Shown here: one piece after another, positions 1-45,512 of the stretch | Position numbering within the stretch: the first letter of the stretch is position 1 | Layout: every line of letters starts with the position of its first letter | From: Thermosipho japonicus | GTDB lineage: Bacteria; Thermotogota; Thermotogae; Thermotogales; Fervidobacteriaceae | DNA: 45,512 bases | NCBI RefSeq assembly: GCF_014201655.1 | Contig: NZ_JACHEX010000008.1 | Span: forward strand, 1 to 45,512 | Direction: 5' to 3' | Translations under genes and position numbers: made by a program | Notes under the pieces: model-generated | What the model was told of the DNA's origin: nothing | The model's input: only the letters and a program-made list of their open reading frames with translations | Databases searched by the model: none

Positions 1-2
1 AA

Positions 3-215
3 TTTATGGAAAGAGAAATAAATAGGTTGATATATAGCAAAAGATGGGAAATAGAATGGTATATAGAAAGACTGAAGCAGAGGATAAAGATGAGAGGAAT
101 GAATGAAAGGACGCTAAAGGCACAGATTACATATATGTTACTAGGACAGCAGTTAACAATGTTAATAGACACACTCTCTGCTCATCCTAAAATGATTAGA
201 TTGATTGAAAAATAA
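3..215 (+). pseudogene. IS4-like transposase, C-terminal part (cut by the window edge)
   Basis: The reading frame is open back to the first base, so this is the 3' end of a longer gene and not a 69-residue protein. Counting from the first in-frame Met, Y10-x2-R13-x3-E17-x6-K24 fits the Y-(2)-R-(3)-E-(6)-K signature of IS4-family DDE transposases, and the rest is the helical C-terminal tail. The stop at 213-215 lies directly beside an inverted-repeat sequence (214-234) that recurs in opposite orientation near the right edge. Whether the element upstream is intact cannot be seen. Confidence 0.75.
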
Positions 216-234
216 TTTTTACATTGGCCAGGGT
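214..234 (+). repeat. Right terminal inverted repeat of the left IS copy
   Basis: The block TTTTTACATTGGCCAGGGT directly follows the transposase stop codon. The same 19 bases, with one mismatch, occur on the minus strand at 45406-45424. Position next to the transposase end and the inverted partner elsewhere identify it as an IS end. The exact outermost base and any target duplication cannot be fixed from one side. Confidence 0.7.
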
Positions 235-249
235 GACTTAAAATACATA

Positions 250-278
250 TTGACAAAATAGATTTTTTATGATATAAA
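250..278 (+). promoter_or_regulatory. Sigma-A promoter of uraA
   Basis: TTGACA (250-255) and TATAAA (273-278) are separated by exactly 17 bp, close to the housekeeping consensus. It lies just outside the IS end, so uraA transcription does not depend on the IS. The predicted leader of about 50 nt contains a short hairpin, TGGCC pairing with GGCCA, around 301-317, just before the ribosome binding site. Confidence 0.8.
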
Positions 279-334
279 ACCACAGAAGGCGCCTTTAATT
301 TGGCCCAGTGAGGCCAGAAAGGAGGAATATGGGT

Positions 335-1552
335 ATGATTGATCTACAGGAAACTGTTGAGTTTTATTCTAAGATTGAAGGTCCACAAAAGTTCGTTTTA
401 GCTCTACAACATTTCATTGCTATGTTTGGTGCCACTGTTTTAGTTCCCCTCCTCACAGGTTTTGATCCCCTTGTTGCTCTATTTACCGCCGGAATTGGAA
501 CCCTGATTTTCCACTTTTTAACTAAAAAAGAAGTACCGGTATTCCTAGGTTCAAGTTTTGCTTTTATCGGTCCTATTTTAATTGTCAAATCACAAACTGG
601 AGATTTAAGATATGCAAGTGGTGGTATTGTTGCTGCTGGATTTGTATATCTATTACTTGCAACACTGGTCAAAGTAATAGGGATTAAAAAAATTAAAAAA
701 CTATTTCCACCTGTTGTTACTGGTCCAATGATTATGGTTATTGGTTTAAGCTTAAGTCCAGTTGCAATAAATTGGTCTTCTCAAAATTGGGGAATTTCAA
801 TAACAGTAATTGTCTCTGTAATTCTATCTTCAACAGTTTTCAAAGGATTCTTTAACCTAATTCCAGTACTAATTGGCGTTAGTGTTGGATATTTAGTTGC
901 TATAATTACAGGAAATGTTGACTTTTCTCCTATCATAAATAGCGGTTGGGTTTCTATCCCAAAGTTTATGTTCCCAAAATTTGATTTATCATCAATTCTA
1001 TTAATTGCTCCAGTAGCACTTGCAACTTTCATGGAACATATAGGAGATATAACAACAAATGGAGCAGTTGTTGGGAAAAACTTTTTAGAAAAACCGGGGC
1101 TGCATAGAACTTTAATAGGAGATGGAGTTGCAACAATGGTTGCAGGTTTCTTAGGAGGACCTGCAAATACCACATACAGTGAAAATACAGGAGTTCTTGC
1201 GCTAACTAAGGTATACGATCCATCTATACTAAGACTCGCTGCAGTTTTTGCAATATTTATGTCATTTTTATCAAAATTTGGAAGTATATTACAAACAATT
1301 CCACAACCAGTTATTGGAGGAGTAAGTTTAATATTGTTTGGTATGATTGCCTCTGTTGGTATAAGAACTATTGTAAATGAAAAAGTAGATTTTGCAAAAC
1401 CAAAAAATCTAATAGTTGCTTCATTAATACTGACAATAGGTATCGGTGGGGCAAGCATAAAAATAGGAACAGTTGAACTAAAAGGTCTTGCCTTAGCTGC
1501 TTTGGTAGGAATATTGGCAAATTTAATAATTCCTGAGAAAAATAATAACTAA
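335..1552 (+). CDS. uraA: Uracil permease (NCS2 family)
   Basis: Integral membrane symporter importing uracil for pyrimidine salvage. The protein of about 405 residues is hydrophobic throughout, as expected for the 14-helix NCS2 fold. It carries the family motifs LQHFIAMFGATVLVP near the N-terminus, EHIGD in the middle and GGPANTTYSENTGV, whose NTTY-EN form is typical of uracil rather than xanthine transporters. The frame is open from GTG at 308, but GGAGG at 321-325 points to ATG 335 (9 nt spacing); ATG 329 is only 3 nt away. Monocistronic, between its own promoter and a strong terminator. Confidence 0.88.
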   Translation: MIDLQETVEFYSKIEGPQKFVLALQHFIAMFGATVLVPLLTGFDPLVALFTAGIGTLIFHFLTKKEVPVFLGSSFAFIGPILIVKSQTGDLRYASGGIVAAGFVYLLLATLVKVIGIKKIKKLFPPVVTGPMIMVIGLSLSPVAINWSSQNWGISITVIVSVILSSTVFKGFFNLIPVLIGVSVGYLVAIITGNVDFSPIINSGWVSIPKFMFPKFDLSSILLIAPVALATFMEHIGDITTNGAVVGKNFLEKPGLHRTLIGDGVATMVAGFLGGPANTTYSENTGVLALTKVYDPSILRLAAVFAIFMSFLSKFGSILQTIPQPVIGGVSLILFGMIASVGIRTIVNEKVDFAKPKNLIVASLILTIGIGGASIKIGTVELKGLALAALVGILANLIIPEKNNN

Positions 1553-1591
1553 TAATATCAAATTAAAGCTCTAAAGTAGAGATAAATTTGA

Positions 1592-1627
1592 AAAACCCCA
1601 TTCTAGTATAATCAAGAATGGGGTTTT
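1592..1627. terminator. Bidirectional rho-independent terminator after uraA
   Basis: A perfect 13-bp stem, AAAACCCCATTCT at 1592-1604 paired with AGAATGGGGTTTT at 1615-1627, encloses a 10-nt loop. Because the stem arms begin with A's and end with T's it can terminate both uraA from the left and the acyltransferase gene arriving from the right. Confidence 0.9.
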
Positions 1628-1768
1628 ATTATTTAATTTTTTGTCGAAACAATTTTAATCGTAAATAGTCAATCATCAACTTTGTTTTTGCATATCTTTT
1701 TAATATTTCCTTCTTGGTTCAATAGACAAAAAACAACATTTAAAAACAGATAGCAGCTTTATTTTTAA

Positions 1769-2776
1769 CTATGCTCTTTTTTTAAACATCCATCCTCCAT
1801 TAATATTTGAAGATTTTTTCAACAAATAAAATCTTCCCTCAAGTAAATAGATTAAATTCTCAGGAACAAGTTTTAAAAATAAGTATAGTATAAAAACAGC
1901 TAAAATATAGTAAATAAACCAATACTTTTCCAAAAATTGCACAGGGTCTTTTACAAATACTGCTAAAGTACCTGGCAACACAATATGATAACCAAGTAAA
2001 AAAATAGTATTTTTACCAAATAATTCAAAAAATCTTTTGATTTTATCGGTTTTTATCATTTGTGCAAGAGAAATAGTTATTATAACAGATGAAAATTCTC
2101 CAAAATAGGAAAGTAAAGAATAATTTCCATAGCTATTTATTCTCCAATCATCAAATCCATTAAATGTTGCAACTGCAACTAATAAACCAGAAAAAATTAT
2201 AAAAAGCAAAAATGGATTTTTAAATTTAAACTTAAAACCTTTGTTTTTTAAAATATATCCTAAATAAAACCAAATTAATCCATGAAGTGCAACACCAATC
2301 TTAAAGAACTTCGTTTGTTCATTAATTAAAAGGGTTGACAAAATGGATAATATAGGTATAAAACGGATTATTCTTAACTTAATAAATAAAATAAAAATTA
2401 ATTCAGCAACTGCAAACATATACAAGTACCATAAAGGAAGGACATTTACCGGAACATCAAATGTTGAATATCCAAAAATAACAAAATCTAAAAAATTTGA
2501 AAAAACACTATTGCTATATCCTATAAACATATTCAAAATGTAATAAATGATGTATCCAACTAAACTTAAAAAAACAAACGGTATCAAAAGGTTTAATACT
2601 ATCTTTTCAAACTTCTTACTAAATTTTCCATCCTTGAATAAGTATCCAGAAATAAACATAAAACTGGCTAAAATGTAAGAAAAATATACAGCCAGAGAAT
2701 AAGGAATATAAGAATGAACAAAAATAATCATTAATATTAAAATACCTTTTGAAACATCAATTTCTCTAATTCTCAT
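1769..2776 (-). CDS. Membrane acyltransferase, family 3 type
   Basis: A 335-residue protein with about ten hydrophobic segments. The N-terminal MRIREIDVSKGILILMIIFVHS matches the start of Acyltransferase_3 proteins, in which a D-x2-KG motif precedes a membrane helix containing a catalytic-type His. Members O-acetylate sugars, exopolysaccharides or cell-envelope polymers on or across the membrane. The ribosome binding site GGGAGG is just upstream of the ATG. It stands alone between convergent uraA and divergent miaB, so the substrate cannot be inferred from neighbours. Confidence 0.75.
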   Translation of the reverse strand: MRIREIDVSKGILILMIIFVHSYIPYSLAVYFSYILASFMFISGYLFKDGKFSKKFEKIVLNLLIPFVFLSLVGYIIYYILNMFIGYSNSVFSNFLDFVIFGYSTFDVPVNVLPLWYLYMFAVAELIFILFIKLRIIRFIPILSILSTLLINEQTKFFKIGVALHGLIWFYLGYILKNKGFKFKFKNPFLLFIIFSGLLVAVATFNGFDDWRINSYGNYSLLSYFGEFSSVIITISLAQMIKTDKIKRFFELFGKNTIFLLGYHIVLPGTLAVFVKDPVQFLEKYWFIYYILAVFILYLFLKLVPENLIYLLEGRFYLLKKSSNINGGWMFKKRA

Positions 2777-2809
2777 TTTTTAAATCCCTCCCTTTGATAA
2801 TTCTAACAC

Positions 2810-2829
2810 ATTTAACACTTCTGTTAAAT
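2810..2829. promoter_or_regulatory. Palindrome in the acyltransferase-miaB divergent region
   Basis: ATTTAACA and TGTTAAAT form a perfect 8-bp inverted repeat around a 4-nt centre, in the 120-bp gap between two divergent genes. It could be an operator or a small hairpin. No convincing -35/-10 pair was found; TTGTAG (2835-2840) with TTAAAA 18 bp later is a weak candidate for miaB. Confidence 0.3.
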
Positions 2830-2896
2830 TTAATTTGTAGAAAGTTATTTTTAAAATGTTAAAATTATCTCGATAATTACTGTTAGGAGGGGAAAA

Positions 2897-4186
2897 ATGA
2901 AATTCTTTATTAAAACATATGGCTGTCAAATGAATGAAAATGATAGTGAAGTTGCAAGATATTATCTTGAACAAGAAGGTTATGAATCTGCTGAAAATGA
3001 AAATGAAGCAGATATTGTAATATTAAATACATGTGTTGTTAGAAAAAAAGCAGAAGATAAATTTCTCAGTATTATAGGTGAATTAAGAAAAAAGAATAAA
3101 AAAATAGGAGTTATGGGATGTGGTGCTGAAAAACTAAAAGAAGACCTTTTTAAAAGAGGAGTAAATTTTGTGGTTGGAACACGCGCACTAGTAAAAATAC
3201 CTGAAGCAGTGGAATTAGCTTTAAAAGGGGAAAAAACTGCAATATTTGATGATAAATTAGATGAAATAGATTATAAAAACATTTTAAAAAGAAATTCAAA
3301 ACATCATGCTTGGATAACTATAATATATGGTTGTAATAGATTTTGTACTTACTGTATAGTTCCATATACAAGAGGGCGTGAAAAATCAAGGAAAATGGAG
3401 GATATTCTTCAAGAAGTTAAAAACCTCTCTCAAAATGGAATCAGAGAAATTACATATCTAGGCCAAAATGTAGATGCATATGGAAAAGATTTAAAAGATG
3501 GTACATCCCTTGCAAGGCTTTTAAATGAAACCAAAAAGGTTGAAAATATAGAAAGAATATGGTTTTTGACATCATATCCAACTGATTTTTCTTTGGATAT
3601 TGCAAAAGAGATTGCAAATAGTGAAAAAATTGCCAAAAGCATACATCTTCCTGTTCAACACGGGAGTAATAAAATTTTGAAAAAAATGAATAGACGTTAT
3701 ACAATAGAAGAGTACTATGAATTAATTAAAAACATCAGAGGAATAGTTCCTGATGCCTCCATCTCAAGTGATATTATAGTTGGCTTCCCTGATGAAACTG
3801 AAGATGACTTCCAACAAACGGTAAAGTTAGTAGAAGATATAAAATTTGAAAGGTTAAACTTAGCGATATATTCTCCACGTGAAGGTACTATTGCATGGAA
3901 ATATTTTGAAGATAACGTGCCACGTGCAATAAAAACAAGAAGAATGGCACATCTTCTGAATCTTCAAAAAGAAATAAACAAAATGCTTAACGAATCTTAT
4001 TTAGATAAAACAGTAGAAGTAATAGTAGAAGAGCGTGCAAAATCTGGGTTATATTATGGAAGAGATATTAGAAACAAGATTATCGCCTTTGAAGGTGATG
4101 AAAGCCTAATTGGTAAAAAAATTCTAGTGAAAATTAAAAAAACAAGTGCGGGTCCATTATATGGAGATATAATAAAAATTATATAA
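2897..4186 (+). CDS. miaB: tRNA-2-methylthio-N6-isopentenyladenosine synthase (radical SAM)
   Basis: Adds the 2-methylthio group to N6-isopentenyl-A37 of tRNAs reading UNN codons. Three domains are visible: an N-terminal UPF0004 domain with cluster-binding cysteines C10, C46 and C75; a radical-SAM core with C146-x3-C150-x2-C153; and a C-terminal TRAM domain ending near residue 429. The length is normal for MiaB. The start is fixed by TTAGGAGGGG seven bases before the ATG. First gene of a rightward run miaB-yitT-nicotinamidase-CDF with gaps of about 10-15 bp, so co-transcription is likely. The related MtaB is less likely because the N-terminus [18 protein letters not shown] is MiaB-like. Confidence 0.92.
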
Positions 4187-4199
4187 AGGGGGTAGAAGA

Positions 4200-5063
4200 A
4201 TGGCAAAAAACATTCCATTAAAAGAAACCATTAAAGAGTACATTCTTTCAACAATAGGAGTTATACTAACTGCTCTTGGACTTGTTATATTCTTAATCCC
4301 AAACAACATAGCAGCTGGTGGTGCCTCTGGTCTTGCTATAATTTTACATTCGATTATTCCATTATCCGTTGGAGTATGGATGTACATTTTAAATGGAATT
4401 CTATTTTTAATTGCCTTTTTAATTATTGGTTTTGATTTTAGTTATAAAACAATATACTGTACATTTTTATTAAACTTTTTTATTGACTTTTTTGATAGAA
4501 TTATTCATATTCCTACATACAATGGAGGAGACTTGATTCTTGCAGTATTTTTTGGAGATATTTTAACAGCAATTGGTATGGCAATAACCTTTTCACAAAA
4601 TGCTTCTACAGGTGGTACTGACATACTTGCAAAGATTTTTAATAAATTCTTTTCAACACCAATGGGTACAACGTTGCTTGTAATAGACTTTACAATTGGT
4701 TTCTTTGCAGGTGTTGCTTTCAATCCAAAAATTGGTATGTACTCAATTCTTGCAATCATTATAAACGGTATTACAATTGACTTTGTGTTAAAAGGTTTAG
4801 AACTTGCAATAACAGTTACAATAATATCAGATAATAATAAACCAATAGAAGAATTTATATTAAGAAACATGGGTAGAGGATTTACATATCTTAAAGGAAA
4901 AGGTGGTTATACCAAAAAAGATAGAGACATTATCTTTGTCTCCATTAGAAGAAGAGAGCTTGGAGAATTAATAAATTTTGTTAAAAAGGTGGATCCTAAC
5001 GCTTTTATGATAGTAAACGAATCAAGATATGTTCTAGGAGAAGGCTTCAAAAGAAATCTGTGA
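4200..5063 (+). CDS. YitT-family membrane protein (DUF161 + DUF2179)
   Basis: The first 200 residues hold five or six membrane helices with small-residue motifs (NNIAAGGASGLA, NASTGGTDILA) characteristic of the YitT family. The last 80 residues form the soluble DUF2179 domain (GRGFTYLKGKGGYTKKDRD). Members are probable inner-membrane transport or sensing proteins of unknown substrate. GGGGG sits 6 nt before the ATG and the gene starts 13 bp after miaB. Confidence 0.85.
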   Translation: MAKNIPLKETIKEYILSTIGVILTALGLVIFLIPNNIAAGGASGLAIILHSIIPLSVGVWMYILNGILFLIAFLIIGFDFSYKTIYCTFLLNFFIDFFDRIIHIPTYNGGDLILAVFFGDILTAIGMAITFSQNASTGGTDILAKIFNKFFSTPMGTTLLVIDFTIGFFAGVAFNPKIGMYSILAIIINGITIDFVLKGLELAITVTIISDNNKPIEEFILRNMGRGFTYLKGKGGYTKKDRDIIFVSIRRRELGELINFVKKVDPNAFMIVNESRYVLGEGFKRNL

Positions 5064-5072
5064 GGTGAGAGC

Positions 5073-5597
5073 ATGAAAGCCTTGATGATAATTGATATGC
5101 AAAACGACTTTGCAAAAAAAGGTGGAGCACTTTACTTTGAAGGAGCAGAAAAAGTTATACCAAAAATCACTGATTTAATAAAAGAAGCAAAAAGCAGAAA
5201 TTTGCCAATAATATTAACACAAGATTGGCACGATGAAAATGACAAAGAATTTGAAATTTGGCCAAAACATTGTATAAAAAATACAGCTGGTGCTATGATT
5301 GTAAGCGAAATACAAGAATTATTAAATGACTACAACAACGTTTACTATATTAAAAAAACAAGATATTCTGCCTTTTATAAGACAGATCTTGAAAATATAT
5401 TAGAAAATCTTTCAATAGATGAAGTTAACGTTGTTGGCCTAGTTAGTAATATTTGTGTTCTATTCACAGTTGAAGAATTAAGAAACAGGGATATAAAAGT
5501 AAACTTATACAAGAATGGAACTGACTCATATGATAAGCAGTTACATAACGCTGCACTAAAAATAATGTCTCAAGTTTTACAGGCAAAGATTTTATAA
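5073..5597 (+). CDS. Isochorismatase-fold hydrolase, probable nicotinamidase
   Basis: A compact 174-residue cysteine hydrolase. The catalytic triad of the family is visible as D8 (MIIDMQNDF), K95 and C128 (GLVSNICVLF). D51, H53 and H66 (TQDWHDEN ... WPKHC) match the metal ligands of nicotinamidases, which deamidate nicotinamide to nicotinate for NAD salvage. nadE and the niaR/niacin-transporter genes lie elsewhere in the window, which fits a nicotinate economy but does not prove the substrate. Preceded by GAGGTGAGAGC and 9 bp after the YitT gene. Confidence 0.8.
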   Translation: MKALMIIDMQNDFAKKGGALYFEGAEKVIPKITDLIKEAKSRNLPIILTQDWHDENDKEFEIWPKHCIKNTAGAMIVSEIQELLNDYNNVYYIKKTRYSAFYKTDLENILENLSIDEVNVVGLVSNICVLFTVEELRNRDIKVNLYKNGTDSYDKQLHNAALKIMSQVLQAKIL

Positions 5598-5612
5598 AAC
5601 TAGGAGGATTCA

Positions 5613-6527
5613 ATGGAAAAAAACATTAAAATTGTAACAAGCATTGCTGTTGTAGTAAATACATTTCTTGCTGCTTTAAAAGTAATCATAGGTTTCTTAT
5701 TTAACAGTATGGCTGTTTTAGCAGATGGAATTGACAGTGCTACAGATATTTTAACTGCATCAATTGTTTACTTTGCAACAAGACTTTCTTCAAAACCACC
5801 AGATAAACTACATCCATACGGCCATAGAAAAATAGAAAATATTGGTGCGAAAATAATTTCATTTATTGTTTTTTATGCGGGTATTTCACTTTTAATAGAA
5901 AGTGTCAAAAGATTAGTTACACATAATTACAATTTAATACAAGGAATAATTCCAATAACTGTAACACTTATATCTGTTATTTTCAAAACATTTTTGTTTA
6001 TAATAGAATATAGAATTGGCAAAAAATACAACAGACCTTCATTAATAGCAGAAGCGTTAAATATGAGAAATGATATACTTCTTTCATCAATCGTGCTTTT
6101 TGGAATACTTTTAAACAAAATTGGTCTTTCTTTTATGGATCCTTTGGTTGGAATGATAATGTCTGTTATAATTATTAAAGTGGCATTTGAAATCTTCAAC
6201 GAAAACGCTGTTGCACTTCTTGATGGGATTAACAAAAATGAAGAATGGATTTATGATGAAATAATTAATATATGTAACGAATGCAAAGGAGTTGAAAATC
6301 CGCATAAAATAAGAATTAGAAAAATTGGAGAATGTTTCGACATTGATATGGATATAGAGGTTGATCCAAAAATGAATGTTGAAGAATCTCATGAACTTAC
6401 TCTATGTATAAAAGATAGAATAAAAAAACTTTTAAATGATAAAGTATTTGATGTTGTCATTCATGTTGAACCTTATCAAAATGTTGAAAATGAACCTTAC
6501 GGTATCGGGGGGGAAAATGAAAAGTAA
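5613..6527 (+). CDS. Cation diffusion facilitator (CDF) metal transporter
   Basis: Proton-coupled efflux pump for Zn, Fe or Mn. Six hydrophobic segments occupy residues 1-200. The metal-site motif ADGIDSATD in helix 2 is followed by the hallmark HPYGHRKIE, and the second site has N-D in helix 5 (MRNDILL). A ferredoxin-like cytoplasmic domain (about 205-304) contains the metal-dimerisation histidines. The metal cannot be assigned from sequence alone. The 3' end overlaps the next gene by 11 bp. Confidence 0.87.
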   Translation: MEKNIKIVTSIAVVVNTFLAALKVIIGFLFNSMAVLADGIDSATDILTASIVYFATRLSSKPPDKLHPYGHRKIENIGAKIISFIVFYAGISLLIESVKRLVTHNYNLIQGIIPITVTLISVIFKTFLFIIEYRIGKKYNRPSLIAEALNMRNDILLSSIVLFGILLNKIGLSFMDPLVGMIMSVIIIKVAFEIFNENAVALLDGINKNEEWIYDEIINICNECKGVENPHKIRIRKIGECFDIDMDIEVDPKMNVEESHELTLCIKDRIKKLLNDKVFDVVIHVEPYQNVENEPYGIGGENEK

Positions 6528-7626
6528 AGCTGTAGTCTTAATTTTATTATTTATAAGTATCATCGGATTTTCAGCAACAAAAGATAAAATAATAAACATG
6601 TCTAAAGAAAATCCAAAAGAAGCTTGGAAGCTTTACCTCGAATATGTTCTTAATAATCCAACTGATACTTCTCTTGAAACAATGGGAAAAGAATTAAAAG
6701 TTAAAATTTCCCTAATGAATGATCCTAGGCTTTCATTTTTAATCAAACAGGACATAAAAGAACTTAAAAATTTTTTAAAGAATACAACACCAAGCGCAAC
6801 AGAAGTAGAAATAATTTTTCAACTTTTTCCACAAATAAATGAAATATCTAAAAATACACTTGAAAAACCTGAGTATGACACTTTTCTTGATAATATAATT
6901 TTTCTAAAAATAGCAAATCCAGAAATTGATGAAAAAATAAGTGCTCAAAACCTTACAAATTTTTTTCTAAAATATCCTACTATGTTAACATATGACGTTA
7001 TAAATATTCTATCCCAAAAAGACTTTTCAAAGGACCTTGGGTACAACATACTAAAATATATCGTAGATAACATTGAAAACTTTGAAGAAACTCAATATCC
7101 AATTCTTAATAGAATAGTAGAATTTGCAGAAAAAATTGGAGGAACATTTACTTCAAAATATTTAAGTGATCTTAAAAAGTATGTAGAATTAAGTAATATC
7201 TTAAATGAAACATCTGAAAATATAGATATAAATAAAGCAAAATTAACAATAGAAAATCTTTCAATTAAAAAATATATTCTATCATCAAAACTAGAAAACA
7301 TTTTAAATAATACACAAAAAGCCAATGTTAAAGACTCTTCTCAAAAAACAAGTACATCCCAAAATTCTAGTAATAATAAAAATTACATAATGATATTACT
7401 CTTAGTAATTCTTGCAATAATTGTTTTTTCATTTAAAATAGTAAGATTTTATCTTTTTTACATACTAGGGCTGAAAAAAATGGCAGCAAAAGTATATAAG
7501 AAAATTGTTGATAAGGATCCATTAAATGAAGAAAAACATTTAAAGCTTGCACAGTTATATGAAGAAGCTGGAATGTATGACAAAGCATTGGAAGAGTATA
7601 ATATACTAAAGAGGATAAAAATATAA
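6517..7626 (+). CDS. Secreted or membrane-anchored protein with C-terminal TPR-like repeat
   Basis: Not recognised as a named family. The frame is open from 6436, but a G6 tract (6508-6513) just before ATG 6517 and a clean signal peptide (MKSKAVVLILLFISIIGFSA) place the start there. A long helical region of about 280 residues follows, then a low-complexity Ser/Asn/Lys linker, a membrane helix (MILLLVILAIIVFSF) and a cytoplasmic tail with one TPR-like pair (KVYKKIVDKDPLNEEKHLKL). Such a layout suggests an envelope scaffold. It is translationally coupled to the CDF gene and ends the rightward operon. Confidence 0.6.
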   Translation: MKSKAVVLILLFISIIGFSATKDKIINMSKENPKEAWKLYLEYVLNNPTDTSLETMGKELKVKISLMNDPRLSFLIKQDIKELKNFLKNTTPSATEVEIIFQLFPQINEISKNTLEKPEYDTFLDNIIFLKIANPEIDEKISAQNLTNFFLKYPTMLTYDVINILSQKDFSKDLGYNILKYIVDNIENFEETQYPILNRIVEFAEKIGGTFTSKYLSDLKKYVELSNILNETSENIDINKAKLTIENLSIKKYILSSKLENILNNTQKANVKDSSQKTSTSQNSSNNKNYIMILLLVILAIIVFSFKIVRFYLFYILGLKKMAAKVYKKIVDKDPLNEEKHLKLAQLYEEAGMYDKALEEYNILKRIKI

Positions 7627-7629
7627 AAT

Positions 7630-7660
7630 AACCGAAGGCAAATGCCTTCGGTTGTTTTTT
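7630..7660. terminator. Bidirectional terminator between convergent operons
   Basis: AACCGAAGGCA (7630-7640) pairs with TGCCTTCGGTT (7643-7653), an 11-bp stem, followed by GTTTTTT on the plus strand. It lies between the ends of two convergent transcription units, the metal-transport operon and the long galT-ending gene train, and can stop both. Confidence 0.88.
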
Positions 7661-8657
7661 ATAATTCAACATTTTTCAAGTATTTTGCCGCATCTTCAGG
7701 TGGAACAGGATTGATATAGAATCCTGAACCCCATTCAAAGCCTGCTACTCTCGTGAGTCTTGGCATTATTTCAACATGCCAATGATAATAGATTTTTCCT
7801 TCCTCGTAAGTTGGAGACGTATGAATTACAAAGTTATATGGTGGGTTATCAAGAACTTTATAAATTCTTTTCAAAGTATTTCTTAAAATAATTGCAAATG
7901 TTTTTACTTGGCTGTCTTCAATCTTTCCAAAATCATGAGAGTGAACCTTTGGAGCAATCCATACCTCAAATGGGAATCTTGAAGCATATGGTGCAAAAGC
8001 AATAAAATCCTCATTTTCTTCAACAATCCTACGATTTTCTATTTTTTCTTGAGAGATCATATCACAAAATACACATCTTTCCTTATAATCATAATAATCT
8101 TTTGCTCCATTTAATTCTTCTAACACCCTTTTTGGAACACTTGGAATTGCAATTATTTGACTATGTGGGTGTGGAAGTGAGGCCCCACCAAGTGCGCCAT
8201 GATTTTTAAATATCAATATATACTTTAATCTTTTATCTTCTCTAAGTTGTCTAAACCTTTTTACATATGCCCAAACAACTTCTTCAGCTTGTTTGTCATC
8301 ATACAATGCAAAAGTACTGTTATGCTCTGGTGTTTCAACTACTACTTCATGATATCCAAAACCAGCCATTGCATCATACATACCATGTCCATATTTTTCG
8401 ATTTCTATATCTGGATTAACCGCTGGAAACTTATTTGGAACAACTCTTACCCACCAACCTGGAGAATTAGGTTCTGTATTTTCTGGTCTAAAAGCAAAAA
8501 TTTCTGGTGGTGTGGTGTGCTCATTTCCATAATCAAAGGGACAAAAGCCACCTTTTGCTTCTTCCTTTGGAACTGTAAAATCATGAGGTCTTTTCGCACG
8601 TTCAGTTGCAATAATAACCCATCTTCTTACAACTGGATCCTTTCTATATTCTGGCAT
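7659..8657 (-). CDS. galT: Galactose-1-phosphate uridylyltransferase
   Basis: Leloir-pathway enzyme exchanging UMP between UDP-glucose and galactose-1-phosphate. The catalytic HPH motif with its following Ser-Gln lies at 163-165 (SLPHPHSQ). Two cysteine sites, GGFCPF (C39) and ERCVFC, are consistent with the family's structural zinc. The 332-residue length is normal. GGGAGG precedes the ATG. It is the last gene of the leftward train, 14 bp after glgA, linking galactose entry with glycogen synthesis. Confidence 0.92.
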   Translation of the reverse strand: MPEYRKDPVVRRWVIIATERAKRPHDFTVPKEEAKGGFCPFDYGNEHTTPPEIFAFRPENTEPNSPGWWVRVVPNKFPAVNPDIEIEKYGHGMYDAMAGFGYHEVVVETPEHNSTFALYDDKQAEEVVWAYVKRFRQLREDKRLKYILIFKNHGALGGASLPHPHSQIIAIPSVPKRVLEELNGAKDYYDYKERCVFCDMISQEKIENRRIVEENEDFIAFAPYASRFPFEVWIAPKVHSHDFGKIEDSQVKTFAIILRNTLKRIYKVLDNPPYNFVIHTSPTYEEGKIYYHWHVEIMPRLTRVAGFEWGSGFYINPVPPEDAAKYLKNVEL

Positions 8658-8671
8658 ATCTAAATCCTCCC

Positions 8672-10129
8672 TTAACGCCTTTTATTCAAAGCTTTATTAT
8701 ATATCTTCACGTATTCATTTGCCGATCTTTCCCACGATAAATCTGTTTTCAAAGCATTTTCAATCAATTTTTTCCAGTGACCTTTTTTGTTTTTGAAAAA
8801 GTCAACTGCCCTTGCAACTGCCTTTAGTAAGTACGCTGAATCATATTCCTTAAAACCGAATCCATTTCCTTTCATAGTTTCTTCATCATATTCCATAACT
8901 GTATCTGCAAGACCTCCGGTATACCTGACAACTGGAATAGTACCATACCTTAAACTATACATTTGGCCAAGACCACATGGTTCATACCTTGATGGCATTA
9001 AAAACATATCGCTTGAAGCATAAATTTTTTGAGCAAGTACTATATCAAATGTAATGTTTGCAGACATTTTATCTGGAAATTCCTTTTCAATCTCTTTGAA
9101 CATTTCCTCATACTTTTTATCGCCTGTCCCAAGAAGTACAAATTGAACATCCATATTTAAAATGTATCTTAAAACCTCTGATAATATATCCAACCCTTTT
9201 TGATCCACAAGTCTTGTAATCATCCCAATAACTGGAACGTCATTAGTTTGTGGAAGATTCAACTCTTTTTGAAGCATTTTCTTATTTTCATATTTTTTCT
9301 CGATCTCTTGTAAGCTATAATTTACATAAATTCTTTTATCTGTTTCAGGATTATACTCCTCATAATCGATACCATTTAATATTCCATACAAATCAGAACT
9401 TCTAAGTCTTAATACTCCATCTAACTTTTCACCATACTCTTTGGTTTGAATTTCTTGAGCGTAAGTTGGACTTACTGTGTTAATAACATCTGAGAACAAA
9501 ATTCCACCTTTTAAGAAATTAATTTTTCCATAAAACTCAATACCATCAATGTTATATAGATAATCAGGTAAACCTGAAAAATTCATATATGAACTATCAA
9601 AAATTCCTTGATAGCCAAGGTTATGTATTGTTAATAGTACTACAGTCTTAGAGAAAAACTCATCATCTTTATACAATGTCTTTAAATACACCGGTACCAA
9701 TCCTGTTTGCCAATCATTGATATGTAAAACATCAACTTTTTCCCTAAGCACTTTTAATGCTTCAAAAACTGCTGCTGAAAAGTATATTGCCTGTTCTGCC
9801 AAATCTGGTCCTTCATATACTTGCTCTGCAGAAAAATAGTAATCATTTCCAATAAGGTAGACAGGAATTTGTGTTCCAGGAATAAATGTTTGATAAATAT
9901 CAAATTTTTCATCCGTTTTTAAATATGGAAGACTAATACCTTCTTTTATCTTTCTTAGACTATATGAAAACTTTTCCGCATTCTTTTCTACGATCTTATG
10001 CTTTGGCATTATTACAATTGGTTCTACTGAGAATTTTTTAAGGTATTTTGGTAAAGCCCCTACAACGTCAGCAAGTCCCCCTACCTTAGCAAATGGATAT
10101 ACTTCATAAGATACAAGTGCAACCTTCAC
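8672..10129 (-). CDS. glgA: Glycogen synthase (ADP-glucose type)
   Basis: GT5 glucosyltransferase extending alpha-1,4-glucan from ADP-glucose. The N-terminal KVGGLADVVGALP loop is the GlgA nucleotide-sugar motif; the C-terminal Rossmann domain carries PSRYEPCGLGQMYSLRYGT and the TGGLADTV loop. GTG at 10138 is inside the Shine-Dalgarno GGAGGTG, so the second GTG at 10129 is the likely start (MKVALVSYEVYPF). This start removes the overlap with the upstream metallo-hydrolase, which stops at 10135. Confidence 0.92.
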   Translation of the reverse strand: MKVALVSYEVYPFAKVGGLADVVGALPKYLKKFSVEPIVIMPKHKIVEKNAEKFSYSLRKIKEGISLPYLKTDEKFDIYQTFIPGTQIPVYLIGNDYYFSAEQVYEGPDLAEQAIYFSAAVFEALKVLREKVDVLHINDWQTGLVPVYLKTLYKDDEFFSKTVVLLTIHNLGYQGIFDSSYMNFSGLPDYLYNIDGIEFYGKINFLKGGILFSDVINTVSPTYAQEIQTKEYGEKLDGVLRLRSSDLYGILNGIDYEEYNPETDKRIYVNYSLQEIEKKYENKKMLQKELNLPQTNDVPVIGMITRLVDQKGLDILSEVLRYILNMDVQFVLLGTGDKKYEEMFKEIEKEFPDKMSANITFDIVLAQKIYASSDMFLMPSRYEPCGLGQMYSLRYGTIPVVRYTGGLADTVMEYDEETMKGNGFGFKEYDSAYLLKAVARAVDFFKNKKGHWKKLIENALKTDLSWERSANEYVKIYNKALNKRR

Positions 10130-10134
10130 GGTTT

Positions 10135-10764
10135 TCACCTCCAGTTTTCCAAAAACACCCCACTATCATGAGTTAAAACTAAATAATCACATTTATTAAC
10201 CATTTCCCTAACAAATCTCGCACAATTATCATCTCTTAACATTCTCATTATATCATAAAACTCTACTCTAGTCATAACAATATCTCCTGCAAAAAAAACC
10301 TTTCCCATATTTTCTGTATCTACCACAAAAGAACAATGCTCCTTTGAATGCCAGGGCGTATGATACACATTAATTTTATCAAATAATATATCACCATCCT
10401 TAAATGTTTGGAACGCATTCCAAGAATCTATAATCATCTTGTATTGCTTTCCAACTATCATACCAAATTTCTCATAATTCTTCTTTAAAAAGTTTTCATG
10501 CAAATGAACCGTAGCATTTTTAAAAAAGATAGAGTTATAAGCATGGTCAAGGTGAAAATGGGTAAGTACAATATCTGTAATATCTTCTGTCTTTAAATTT
10601 CTTTTTTTCAATTCTTCCTCTAAAATTGAATGAGTTACATAATCTCCAGGTTCTATAAGAATCTTTCTATCACCATCTTCAAGCAATACAATAGTAGAAA
10701 ATGTTGCTTTTGCTCTGCTTGGAACACTAATTATTCCACCCTCAAGTAGCATATCCATTTTCAT
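10135..10764 (-). CDS. Metallo-beta-lactamase fold hydrolase
   Basis: A 209-residue protein with the binuclear zinc motif HFHLDHAYN (H-x-H-x-D-H), a downstream His in the HSKEH segment, and the metal-bridging Asp in VFFAGDIV. The fold covers lactonases, glyoxalase II, ribonucleases and others. The short length and the sequence around TIVLLEDGDRKILIEPGDY resemble lactonase-type enzymes, but the substrate is open. AAGGAGGGG precedes the ATG. It follows the PAS/AAA+ regulator by 19 bp. Confidence 0.75.
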   Translation of the reverse strand: MKMDMLLEGGIISVPSRAKATFSTIVLLEDGDRKILIEPGDYVTHSILEEELKKRNLKTEDITDIVLTHFHLDHAYNSIFFKNATVHLHENFLKKNYEKFGMIVGKQYKMIIDSWNAFQTFKDGDILFDKINVYHTPWHSKEHCSFVVDTENMGKVFFAGDIVMTRVEFYDIMRMLRDDNCARFVREMVNKCDYLVLTHDSGVFLENWR

Positions 10765-10783
10765 AGCATGTCCCCTCCTTTTT

Positions 10784-12469
10784 CTAAATCAAACCATATC
10801 TTTCCATCTTGTAGTACAAAGTCCTTAGGCTTATACCTAACTTTTTTGCTGTCAAATTTCTATCACCTTTATTTTCTCTTAATGCAGCTTCTATAACCTT
10901 TCTTTCAAAATCTTCTACAAGTGATTTTAAAGATCCCTCATACTTAGTTTGATTAGTATTTTCCAAAAAGAGCGTCGGAAAATGTCTTTTATCTAAAACA
11001 TTTTCAGTAATTGACATATTAATTATTGCTCTGCCAATAACATTTTCTAGCTCTCTAACATTCCCAGGCCAATCATATGATTTTAGATACGAAATAGCAT
11101 TATCAGTAATTTTTGTAATATTTCTTCTATACTGATTGCTTATCTTCTTAACAAAATGATTTGCAAGTTCATCAATATCCTCTTTTCTCTCACGAAGCGG
11201 TGGAATAAATATTGGAAAGACATTTAGTCTATAGTAAAGATCTGATAAAAATTCCCTCCTTTTAAGCATTTGTTCTAAATCCATATTTGTAGATGCAATT
11301 ATTCTTACATTTACCTTTTTAATTCTATTTGAACCAACTGGAATAAATTCACCACTTTCAATAAACCCAACAATTTTTGCCTGTAATGAAAGTGGCATCT
11401 TACCAATTTCATCTAAAAATAATGTGCCACCATCTGCTTCCTCAATAAGCCCAACCTTTTCTCCTTTTGTACCTATAAAGGTACCTTCTACATATCCAAA
11501 TAATTCAACTTCAAGCATATTTTCAGGAATTGCAGCACAATTAACTGTAATAAATGGCTTATCAGATCTATTGCTTGCGTTGTGAATCGCATGTGCAAAT
11601 AACTCTTTTCCCGTACCACTTTCTCCCCTAAGTAATACCGTTGCCGGGGTCTTAGCAACCTTTCTAGCTTGCTCCTTTGCTATTAACATTTTTTCGCTTT
11701 GCCCAATAATATCATCAAAAGTATATTTTGCTTTTATATGCCTTATATACCTTTTTACAGCTTCAAGCTCTTTGGTCAAATTTAAAATCTCAGAAACATC
11801 ATGAACAACTGCAACACTTCCACGAAAATCACCTTTAACAAACAGTGGTAAAGCATTTACTATAACTTCTCTTTTGGAAGGGTAAACCTTTAATCTTGCG
11901 TTATAAATTGGCTTTTTAGTTTTAGAAATTAGCATATGAATACTTTCCCCTTCAGCAATATCTACTGTTGCAGGTTTTCCTATAACATCTTCAGGTTTTA
12001 ATCCTGTAATTTTGGTATAAGCTTTATTTACTAAAACCACATTCCCATTTTCATCAGCAACTGATATTGCATCATATGTAGAATCAATTATTGCCTTCAG
12101 TCTTGCCTCAATTTGATGAAGGTTAGTAATTTCCTCTGCAAGTTTTCTCATACTAGTTATATCTCTAAATACAGCAACCGCACCAACAACATTATCATTT
12201 TCATCTTTTAAAGGCATTCTAGAAGTAATAATTATGTTATCTCCAACATTTTGTACCTCATCAACCTCTGGAATACCGGTTCTTACCACTATATGAAGTC
12301 TTGTATTTGGAATAACTTCAACCACATGTTTCCCTAAAAATCCATCTTTCAAATTTAAAAGACGCACGGCCATCTTGTTTATATACAAGATCCGTGCGTC
12401 ACTATCAACTATTATTACACCTTCAATAATAGACTCTAAAACCGTTCTATAAAACTTCATTAGTTCCAT
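10784..12469 (-). CDS. PAS-PAS-AAA+-Fis type regulator with a non-canonical GAFTGA loop
   Basis: Transcription regulator of the bacterial enhancer-binding-protein family. Two PAS sensor domains (about 5-105 and 120-225) are followed by an AAA+ domain (about 250-485) with Walker A GESGTGKE at 282-289 and Walker B GGTLFLDE at 347-354, then a Fis-type helix-turn-helix (about 520-561, KKLGISLRTLYYKMERYG). The loop that normally reads GAFTGA and contacts sigma-54 reads GTFIGT (329-334). Either it acts on another sigma factor, as TyrR does, or it is a repressor. GGTGA 7 nt upstream supports the first ATG; the gene begins 2 bp after yjbQ. Confidence 0.85.
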   Translation of the reverse strand: MELMKFYRTVLESIIEGVIIVDSDARILYINKMAVRLLNLKDGFLGKHVVEVIPNTRLHIVVRTGIPEVDEVQNVGDNIIITSRMPLKDENDNVVGAVAVFRDITSMRKLAEEITNLHQIEARLKAIIDSTYDAISVADENGNVVLVNKAYTKITGLKPEDVIGKPATVDIAEGESIHMLISKTKKPIYNARLKVYPSKREVIVNALPLFVKGDFRGSVAVVHDVSEILNLTKELEAVKRYIRHIKAKYTFDDIIGQSEKMLIAKEQARKVAKTPATVLLRGESGTGKELFAHAIHNASNRSDKPFITVNCAAIPENMLEVELFGYVEGTFIGTKGEKVGLIEEADGGTLFLDEIGKMPLSLQAKIVGFIESGEFIPVGSNRIKKVNVRIIASTNMDLEQMLKRREFLSDLYYRLNVFPIFIPPLRERKEDIDELANHFVKKISNQYRRNITKITDNAISYLKSYDWPGNVRELENVIGRAIINMSITENVLDKRHFPTLFLENTNQTKYEGSLKSLVEDFERKVIEAALRENKGDRNLTAKKLGISLRTLYYKMERYGLI

Positions 12470-12471
12470 AA

Positions 12472-12882
12472 TTATTCACCAATAACCTTCACAACTACTC
12501 TTTTTCTTCTCTGTCCATCATATTCGGCGTAAAAGATCTGCTCCCAAGGTCCAAGATCAAGTTTCCCATTTGTGACAGGTAATACTACCTGATGGTGTGT
12601 CAAAATCCTTTTTAAATGCGCATCTCCATTATCCTCGCCAGTCCAATGATGGTTATAATCTCCAACTGGTGCAAGTTTTTCAAGCCATTCCCATATATCT
12701 TTGTGCAAACCTGATTCATCATCATTTACAATTATACCAGCAGTTATATGCATTGCCGATACAAGACAAAGGCCCTCTTTTATACCGCTTTTTTCGACAA
12801 TCTCCTCAATAGTATCTGTAATCCTTATTAGTTCTTTCCTTTTTTTAGTATTAAACCAGAGATATTCTGTATAACTCTTCAT
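12472..12882 (-). CDS. yjbQ: YjbQ family protein (UPF0047)
   Basis: A 136-residue single-domain protein with the UPF0047 signatures [18 protein letters not shown], then [18 protein letters not shown] and [14 protein letters not shown]. His and acidic residues in these segments form a metal-like pocket. Some members have been reported to rescue thiamine-phosphate synthase loss, but the native role is unsettled. Its start overlaps the stop of the ATP-grasp gene, so the two are translationally coupled. Confidence 0.87.
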
Positions 12883-13817
12883 TTAAGTCCCCACCTTTCC
12901 ATTGATATTTCTAAAATTTTCAAAATTAAATCATCATATTCATATCCTGCAGCTTTTGCCATTTTTGTTATATCTGAATATACTGGAACAAGCTGAGGAG
13001 CTGAATTAACTTCCAAGAAGTATATCTCATCACCCCTAACTCTAACATCCATTCTCGCATAATCCCTAAGATTTAATACTCTAAATAGCTTTTTAGCATA
13101 AAATTCAAGTTTTTCTTTTACATCATTTGAAATTCTTGCAGGACATATATAATTAGTCATCTCACCATAATTATGCTTTACATTGTAAGAATAAAATCTT
13201 TCAAGTCCTTCTGGCAGAGTCGAAAAATCTATCTCCAAAATTGGCAAAACTTCCAATTTATCTCCATTTCCTATTATACCAACACTTAACTCTGTGCCAT
13301 CTATAAATTCTTCTACAAGTGCTGGTTGTTTAAACTCTTCATGTATATACTTTACCATTTTTTGTAGATCTGTTAAATTATTAACCACGCTATCTTTTGA
13401 AATACCACGTGCGCTTCCTTCACGTGGTGGCTTTACTATAAAGGTACCATTATCTATTTTTTCTGGAATTTGTCCTATATCACATACATAAAATCTTGGT
13501 GTTGGGATATTATAATGATGCATAATTATCTTAGTAGTTATCTTATCAAGACATAATGAATGTGAATATGCATTTGAAGAAGTGTATGGTATATTTAACA
13601 AATCTAGGAGAGCAGGAACATGAACTTGTATTGTTTCCTTTCCACCCTTATTTGATAGATTAAACACAAAATCAAAACTCTTTATTTTATTGATAAAATT
13701 CTCATCAAATTGTACTACTTCACATTCATATTTTTTAGACACTGCATTTTTTACTGCCTCAACCATTTTCCTTTCTTCATCGTTGATATTCTTATCACAA
13801 ACAATCGCTATCTTCAC
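12879..13817 (-). CDS. ATP-grasp ligase related to D-alanine-D-alanine ligase
   Basis: A 312-residue ATP-dependent carboxylate-amine ligase. Visible ATP-grasp elements are the substrate-loop [18 protein letters not shown], the nucleotide loop [14 protein letters not shown], the [13 protein letters not shown] strand and the metal-binding end [10 protein letters not shown]. It ligates an amino acid or amine to a carboxylate. A cell-wall D-Ala-D-Ala ligase would be expected beside mur genes; here it is coupled (4-bp overlap, GTG start behind GGAGG) to a B12-dependent mutase-like gene, suggesting a dedicated substrate. Confidence 0.75.
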
Positions 13818-15454
13818 ATTCCCGCCTCCTTTCTTATAATATCCAACCTCTTCTCTTCAGTAAGTATTTTACCATTTTCATCCACCGCATAACATGCACC
13901 ATCTATAATTTGTGTTTCAAATCTTCCTCTTGCAACAGACATACCTTTTAATCCTGGAGCATCCAAAATTCCAAGTTTTACTGCATTATATATTACTTCA
14001 GGTTCTATTAAAGGATCATCAAATCCTTTTCCAATTTGCTTAATTGCATCAATTATCATCATGGCTTCATTCTTTAACACTTCCACTCTATTTCTAATCG
14101 ATTTGTCTTCCAGAAAATCGGGAAGGCCATTCATCGCATTTCTCATTGCCTGCTTTACCATTTTTACACTTTCTATGATTTCTTTACTGGTAGCACGTCT
14201 TATTGCTTCTGAATAAGAAACCACATGAATTATGTCAGGCTTTAAATACATTCCATAAAACATGGTGCTTACAAGCTGCCCCATTGCAGAATGTTCATCA
14301 GCAGGAAATGATAAAAGTCCAGTTCTTATCATAGTATACGAAGTAAAGGTTTCATCCTCCAAAGTTTCAATTAATTGCTTTTTTGCAATCTGCTTTGCAA
14401 GATCAAATTTTGGTGAAAGACCTGGTGGTGTACTCAACATATATTGTGCAACATAATGTCTTACTCCTAACTTTTTAGCATTGTATGCTGCAAGATAAAA
14501 AGTTGCAACTTCCATTGCATCATGTGCATACCTCAATGACCATTGGTGAGCTTCATTTATTTCTACTGAGACATTATTTTTAGCATTCCATTTTATCGCT
14601 TCTTGATTTTCTCTTATGGCATCAAGTAAAGGTCTATCAGATCTCCTATCAAGATCGGAATACCATGTTAGTGGTATAGCTGCCCACGCGTTATTAATCG
14701 TTTCTTTAAGTAATTTAGAAAATTCAACCAAATTTCTTGTCCCAGAATAACATCTCATTAGTGGGTAATTGCCTGTTCTTGAGGCATTATAAAGTCTAAT
14801 GAAATCTTCTTTCGTTCTAATTGGTGCCCCACCAGCACCGTCTTGTTTTCTATCCATCTTTTCAGGTTCAAAAAAATACTGCTGACAATTTTGGTCAGGT
14901 GCAAGCGAAATAATATCAAGCAGGCCAGATTCAGCAAGAATTCTTATATGCTTTTCCGTTTCATCTAGGCTTGCAAGCCCTATATGATGCCTAATAAGAG
15001 GATAAGGTCTTTTGTAAATTATCCTCTCGGGTAAAAATTGTGGAGGTATTTCTTTTTTGTCTTTAGCCTTTTTTGCATTCCTGAGCCATAAAATAACTTC
15101 GTCTATATCTTCTGAGCCATCAAAAACTTTGGAAATAAACTCAAATTTTCTTGCAACAGCTGCTGTTTCAACTGTTCCACCAAATATGTAAGCCTTATCA
15201 AGTAAATTCTTTTCTTTTATCATTTTATAAAACTCATTTAAAAGCTTTTCAAGTGCTTTGGGATCAAGTCTATATGAAATAGCAACTATATCAGGATCAC
15301 TTTCTACAATTGCACCAACAAATTTTTCTAAAGGAACTGCCCCACCAAGGTAAATTGATTTATAGCCTTCTTTTTCTGCAAGCTTTAAAAAATTCAAGAC
15401 CCCAGCAACATGTACACAGCTACCTATTGAACCACCTAAAATTTTCTTCACCAT
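13814..15454 (-). CDS. Cobalamin-binding mutase-like protein (fused B12 domain and TIM-barrel domain)
   Basis: The N-terminal ~130 residues form a cobalamin-binding Rossmann domain: C13-V-H15-V-A-G18 stands in place of D-x-H-x-x-G, followed by AISYRLDP and FGGTVE. The remaining ~400 residues resemble the barrel subunit of adenosylcobalamin mutases such as glutamate mutase E (LAPDQNCQQYFFEP, GAGGAPIRTKEDF, RCYSGTRNLVEF). The fused arrangement suggests a carbon-skeleton or amino-group rearrangement of an amino acid. The Asp-to-Cys change at the His-supporting position is notable. Sits between an opine-type dehydrogenase and an ATP-grasp ligase. The exact substrate is unknown. Confidence 0.65.
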   Translation of the reverse strand: MVKKILGGSIGSCVHVAGVLNFLKLAEKEGYKSIYLGGAVPLEKFVGAIVESDPDIVAISYRLDPKALEKLLNEFYKMIKEKNLLDKAYIFGGTVETAAVARKFEFISKVFDGSEDIDEVILWLRNAKKAKDKKEIPPQFLPERIIYKRPYPLIRHHIGLASLDETEKHIRILAESGLLDIISLAPDQNCQQYFFEPEKMDRKQDGAGGAPIRTKEDFIRLYNASRTGNYPLMRCYSGTRNLVEFSKLLKETINNAWAAIPLTWYSDLDRRSDRPLLDAIRENQEAIKWNAKNNVSVEINEAHQWSLRYAHDAMEVATFYLAAYNAKKLGVRHYVAQYMLSTPPGLSPKFDLAKQIAKKQLIETLEDETFTSYTMIRTGLLSFPADEHSAMGQLVSTMFYGMYLKPDIIHVVSYSEAIRRATSKEIIESVKMVKQAMRNAMNGLPDFLEDKSIRNRVEVLKNEAMMIIDAIKQIGKGFDDPLIEPEVIYNAVKLGILDAPGLKGMSVARGRFETQIIDGACYAVDENGKILTEEKRLDIIRKEAGM

Positions 15455-15455
15455 T

Positions 15456-16535
15456 TCACACCCCCTTGTATATCAGATTCTTTATCTCATCAAGGCTTAA
15501 TTTACTTATTCCTAAACGTTCCAAGGTTCTACCTTCTCTATAAAAATCACGCCCCATCATTATTGAAGATAGGTAAATAATCGAATCTATCGCAGGAGTA
15601 TTTATACCTAATTTTTTTGCCATTTCAGATATTGGAACAAGGCTCATAGGAACATCTTCAAATATATATCTATTTTGAAGACTCGGTGGTGCTATAATTC
15701 CTTGATAGCCAGCGTTGTTATGTATAGCTTCATACAAGTTATTACCTAAAACATCGTATGCATAATTTAACCAATCTTGTGCCGTCATTGGCTCAATTCC
15801 AAGCGTTCTTGCAACAGAACATCTTTCTGCATCTATCTTTTCTAAAACCCTTGCAACCGAAGGAGTAATTCCTTCAAGATAAAATTCAAACTTTCCAAAC
15901 GTGCTTTCAACCCGTCCGGAGTTAAGAATAAGAGTTGCTGGATGAAAAACTGCACCAATGTTATTAAAACTAGTATAAATTATAGAATCCACTACTTGAA
16001 ACTCGGGGACTATATCTTCAATAACCTTCTTTAATTTTTCATTCTTTGTCGATGGAATCGCAGAAATTGGAACAGCATTTTTAACCCTAAATATGTGAGA
16101 AACTCCAGGATTGGAAGTTCTAGAGGCAAAAAGAAAGGTCTGAGTTTCTGCTATTATAACATCTTTATCTACCTGATTCTTTCTAAATATGTTATAAAAC
16201 TCAAGTGCACCAAACGTTCTACCTGGATTTAAGATAAAAATTTGACCATCTTTAACATATTTTGAAACTTTTTCTGCAATATCTGCATGTGCAAAAGCAG
16301 GAACAACGATCATTACTAATTCAGCATCTTTTAAAGCTTCTTCCAAGTTATTTGTAACATTCTTTATTTTTACACTACCAGTAATTTCACCTTCCAATTT
16401 TATAACTCTAGATTTGATAAAGGATGAAATTCTTTTTAAGCTTCTGTTATATAAAGTAACAGCAAATCCCCTCATAGCTAAAAACCCAGCTAGAGCAAGT
16501 CCTCCGTTTCCTGCTCCAATAACTGTGATGTTCAT
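15456..16535 (-). CDS. Opine-type NAD(P)-dependent dehydrogenase
   Basis: The N-terminal Rossmann fold starts MNITVIGAGNGGLALAGFLA, with the G-x-G-x-x-G dinucleotide motif, and the C-terminal helical domain fits the octopine/nopaline dehydrogenase family (VFHPATLILNSGR). These enzymes reductively join an amino acid to a 2-oxo acid or run the reverse. The frame extends to 16562, but the stretch before MNITV is itself the ribosome binding site (GGGGGG 7 nt before the ATG at 16535). It is 1 bp from the mutase-like gene, so they probably act in one pathway. Confidence 0.75.
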   Translation of the reverse strand: MNITVIGAGNGGLALAGFLAMRGFAVTLYNRSLKRISSFIKSRVIKLEGEITGSVKIKNVTNNLEEALKDAELVMIVVPAFAHADIAEKVSKYVKDGQIFILNPGRTFGALEFYNIFRKNQVDKDVIIAETQTFLFASRTSNPGVSHIFRVKNAVPISAIPSTKNEKLKKVIEDIVPEFQVVDSIIYTSFNNIGAVFHPATLILNSGRVESTFGKFEFYLEGITPSVARVLEKIDAERCSVARTLGIEPMTAQDWLNYAYDVLGNNLYEAIHNNAGYQGIIAPPSLQNRYIFEDVPMSLVPISEMAKKLGINTPAIDSIIYLSSIMMGRDFYREGRTLERLGISKLSLDEIKNLIYKGV

Positions 16536-16570
16536 TTTTATCCCCCCTAAATATAAATTCACTTTAACAA

Positions 16571-17530
16571 TTAATACATCAATTCAGGATCTACAACTGT
16601 TTTTGGAAATCCTTTTTTCAAGAATGATTCTATATTTTCAAATAGATCATCTATTCTTCCTTGCTGACCCTCTATTGTGAATCCTCCTACGTGCGGAGAG
16701 AAAACAACATTTTTGAACTTATGGAATGGAAAATTAAAAGGTAAGATAACTTTTTCATCTTTTGAAGGATACTTATACCAGACATCAGATGCAAAACCTT
16801 TTAATATACCATTTTCAAGCGCTTTAAAAAGTGCATTTTCATCTATCAATTCTCCTCTTCCAACATTTATTAAAAACTTTCCTCTCATTTTTTCAAGCAT
16901 CTTTTCATCGATAATTTTGTAAGTCTTTTCAGTCAAAGGTAGTGCAAGATATATTACCTGTGCATCTGATATTGCTTCTTCTATTGAAGTTACAATCCTA
17001 TCAAATCCTGCTATTTGTTCTTTGCTTCTCTTAAAACCTGTTATATAACAATCAAAACCTTTTAAAAGCTTTGAAAGATGTCTTCCAATAACTCCAGTTC
17101 CAAGTATCGCTACTTTTTTTCCTTGAAGTGAGTACCAATAATCCTCTTCTTTAAAGCCTACAGCAAAGCCATGCCATATTCCCTTTTCAAGGTCGTTGTG
17201 AAATTCTACTATTCTTCCAAGAAGGGCAAGGGATAGAGATAGCGCACGTTCAGCTACCATTTTTCCATTACCGTGTGAATTTGAAACAATTATATTTCTT
17301 TCTTTTATCTTTTTCCACGGAAGTTTATCTGCACCGGTCCAAGGAATAAAAATAGCTTTTAAATTTTTTGCTTTATCTACTTGCTCTTCACTTAAATGTC
17401 CAGTAATTATTATTTCTACATCTTCTAGGACATTATCTATATCTTTTGGAGTATACCAATCAATCTCATTAAATTCTTCAATCTTTTTTCTAAAATAATC
17501 AGTTATTTTTGTTAAAACAAGTGCTTTCAC
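16571..17530 (-). CDS. D-isomer 2-hydroxyacid dehydrogenase
   Basis: NAD(P)-dependent reductase of 2-oxo acids such as hydroxypyruvate or glyoxylate. The coenzyme domain has VAILGTGVIGRHL (G-x-G-x-x-G), and the catalytic segments are INVGRGELIDENAL (Arg), a Glu in the following stretch, and FSPHVGGFT (His). At 319 residues it lacks the ACT or ASB regulatory domains of 3-phosphoglycerate dehydrogenase. It lies 4 bp after the glycerate kinase gene, which suggests hydroxypyruvate reductase, feeding glycerate to the kinase. Confidence 0.85.
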   Translation of the reverse strand: MKALVLTKITDYFRKKIEEFNEIDWYTPKDIDNVLEDVEIIITGHLSEEQVDKAKNLKAIFIPWTGADKLPWKKIKERNIIVSNSHGNGKMVAERALSLSLALLGRIVEFHNDLEKGIWHGFAVGFKEEDYWYSLQGKKVAILGTGVIGRHLSKLLKGFDCYITGFKRSKEQIAGFDRIVTSIEEAISDAQVIYLALPLTEKTYKIIDEKMLEKMRGKFLINVGRGELIDENALFKALENGILKGFASDVWYKYPSKDEKVILPFNFPFHKFKNVVFSPHVGGFTIEGQQGRIDDLFENIESFLKKGFPKTVVDPELMY

Positions 17531-17534
17531 ATTA

Positions 17535-18767
17535 TCACCCCTTAAGTATAAAACCTATATCATTTAAATTAGTTCCCGTTGGTCCTGTTATTAAGAGATC
17601 TCCAGAAAGTTTTAAGGCATTATAGGTATCGTTATTTAAAAGAAATTCATATGGATCCTTCGAAAATTTTCTGACCTTTGAAATAGTTTTCCCATCAACA
17701 ATTGCTCCTGCAGCATCCGTGGGACCATCTGTTCCATCTGTTCCAACACTTGCAATGACTACATCTTTCATATTTTCTATTTCAAGTGCTGCTGAATAAC
17801 ACAGCTCTTGATTTCTTCCACCTTTTCCGCTTCCTTTTACCTTTACAACAGTTTCACCACCAAAAATAATACAATATGGTGTTTTTAATTTACTACTTTT
17901 TGCTATACTTGCAATAAACTTTCCAGCTTCTTTTGCCTCACAATCAAGTCTTGTAGTTAAAACAAGTGTGTTTAAATTATACTTTCTTGCTTTTTTTTCT
18001 AGAACATCACATGCTATATCAATACTTCCAATTATGTAATGCTCTATATCAACTTTCTTGTTGACTTTTACATCTTTTTTTAAAGCATTAATTATATTTT
18101 CATTAAAATCTAATTTGTACTTTTTAATTATTTTGTCAGCATCTTCAAAGGTACTACTTGTTTCATATGTTGGACCTGATGCAATGTAACTTAAATCATT
18201 TTCAAGTACATCTGATAAAACCAATGTAATTACCTTTGATTTAACAAAATTTAAAAACCTTCCACCTTTTACTTTTGAAAGTCTTGAGCGAATAGTATTT
18301 ATCTCCTTAATATCTGCACCACTTTTTAATAGCTGCGTCGTTACATCTTTTAAATCATCCAATGAAAGTCCATCTTGCAATAGTTCAAAAGTAGATGAAC
18401 CTCCGCCAGATATTAAAACCAATAGGATATCATCTTTTGATAATTTTGAAAATTTTTCAACGGCAAATTTTGTAGCAGAAAGTGAGTTTTCATCCGGTAG
18501 GGGGTGTCCTGCTTCAAATATATCAAAATTTTCAATATTTCCAAAACTATACCCATATTTTGTTATAACTATTCCATACTCTATATCCAATACATCATTT
18601 GCAGCCTTTGCCATCTTCCATGCTGCTTTTCCAATTGAAAGAACATATACTTTCTTATCAACCCTTAGCTCTTTTAACTTTTCTTTTACTAGTTTTTCAG
18701 GTTGGATATCATCTAAAGTATCGAAAATCAGCTTTTTGGCTAAAGTTTTAAGTTCCATATGAATCAT
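17535..18767 (-). CDS. Glycerate 2-kinase (GckA/MOFRL type)
   Basis: Phosphorylates D-glycerate, in this class usually giving 2-phosphoglycerate. The N-terminal DUF4147 domain has VLSIGKAAWKMAKA and LVLISGGGSSTFE; the C-terminal MOFRL domain has IIFGGETVVKVKGSGKGGRNQE and SVGTDGTDGPTDAAGA. The 410-residue length is normal. The gene begins inside the 3' end of nadE (20 bp overlap); ATG 18767 and the fourth-codon ATG at 18758 are both possible starts, with only a weak ribosome binding site for either. Confidence 0.9.
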   Translation of the reverse strand: MIHMELKTLAKKLIFDTLDDIQPEKLVKEKLKELRVDKKVYVLSIGKAAWKMAKAANDVLDIEYGIVITKYGYSFGNIENFDIFEAGHPLPDENSLSATKFAVEKFSKLSKDDILLVLISGGGSSTFELLQDGLSLDDLKDVTTQLLKSGADIKEINTIRSRLSKVKGGRFLNFVKSKVITLVLSDVLENDLSYIASGPTYETSSTFEDADKIIKKYKLDFNENIINALKKDVKVNKKVDIEHYIIGSIDIACDVLEKKARKYNLNTLVLTTRLDCEAKEAGKFIASIAKSSKLKTPYCIIFGGETVVKVKGSGKGGRNQELCYSAALEIENMKDVVIASVGTDGTDGPTDAAGAIVDGKTISKVRKFSKDPYEFLLNNDTYNALKLSGDLLITGPTGTNLNDIGFILKG

Positions 18768-19617
18768 CTACCATACTTATATTTCTTAATGAATTTCTCT
18801 TTTTTCCAATTTGATAGAGCTTCTTAACTAGTTTAACCTTTTCAGGATCTTCATCATCCAAACTTTTGTTATTTACTAGCTTATCTAATATCCTATCAAG
18901 AGTAAAATAATCAAGCCCAAATATTTCCTCATCGCTAAGTCCTGGAATTAAATCTGGTGAAGCTGGTTTTATAATTATTTTTTCAGGAACATTCAATTCT
19001 TTTGCAAGCTCGTATACCTGAGTTTTATAAAGATGCAAAATTGGTTCAATATCTGTTGAATCATCTCCCCACTTTACATACAACCCTGTTAAAAATTCTG
19101 TTTTATTAGTAGTTCCAACAACAGCGTAATTTCTTCTTTCTGCCTCTTTGTATAGATAAACCATTCTCACCCTATGTTTTGCCCTATAGTAGCTTATACC
19201 TTTCAAAAACTCTTCATCTTCAATTCCTTCTATATCAAATTCAAAAGGATTGCCTTTTTCTTTATACTTTTGCCATCTTTTCTTTGCAAAATTTTCTTTT
19301 ACCTTCCATGGCACAAAAAATGCTGGTGGATAATACTTGTAAATCCCAAGTGCTCGAAGAATATTTGTAATATTCTTTATTTCATATTCAACTCCAAAGT
19401 GTTTGCAAACAAAAACTGCATCTTTAACTGAATCTTTAGGACTATCTCTTTCAGGTAAAATAAAACACTTTATCTTATTTCTATCAAATGCTTTTACAAG
19501 AAGTGCTAAAACTACAGCAGAATCAAGTCCTCCACTAACTCCAAGAACTACTCCTCTAAAATGATATTGCGCAACAGTTTCTCTTAAAAAATTAACAATC
19601 TTTTCACTCTTCTTCAT
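18748..19617 (-). CDS. nadE: Ammonia-dependent NAD+ synthetase
   Basis: Final step of NAD synthesis, amidating nicotinate adenine dinucleotide. The ATP-pyrophosphatase loop [10 protein letters not shown] (S-G-G-x-D-S) lies near the N-terminus, and [27 protein letters not shown] holds the deamido-NAD site. With about 289 residues and no nitrilase domain it should use free ammonia. Of the alternative starts, ATG 19617 has the better spacing from AGGGGAAAGG than ATG 19623. It overlaps the end of dnaJ, placing NAD synthesis under the heat-shock unit. Confidence 0.9.
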
Positions 19618-20743
19618 CAACATCCTTTCCCCTCAATTTCGCAATTTCCTTTAATAACTTTTTCTCAGAGCGAGATACTCTTTTTGGAATTTCTACTTTG
19701 ACCTTTAAAATCAAATCTCCTCTTCTTCCCGTTCTCATATCTGGTACGCCTTCTCCGTATACATAAATGTTTTCTCCATCTTGAACACCGGATGGTATCT
19801 TAACTTCTTTAACTCTACCGTCAGGCATCTTAATTTTTACTTTGGTCCCAAGTATAGCTTCGACATAATCTATTTTTATCTCTTTAATTAAATCATTCCC
19901 ATGCCTTTCAAAGTCAATATATCCTGTAATTCTTACATTTACATATAAATCGCCATATCCACCACCGTTATACCCTGCATTACCTCCACCTTGAACTCTA
20001 ATAACGGTTCCGTTGTCAACTCCAGCTGGAATTTTTACTTCCACTCTATGTCTTTTTCTTATTCTTCCACTTCCACCACATACATGACATGTCTCTCCTG
20101 GGATCTTTCCAGTACCACCACATTGATTACATGTGTATTGGTTTACAATAACCCCCAAAAACGTTCTCCTTTCCTCTCTAACTACCCCTGTTCCATGACA
20201 TTTTGGACAGCTTACCCATCCACTTCCTGGCTCTACCCCTTCACCATTACAATGACTACATACCTCATATCTATCGTATTCAATTGGGATAGTTGTTCCT
20301 GTAAATACATGCTCAAAAGGCACATCAACAGTTATATTTATATCTTCTCCACGTTTTGCTCTTCTTTGTTTTTGTCTTGAAGAAGTTCTTTGATCACCAA
20401 AGAATATGTTAAATATATCGTTATTAATAAAATCACCAAAATCCTTGAATATATCTTCAAAACCACCGAAACCTCCAAAGCCACCAAAACCGCCTCCACT
20501 ACCAGCGTTTGGTGGGACATCACCTACATATCCGAACCTATCGTACATTGCTCTTTTTTCAGGATCAGAAAGAACTTCGTATGCTTCTTGTATTTCTTTA
20601 AATTTTTCTTCCGCCTCTTTTCTATTTTGATGATTTCTATCTGGATGCCATTTTTTTATTAATTGTTTATATGCCTGCCTTATTTCTTCTTGAGATGCAT
20701 TTCTTGAAACACCAAGGATCTCATAATAGTCTTTTTTGGCCAT
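19604..20743 (-). CDS. dnaJ: Chaperone DnaJ (Hsp40)
   Basis: Co-chaperone that stimulates DnaK. The J domain contains HPD (KKWHPDRN), followed by a Gly/Phe region (about 75-100) and a zinc domain with all four C-x2-C-x-G-x-G repeats ([32 protein letters not shown]), then the substrate-binding domain. The GTG three codons upstream lies inside the AGGAGGTG ribosome binding site, so [10 protein letters not shown] is the start. It follows grpE by 5 bp. Confidence 0.96.
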
Positions 20744-20748
20744 ATATT

Positions 20749-21318
20749 TCACCTCCTAGGCTTAATCGAGACCTTCACCTTCACAGGTTTTAGAACTCGT
20801 CCATTAAATTTGTAGCCATCTTCTACAATTTCAACAATTGAATATTCTTCTTTTTCTTCATCCTCAACTCTTTCTACAGCTTCATGTTCAAACGGATCAA
20901 ATTTATCCCCTACTTTTATTTCCTGCAAGCCAAGTCCTTCTAGTATTTTAAATAAATTTTTGTATATAATTTCCATTCCCTTGAAAAATTGTGTTTTTTT
21001 AGTCTCATCATCAATATTTTTAAATGCCCTTTTAAAATCATCAATTATAGGAACTAATTTTTCAACAATTCTACCAATTGTTGAAATAGAAATTTGTTCC
21101 TTTTCCCTTGCAACATCTTTTTTATAATTTTCAAATTGAGATTTTAAAATTCTAGCATAATTTTCAAATTCCTTTAATTGATTTTCAAGTTCTTCAATCT
21201 TTTTTGATTGTTCATCAATTATTTTTTCTAAATGTTTTTCCTTTTCTTTCTTTTCTTTATTAGCATCCTCTTTAACATTTTCAATCATTTTTTCTTTTTT
21301 AATTTCCTTTTTTTCCAT
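20749..21318 (-). CDS. grpE: Nucleotide exchange factor GrpE
   Basis: Exchange factor for DnaK. A Lys/Glu-rich N-terminal tail is followed by a long coiled coil ([15 protein letters not shown] type heptads) and the GrpE C-terminal beta domain ending in the typical [23 protein letters not shown]. The in-frame ATG at 21333 is part of the GGAGGTGG ribosome binding site; ATG 21318 (MEKKEIKK) is the likely start. Lies between hrcA and dnaJ. Confidence 0.95.
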
Positions 21319-21332
21319 ATTTTCCACCTCCA

Positions 21333-22346
21333 TTATTCAACATTTCTTGCAACAACAGTAAAGTATTCAGTTAATCTATTCACAACATATTCCACGCTAT
21401 CAAACACTCTGTTGTAATCACTAAATTTATCAAAAATAACAGCTATTTTTCCAACTTCTCTGTTAAAGACAAAGTAAGGCATTATTAAAATCGAATACTG
21501 CTCAAAGTTTTTAATATTATGCTCTTTTCCAATGAATATTCCTTCACCAAGTTCAAAAATCTTAGAATAATATTCTTCATTCGTTGAAAATCTAACAATC
21601 TCTTTTAATTTGTCTTCATCGAATCTTTTTGCATTAACAAGATTAAAAACACCCTCTGTTATATATTCTTCATACTTTTCAGAAGCTATCTTTTCTGAAA
21701 GTTCAATAAATTCCTTCAACCTTCCTCCAACCCATGAAAATCTTTCAACAACCTCTTTCAGTTTAGCCCTAAATTCACTAAGCAAAATTCCATCAAGACT
21801 TTTGTTTAAAAATTCTTCAATTTCTTGGATATTGTAAATTTCCGAATGCTGAATTGGAAGAACTGATGTAAGTCCAAGCTCGGTAATTATATTAACAATG
21901 GAAAAGTTTTTAGTTACCGGTGTTAAAACAACTCTTCGAATTCTTAAATACATAGGATTAGGTTTTTCAATTATAACGAAAGCTTTAACTGTGGTTGCAA
22001 GTAGCTTTGCTGCACCTTGAATAATCTTATCCAAGTCACCTATTGGAAAATCTATACTAACATCTATAGAACTCCCTGATTTTTTTGTTTCTTTTCTAAG
22101 TTTCAATATTTCATTTACGTAAAATCTTAAACCTTTATCTGTCGGCACTCTTCCAGCAGAAGTGTGTGGCTGAAATACGTATCCAAGATAATCTAACTTT
22201 CTCATGTCATTTCTTACAGTTGCACCACTCCACTCAAGATTTGTAGACTCTAATATCTTTTGAGAACTTACTGGGGTTCCAGATTTTACATATTCTCTTA
22301 CAAGACAATACAAAATCTGCTCTTGTCTTGTAGACAATTCTTTCAT
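21333..22346 (-). CDS. hrcA: Heat-inducible transcription repressor HrcA
   Basis: Repressor that binds CIRCE operators at heat-shock genes. N-terminal winged helix (STRQEQILYCLVREYVKSGTPVSS ... SSATVRNDM-like WSGATVRNDMRKLDYLGY), then the inserted and GAF-like domains with the family motif AGRVPTDKGLRFYV. The frame extends to 22370, but GGGGTGAG just upstream of ATG 22346 (MKELSTRQ) marks that as the start. It heads the unit and has a CIRCE-like site over its own transcription start, so it is autoregulated. Confidence 0.94.
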   Translation of the reverse strand: MKELSTRQEQILYCLVREYVKSGTPVSSQKILESTNLEWSGATVRNDMRKLDYLGYVFQPHTSAGRVPTDKGLRFYVNEILKLRKETKKSGSSIDVSIDFPIGDLDKIIQGAAKLLATTVKAFVIIEKPNPMYLRIRRVVLTPVTKNFSIVNIITELGLTSVLPIQHSEIYNIQEIEEFLNKSLDGILLSEFRAKLKEVVERFSWVGGRLKEFIELSEKIASEKYEEYITEGVFNLVNAKRFDEDKLKEIVRFSTNEEYYSKIFELGEGIFIGKEHNIKNFEQYSILIMPYFVFNREVGKIAVIFDKFSDYNRVFDSVEYVVNRLTEYFTVVARNVE

Positions 22347-22371
22347 TTTCTCACCCCACTTATCAGCCATC

Positions 22372-22398
22372 TTATCACTCTATGTTCTTGTCTGATAA
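22372..22398. promoter_or_regulatory. CIRCE-like HrcA operator
   Basis: TTATCACTC (22372-22380), exactly 9 bp, then GTCTGATAA (22390-22398). Against the consensus TTAGCACTC-N9-GAGTGCTAA the halves match 8/9 and 6/9. It sits right after the -10 box of the hrcA promoter, where bound HrcA would block initiation. Confidence 0.75.
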
Positions 22399-22399
22399 T

Positions 22400-22428
22400 A
22401 GTATATCATAAAACGATTTTACAGTCAA
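22400..22428 (-). promoter_or_regulatory. Sigma-A promoter of the hrcA unit
   Basis: On the minus strand TTGACT (22423-22428) and TATACT (22400-22405) are separated by 17 bp. The CIRCE-like element begins immediately downstream. Confidence 0.85.
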
Positions 22429-22439
22429 ATAAAATAAAG

Positions 22440-22455
22440 GCTCCAAATATGGAGC
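22440..22455 (-). terminator. Terminator after the MFS gene
   Basis: A GCTCCA/TGGAGC stem with a 4-nt loop is followed on the minus strand by CTTTATTTTATTT. It separates the niaR-transporter operon from the hrcA promoter, whose -35 box begins only 12 bp further on. Confidence 0.7.
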
Positions 22456-22484
22456 TCAAATTTCAAAAAAAATATTACCCATAT

Positions 22485-23753
22485 TTAATTTACTGCTTTA
22501 TCTTTTGTTTCTACTCCCAATACAAGAGTCATAACCGCTGCAAATATTGCAAATAAAGAAACAAATGAAAGGGCTGCAACTATAGATTTGTCAACAAAAT
22601 AACCGGTAAAGTATGGAGCAATAATCCCTGCTATTCTTGCAGTTGCACCTGCAACACCATTTGCAGTTCCTCTAAATGAAGTTGGAAATAGTTCAGGAGT
22701 ATATGCATACACAAGTCCCCAAACTCCCAAAGTGAAAAATGAAAGAACCAATACTATAAATAGAAAGCTTAAATTGCCAGTTGCAAGTAATAAAAGGAAA
22801 GAAGATAGACCCATACCTATGAAATATGTTGCAAGAGTTTTTTTACGTCCCCACTTTTCAATCAAATAAGCAACTGAAAGATATCCTGGAAGCTGTGCAA
22901 GATAGACAAAGAATGTATACCATTTTGCCCTTGTTATAGTTATCCCTAAACTTGCAATAAATATCTTTGGTGCCCATGAAAATAATGCGTAATATATGAA
23001 ACTAACCACAAACCAAGATACAATAACTAAAATAGTTTGTTTTATATGTTCTTTTCTAAAAAGTCCACTGAAAGTTACCTTTACTTTTTCAATCTCTTCA
23101 ATATTTTCAGGTACTTTGTTAAAAATCTTTTTTAAACCTTCAATTCCTCTTTTTTCAAATATATATTTTGGTGTATCTTTTTTTCTAAAAAACGGGATTA
23201 AAGAAATAATTCCAATTGAAAAAATATAAAAATCCCATCTCCAACCTAATTTTTCTCCCAATGTGACTGCAAAAAGTGCTATTAAAATGCTACCAACAGC
23301 CCAACTTGCCTCTAATATCACTAAATATCTTCCCCTAAGTCTAATAGAGGTATACTCTGACAAATAAGTATTAACTGAAGGTAGCAAACCTCCATATCCA
23401 AAGCCAGAAAGAAGTCTAAAAACATATGCACTACCAAAAGATTTTGAAAAGCCAAATAAAACAGTAAATATTACAGTAACAAGCAAATAAAATATTACGC
23501 CAGTTTTTCTTCCAAAATAGTCAAGTATAATCCCCGAAAATAATGCACCTAATAACATACCAATAAAAACTGAGCTAATTAAACTACTTGCTTGTACTGT
23601 TGTTAAATCCCACTCAGAAACAAGGTCAGGAACGACAAATGGCATTACCATTACACCTGCAGAACCAATTATCCAAAGAATCGAAGTTAAAAGCAACAAA
23701 TTTTTTTGTTCTTTCTTTGAGACAATTAAGTCAACAACTTGATCTATCTTCAT
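22485..23753 (-). CDS. niaP: MFS transporter, probable niacin permease
   Basis: A 422-residue, 12-helix major-facilitator protein of the sugar/organic-acid porter group. The family motifs GIILDYFGRKTGV (after helix 2) and the second-half counterpart LIEKWGRKKTL are present, with VYRL-like FRLLSGFGYGG and the YTPELFPTSFRGTANG segment. The coupling to niaR (4-bp overlap) is the main reason to call it the nicotinate importer NiaP; on sequence alone another substrate is possible. Confidence 0.75.
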   Translation of the reverse strand: MKIDQVVDLIVSKKEQKNLLLLTSILWIIGSAGVMVMPFVVPDLVSEWDLTTVQASSLISSVFIGMLLGALFSGIILDYFGRKTGVIFYLLVTVIFTVLFGFSKSFGSAYVFRLLSGFGYGGLLPSVNTYLSEYTSIRLRGRYLVILEASWAVGSILIALFAVTLGEKLGWRWDFYIFSIGIISLIPFFRKKDTPKYIFEKRGIEGLKKIFNKVPENIEEIEKVKVTFSGLFRKEHIKQTILVIVSWFVVSFIYYALFSWAPKIFIASLGITITRAKWYTFFVYLAQLPGYLSVAYLIEKWGRKKTLATYFIGMGLSSFLLLLATGNLSFLFIVLVLSFFTLGVWGLVYAYTPELFPTSFRGTANGVAGATARIAGIIAPYFTGYFVDKSIVAALSFVSLFAIFAAVMTLVLGVETKDKAVN

Positions 23754-24256
23754 TTTTCCACCCCCAATAAATATTTACTTATTGCATCTAAAACATCATT
23801 CATTATTTTTTTGTTGGGTGCTTCAATAGTATGTATATGAACTCCTCCAGACAATTTCAATAGAGGAGTAGCATTAGAACTCTCCATCAATGCCATAAAT
23901 TTTGAAATATCATCCATAGTTTCTATATCAAGCCTTCCTTTTATTTCACCATATAGAGGATGCTCAACAATAACATCTATTACCTTCCCGCCGGCTTTAA
24001 CAATTTTTAACAGCTCATCATATATTTCATCTTCACTATGCTTTACCGCAACCATCTTTCTTACCACATCTTTCTTTTTTTCTAAAATGTATCCTTCTCT
24101 TGTTGAATAGATCTTATATCCTTTCGTCTTTAACACAGATATATCTTGAACGATAACTTGTCTGCTTACTTTTAAAATTTCGGCCAAATCTCTTCCTTTA
24201 ACTGGCTTACTTGAATTTTCCAAAATACTTAATATCTTTTTTAATCTTTCTTTCAT
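23750..24256 (-). CDS. niaR: Niacin-responsive repressor of NAD biosynthesis
   Basis: N-terminal winged helix (KPVKGRDLAEILKVSRQVIVQDISVLKTKGY) and a C-terminal 3H ligand domain with its conserved histidines in AVKHSEDE, VEHPLYGEIKGRLDI and GGVHIHTIEAP. In Gram-positives and Thermotoga this family binds nicotinate and represses NAD synthesis and niacin uptake genes. 168 residues is the usual size. GAGGTG precedes the ATG. First gene of a two-gene operon with the MFS transporter. Confidence 0.9.
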   Translation of the reverse strand: MKERLKKILSILENSSKPVKGRDLAEILKVSRQVIVQDISVLKTKGYKIYSTREGYILEKKKDVVRKMVAVKHSEDEIYDELLKIVKAGGKVIDVIVEHPLYGEIKGRLDIETMDDISKFMALMESSNATPLLKLSGGVHIHTIEAPNKKIMNDVLDAISKYLLGVEK

Positions 24257-24273
24257 ATTATCACCTCAATACA

Positions 24274-24302
24274 AGTTTACAAAAATTTACAGCAGATGTC
24301 AA
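24274..24302 (-). promoter_or_regulatory. Promoter of niaR and possible NiaR operator
   Basis: On the minus strand TTGACA (24297-24302) and TAAACT (24274-24279) are 17 bp apart. Within the promoter, TTTACA occurs twice on the plus strand (24276-24281 and 24286-24291), one helical turn apart. The repeat overlaps the -10 box and spacer, a good position for autoregulation by NiaR. Confidence 0.7.
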
Positions 24303-24557
24303 TTGAATTGTATAAGCATACATAAAAATATTAAAACTTTTGAAAAACAACTAATTATTTTTTACATGTCGAAAGTGCATTCCTTCCATTTTTAACTGAT
24401 ATACAAAAATCATATATAAATCTTGCTTTTATCATGTTTTCTTTTGATTTACATAAACCTATATATCATCTTATTTATCCCGCTGCCAATCCTTGTATCA
24501 TAAAAACAATTTTTTACCCGATCTCAAACTATCTTGGCTGGACCACTAAATAATATT

Positions 24558-24864
24558 AGAAAAATTATATTAACCAAATAAAAATTTATTATTAACAATT
24601 AAAAATCACAAAAAATATTTTAAGATAAAACGTCTTATTAACACCTTTGTAACCAATTTTGGAAAAACTCTTTTTTACTAGTTTCCTGTTTTTATATTTG
24701 TAACTTTTATGTTAACAGATTAAAATTGGACAAATTTTTAGGAGATGTTTCCGAAGATAAAGTTAAATAAGAGCTCATAAATACTATATTTAACTTTTCG
24801 TTTACTTCCACTCAAAGGTTTTGTTACTTTTTCTTGTTATATTTATTTATGAGGATAGTTATAG
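24558..24864 (+). promoter_or_regulatory. Leader of CRISPR array 1
   Basis: The 227 bp from 24638 to the first repeat align without net length difference with the mirror-image region 45075-45301 beside array 2, and weaker similarity runs on to about 24558. Conserved landmarks include ACAAATTTTTAGGAGATG, an inverted repeat (AAAGTTAAAT at 24759-24768 with ATTTAACTTT at 24788-24797) and a final TTATTTATGAGGAT. TTGTTA with TATTTA 17 bp later, ending about 15 bp before the first repeat, is a possible promoter. Nothing recognisable was seen between 24303 and 24557. Confidence 0.8.
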
Positions 24865-25657
24865 GTTTAGAATCTACCTATGAGGAATGAAAACTTAAAA
24901 CTTACACGCTTTAGAGAGGCTTTAAGTAAAGTTTAGAATCTACCTATGAGGAATGAAAACGTTTTGTAGTTCTTTTTTTTCGTCACTGTTTATTTGAAGT
25001 TTAGAATCTACCTATGAGGAATGAAAACCACCATTCAAATAATATTCCCTCTGCACATTATAAAATGTTTAGAATCTACCTATGAGGAATGAAAACCTTT
25101 TACATCAGAATAAGAAGCTATTTTGGTTCCACTGATGTTTAGAATCTACCTATGAGGAATGAAAACGACCTTCTTTACTTTTACAAACCCCTCTTCCATA
25201 CTTAACACGTTTAGAATCTACCTATGAGGAATGAAAACCTTAATGCTTTCTTCTTATCACCTCCAAAAAACTTATTAGTAAGTTTAGAATCTACCTATGA
25301 GGAATGAAAACCTTTTTCAAATTTAAACAACACTATCTTTTCTTCAAAAAGTTTAGAATCTACCTATGAGGAATGAAAACAATCACTTTCCCATGCGTCT
25401 TTAATTAATTCTACTTCTTGTTTAGAATCTACCTATGAGGAATGAAAACACACAGAAACTGCATCGAAGCTTTTACCAGGAAATTTAGTTTAGAATCTAC
25501 CTATGAGGAATGAAAACAAAAAAATATGCCCGGACCTGCCACCCGGGCAAATTAAAGTTTAGAATCTACCTATGAGGAATGAAAATGCATAATGATGTTT
25601 ACCATAATAATCTTCATCAACATAAGCGTTTAGACTCTACCGTTGAGATTATTATAG
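24865..25657 (+). CRISPR. CRISPR array 1: 12 repeats, 11 spacers
   Basis: The 30-nt repeat begins GTTTAGAATCTACC and ends GAGGAATGAAAAC, giving an 8-nt ATGAAAAC handle typical of type III crRNAs. Repeats start at 24865, 24931, 24999, 25067, 25137, 25209, 25282, 25351, 25420, 25488, 25557 and 25628. Spacers are 36-43 nt and all different. The eleventh repeat differs in its last base and the twelfth is badly degenerate, marking 25657 as the leader-distal end. Transcribed rightward, towards the cmr genes. Confidence 0.97.
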
Positions 25658-25719
25658 ATAAAACATTTATTTTCTTCCCTTTATGAAATTTTATAGCTTA
25701 ATATTATTTAACAAACAAA

Positions 25720-25742
25720 AAAAGGAGGGGTAACCTCCTTTT
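25720..25742. terminator. Terminator between array 1 and the end of the cmr operon
   Basis: AAAAGGAGG (25720-25728) pairs with CCTCCTTTT (25734-25742). On the minus strand the stem is followed by TTTTTTTG, so it is a strong stop for the cas operon; on the plus strand TTTTATTTTG follows and it can also end the array 1 transcript. Confidence 0.8.
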
Positions 25743-26068
25743 ATTTTGTTACTTATTATTTATAACTTAATTTTTTATAGCTACTCGCTTTACCTAAAGT
25801 TATAAATTAAATTTAGTTCTTAATTTATCGATTCCTGCAGAAAAGCTAATACTGCCTTTACTAAATATTATTTTTTAAAATATTTTCCTATTTTTACTAC
25901 CACTCCCTCGTTATATTTTTTCTTTTAAAAATAGCCCTAGAAATTTGCTTTTTCACTTTCTACTTATACTACTTATATCTGACAACCTTTTTTTACTTTC
26001 CTACAACATTCTATGTTATACTTTATACCATATTGAAAAACGAAGATTTCAATATTGAAAACAATAAA
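25743..26068. other. Non-coding gap between terminator and cmr6
   Basis: No reading frame of note. It contains a 9-bp inverted repeat (TTATAACTT / AAGTTATAA, about 25760-25810) and, next to cmr6, a palindromic TTTCAATATTGAAA near 26048-26061. The function, if any, is not evident; part may be the untranslated 3' end of the cas transcript. Confidence 0.4.
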
Positions 26069-26818
26069 TCACTTTTTAAATCTACCATACCCCATAGAAG
26101 TTTTTGCACCTATTCCGTATAAAGATAGAAAATCTTCAAAATATTTTGAAATTCTTTTATTCTTATCCTCATCAATTTTTTCTGATATTATTACATATCT
26201 AAATACATATCTTCCTTCAAATACACTAATAAAACTAATGGGCACAGGTTGATATACATCGTTTGGCACCTTTTCGCTCAAATAGTACTCCTTAAAATGT
26301 GGATTTAAAATATCAATACCTAATTCGTATTTTTCTGGTACAGCATCGAAAAAGAAAATTTCTGAAGAATTCTCATTATTTCCAAAAAAAATAAGGTCAC
26401 TTTCTTCTATTTCATCTAAAAATGCTTTAAATGCACCTTTAATAGATTGTCCTGGAATAACAGGCAAACCATAATTTCTATTTAAATAAATCCCAACTTC
26501 GTAAGCTGAAGGAATACCTGAACCAATTAACAAGGGAGAACTCAACTCAAAACTTTTTTCATATATATGATATCCTGAAGTTTCAAGTTGCTTTAAAACT
26601 TTTGAAAATACATCATTTAAAATTTTTGAGTTTTCATAAATATATCTCTTATCATTATCGAAAAATGCTTTAAATAGATTATTTAAATCTTTTGATTGCT
26701 CCTCATTTTTCTTTTTAGATGAATTTTTATGTAAATTATAATAAACATACTTATCATAAAACAAACTTAATGATTTAATATTTTTATTACCCAAATCTTC
26801 TTTATAACCCACCTTCAT
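26069..26818 (-). CDS. cmr6: Type III-B RAMP protein Cmr6
   Basis: Cas7-like RAMP subunit at the 3'-side end of the Cmr backbone. The core is SSPLLIGSGIPSAYEVGIYL, then GLPVIPGQSIKGAFKAFL (substrate-strand and RAMP helix) and the C-terminal glycine-rich GIGAKTSMGYGRF loop. At 249 residues it has normal size. GGGAG precedes the ATG. Last gene of the cas operon, 17 bp after cmr5. Confidence 0.9.
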   Translation of the reverse strand: MKVGYKEDLGNKNIKSLSLFYDKYVYYNLHKNSSKKKNEEQSKDLNNLFKAFFDNDKRYIYENSKILNDVFSKVLKQLETSGYHIYEKSFELSSPLLIGSGIPSAYEVGIYLNRNYGLPVIPGQSIKGAFKAFLDEIEESDLIFFGNNENSSEIFFFDAVPEKYELGIDILNPHFKEYYLSEKVPNDVYQPVPISFISVFEGRYVFRYVIISEKIDEDKNKRISKYFEDFLSLYGIGAKTSMGYGRFKK

Positions 26819-26835
26819 ATTATCACTCCCACAAA

Positions 26836-27237
26836 TTAATCAATATCAATATAGATATCAACATATCTCCTATGCCATTTTATAAATTCTATAAATTGTT
26901 CTGAAAATTGTCTATAAGCTTTTTTGAAAGATTTACTTTCTAAAAATTCTAATACTTCTTGTTTAATACCTTTATCGTTTTCTAAATAACTATCCTTAAA
27001 ATATTCTTTTAAAAATTTTTGAATATCTTTTAGTACATAATAGTAATTATTTTTATCTTTTGTTTTAGAAATAATAAAAACTATTGAAGCGTATAACCCA
27101 TTCTGTAAAACTAACGCACCTAAACTTTTTACTAAACTTTTATAACTTTTTTTTAATTCATTATTACTTTCCATTTCCTTTAAATTTTCTTTTATTTTAT
27201 TTTGAGAAAAATTCTTTATTTCAATTTTATTTCTCAT
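26836..27237 (-). CDS. cmr5: Type III-B small subunit Cmr5 (Cas11)
   Basis: A 133-residue helical protein with the Cmr5 pattern: a central GALVLQNGLYASIVFIISK segment and a C-terminal WHRRYVDIYID end. It lines the inner face of the Cmr filament beside Cmr4. Its start overlaps the end of cmr4 by 11 bp, and GGGGGAAG is the ribosome binding site. Confidence 0.88.
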   Translation of the reverse strand: MRNKIEIKNFSQNKIKENLKEMESNNELKKSYKSLVKSLGALVLQNGLYASIVFIISKTKDKNNYYYVLKDIQKFLKEYFKDSYLENDKGIKQEVLEFLESKSFKKAYRQFSEQFIEFIKWHRRYVDIYIDID

Positions 27238-28114
27238 TTTTATCTTCCCCCTTAAAAGGTAAAAATGAAATATAAACGATCCCCTTTCCTATCGAAGCAT
27301 TACCACCTATATTCAAAAATTTTGAATTTAATTCATCAATTTTTTTTAATAAATAATCTGCGTTATTAACTAGTAATTTTGAAATAAAAAACAACACAGA
27401 ATCTTGTGGAATATATTCCTCATACCATAATGCTCCTTTATCAACTGTTCGTTTTTGAGGGTTAATTCTTATTCTTGCAATAACTTCTGTACTATTAGTA
27501 ACAAAATATGAAAAATCTTCATCACTTAAAATAACTAAATTACTAGAAAATCTCTCAAAAAGTCTTTTATCAGGAAAGATATTTCTTAAATGATTTACAA
27601 AACCCATTAAATCTTCAGAATACTCAATGTCTTGCTCAAATTCTTCCAAGCAAATTTTAGTAGAATCTTTGATTGTTGACAATGCTTTATAATCCTCTTT
27701 ATAACTTATATTCATTTTCTCAATTAGCTTTTTAAATTCTTCTAGCCCAACAACGTCAAATGCTATTTTTAACCTAGATAAAATTAATGGACAAGTTATC
27801 CAGACAATTCCTCTATCTATACTTCTAACAGGATAAAAAGCTATTTTTGCTTCTGAAAAACTTACCTTACCAGCTTCGGATGCTTCGTTGTCTTGAAATT
27901 CCGTTCCAAAAATTTGTTTAATGTCATTATAATTTATTTTTATTAACCTGCTTATCTCATTTCTAATTGCTCCTTTAACACCATTTATTACAGGAAATCT
28001 TGTATGAATCTCTCTTTGAATTGGTTGATCAACTATTCCAACATCAAAACCTTTCCCAGCATGTATTTGTGTAACAGCATAAAAAAATCCTATTCTTCCT
28101 ACTTCATTATTCAT
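27227..28114 (-). CDS. cmr4: Type III-B backbone subunit Cmr4 (Cas7), target RNA nuclease
   Basis: Repeating backbone RAMP that cuts target RNA at 6-nt intervals. The N-terminal motif QIHAGKGFDVGIVDQPIQRE contains D29, in the position of the catalytic Asp of characterised Cmr4 proteins, followed by TRFPVINGVKGAIRNE. The 295-residue size fits. Since D29 is present, target slicing is expected to be active. Confidence 0.93.
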   Translation of the reverse strand: MNNEVGRIGFFYAVTQIHAGKGFDVGIVDQPIQREIHTRFPVINGVKGAIRNEISRLIKINYNDIKQIFGTEFQDNEASEAGKVSFSEAKIAFYPVRSIDRGIVWITCPLILSRLKIAFDVVGLEEFKKLIEKMNISYKEDYKALSTIKDSTKICLEEFEQDIEYSEDLMGFVNHLRNIFPDKRLFERFSSNLVILSDEDFSYFVTNSTEVIARIRINPQKRTVDKGALWYEEYIPQDSVLFFISKLLVNNADYLLKKIDELNSKFLNIGGNASIGKGIVYISFLPFKGEDKNEK

Positions 28115-28128
28115 AAATATTACCTCCC

Positions 28129-29175
28129 CTATTCACAATTTTCTAATACTATAAACTTTCCATAATTATATTCATTAAATTCTTCAGTTAATTCTAAATT
28201 TTCCAAATACTTTTCTTCAGCAAAAAAAACTGAGCCTGGAGGAACAATTCTAAACATTTTACCTGGCTTGTTCTTCTTTAAATCCCATCCAGAATAAATC
28301 TCAGGTTTGTAGTTGCAAACAGCAACAATCTTCTGCCTGATATATTCGCTCCTTGGAAGAAATCCATTTCTAAAAACGGCAGGGGTTAAAAGCATCAATC
28401 CTTTAATCTTACTTCTGCTTTCTTTAGAAAACAAATCAGTTTCAATTTCAAAAATTTCCAATTTCGCCAATCTACCTTTACTTCCAATATTTACTGTGTT
28501 AATTTTATTTTGATTTAAAAACTGCTCAGTCTTTTCATCAATAAAAATCCCAAATCCTGCCCCATCTCTAAAACGGTAGGTTGATAATAAATAAAATGCT
28601 CCATGCTCCTTATCCACCATTCTTTTTTTATTATCTAGTGCTATACCAACTTTTCTTTCTATACTAAAAGGTAAATTTTTGTTATATTTGTGTAAATTTA
28701 AATATAATTTTTTGTCTGAAGATTTTTTAAAAGTTTCAAGATCGTTTAGCGAAATAAAAGATATCCCTTCTTCTGAAAGATTATCTATATTACTATATTT
28801 TATATATCTCAAACTCACATTATCAACAACAAAAGAGTCTTGACTTGGAAATCCTTTGTAATACTCATATTCACATGAATTTTCATTTTTACAAATTTTT
28901 CTGAGTTTTAAATTAGCTGGTTTTCTAAAATATATTTCATTTCTTTCCGAAACAATAAATGGTCCGATTAAATTTATTAATTTCTCTCCAATCATTTTTT
29001 CTATTTCTTTTATAGCATCTTTAGTTCCCTTTTTTCTAAAGTAAGCTGAAAATATTGCACCGTAAAAAGTTTTAATATTTGGAAAAATTGTATTTTCAAA
29101 AGTTGAAAAACTTTTTGACTTTCTGAAAGAAACCCAATCTATAGGTATAAATTTAAGAACCTTTACTTTACTCAT
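28129..29175 (-). CDS. cmr3: Type III-B subunit Cmr3 (Cas5)
   Basis: Cas5-like protein that grips the crRNA 5' handle and pairs with Cas10. N-terminal VLKFIPIDWVSFRKSKSF and FPNIKTFYGAIFSAYF are Cmr3-like, as are RFRDGAGFGIFI and the C-terminal PPGSVFFAE. The frame reaches 29184 through a non-ATG codon; AAGGAAGG suits ATG 29175 (MSKVKVLKF), which overlaps the cas10 stop. Confidence 0.9.
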   Translation of the reverse strand: MSKVKVLKFIPIDWVSFRKSKSFSTFENTIFPNIKTFYGAIFSAYFRKKGTKDAIKEIEKMIGEKLINLIGPFIVSERNEIYFRKPANLKLRKICKNENSCEYEYYKGFPSQDSFVVDNVSLRYIKYSNIDNLSEEGISFISLNDLETFKKSSDKKLYLNLHKYNKNLPFSIERKVGIALDNKKRMVDKEHGAFYLLSTYRFRDGAGFGIFIDEKTEQFLNQNKINTVNIGSKGRLAKLEIFEIETDLFSKESRSKIKGLMLLTPAVFRNGFLPRSEYIRQKIVAVCNYKPEIYSGWDLKKNKPGKMFRIVPPGSVFFAEEKYLENLELTEEFNEYNYGKFIVLENCE

Positions 29176-31651
29176 ATTTATCAACCTTCCTTTTTATGTA
29201 TTCGTACTCTAATAATAGATCAATAAATTTACCAAGGTTGTTCTTTTCAAAATTTTTACTATTTTCTTCCAAGATCCGAACATATTTTTCTAGTACTTCT
29301 ATAACTTTTTCTATTCCTTTTATCTTTTTTATTCGTTTTAACACATAAGGGATTAATTGTTCTATAAATTCTTTATTACTAATTTCCAACTTTTCATATT
29401 CAGCTTTTAACCTACGGAAGAATGAATTATATGACTTATCTTTTTTTGTTTCATTTTTTTCAAACAATGAGTATACAAATTCTACCTCATCTAAAATATC
29501 GAAAACTTCTTTTGATTTGTTTAAATAATCCCACTCAAACACTAAATTAGTTATTTTTCCACTTCTTCTAATTGTTCTTAGAGAAAATCTGTTTCTTCCT
29601 TCATTTTTTGCTTCTTTTTCTGCTTTTCTTACCTCGTCAAGAACAAGCGACAAATTTAACTTCGGATTACAAACAACAATACCAGCTGACATTGTAGCTT
29701 TTTCTCCCATCATATTAAATAAAGGTAAATCATCTTTATAGCAAAAACCATTCCTAAACTCATATACCTCACTCTTTCCATCATTTTTATTAACCTCCAC
29801 CCTTACATTTCCTATTCCAGAATAAACTTTTCTTATCTTGTTTGCTGCTTCTAGAACTCTATTAGCGGGAAATATCGCAAGCACATCATCTCCACCAGCA
29901 TAAATTAGTTCACCTTCAAATTCTCTAACAATATGTGGTACAAAGTAAGAAAATTTGTTTAAAGTCCTACTTATAGATTTTTGATAAGTTGGATTTATTA
30001 ACTTATATTTCTTTAAAAAATCTAAATAGTCACTTGATTGTTTTTCAAGAAATTCTATTGCTTTTGGATGAACACTTTTTAAATTATCCTCTATTTTATC
30101 GCCAGTTATCCATTTCCCCATTTGATCTCCATCCATTAATAAAACACCTAACTTATATTCTTTTACTATACTTTCTTTGTTGTTTTCTTCCTCATCTTCA
30201 GAATCTTCATAGCTTATTGGTCTTGTATTTCTTATTCCTTCACCTGCTTCATCTAAACCTATATTTTTAAGATATCTATAAAACTCCCTTTTTATTACAC
30301 TTAAAGACGACAAATTTTCTTTTCTATCTCCCTTTTCATAAATAACTAAAGATTTTAATCCTCCTGATAAATCATCTCCTGGAGTTTCAAAATCTTCAAT
30401 TAACGACTTAAAATTTCGTGTGTTTTTTCTCAAAAAACTTTTTGCTTGAAGTATTTTTGTATGAAAATTGTACATATTTGCTTCAGATAAACTATATGTA
30501 TTTTCTAATTTTGACAACTGTTCATAGTAATTCTCTAACTCCTTTGAACCAATAAATTTTTCCCATTCTTTAAATATCCAATTTTCTTTATTAAGCTTCT
30601 CATTCCCAAATATATAAAACATAACACTTTCAACTATAATGTCAGGAAAAATATTCACTTGTCTATTCCAGTATAATTCTGGATCATTTTCAATCTCTTT
30701 TGCAAATGTGTATTCTTTTAACTTTTTGTTTTTTATTAAATCATAGATAAACTTAGAAATATTATCTATTTCCTTTTTTATAGCACTTTTAATTAAAAAT
30801 TCTATATTTTCCTCACTATTTTTATCTATGTATTCTTCTTTATATGGAATAATAGCTGTAAAAACATTCGGTAAAGAAGCAACTTCTGGTTGCATTAAAA
30901 ATTTTTCCAAATTATTTTTAAAAAAGTCATCAATATTTTCAAGATATTTTTTTACTAAATAATTATTCCTTAAATCTGGAAATATAATACAATCAAATCC
31001 AAACTTTTCACTTATTACTTGAATTCCCTTAAATGTAAGATAAGAAAGAAGATAACTTCCTGACCGTAAATCTCTAATCTTTCTTCCAGCTGCAATAAAC
31101 TCCTGTACTGGACCTATACTTACAGACAAAATTAAATATCCATTGCTTTCTTCATCTGCTGTTGCAAAAGCTGAAGAAATATCTAAGTGATCTATAATAC
31201 TTTGATTTGTAAGTCTTGTATCTTCCAATATTAGATACGAATAATCTGAAATTTTAGGAATTTCCCACCAAAGTCTATATGCAAGTTTTTTATAATCTTC
31301 TATTTTAGCTAATTTAGATATAAAACTTTCTTCATCAATATTTTTAATTTTTTCCTTTACCTTATCATATTCGCTCAAACCCTTCCCAGAAAACGGATGA
31401 AAAAACTTCGACTCATCAAATCCAATCCTTATTTGCTCAGAATTCCTTTTAATCTTTGTTGCTTCTTGAGGAAACAATATCCTAGTTGCAGCAGAAGCAA
31501 TATAATCATACCTAGGATTATTATTCTGCTCCAAGCCAACCACATTTAATAAAGCTTTAGCTAAATTTTTATGTCCTCTAATATTTGCCATTTTATTCAC
31601 TGGATCGTGTAAAAAAGCTTCAACCTTTTTTTTCCAATTAATTTCATTCAT
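29168..31651 (-). CDS. cas10: Cas10 (Cmr2), cyclic oligoadenylate synthase subunit
   Basis: Signature large subunit. An N-terminal FLHDP keeps the His-Asp pair of the HD nuclease (residues 15-16). SIGPVQEFIAAGRKIRDLRSG is the Cmr2 core motif. Two Palm parts are visible, LLMDGDQMGKW near 505-515 and AGGDDVLAIFPA with intact GGDD at 586-589, so cyclic oligoadenylate synthesis from ATP is expected. No C-x2-C zinc ribbon was seen. The start is ATG 31651; the GTG at 31660 lies inside GAGGTG. Downstream effectors in this operon (Csx1, SAVED-Lon) need this product. Confidence 0.95.
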   Translation of the reverse strand: MNEINWKKKVEAFLHDPVNKMANIRGHKNLAKALLNVVGLEQNNNPRYDYIASAATRILFPQEATKIKRNSEQIRIGFDESKFFHPFSGKGLSEYDKVKEKIKNIDEESFISKLAKIEDYKKLAYRLWWEIPKISDYSYLILEDTRLTNQSIIDHLDISSAFATADEESNGYLILSVSIGPVQEFIAAGRKIRDLRSGSYLLSYLTFKGIQVISEKFGFDCIIFPDLRNNYLVKKYLENIDDFFKNNLEKFLMQPEVASLPNVFTAIIPYKEEYIDKNSEENIEFLIKSAIKKEIDNISKFIYDLIKNKKLKEYTFAKEIENDPELYWNRQVNIFPDIIVESVMFYIFGNEKLNKENWIFKEWEKFIGSKELENYYEQLSKLENTYSLSEANMYNFHTKILQAKSFLRKNTRNFKSLIEDFETPGDDLSGGLKSLVIYEKGDRKENLSSLSVIKREFYRYLKNIGLDEAGEGIRNTRPISYEDSEDEEENNKESIVKEYKLGVLLMDGDQMGKWITGDKIEDNLKSVHPKAIEFLEKQSSDYLDFLKKYKLINPTYQKSISRTLNKFSYFVPHIVREFEGELIYAGGDDVLAIFPANRVLEAANKIRKVYSGIGNVRVEVNKNDGKSEVYEFRNGFCYKDDLPLFNMMGEKATMSAGIVVCNPKLNLSLVLDEVRKAEKEAKNEGRNRFSLRTIRRSGKITNLVFEWDYLNKSKEVFDILDEVEFVYSLFEKNETKKDKSYNSFFRRLKAEYEKLEISNKEFIEQLIPYVLKRIKKIKGIEKVIEVLEKYVRILEENSKNFEKNNLGKFIDLLLEYEYIKRKVDKYE

Positions 31652-31669
31652 ATATATCACCTCAAAAAA

Positions 31670-32941
31670 TTAGATTATTTTGTTTAATTCTTTATATTTT
31701 TCTATTGTATTTTTTAACTTATTGTAATCAAAATCTATATTTATTGAGGATTTGAATTCTTTCTTCTTAGATTTACCTTCCCTGTTTTTTATTTTTACTA
31801 TTTTCTTTAATACAAGTTTTGAATTTTTTAAATGTATTTTGCTTAATAAAACAATTAAATAAACCTTATATTTCCCATTCTTCTCTTTCCACAACTTTAT
31901 TGTTAATAATGATGATTTTCTATATTCATTTCCTTTATCATCTAAAGCATTTAATTTATAATTTGCTTTACTATAATAGAACAAAACAGGCAATCCAAGT
32001 AATGCATCATTAAAATCAACTTTCTTTTCGTCATTAAAATTTTGTATAGCATCCTTAAACGCAGAATCTCTTAACTTCTTTTTCAAATCTAAATATGAAA
32101 AATTATTTTTTTCAGGAGAATATATATTCCTAAGAGCATCTTTGTCTGAATAAAATTCTTTTTTTAATTTATATACATGAAAAAATCCATCAACAAACGC
32201 TGGAAAATCAAAAGCCTCATCACTTATGCTACTATTATTTGTACTATTTTCCTTATTTTTCTCGTTTTCTTTTACAAAAATTTTATCCAAATATTTTATC
32301 TTTTCCTCTAAACTCTTTAATATTGTACCTATGTCTTCTAATTTAATATCTCTTTCTATATTTCTTATAACAAATTGTCCAAATCCCTTCTTTACCTTTG
32401 CCCCAAATCCTCCAACCAATGAAATTAAGACAAATAAATCCTTAATAAACTCCTTGAATTTATAAAAATGTTCATCTACTTTATTATAATCTTTTATTCT
32501 TCTTTTGAAAAATGATTTATAGAATATAAACCTTATAGAAAATTCACTACCTGAATCCAATAAATTTATCTTTTCGTTTGGATTTTCATTATTTTGTTCC
32601 TCTTTATTCTTACAGTCATTACTTTTTTTATTCAAAATAATACCATATAATGAATATCTCAAATTCATTAACTTAGATAATTTTATTTTATTTTCTCTTT
32701 GCAAACTAATTGTCACATCAAACAAAGACTTGTTATTATTAGAACCAAATATAATATCCTCCAATCCTTTGATCTTTTTATAATTATTTCCAAAAACTCT
32801 TGCAGCTGTTGCTCTAAAGTAATATCTCATTACACCACGTACAGTTTGTGGCAAAAGAACCGAATCTTTACATTTTTCTCTACGATTTATCAAGGGAGAA
32901 ATAAATTCAATATTAAATTTCAAAGTTTCCAATTTTTTCAT
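31670..32941 (-). CDS. cmr1: Type III-B RAMP protein Cmr1
   Basis: A two-RAMP protein at the crRNA 3' end of the complex. The family start FNIEFISPLINRRE and the helix LLPQTVRGVMRYYFRATAARVFG are clear, as is GGFGAKVKKGFGQF, the glycine-rich loop of the first domain. Long Asn/Lys-rich insertions lengthen it to 423 residues. AGAGGAGAG precedes the ATG; it lies 18 bp before cas10. Confidence 0.88.
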   Translation of the reverse strand: MKKLETLKFNIEFISPLINRREKCKDSVLLPQTVRGVMRYYFRATAARVFGNNYKKIKGLEDIIFGSNNNKSLFDVTISLQRENKIKLSKLMNLRYSLYGIILNKKSNDCKNKEEQNNENPNEKINLLDSGSEFSIRFIFYKSFFKRRIKDYNKVDEHFYKFKEFIKDLFVLISLVGGFGAKVKKGFGQFVIRNIERDIKLEDIGTILKSLEEKIKYLDKIFVKENEKNKENSTNNSSISDEAFDFPAFVDGFFHVYKLKKEFYSDKDALRNIYSPEKNNFSYLDLKKKLRDSAFKDAIQNFNDEKKVDFNDALLGLPVLFYYSKANYKLNALDDKGNEYRKSSLLTIKLWKEKNGKYKVYLIVLLSKIHLKNSKLVLKKIVKIKNREGKSKKKEFKSSINIDFDYNKLKNTIEKYKELNKII

Positions 32942-32964
32942 AAAATCACTCTCCTCTTAAAATC

Positions 32965-33687
32965 CTAAATTAACTCCACACATCCAAATCCCATTGAATT
33001 TTTCATTCCTATTCCAGCGTCATAAGCAACCTTTAATAACTCAAAATCTCCATATATATCAAATGCAGTAAGCCAACCAAAAATTACCGTATTCTTATAA
33101 ATTACCTTTACTCTTTTTGGATTTTTACCTACATGTTTTATTTCAATATTATTTTTAGATATGTTTCCATAAAAAGCAGTGTATTTTTTTAAAATGTTTT
33201 CATATAAAAGAGATAAAAACTTACTTGAATCTGGTTCATAAAAAATTGTTTCTTTTTTATTTTCATAATTAAACAAAGTTGAATAAACTACCACGGGAGA
33301 TTTTGTTGAAACTCTAAGATAATTTGTAGAAGGGAGGGACTTTAAAACAGCAGCTTTAACATATATTTTTTCACCTAATACATTTATATATCCTTTCTTC
33401 AAAATATAATTTATAATATATTCAATCATAGCATCATCTAAGGACGATATAATAAGTCTTGCACCATTGAAAAAAGCTATTTTATTACCAGATATTTGAA
33501 AATTTCCAAGCAATCTTGAAAAAGTATATAATTTGAATTTTCTTTTTCCCAAAACATATCCTTCATCGTGTATAAATTTTCTATATCCACTAGAATCTAT
33601 CATGTTTATAATGATAGACTGTAATATATGATTGTAATGAATTGGAAGCTCTAACTTTTCAAAATCTAAATCTAAATAAATTCTCAT
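32965..33687 (-). CDS. cas6: crRNA-processing endoribonuclease Cas6
   Basis: Cuts pre-crRNA within the repeat, leaving the 8-nt handle. The N-terminus LELPIHYNHILQSIIINMI is the Cas6 start with a candidate catalytic His, and the C-terminal AGIGMKNSMGFGCVELI is the glycine-rich RNA-binding loop. 240 residues is normal. It should serve both arrays, whose repeats are identical. Confidence 0.92.
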   Translation of the reverse strand: MRIYLDLDFEKLELPIHYNHILQSIIINMIDSSGYRKFIHDEGYVLGKRKFKLYTFSRLLGNFQISGNKIAFFNGARLIISSLDDAMIEYIINYILKKGYINVLGEKIYVKAAVLKSLPSTNYLRVSTKSPVVVYSTLFNYENKKETIFYEPDSSKFLSLLYENILKKYTAFYGNISKNNIEIKHVGKNPKRVKVIYKNTVIFGWLTAFDIYGDFELLKVAYDAGIGMKNSMGFGCVELI

Positions 33688-33697
33688 TAAATTCCCC

Positions 33698-35131
33698 CTA
33701 TATCGCTTTTCCTAATTCACATATTTCCTCTTCATTTAACCTTATGCACACCATTGAATTATGCTTCTTCAAATAAAAAGTTTTTTTAGATAAACTACCA
33801 TGAGCAACAAAGTTTCTTTCTTTTCTTGAAAAATTTTCTATACTATTTTGTTTTTTTAATTCATCTTTTTCAGGTTCTAGTTCTTTTTTTGTATTTTCAA
33901 CCTTTTCTTCGCCTTCTATACTTTCATTTTTCCTTGATTTGAGTACCTCTAAATCAAAAAGTATTTCCTCTCCTTCTTCTATATAATCAAACAAACTTTC
34001 AATCTCTTTTATCTCTTTTTCAAGAACCAATGAAATTTGATCTTTAAACTCATCAATTTTCCATATAAAATTTGACAATTTCTTTAGTTCATCATAAGGT
34101 ATTTCTGTACAGTATTTTGTTCCATAAATATTTTCAAAGTAAATCTTAAATATACTGCCAAGCACCAAATATTTTATGCCTTCTGAAAATTCTAGCTTCC
34201 TAAGTACCATTTTTAATTTTTCATCACTCTCTCTAATTTCAATAGCTGAATTGTACATTTCTAATGATTTATCAACTACATATTTAAAATCAGCTCCATT
34301 CATTGCATATAAATATAAAAGTGGAAGACCGTAATAAATAGACTTTAAATATAATTCTAAATTTAAAAAAACATCATTTAACCCCATATTTTTTTCATTT
34401 CTTAATCTCTTTTCAAATTCTCCAATATAATTTTTCCCAACTTCTTTTCTTTCATTAACAGGCAAAACTCTAAAAACACTAATAGTTTTTTTAGCAAAAT
34501 CTTTTTTATAAGATATAGACTGTTCAAATACTTTTTCTTCAACAACATAAACATTAATTTTATTTTTTCTTTCTGCTGAAGTGTTAATTACCGGCTCTGC
34601 ATTTGTAAGTTTAAATCGTACCTTTTTGAAATACGCCAATACTGGCAAAACATCCATTAACGTTCTATATAAAACATTAGATTGATAATTAATACCAAAA
34701 CTAATATCCAATATTACTTCAATTTCTTCAGAATTAATTATTTCTGGTCTTGAAAAAATATTTAAAAGCTGAATTAACGTCATATAATACGTGTCATTCA
34801 TGTTTCCAACAAATCTAAATTCTTTATAACTTCCAACACCAGGAATAATATGTAAATTTAAATTTCCTTTATAATCTTTGCTTTTAAAATAATCAGAATA
34901 CTTATTTTCCAGACTAGTAATAATGTCTTCGTACTTAAAATCTTCTATTAATAAATCATTTTTTTCTACCAAAGTATCTAGTAAAAAAAGTTCTGTAGTA
35001 TCAACCCCAAAAGCTTTGTACATTAAATAAGGTAAAAATGAGCTTTCAAATGTGTTTTCGTTATAATCAATAGAATATTCAACTTCTTTATAATTACTAA
35101 TTTTCCCAAAGGTTGAAAAAAATAATTTCAT
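33698..35131 (-). CDS. csx1: Csx1-family CARF-HEPN ribonuclease
   Basis: Ancillary type III effector. The first ~200 residues form a CARF sensor (FFSTFGKISNYKEVEY, EEIEVILDISFGINYQS). After a helical linker and a charged Glu/Lys stretch, the C-terminus has the HEPN catalytic motif R439-N-F-V-A-H444. Cyclic oligoadenylate made by Cas10 should bind the CARF dimer and switch on cleavage of cellular and phage RNA. The start overlaps the end of the Lon-SAVED gene by 4 bp, so the two effectors are made together. Confidence 0.88.
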   Translation of the reverse strand: MKLFFSTFGKISNYKEVEYSIDYNENTFESSFLPYLMYKAFGVDTTELFLLDTLVEKNDLLIEDFKYEDIITSLENKYSDYFKSKDYKGNLNLHIIPGVGSYKEFRFVGNMNDTYYMTLIQLLNIFSRPEIINSEEIEVILDISFGINYQSNVLYRTLMDVLPVLAYFKKVRFKLTNAEPVINTSAERKNKINVYVVEEKVFEQSISYKKDFAKKTISVFRVLPVNERKEVGKNYIGEFEKRLRNEKNMGLNDVFLNLELYLKSIYYGLPLLYLYAMNGADFKYVVDKSLEMYNSAIEIRESDEKLKMVLRKLEFSEGIKYLVLGSIFKIYFENIYGTKYCTEIPYDELKKLSNFIWKIDEFKDQISLVLEKEIKEIESLFDYIEEGEEILFDLEVLKSRKNESIEGEEKVENTKKELEPEKDELKKQNSIENFSRKERNFVAHGSLSKKTFYLKKHNSMVCIRLNEEEICELGKAI

Positions 35132-36576
35132 AAAACTTCCCCCCTAATTTTTTCTATTTTGAATACTTCAATATAATCACCCGTATTTTTATCAAAATGG
35201 AATATTGAACCCTTTGCAAAATCTCCAAATGAAAGCCCTACTCCAAAAGATAATGGAACCGGACAACTCATAAAGAAAAAGACGTTTTCACAAGAATGTT
35301 TAAATTGTATGTTCTGAGTAACAGACATTATTTCTGAAACAATTTCACTCCAATCTTCTGCCGGCAAATTCCCTTTTCCAAATATTGGTTCAATTAATAC
35401 CAACTTTGAATCAATATTATTTTTGCTTAAAAAGTTTTTAACTGCATCATATGGATTATGAGAAGCAAAATACAATATAAATGCACAATTTTTACCATTT
35501 TCATTTTCCACTGAATACTTTACAAATTTATAATCACTTACAATATTCTTTACTTTTCTAACATTGTCAGTCAGATCAATAACAGGTTTATATTCAATTC
35601 CTGCCTTGTGATAAACAACTAATGGATTTTGAACACCTAAAGCTATACCTAAAGCCATAGAAAATGATGCAGGTCCCATTATTGCAATATGGGGAATACC
35701 TCTATTTGATATAATTTTGTAAAGCAAGCTATTTACTTCTTTTAAAACTTGTCCCCAATCATCATTCAAGCTATCTTTTACAAAAACTTTATTTACATCG
35801 TAAATTTTTTCAAAAATATCACCGTACTTTATTTCAAATTTTTCATTAACTGCCTCTTTTAATTCTTCATATGAAGTTCTAATATATTCTTTATCTTTAG
35901 CCATTAAAGAAATTAGTATTGGTATATGTATTTTCTTAGCTTCAAAAAATTCTTTAAGCTCAAATACATTATCCACATCCAAAGCACTTATTAGTTTTAA
36001 ATTATTTTCACTACAAATTTTCAACTTTAAATCTAAATATTCAATATTTCTTTTGATATTCCCTTTTTCATCAATTTCTCCAGTAAATGCTATATTTTTA
36101 GGAATTTTTTTACATAATGAACCAATAGCTACAGCAAGCTCAAAAGAATTACCCTTAAACTCACTGTCAAATATTACAATAAGTTTTTTACCAAGAAGAC
36201 TTTCAATTTTCTCAATTGAACTTTTTAAGTCTGAATTATTTGTAAAACTTTTTTTTGATTCAAAAACAATTGCTCTGGCAATTTTTCCGTTTCCAAGTTT
36301 GTTTACTATAGGAAAAAAAACTTCAACAAAATCGTTTTTGTAAATATCAAATATTATTTCTTCATTTCCATTAAAGAATTTTTTCAATAATTCTTGGTTT
36401 AAATCAACAATCTTTTTTTCTTTAATTTTTTTTACTATCTCATAAAAAACAAGAAATTTATTATCAAAATCTTCCGCATTTATAAAAGACTCAATTGCTT
36501 CCTTTACTGTTATGTCGTCACGCTCCAAGATTTTTAAAAAATCAGAAGAATTTGAACTCAATAGCCTTGAAAACAT
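35128..36576 (-). CDS. CRISPR-associated Lon-SAVED protease (CalpL-like)
   Basis: N-terminal helical part (1-110), then a Lon-type protease domain (about 115-225): GNSFELAVAIG supplies Ser144 and NIAFTGEID is the Lon TGE strand, with Lys184 40 residues after the Ser, at the spacing used by LonB-type enzymes. The C-terminal half is a SAVED sensor made of two CARF-like repeats (IAIMGPASFSMALGIALG and FFFMSCPVPLSFGVGLSFG). In the described CalpL system cyclic tetra-adenylate polymerises the protease, which cuts CalpT and frees the sigma factor CalpS. The two preceding genes fit these partners. ATG 36576 is preferred over TTG 36579 because of GAGGTG. Confidence 0.85.
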   Translation of the reverse strand: MFSRLLSSNSSDFLKILERDDITVKEAIESFINAEDFDNKFLVFYEIVKKIKEKKIVDLNQELLKKFFNGNEEIIFDIYKNDFVEVFFPIVNKLGNGKIARAIVFESKKSFTNNSDLKSSIEKIESLLGKKLIVIFDSEFKGNSFELAVAIGSLCKKIPKNIAFTGEIDEKGNIKRNIEYLDLKLKICSENNLKLISALDVDNVFELKEFFEAKKIHIPILISLMAKDKEYIRTSYEELKEAVNEKFEIKYGDIFEKIYDVNKVFVKDSLNDDWGQVLKEVNSLLYKIISNRGIPHIAIMGPASFSMALGIALGVQNPLVVYHKAGIEYKPVIDLTDNVRKVKNIVSDYKFVKYSVENENGKNCAFILYFASHNPYDAVKNFLSKNNIDSKLVLIEPIFGKGNLPAEDWSEIVSEIMSVTQNIQFKHSCENVFFFMSCPVPLSFGVGLSFGDFAKGSIFHFDKNTGDYIEVFKIEKIRGEVL

Positions 36577-37340
36577 CAATCAATCACCTCAATAACTAAA
36601 AATTTCTTTAAATCTTCAACTGATACTTTTATATTATTTGACACAAAGGCATTTGGCAGTTCTCCTTCATAAATAACCTGGTTTTTAAAAATCAACTTTC
36701 CTTTTTTACCAATAGCGTTATCTTGCAAATAAACTTTTAGAGTATTGTCTTCAACAATACCAACAAAATTTTCGCCTCTTAAACTATTTGTCCCTGCAAC
36801 TAATGCAAATTCGCTAATATATGGAATATTTATTTCTATTATTTTGCCTTCATCTTTGGTCTCATCAAAAATCTTCTCAAAGAAAATATCGTACAATAAA
36901 GATATCTGGTCAATCAGTAGATCAAAATATTCTTTTCTTGGACCTGTATAAATCTGTTCTTCTAATTCTTCAACATTTTCAACAATTTTGTTTATATCTT
37001 CTTTTACATTTAAAATAACTTCACAATAATTCTTTGCAAAATCATCTTCAATATAAAAATTTACGTGTGTTACGTAAACATAATCAACTAAATGATTTAC
37101 TTTTATTTTTAAAGCTTTTGAGCTACTTAAAAAAACATCTTGTGAAAGCAAAACGCATTCAGCTAAATCTCCATTCTTTTCAATAACAACTCCGTACACT
37201 AAAGTATCACCATATATTACAAAAACATCTCCAGCTTCCAGTGCTTTTCCATCAGGCACTCTCTTTAGTGATTCAATATTTAATTTATATTTTCCAAATA
37301 AGTTTTTATACAATTCAAATTCTTTCTTTAAAAAGCTCAT
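36576..37340 (-). CDS. Putative CalpT: protease substrate and sigma-factor partner
   Basis: 254 residues. Residues 35-110 look like a small beta barrel of MazF type (AGDVFVIYGDTLVYGVVIEK), residues 112-160 are helical, and the end is again beta-rich. It lies between a sigma-like gene and a Lon-SAVED gene, the gene order of the CalpS-CalpT-CalpL cascade, in which the MazF-like CalpT holds the sigma factor until cut. No catalytic residues could be assigned. The identification rests mainly on context and fold impression. TAGGAGG is a strong ribosome binding site. Confidence 0.6.
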   Translation of the reverse strand: MSFLKKEFELYKNLFGKYKLNIESLKRVPDGKALEAGDVFVIYGDTLVYGVVIEKNGDLAECVLLSQDVFLSSSKALKIKVNHLVDYVYVTHVNFYIEDDFAKNYCEVILNVKEDINKIVENVEELEEQIYTGPRKEYFDLLIDQISLLYDIFFEKIFDETKDEGKIIEINIPYISEFALVAGTNSLRGENFVGIVEDNTLKVYLQDNAIGKKGKLIFKNQVIYEGELPNAFVSNNIKVSVEDLKKFLVIEVID

Positions 37341-37349
37341 AGTAACCTC

Positions 37350-38024
37350 CTACTTTTTATTTTTTTCTTCTCTATTATTATGACGAATCTTATCACAAAT
37401 TTCTGACATATAGATTTTCACAGCTATTGCAAATTCTTTTTGATCTATTCCAAAATCTTCTACTAAATTCCTCAGTTTTTCTTTTAACCTTTGAACCATT
37501 TTATACTTTGCATCCTTTGACTTTTCACTATAGAAAATTTCTTCATTGTATAGAACCTTGTAAAAATAATAACAAAGTTGCATATTATCTAAAGATTTTA
37601 ACTCTTCAACAAAATATTCTGCAATAACTTCAGACTTTACATCATCAAGTTCGATAACATTTATTACATCTATCTTTTCGTTCCCCTCATCATCTTCTTT
37701 GTTCAAAGAAAGTTTAGATTTATAGCTCTTCACAATATCAATAATATGATTTAATATCAACCTTGAAATGTAACTTTCAATGTTTTCAATATTGTTTATT
37801 TTTGACATCAAAATCTTTTTTTTATTCTTTATTTTAATAAATATTTCGTTTATAATTTCATTTACAGCCGAATCATAAGTTCCATATATATCAATCAATG
37901 TATCTTTATAATTAGAATGAGTACCAATTACTATAGTTACAATTTTTTTTATTAAAAGATATAATTTATTTTCCTCTTCTTCTTCAACCTTATTATTCAA
38001 GTACTTTAATATAATCTCTTTCAC
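37350..38024 (-). CDS. Sigma-70-like factor, putative CalpS
   Basis: Residues 52-104 follow the pattern of sigma region 2: AVNEIINEIFIKIKNKKK followed by IENIESYISRLILNHIIDIV, then a basic stretch. The C-terminal 60 residues are helical and basic and could act as region 4, though no clear helix-turn-helix motif was seen. In the Calp cascade such a protein is released to redirect RNA polymerase. GTG start behind GAGGTG that overlaps the stop of the preceding small gene. Divergent, so confidence is moderate. Confidence 0.6.
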   Translation of the reverse strand: MKEIILKYLNNKVEEEEENKLYLLIKKIVTIVIGTHSNYKDTLIDIYGTYDSAVNEIINEIFIKIKNKKKILMSKINNIENIESYISRLILNHIIDIVKSYKSKLSLNKEDDEGNEKIDVINVIELDDVKSEVIAEYFVEELKSLDNMQLCYYFYKVLYNEEIFYSEKSKDAKYKMVQRLKEKLRNLVEDFGIDQKEFAIAVKIYMSEICDKIRHNNREEKNKK

Positions 38025-38026
38025 TT

Positions 38027-38440
38027 TTATATCACCTCAATAAAATTTTTTATATTTTTTCTACATAAACCACATTTTACAAAATTTTCCTCAATAACTT
38101 TTCTTGGAAGCTTAAACACTAATTTTTTATGGTAATTGAATGCATATGATGACTTTAATACCAACTTAGAACATTCAAAATCTTCACTAATTACACAAAA
38201 CTTATTTATATCTACTTTTATTTTTGAATAACTTTTAGTTGATAAGAATAAAAGTTTTAAACTATTTTTTCCATTGTCTTCAACAATAGCCGGTCTTCTT
38301 TCCCTTTCTACAGTCCTTGATTTATACAAAGAATCAAAACCCAAAATTTTTGAAATTTCCTTTAATCTATATATATAACCTATTAAAGATTTAAAATCAC
38401 TCGGTTCTTTCTGAAAAATTGCATCAATCAATTGTTTCAA
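38027..38440 (-). CDS. Small MazF/PemK-like protein at the head of the Calp module
   Basis: 137 residues, TTG start with AAAGGAGG. The middle part (ERERRPAIVEDNGKNSLKLLF) resembles the Arg-Pro strand of MazF/PemK toxins, and the end has a Cys pair, KCGLCRKN. It is the first gene behind an extended -10 promoter and directly precedes the sigma-like gene, so it belongs to the same signalling unit. It might be a toxin, an RNA-binding regulator or a second MazF-fold partner. Not firmly recognised. Confidence 0.4.
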   Translation of the reverse strand: MKQLIDAIFQKEPSDFKSLIGYIYRLKEISKILGFDSLYKSRTVERERRPAIVEDNGKNSLKLLFLSTKSYSKIKVDINKFCVISEDFECSKLVLKSSYAFNYHKKLVFKLPRKVIEENFVKCGLCRKNIKNFIEVI

Positions 38441-38469
38441 TTATTCTCCTCCTTTCACCTCCATTTACA

Positions 38470-38512
38470 TTTATTATAACATATTTTTTATTAGTTGAAT
38501 TTATTGTTAAAT
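38470..38512 (-). repeat. Direct repeat B (copy of the second cas2 end plus promoter)
   Basis: These 43 bp match 42529-42571 at 41 positions. The copy there spans the last codons and stop of the second cas2 and the sequence just after it. Here the block lies upstream of the MazF-like gene. The two copies bracket the pair of GTPase genes. Confidence 0.85.
38473..38481 (-). promoter_or_regulatory. Extended -10 promoter for the MazF-like/Calp/cmr genes
   Basis: On the minus strand TGTTATAAT fits the extended -10 form TG-n-TATAAT. No good -35 box is present, which this class tolerates. The TTG start of the 137-residue protein is about 30 bp downstream. All genes from here to cmr6 follow with small gaps or overlaps. 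Confidence 0.6.
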
Positions 38513-38575
38513 TTCCATATTTTTTATTACATCAAATTTTTTGCATTACTCAAAACAAACCTATTTTTTATAAAT
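38489..38575 (-). pseudogene. Degenerate cas2 3' remnant
   Basis: Read on the minus strand, the last codons spell FNNKF-x-stop as in the intact second cas2 (FNNKFI-stop), and patchy base similarity extends upstream for roughly 60 bp (AATTTGATG against TTATTGATG at the matching place). Further upstream the similarity is lost. The rest of the 312-bp gap (38576-38752) is AT-rich without a visible feature. Confidence 0.4.
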
Positions 38576-38752
38576 TTGATTATTATAATTTTACATTTTT
38601 TGACACAATTCATCATGAAAACTTGCTTGATAATAAACTTATTATTAAAATTCTCCTTTTTAATAACTATAAAGTATAAAGTTTCAGATTTATCTTCATA
38701 ATCTTAAAAATTAATTTCATTTCCAATTCAAATTAATACCTAAAACTAATTT

Positions 38753-40345
38753 TTATTGAAAGATAATTAAGTCAGAACTAATTTCAACTATTTTATTTAT
38801 CTTTTTTACTATAATATTTCTTTTATCTTCAAGTAAAATAACCATATTCCTTATATCATTAACAATTGGAAAATAATTTTTAATATAATTTTCTCTTGTC
38901 AATTCTTTCATTAAATTTTCAAAAATCTTTTCTATTTCATTTTTTATTTCTTCTTTATAGCTCTCTAATTTTTTTAAGTTGAAATATTCTACTGCGTCAG
39001 CAAAAAAACCTAAAAGAAAAATACTTCCCTTCATAAATTTTGCAAGCTTAATAGCTCCCCATGGTTTAAATTTAAAAGGAATTTTTAAAAAATTCCTTAT
39101 TTTAAGAATAATATTTCCTAAATTTCTATTAGAGATTTTAATAATCGATAACACTATAGGTAAATATTCTTTTGGTATTGAATTGATTAATTTTAATTCA
39201 GGGAAAGAATTTATTGATTTTTCAGATAAATCTATTATTTTCTTTACATCAGAAATTAAGCTACTTGTATGTTTTTCTATTATTAGATTTATTCTATCCT
39301 CAAGTATTTTTCCATCTTTTCCAAACTTACTCTGGATAAAATTGTTTATTTCTTCTTTATTTTTTGCCGCTGAAATTCCTAATAATATCTCTTCTCTCAA
39401 TTCATGAATTTCATTCTTAATATTAATATAACTTTTGTTTATTTCATCTTCCAAGTTTTGAATATAAGATTCTTGTTCCTTTATTTGATTATCAATTTCA
39501 TCAACTGATCTCTTTAAATTATCTTTTAATTTATTTAAATCAGAAATAATCTGATTATATGAATCTTTTATAACACTTATACCAGCTTTCACTATAAGCT
39601 CATTTTTATACTTCTCAATAAAATCAGAAATCAAAAACTCTAAATTTTCAATTCTAGATAGCTTTTTATAATTTTCATTGTTTTTCCAATAACTTAAACC
39701 TTTACCATATGGATCTGCAGAAACACACACTATTTTAAGTTCTCCTTCAAATCCTGTTATTTTACGAACAATATCAGAAACTACTTCCTTTTTTATTCTA
39801 GCTGCTTTTTCAAAATCCTCATCATCCTCTAAATCTGCTACTTCATCCATTTTATTTATTACAAATATAGTCGAATCAATTTTATTCAAATCTGAAAGCA
39901 ACCATTTCAATGTAGGAAAATGTGATTTCTTCAACGGGTTAACTGGATCAACCACATATATGATGACATTTGCTTCAGAAATGTACTTTTTAGTTAGTTC
40001 ATCATGAAACAAATTTTCTGAAAAAAGGCCTGGTGTATCAATTAAAAAATAATCCTTATATTTATATGTTTGAATTCTATCTGTAGTAGGTGCTGGTGAT
40101 ATTTCAATACTCAATTCATCAATTAACACTGATAGTATTGTTGATTTTCCATCTGAAAAAGCTCCAAAAAAAGCAATCGAAAATTTATCATTTTCAATAT
40201 TATTAATTGCTTTTTTTATTTTTTCTTTTAAACTCTTATATTTCTCATTAGAAAAAAATTCAGCTTCTAAAACATCTACTTTTTTTAATAAACTCTTTAA
40301 CTTTAAAATTATATTTTCCTTTTCATGAGAAATATTTAGATTCAT
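38753..40345 (-). CDS. Dynamin-like GTPase, second of a pair
   Basis: 530 residues. All G motifs are present: P-loop GAFSDGKS (61-68), switch Thr in PAPTTDR (87-88), DTPG (103-106) and NKMD (164-167). A long helical stalk (about 250-390) leads to a hydrophobic patch at 431-455 suited to membrane insertion, then a second helical part. This layout is that of bacterial dynamin-like proteins, which often occur as tandem pairs and remodel or patch membranes; some protect against phage. It sits inside the cas operon, 34 bp after its partner. Confidence 0.8.
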   Translation of the reverse strand: MNLNISHEKENIILKLKSLLKKVDVLEAEFFSNEKYKSLKEKIKKAINNIENDKFSIAFFGAFSDGKSTILSVLIDELSIEISPAPTTDRIQTYKYKDYFLIDTPGLFSENLFHDELTKKYISEANVIIYVVDPVNPLKKSHFPTLKWLLSDLNKIDSTIFVINKMDEVADLEDDEDFEKAARIKKEVVSDIVRKITGFEGELKIVCVSADPYGKGLSYWKNNENYKKLSRIENLEFLISDFIEKYKNELIVKAGISVIKDSYNQIISDLNKLKDNLKRSVDEIDNQIKEQESYIQNLEDEINKSYINIKNEIHELREEILLGISAAKNKEEINNFIQSKFGKDGKILEDRINLIIEKHTSSLISDVKKIIDLSEKSINSFPELKLINSIPKEYLPIVLSIIKISNRNLGNIILKIRNFLKIPFKFKPWGAIKLAKFMKGSIFLLGFFADAVEYFNLKKLESYKEEIKNEIEKIFENLMKELTRENYIKNYFPIVNDIRNMVILLEDKRNIIVKKINKIVEISSDLIIFQ

Positions 40346-40379
40346 ATAATTCCCCCTTTTCTTAAAACTATATCTAAAA

Positions 40380-42365
40380 TTAATTTGTTGGCTTTTTGAA
40401 TTTTCTAATTCTTATTCCATCTTTATTATTTAAAAATAATAAGTTCAACGCTCTATAATCAAATTCATCTGTTACATATATAACTTTTTCAACTTTCTTA
40501 CTAACTACACTACTCAACCATTCATCTTTTGAAGTGTAAAAGTAAATCTTATCTAACCTAAACATATTTTCTATATAATTATTCACATCAGAATTAACTT
40601 TAAACCCCACAAAAATTGCTTTCGATAATTCCAAATCAATATAAGCAAACTCAACTTTTTCACCCAGAATATTTTTGACTAATAATAAACTCAATTCACC
40701 TTCAATCTTTTTAATGTAAGAAATCAACTTGTCAATATTTTTACCTAAAATTTTTATTCCATTTACAGCGAGCCTTATATTTTTTATATTTTCTTCTACG
40801 TCCTTTTCTATTCTTGAAAATATTTCATTAACTTTCTTTTCCATCTCACTTTTTATTTTAGATATCTTTAAATCAACTTCTTTAACAGCATTATTTTTAT
40901 ATTCTATTCTATCTTTCTCCGAAGATATAACTTTAAAATAAAATAATTCATAAGCCCCCAAACCCAAAGCATATAAAGGGTTAATATTAAAAAATACTAA
41001 GCCAATTCCAAGATTTAAAAAAAATTTCAAAAAGCTAAACGGTTTATTAAATATTTCTTCAATATCAATTTCGAAATACTGTCTTAAGTTAAAATCTTTA
41101 AACAAATTCTCAAACTCATATTCAAGTAAAAATTTATCCAACAGTTCTTGAAATTTTTGTTCTACCTTTTCCTTCATTGTATTTAAATTGTCTTTGATCA
41201 TTTGATTAATATCTTGCTCTTCTTCTTTTAATATTTTTTCAATTTCTTTTTTTATCATTTCTAGACTATGAGATTCATCTATACTTTCCATCAAAAACTT
41301 TTCTAATTTATTTTTTAAAGATGCTATTTTAACCTGCAGTTCATTAGATGTTCTAACTTTATACTTTTTAACTAATTTATTTACTTCACTAATATAGTCT
41401 TCTATTAATTTTGAAAATTCTCGCAATTTTAAATCAAATGATTTTTTCTGTTTTACAACACTTGATAAAATTTCTTTTACATTAAAGAGTATTTTATAAG
41501 TATTTGAAATTACTATCTCATTAAAAATTTCCTTTCTTAAACCAGCAATTATTTTTTCTATCTCTTTAATATTTGAAAAATATTCAATATTTGATTTACT
41601 ACCAAATATTTCCAACGCTTTTTCTTTATCTTTGGCAAATCTATCATTTAATGAATCATTTTTTAATAAAGCAAGATGAGCATTAATTATAATATTACCA
41701 AAGTATCTTCTTCCTAAAACTTTTTTCAACTTTAATATAGTTCTTTTTTCAATAGTTTTCACATCATTATTAACTAACTCTTTTTCATACTTATACCTTG
41801 AAGGCTTTCCCCTAACATTAATAATAGAGTAAACTTTTGCGTTGTCTTTTAAAAATTTTTTTATTCTTGAAACTATATTTTCCTCCGGTTCTTTATTAGT
41901 TCCAATGACATAAAAAACAATATGTGATTTATTCAAGGCTTTTTTTATTTCATCTATTACTTTTTCTTCATCACCTTCAATTCCAGGCATATCAATTAAA
42001 TTTATATCACTAAATGATTTTTCTTTAACAAATTTAGTAAAATCTTTGTATCCCTCTCCTATACTACTTCCATCACCATTAGTCAAAGCTTCAATAATTG
42101 TACTTTTCCCTGCATTCGTTTCACCAAAAAAGGAAATATTTAAATTATTCCACTCCAATTCATTTTTTAAAAATTCAATCTCCTTTTCAATACGTAAATT
42201 ACCTTCTAAAACTTTATTTTTTACCTCCTCGACAATTTTCTCAAATTCTTCATTTGCTATTATTCCGTGAACTGAGAAATTTTTAATATTATTTACCAAA
42301 AATAAATTCAAATCTTCTACTAATTTAGAAATATTATGCTTGTAATCTACTATCTTTTCCTTCAT
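40380..42365 (-). CDS. Dynamin-like GTPase, first of a pair
   Basis: 661 residues. P-loop GETNAGKS at 81-88, DMPG at 125-128, but the base-specificity motif is NVRG at 183-186 in place of N/T-K-x-D. Long coiled-coil stalks (about 300-435) flank a hydrophobic hairpin at 442-478 (FLNLGIGLVFFNINPLYALGLGAYE is spread over this range), a probable membrane paddle. The C-terminal 60 residues form a separate alpha/beta piece. With the following gene it would form a heteromeric dynamin pair. GGGAGGG precedes the ATG. Confidence 0.78.
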   Translation of the reverse strand: MKEKIVDYKHNISKLVEDLNLFLVNNIKNFSVHGIIANEEFEKIVEEVKNKVLEGNLRIEKEIEFLKNELEWNNLNISFFGETNAGKSTIIEALTNGDGSSIGEGYKDFTKFVKEKSFSDINLIDMPGIEGDEEKVIDEIKKALNKSHIVFYVIGTNKEPEENIVSRIKKFLKDNAKVYSIINVRGKPSRYKYEKELVNNDVKTIEKRTILKLKKVLGRRYFGNIIINAHLALLKNDSLNDRFAKDKEKALEIFGSKSNIEYFSNIKEIEKIIAGLRKEIFNEIVISNTYKILFNVKEILSSVVKQKKSFDLKLREFSKLIEDYISEVNKLVKKYKVRTSNELQVKIASLKNKLEKFLMESIDESHSLEMIKKEIEKILKEEEQDINQMIKDNLNTMKEKVEQKFQELLDKFLLEYEFENLFKDFNLRQYFEIDIEEIFNKPFSFLKFFLNLGIGLVFFNINPLYALGLGAYELFYFKVISSEKDRIEYKNNAVKEVDLKISKIKSEMEKKVNEIFSRIEKDVEENIKNIRLAVNGIKILGKNIDKLISYIKKIEGELSLLLVKNILGEKVEFAYIDLELSKAIFVGFKVNSDVNNYIENMFRLDKIYFYTSKDEWLSSVVSKKVEKVIYVTDEFDYRALNLLFLNNKDGIRIRKFKKPTN

Positions 42366-42528
42366 CTAAACCCTCCCAATTATAATAATGTTTAACTTTT
42401 CACTAGTTTAAAAAAATATATTTTAGTAAAAAATTTTTTTACTGATAAAAAACCTCTCTTCTGTTTTCCACCTAAACATACTATCAGTATTTAATCTAAG
42501 TGGATATATTAATTCTTCCCTTCCACTT

Positions 42529-42571
42529 TTTATTATAACATATTTTTTATTAGATGAACTTATTGTTAAAT
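42529..42571 (-). repeat. Direct repeat A (end of second cas2 plus promoter)
   Basis: Original-looking copy of the 43-bp block that recurs at 38470-38512. It includes the cas2 stop codon (42550-42552) and 21 bp beyond it. Confidence 0.85.
42532..42540 (-). promoter_or_regulatory. Extended -10 promoter upstream of the GTPase pair
   Basis: Same TGTTATAAT as at 38473-38481, about 165 bp before the first GTPase. The gap 42366-42531 also holds a small palindrome, ATACT-GAT-AGTAT, at about 42479-42491. Confidence 0.5.
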
Positions 42572-42819
42572 ATACACTTTTCCTTTCCATCAATAACTTT
42601 TCTAAAAACCTTATTTGAATTAAAAAAATAGATTACAAAACTATCCTCCTCTTCATCAATTTTATTTTTAACTTCATAGAACAACTTTTTAATATTTGAT
42701 TGAGATAAACATCCTTCAAAAGTTGAATTTTGCTGCCAAACAAGGTATTTTTTTAAAATTTTATGTATTTTGTTCACTCTTTTTTCATTTACATCATAAA
42801 CAACCAAAAGATACTTCAA
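42550..42819 (-). CDS. cas2: Second Cas2-like protein
   Basis: 89 residues with the Cas2 ferredoxin start KYLLVVYDVNEKRVNKIHKILKKYLVWQQNSTFEG, including the metal-site Asp9. It is clearly related to, but well diverged from, the Cas2 at 43823-44086. TTG start within the stop region of cas1 (4-bp overlap, GGGGGG upstream), so it is translated together with Cas1. It may be the working partner, a paralogue with a different role, or a Cas2-fold toxin-like nuclease. Confidence 0.85.
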   Translation of the reverse strand: MKYLLVVYDVNEKRVNKIHKILKKYLVWQQNSTFEGCLSQSNIKKLFYEVKNKIDEEEDSFVIYFFNSNKVFRKVIDGKEKCIFNNKFI

Positions 42820-43808
42820 ATAAATCCCCCCATCACAAATCCCTTAAATTTTTCAACTCCTTTTAAATGTCTAATCAATTTATAACATTCATGCCTTATT
42901 ACTGTTTTAAAAGTTACACTTTGATTTTCATAAATTGTAACTTTCTTATTTAATCTCTCTTCAATTTCATTTATAAATTTTTTCTTTGCGTCTTCATATA
43001 AAAATACCCCATTGTTGTTAAAATTAAAATCTTCTTTCTTAATTTCTTTTTTATTCACCAATTTTAAAATTGCTTTATCCACAATTATTGGTTTAAAAAT
43101 CTCTGCAATATCAAGCTGTAAAGAAAATTTACGCTTATTTGTTTCATGCAAAAAACTTATTCTCGGTTCTAAAGAAGTTTTATATATCTCAGCTAAAACT
43201 GTGTTATAAAGTATTATATTTCCAAAGCTTATAAGTGCATTTATTTCATCTTTGGGAGGTCTCTTTAGTCTTTCGTCAAAATCAAATCCTTTACGTTTTA
43301 CAATTTTTCCTAAAGCTTTATAATAAGCTTTTCTAATATTTCCTTCTATGGCCATTAAGGCCGGTATATTATTTTGCTTTTTCAAACTATCCTTAATCTT
43401 TACTATATAATTTAACTCTTCACTAGTAATTTCTTTATATCCATTCAGCACCCAAAGCATATTCAAAACTGCAGATTCTAATATTTCTTTTGCAATTTCA
43501 AGCCTTTTACTTAAATCATAATAATATTGAAATTGCAAAACTATCATCTCTCCAGTTTTATTGTTCTCTGGTGGATAAAAAGAACCAATAAATTCCCCAT
43601 AATAACCATAAAAAAAGGTAGGTATACCTTCTTTCGCTAACAATCCCAAAAATTTTTTATTAAAACTTACCTCTGAAAAAATCATAATAGAAGAAATATT
43701 TTTTAAAGGGACAAAAAATGGCTTTGAATCTTTGCTTTTTGGAACAAAGTATAAAGCATGGTTTTTTCTTTTTAGTTCCCCATCAGTAAAAATATATAAA
43801 GTTTCCAT
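42816..43808 (-). CDS. cas1: CRISPR integrase Cas1
   Basis: Integrates new spacers at the leader end. The N-terminal beta domain (METLYIFTDGELKRKNHALYF) precedes the helical catalytic domain with the metal ligands E155 (AIEGNIRKAYY), H221 (ISFLHE) and D233/E236 (LQLDIAEIFKP), all intact. 330 residues is normal, and no reverse transcriptase is fused. GGAGG precedes the ATG. Flanked on both sides by cas2 genes. Confidence 0.95.
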   Translation of the reverse strand: METLYIFTDGELKRKNHALYFVPKSKDSKPFFVPLKNISSIMIFSEVSFNKKFLGLLAKEGIPTFFYGYYGEFIGSFYPPENNKTGEMIVLQFQYYYDLSKRLEIAKEILESAVLNMLWVLNGYKEITSEELNYIVKIKDSLKKQNNIPALMAIEGNIRKAYYKALGKIVKRKGFDFDERLKRPPKDEINALISFGNIILYNTVLAEIYKTSLEPRISFLHETNKRKFSLQLDIAEIFKPIIVDKAILKLVNKKEIKKEDFNFNNNGVFLYEDAKKKFINEIEERLNKKVTIYENQSVTFKTVIRHECYKLIRHLKGVEKFKGFVMGGFI

Positions 43809-43822
43809 ATTTTAAACCTCCA

Positions 43823-44086
43823 TTAAATTATATTTGTTACATTAATTTTTTTATTTCCATAAATTTTTCTATAAGGTACAAACTCTGGTTCTAATATATA
43901 CCAATATATAGTGTCTTCATCTTCATCTATTATACTTAAAATTTGATTCCTTAGCTTTTCAAAATTACTCTCAGTTATTTTACCTTCTAACACTGAATTT
44001 TGAACCCATTTTAAATACTTTCTTGCTACTTTTAAAACTTTTCCAACTCTCTTTTTATTTACATCGTAAATCATTATTAAATACAT
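43823..44086 (-). CDS. cas2: Cas2
   Basis: 87 residues: YLIMIYDVNKKRVGKVLKVARKYLKWVQNSVLEG is a typical Cas2 N-terminus with Asp8, and the C-terminal strand follows. It would form the bridging dimer of the Cas1-Cas2 integrase. AGAGGTG precedes the ATG. It is the first cas gene of the leftward run, 37 bp from the terminator of the preceding membrane-protein gene, with no clear promoter of its own. Confidence 0.92.
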   Translation of the reverse strand: MYLIMIYDVNKKRVGKVLKVARKYLKWVQNSVLEGKITESNFEKLRNQILSIIDEDEDTIYWYILEPEFVPYRKIYGNKKINVTNII

Positions 44087-44116
44087 AAAAATATCACCTC
44101 TTAAAACTTTAAAAAG

Positions 44117-44133
44117 GCCTGGAAGATCCAGGC
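44117..44133 (-). terminator. Terminator after the small membrane protein
   Basis: GCCTGGA pairs with TCCAGGC around a 3-nt loop, followed on the minus strand by CTTTTTAAAG. The stem is close to the stop codon at 44135. Some read-through may supply cas2. Confidence 0.65.
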
Positions 44134-44134
44134 T

Positions 44135-44512
44135 TTAACTTGATATAGAAATTGCTAAAAGTGCAATAAAAGAACCCCAACCGGCAAAAGATATACCAAC
44201 TTTTATCTTTTTTATCTCATCTTTATACGCCCTTACATAAATATCTATCAAATAATCATCTACGTTTTTAATAATACTTCTTAGTTTCACTAATCTTTCG
44301 GCAGGTACTTCAGGCTCAACTACGTAATTGTATATTGGAGCAATAATACCAAATACAAAACCTCCTAAAAATGGCCAAAATTTATTAACATCTTCATTTG
44401 CATGAACTCTAGCTAAAGATTCAACTTGTGAGGGTGTTTTTAAAAAGTTTTGCTCACCAAAAGAGATTATAATAAACAAGCTTATTAAAAGAACTATGAA
44501 AAATTTCCTCAC
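44135..44512 (-). CDS. Small membrane protein with signal peptide, unknown
   Basis: 125 residues, GTG start behind AAAGGAGGG. An N-terminal hydrophobic segment (FFIVLLISLFIIISFGEQ) could be a signal peptide or first helix, a second (FWPFLGGFVFGIIAPIYNYVV) is in the middle, and a third (VGISFAGWGSFIALLAISIS) closes the protein. No family recognised. It lies between array 2 and cas2 on the same strand but has its own terminator, so a CRISPR role is only a possibility. Confidence 0.6.
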   Translation of the reverse strand: MRKFFIVLLISLFIIISFGEQNFLKTPSQVESLARVHANEDVNKFWPFLGGFVFGIIAPIYNYVVEPEVPAERLVKLRSIIKNVDDYLIDIYVRAYKDEIKKIKVGISFAGWGSFIALLAISISS

Positions 44513-44581
44513 AAAAATCCCTCCTTTAAAATTTGCTTTACACTTATAATACGATTTAAATCATTAAAATCTGACATAAAA

Positions 44582-44607
44582 AATTGGAGCAATTAATTGC
44601 TCCAATT
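44582..44607. terminator. Palindromic terminator at the end of array 2
   Basis: AATTGGAGCAATT (44582-44594) and AATTGCTCCAATT (44595-44607) form a perfect 26-bp palindrome flanked by A/T tracts. It is about 95 bp past the last repeat of array 2, so it should stop the pre-crRNA before the membrane-protein gene. Confidence 0.8.
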
Positions 44608-44701
44608 AAAAAAATACAATATATCCAAAATTTCTCATAATTTTTTTAATTAGTCTTTTTAAATATATAAAACATTTTTATTTTTTGCAACAAATAATAC
44701 C

Positions 44702-45074
44702 TTTTTCATTCCTCATAGGTAGATTCTAAACTTAAAATTGTATCATTGATTTTCTTTTTGAGGTGTTGTTTTCATTCCTCATAGGTAGATTCTAAACGCA
44801 AATACTTTTTGAGGGGAAAATATTGTTATTTAAGTGTTTTCATTCCTCATAGGTAGATTCTAAACCCACATTTTATAAAGAAGTAACCCCACGGCACGGC
44901 TAGTTTTCATTCCTCATAGGTAGATTCTAAACACAAGATAAAACATTTTTTATAACTTCAAGCGTTGTAGCACAAGTTTTCATTCCTCATAGGTAGATTC
45001 TAAACTACCCATATGATTTACCAAGCATACTTGACCTATTTTATGTTTTCATTCCTCATAGGTAGATTCTAAAC
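44702..45074 (-). CRISPR. CRISPR array 2: 6 repeats, 5 spacers
   Basis: Same 30-nt repeat as array 1 but on the minus strand. Repeats occupy 45045-45074, 44976-45005, 44903-44932, 44836-44865, 44768-44797 and 44702-44731 in transcription order. Spacers are 36-43 nt and share none with array 1. The last repeat has its final base changed, marking the leader-distal end. Confidence 0.97.
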
Positions 45075-45383
45075 CTATAAATATCCTCATAAATAAATAT
45101 AACAAGAAAAAGTAACAAAACCTTTGAGCGGAAGTAAACGATAAGTTAAATCTAGAATTTATGAGCTCTTATTTAACTTTATCTTCGAAAACATCTCCTA
45201 AAAATTTGTCTATTTTCAGTCTATTAACATAAACGTTACATATACCATATTATAGATTTAGTAAAAATGCACTTTTTTGAATTTTGTTAAAAATGTGTTA
45301 AAAAAAATTTTCTTTCTTAGAATAACATCAACACTTTTTTATTGTTAATTTTAAATTTCCTTTTAGTTAATTTTTTATTTTTC
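45075..45383 (-). promoter_or_regulatory. Leader of CRISPR array 2
   Basis: Mirror copy of the array 1 leader. 45075-45301 aligns over exactly 227 bp, and similarity continues more weakly to about 45383. The inverted repeat (AAGTTAAAT 45143-45151, ATTTAACTT 45171-45179) is kept. Only 22 bp separate the end of this similarity from the IS inverted repeat. Confidence 0.8.
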
Positions 45384-45405
45384 AGACAACTTCAAATAGG
45401 ATAAG

Positions 45406-45424
45406 ACCCTGGCCAAAGTAAAAA
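45406..45424 (+). repeat. Left terminal inverted repeat of the right IS copy
   Basis: ACCCTGGCCAAAGTAAAAA is the inverse of the IS end at 216-234 with one mismatch. It is followed by a hairpin and a strong Shine-Dalgarno, as expected for the start of a transposase gene running off the window. Confidence 0.7.
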
Positions 45425-45451
45425 ATAAGTTAAATTAGGATATAAAAAAAG

Positions 45452-45508
45452 GGCTACACCTGCTAAAATTATTTTTGTACCAAACATCAACAACAAGGAG
45501 GTGTAGCC
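45452..45508 (+). promoter_or_regulatory. Hairpin hiding the ribosome binding site of an IS gene
   Basis: GGCTACACCT (45452-45461) can pair perfectly with AGGTGTAGCC (45499-45508), which covers most of the Shine-Dalgarno GGAGG at 45497-45501. The start codon must be just past the window edge. IS4-family members IS10 and IS50 use such a fold to keep read-through transcripts from making transposase. Confidence 0.6.
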
Positions 45509-45512
45509 TAAC

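Follow-up and report, generated by a model that had tools for sequence, protein, structure and literature searches.

An Eleos-type LeoA-LeoBC dynamin pair inserted into a type III-B Calp CRISPR locus of Thermosipho japonicus

Eleos reportedly comes from Millman et al. 2022, and we know of no trigger for it. To our knowledge, the type III CRISPR effectors so far described as acting on membranes are small membrane proteins with a fused sensor (Cam1, Csx23 and CorA). Eleos is a dynamin-like defence system, grouped with Dynamins (PMC11811056; PADLOC PDLC03839-03843). LeoA, LeoB and LeoC of ETEC were also described as dynamins (PMC4159319; LeoA structure 4AUR). Campylobacter jejuni has two unequal dynamins of the same fold in one operon, Cj-DLP1/2 (5OWV/5OXF), which form a membrane-tethering hetero-oligomer, both partners being needed for tethering and activity (PMC6104087). 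DynA delays phage-induced lysis, forms clusters on the membrane and supports membrane integrity (PMC8844932). The type III Calp module consists of CalpL, CalpT and CalpS (CalpL structure 7QDA).

The window, which is the whole stretch of 45,512 nucleotides of T. japonicus DNA analysed here (contig NZ_JACHEX010000008.1), carried such a dynamin pair in a Calp locus, whose CalpL matched 7QDA (Table 1). Along the minus strand the gene order was CRISPR array, a 125-aa ORF, cas2, cas1, cas2, LeoBC, LeoA, orf137, CalpS-like gene, CalpT and CalpL, continued by Csx1, cas6, cmr1, cas10, cmr3, cmr4, cmr5, cmr6 and another CRISPR array, and both arrays shared one common repeat. A sequence-only reading had described two adjacent large GTPases on one strand between the adaptation genes and the Calp module, and this was borne out, with LeoBC upstream, a gap of 34 nt between the two genes, cas2-cas1-cas2 on the upstream side and orf137 to Cmr1-6 on the downstream side. 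Two different cas2 genes flanked cas1, and the cas2-cas1-cas2 order was kept in four relatives (L024, L025, L027 and L029).

Table 1. Features of the T. japonicus locus, listed along the minus strand (positions in the window).
Feature	Position	Strand	Basis or remark
Second CRISPR array, 6 repeats	44703..45080		Opposite strand; repeat as in the first array
cas2 upstream of cas1	43823..44086	-	Pfam 9.6e-20
cas1, Cas1b-like	42816..43808	-	Pfam 2.4e-86
cas2 downstream of cas1	42550..42819	-	Pfam 6.7e-21
Right repeat copy	42529..42581	-	3' tail of cas2 and TATGTTATAAT promoter, upstream of LeoBC
Insert, 4059 bp	38523..42581		One repeat copy and unique DNA; absent from sister G001 and the other Calp loci read
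LeoBC-type dynamin-like GTPase, 661 aa	40380..42365	-	PADLOC, model matches, motifs
LeoA-type dynamin-like GTPase, 530 aa	38753..40345	-	PADLOC, Pfam, PDB 4AUR, model
Left repeat copy	38470..38522	-	Remnant cas2 tail and TATGTTATAAT promoter, upstream of the Calp operon
orf137, first gene of the Calp operon, no assigned function	38027..38440	-	41-91% identity in relatives
CalpS-like gene	37350..38024	-	Position and size; weak PADLOC HTH match (PDLC01153, 8.7e-8)
CalpT homologue	36576..37340	-	PADLOC CRISPR-T 3.6e-64
CalpL, SAVED-Lon protease	35128..36579	-	PADLOC SAVED_LON 3.2e-190; PDB CalpL 7QDA 4.8e-41
Csx1 (CARF-HEPN)	33698..35131	-	Pfam Csx1_CARF 2.7e-21
cas6	32965..33687	-	Pfam 2.7e-34
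cmr1, cas10/cmr2, cmr3, cmr4, cmr5, cmr6	26069..32941	-	
CRISPR array, 11 repeats	24865..25586		

The two GTPases were identified as the LeoA-LeoBC dynamin pair of the Eleos defence system, of a deep-branching clade that stands apart from the Eleos of plasmids and Proteobacteria. LeoA (PADLOC model PDLC03840, 4.6e-93, residues 5-525) and LeoBC (PDLC03841, 1.4e-73) matched their respective models over nearly full length, and the genes are adjacent and co-directional as in Eleos. LeoA also matched DLP_helical (2.8e-42) and Dynamin_N (3.1e-13) of Pfam and had ETEC LeoA (4AUR) as its top PDB sequence match (4.6e-53), and LeoBC matched MMR_HSR1 (3.4e-12) and, weakly, Dynamin_N. An unknown GTPase family was ruled out by the LeoA/LeoBC identification in three independent searches; the proteins are a described defence pair. 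The ETEC system is alike in LeoA fold and sequence and in having paired GTPases, but LeoB and LeoC are fused into one protein here, and the ETEC genes lie in a pathogenicity island instead of a CRISPR locus. Cj-DLP1/2 share the fold, but gave no match in the PDB sequence search, and their description (PMC6104087) is not a defence-system study.

AlphaFold models of LeoA and LeoBC (mean pLDDT 78 and 76) matched BDLP, the C. jejuni DLP pair, mitofusin 1 and Fzo1 in structure comparison, which agrees with the dynamin fold proposed earlier. The best match of the LeoA model was 4AUR, with a VIA Z of 21.8 over 451 residues, 28% identity in the structural alignment and an rmsd of 14.7, which was large because the halves were hinged differently. 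Motifs and models gave both proteins a GTPase domain with P-loop and DxxG and a long helical stalk. The motifs of LeoA were complete (GAFSDGKS, DTPG, NKMD), while LeoBC had the P-loop GETNAGKS, DMPG and a degenerate G4 (NVRG), and [NT]KxD was present at this position in 0/12 aligned LeoBC. A canonical G4 [NT]KxD is usual in bacterial dynamin-like proteins, not obligatory. The hydrophobic paddles of the sequence-only reading are putative. Hydropathy favours putative membrane tips at about 420-452 in LeoA, where a KFKPWGA motif is kept across the wider family, and at about 443-482 in LeoBC, but both stretches were modelled at pLDDT < 50.

At its C-terminus LeoBC has an additional alpha/beta domain of about 100 aa (about residues 563-661; 40380-40680, minus strand), confidently modelled in good part and found in most members of the clade, both with and without CRISPR neighbours. 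The domain, modelled as part of the whole protein, had no Pfam match, and hhalign against Csx1 and CalpL profiles was negative, so a role as CARF/SAVED sensor found no support. No such sensor was recognized in LeoA or LeoBC by Pfam, PADLOC or hhalign to the same two profiles. A direct second-messenger switch is unsupported, since no CARF/SAVED domain was recognized in either protein and the C-terminal domain matches nothing tested, and the dynamins themselves are probably not sensors of cyclic oligoadenylate. Indirect control of the pair through CalpS is possible.

The pair was recently inserted into this locus. In the sister genome G001, whose operon is about 95% identical in DNA to this one, cas2 is followed directly by orf137 and the dynamin genes are absent. 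Window positions 26742-38512 aligned with 19501-7745 of the sister locus (L024) and 42529-44865 with 7789-5428. On the sister side the two alignments share 45 bases, and the window has these bases twice. A direct repeat of 53 nt, with copies 89% identical and 4059 bp apart, flanks the insert. Within it lie the 3'-terminal codons of cas2 and, for the Calp operon, the extended -10 promoter element TATGTTATAAT. The repeat has only these two copies in the whole 1.92-Mb genome, which rules out a dispersed element. Both copies share bases differing from the sister, consistent with doubling in this lineage, and the left one has two further changes in its now useless cas2 tail. LeoA was detected in none of 102 further genomes of the phylum, and the pair was absent from 60 relatives searched. 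Because the sister has an intact operon without the pair and the flanking repeat marks an insertion, the pair is not an integral old part of the operon, and an ancient membership was ruled out by the empty sister site and by the other Calp loci lacking it. The dynamins are thus an addition to the Calp module, and they are missing from most of the Calp loci read. The insert showed neither transposase nor convincing terminal inverted repeats, and a transposon was rejected. A phage-borne origin was likewise rejected, the pair having no match in 50,697 phage records or in viral contigs. The G+C content of the insert (38523-42528) was 23.2%, lower than that of the cas genes around it (25-26%) and that of the window's first 24 kb (31%).

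Since the repeat carries the promoter, the dynamin operon and the Calp/Cmr operon each stand behind a copy of one promoter, a feature by which this pair differs from Eleos elsewhere. Six relatives keep the TGTTATAAT promoter in front of orf137, and its copy lies upstream of LeoBC. By its letters the conserved TGnTATAAT resembles a housekeeping sigma site, an ordinary extended -10 sigma-70 element, rather than one of the ECF/CalpS type. A further promoter, private to LeoBC, may lie just before the gene; in DNA this rich in AT, scans for consensus promoters performed no better than chance.

A LeoA profile search over 84,980 species gave 151 loci, of which the best 80 made up the survey set. LeoBC was detectable beside LeoA in 78 of these 80, and plasmids carry the pair without adjoining cas genes, so the pair is a self-contained module. 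Among the best 80 of 151 loci, type III genes were found in the flanks read only at L042, by a scan with cas profiles built from the few sequences of the window and its relatives. Searches of more genomes brought in another four loci, three in Aquificota plus one in the phylum of Desulforhopalus, and two of the four were linked to type III. Nineteen LeoA formed a clade with support 100/100, which excludes plasmid and proteobacterial Eleos and differs from them in that most members have the C-terminal domain of LeoBC.

Type III linkage, in or beside the locus, was seen in 4/19 loci of this clade and in 0/66 outside it (from the best 80 of 151 and the added loci; Fisher p 0.0019, and 3/18 with p 0.0086 when the window was left out). 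Enrichment near type III loci, the test named in the sequence-only reading, was thus absent family-wide and appeared within the clade. Random placement, calculated from the sizes of the genomes and their counts of strong Cas10 loci, would give 0.22 linked loci (Poisson P of four or more 8e-5), a comparison which ignores defence-island clustering and shared thermophilic life style. For this reason, and because some contigs did not reach far enough for a judgement and few sequences went into the cas profiles, the enrichment is taken as suggestive. The linked loci did not form one clade. At least three changes of label are needed on the LeoBC tree and four on the LeoA tree, so the linkage arose more than once or was repeatedly lost; the four changes in the LeoA tree speak against a single origin. 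Repeated capture of this clade's pair by type III loci is likely.

Besides the window (III-B, Calp), the linked loci were L128 (Aquificota III-A, Calp), L042 (III-B, Card1) and L127 (Csx1/Cas6/CRISPR). In L128 all genes lie on one strand in the order CalpT, CalpL, Cas10, csm2, csm3, csm4, csm5, a 76-aa ORF, cas6, LeoA, LeoBC, cas1, cas2 and CRISPR, with LeoA 26 nt after cas6 and LeoBC overlapping by 4 nt. L042 has the order RtcR-like activator, 251-aa ORF, DUF445, LeoBC, LeoA, Card1-like CARF nuclease, Cas4-like gene, Cas10 and cmr3-4-5-6-1, in which the pair overlaps the nuclease gene by 8 nt within one cmr operon. The pair of L127 has cas6 on one side and Csx1 with a CRISPR array on the other, and Cas10 was not found within the stretch read. 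A repeat array at L129 was rejected as CRISPR, being an in-frame coding repeat. Unlinked members of the clade had restriction genes as neighbours at L037 and metabolic genes at L041, L044 and L046.

The best reading of the pair is a known membrane-acting defence that was repeatedly captured by type III loci. For the window, the full account has a probability of about 0.6: an Eleos-type LeoBC-LeoA module was acquired horizontally and went in behind cas2, ahead of the Calp/Cmr operon, whose promoter region was doubled, and it would act as a membrane defence complementing type III. Family, fold, insertion, the doubled promoter element and the recurring type III linkage of the clade are shown, and the membrane action is a proposal. 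By analogy with DynA and the C. jejuni pair, LeoA and LeoBC would probably assemble during infection as a hetero-oligomer on the cytoplasmic membrane, through their hydrophobic and basic tips, and might there blunt phage infection by delaying lysis or confining the damage. Such action could complement the nucleic-acid and transcriptional attack by Csx1, Cmr and Calp, and co-expression from the Calp promoter copy, by which the dynamins would be produced along with Calp and Cmr, could join the two defences. ETEC LeoA alone bound neither lipid nor nucleotide in vitro (PMC4159319), which counts against the proposed membrane role. The membrane protection or disruption suggested by the sequence-only reading could also take the second form, the pair being a suicide effector that disrupts the membrane. 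Bilayer deformation is within the known abilities of dynamins, and other type III effectors attack membranes, namely Cam1 (PMC10808066) and Csx23 (PMC11014256), but DynA, the dynamin that has been examined in phage-infected bacteria, supports the integrity of the membrane (PMC8844932) and the insert has no visible toxic trigger or immunity gene, and this form is quite improbable.

How closely the pair is tied to type III was weighed between two further explanations. It could be a hitch-hiker in a defence island, functionally unlinked to type III, which is possible and entertained tentatively. The insertion here is recent and unique, Eleos pairs are usually away from CRISPR (none of those outside the clade was linked), and other clade members neighbour restriction or metabolic genes; against hitch-hiking stand the four linked loci that are not monophyletic, more than random placement would give, and the operon-like packing of L128 and L042. 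Those two loci, one a second, distant combination of CalpL/CalpT with the pair and the other sharing bases with a CARF nuclease gene in a cmr operon, also favour a true ancillary arm, as does the Calp promoter copy before the dynamin operon. Cyclic oligoadenylate made by Cas10 would then activate CalpL, CalpT would be cut, and the freed CalpS would raise transcription of the dynamin operon and other genes, so that target recognition would be needed to turn on membrane remodelling. The apparent sigma-70 character of the promoter is against this, as are the absence of the pair from the family's other Calp loci, the failure to find a CARF/SAVED domain, a LeoBC C-terminal domain unlike the Csx1 and CalpL profiles and clade members with no nearby CRISPR, and such an arm is unlikely. 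In a broader form, which is equally doubtful, the Eleos clade would be a repeatedly recruited membrane arm of type III, coupling recognition of phage RNA to membrane assembly of dynamins by Calp sigma-factor release or other Cas10 signalling. That the pair serves type III immunity as an arm at all is possible.

No published report of a linkage between dynamins and type III CRISPR was found among the papers searched; an earlier mention is possible, the primary surveys of Calp, of Eleos and of accessory genes of type III being outside the search. A dynamin pair in type III operons would act on membranes in another way than Cam1, Csx23 and CorA, and type III linkage would offer Eleos a possible signal source. 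The insertion with its duplicated promoter illustrates that one step can wire a stand-alone defence into a CRISPR operon, the sister genome giving the picture before. Separate captures of distant relatives by type III loci hint that the two defences work well together, and the Aquificota locus, which combines Calp with the pair, opens this link to a direct test by reconstitution.

Some observations were made on neighbouring genes. The product of orf137 had no family match above threshold and ends in a CGLCRKN motif; six relatives (L024-L029) keep the gene as the immediate upstream neighbour of CalpS in their Calp loci, and it may be an unrecognised Calp component. In the sister genome, CalpS (L024:8236-8336) showed an apparent frame change near codon 28-33, with tblastn pieces one base out of phase. 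LeoBC was split into two ORFs beside an intact LeoA at L126:7910-9050, so the pair looks broken in that genome. In two genomes distant from each other the immediate neighbour of the dynamin pair was a DUF445 gene (L042:7333-7869 and L045:13582-14373). In L042 the RtcR-like sigma-54 activator and the 251-aa gene (5269-7336) lie upstream of DUF445-LeoBC-LeoA-Card1-Cas10 in the same direction, and the activator is a possible regulator of this operon.
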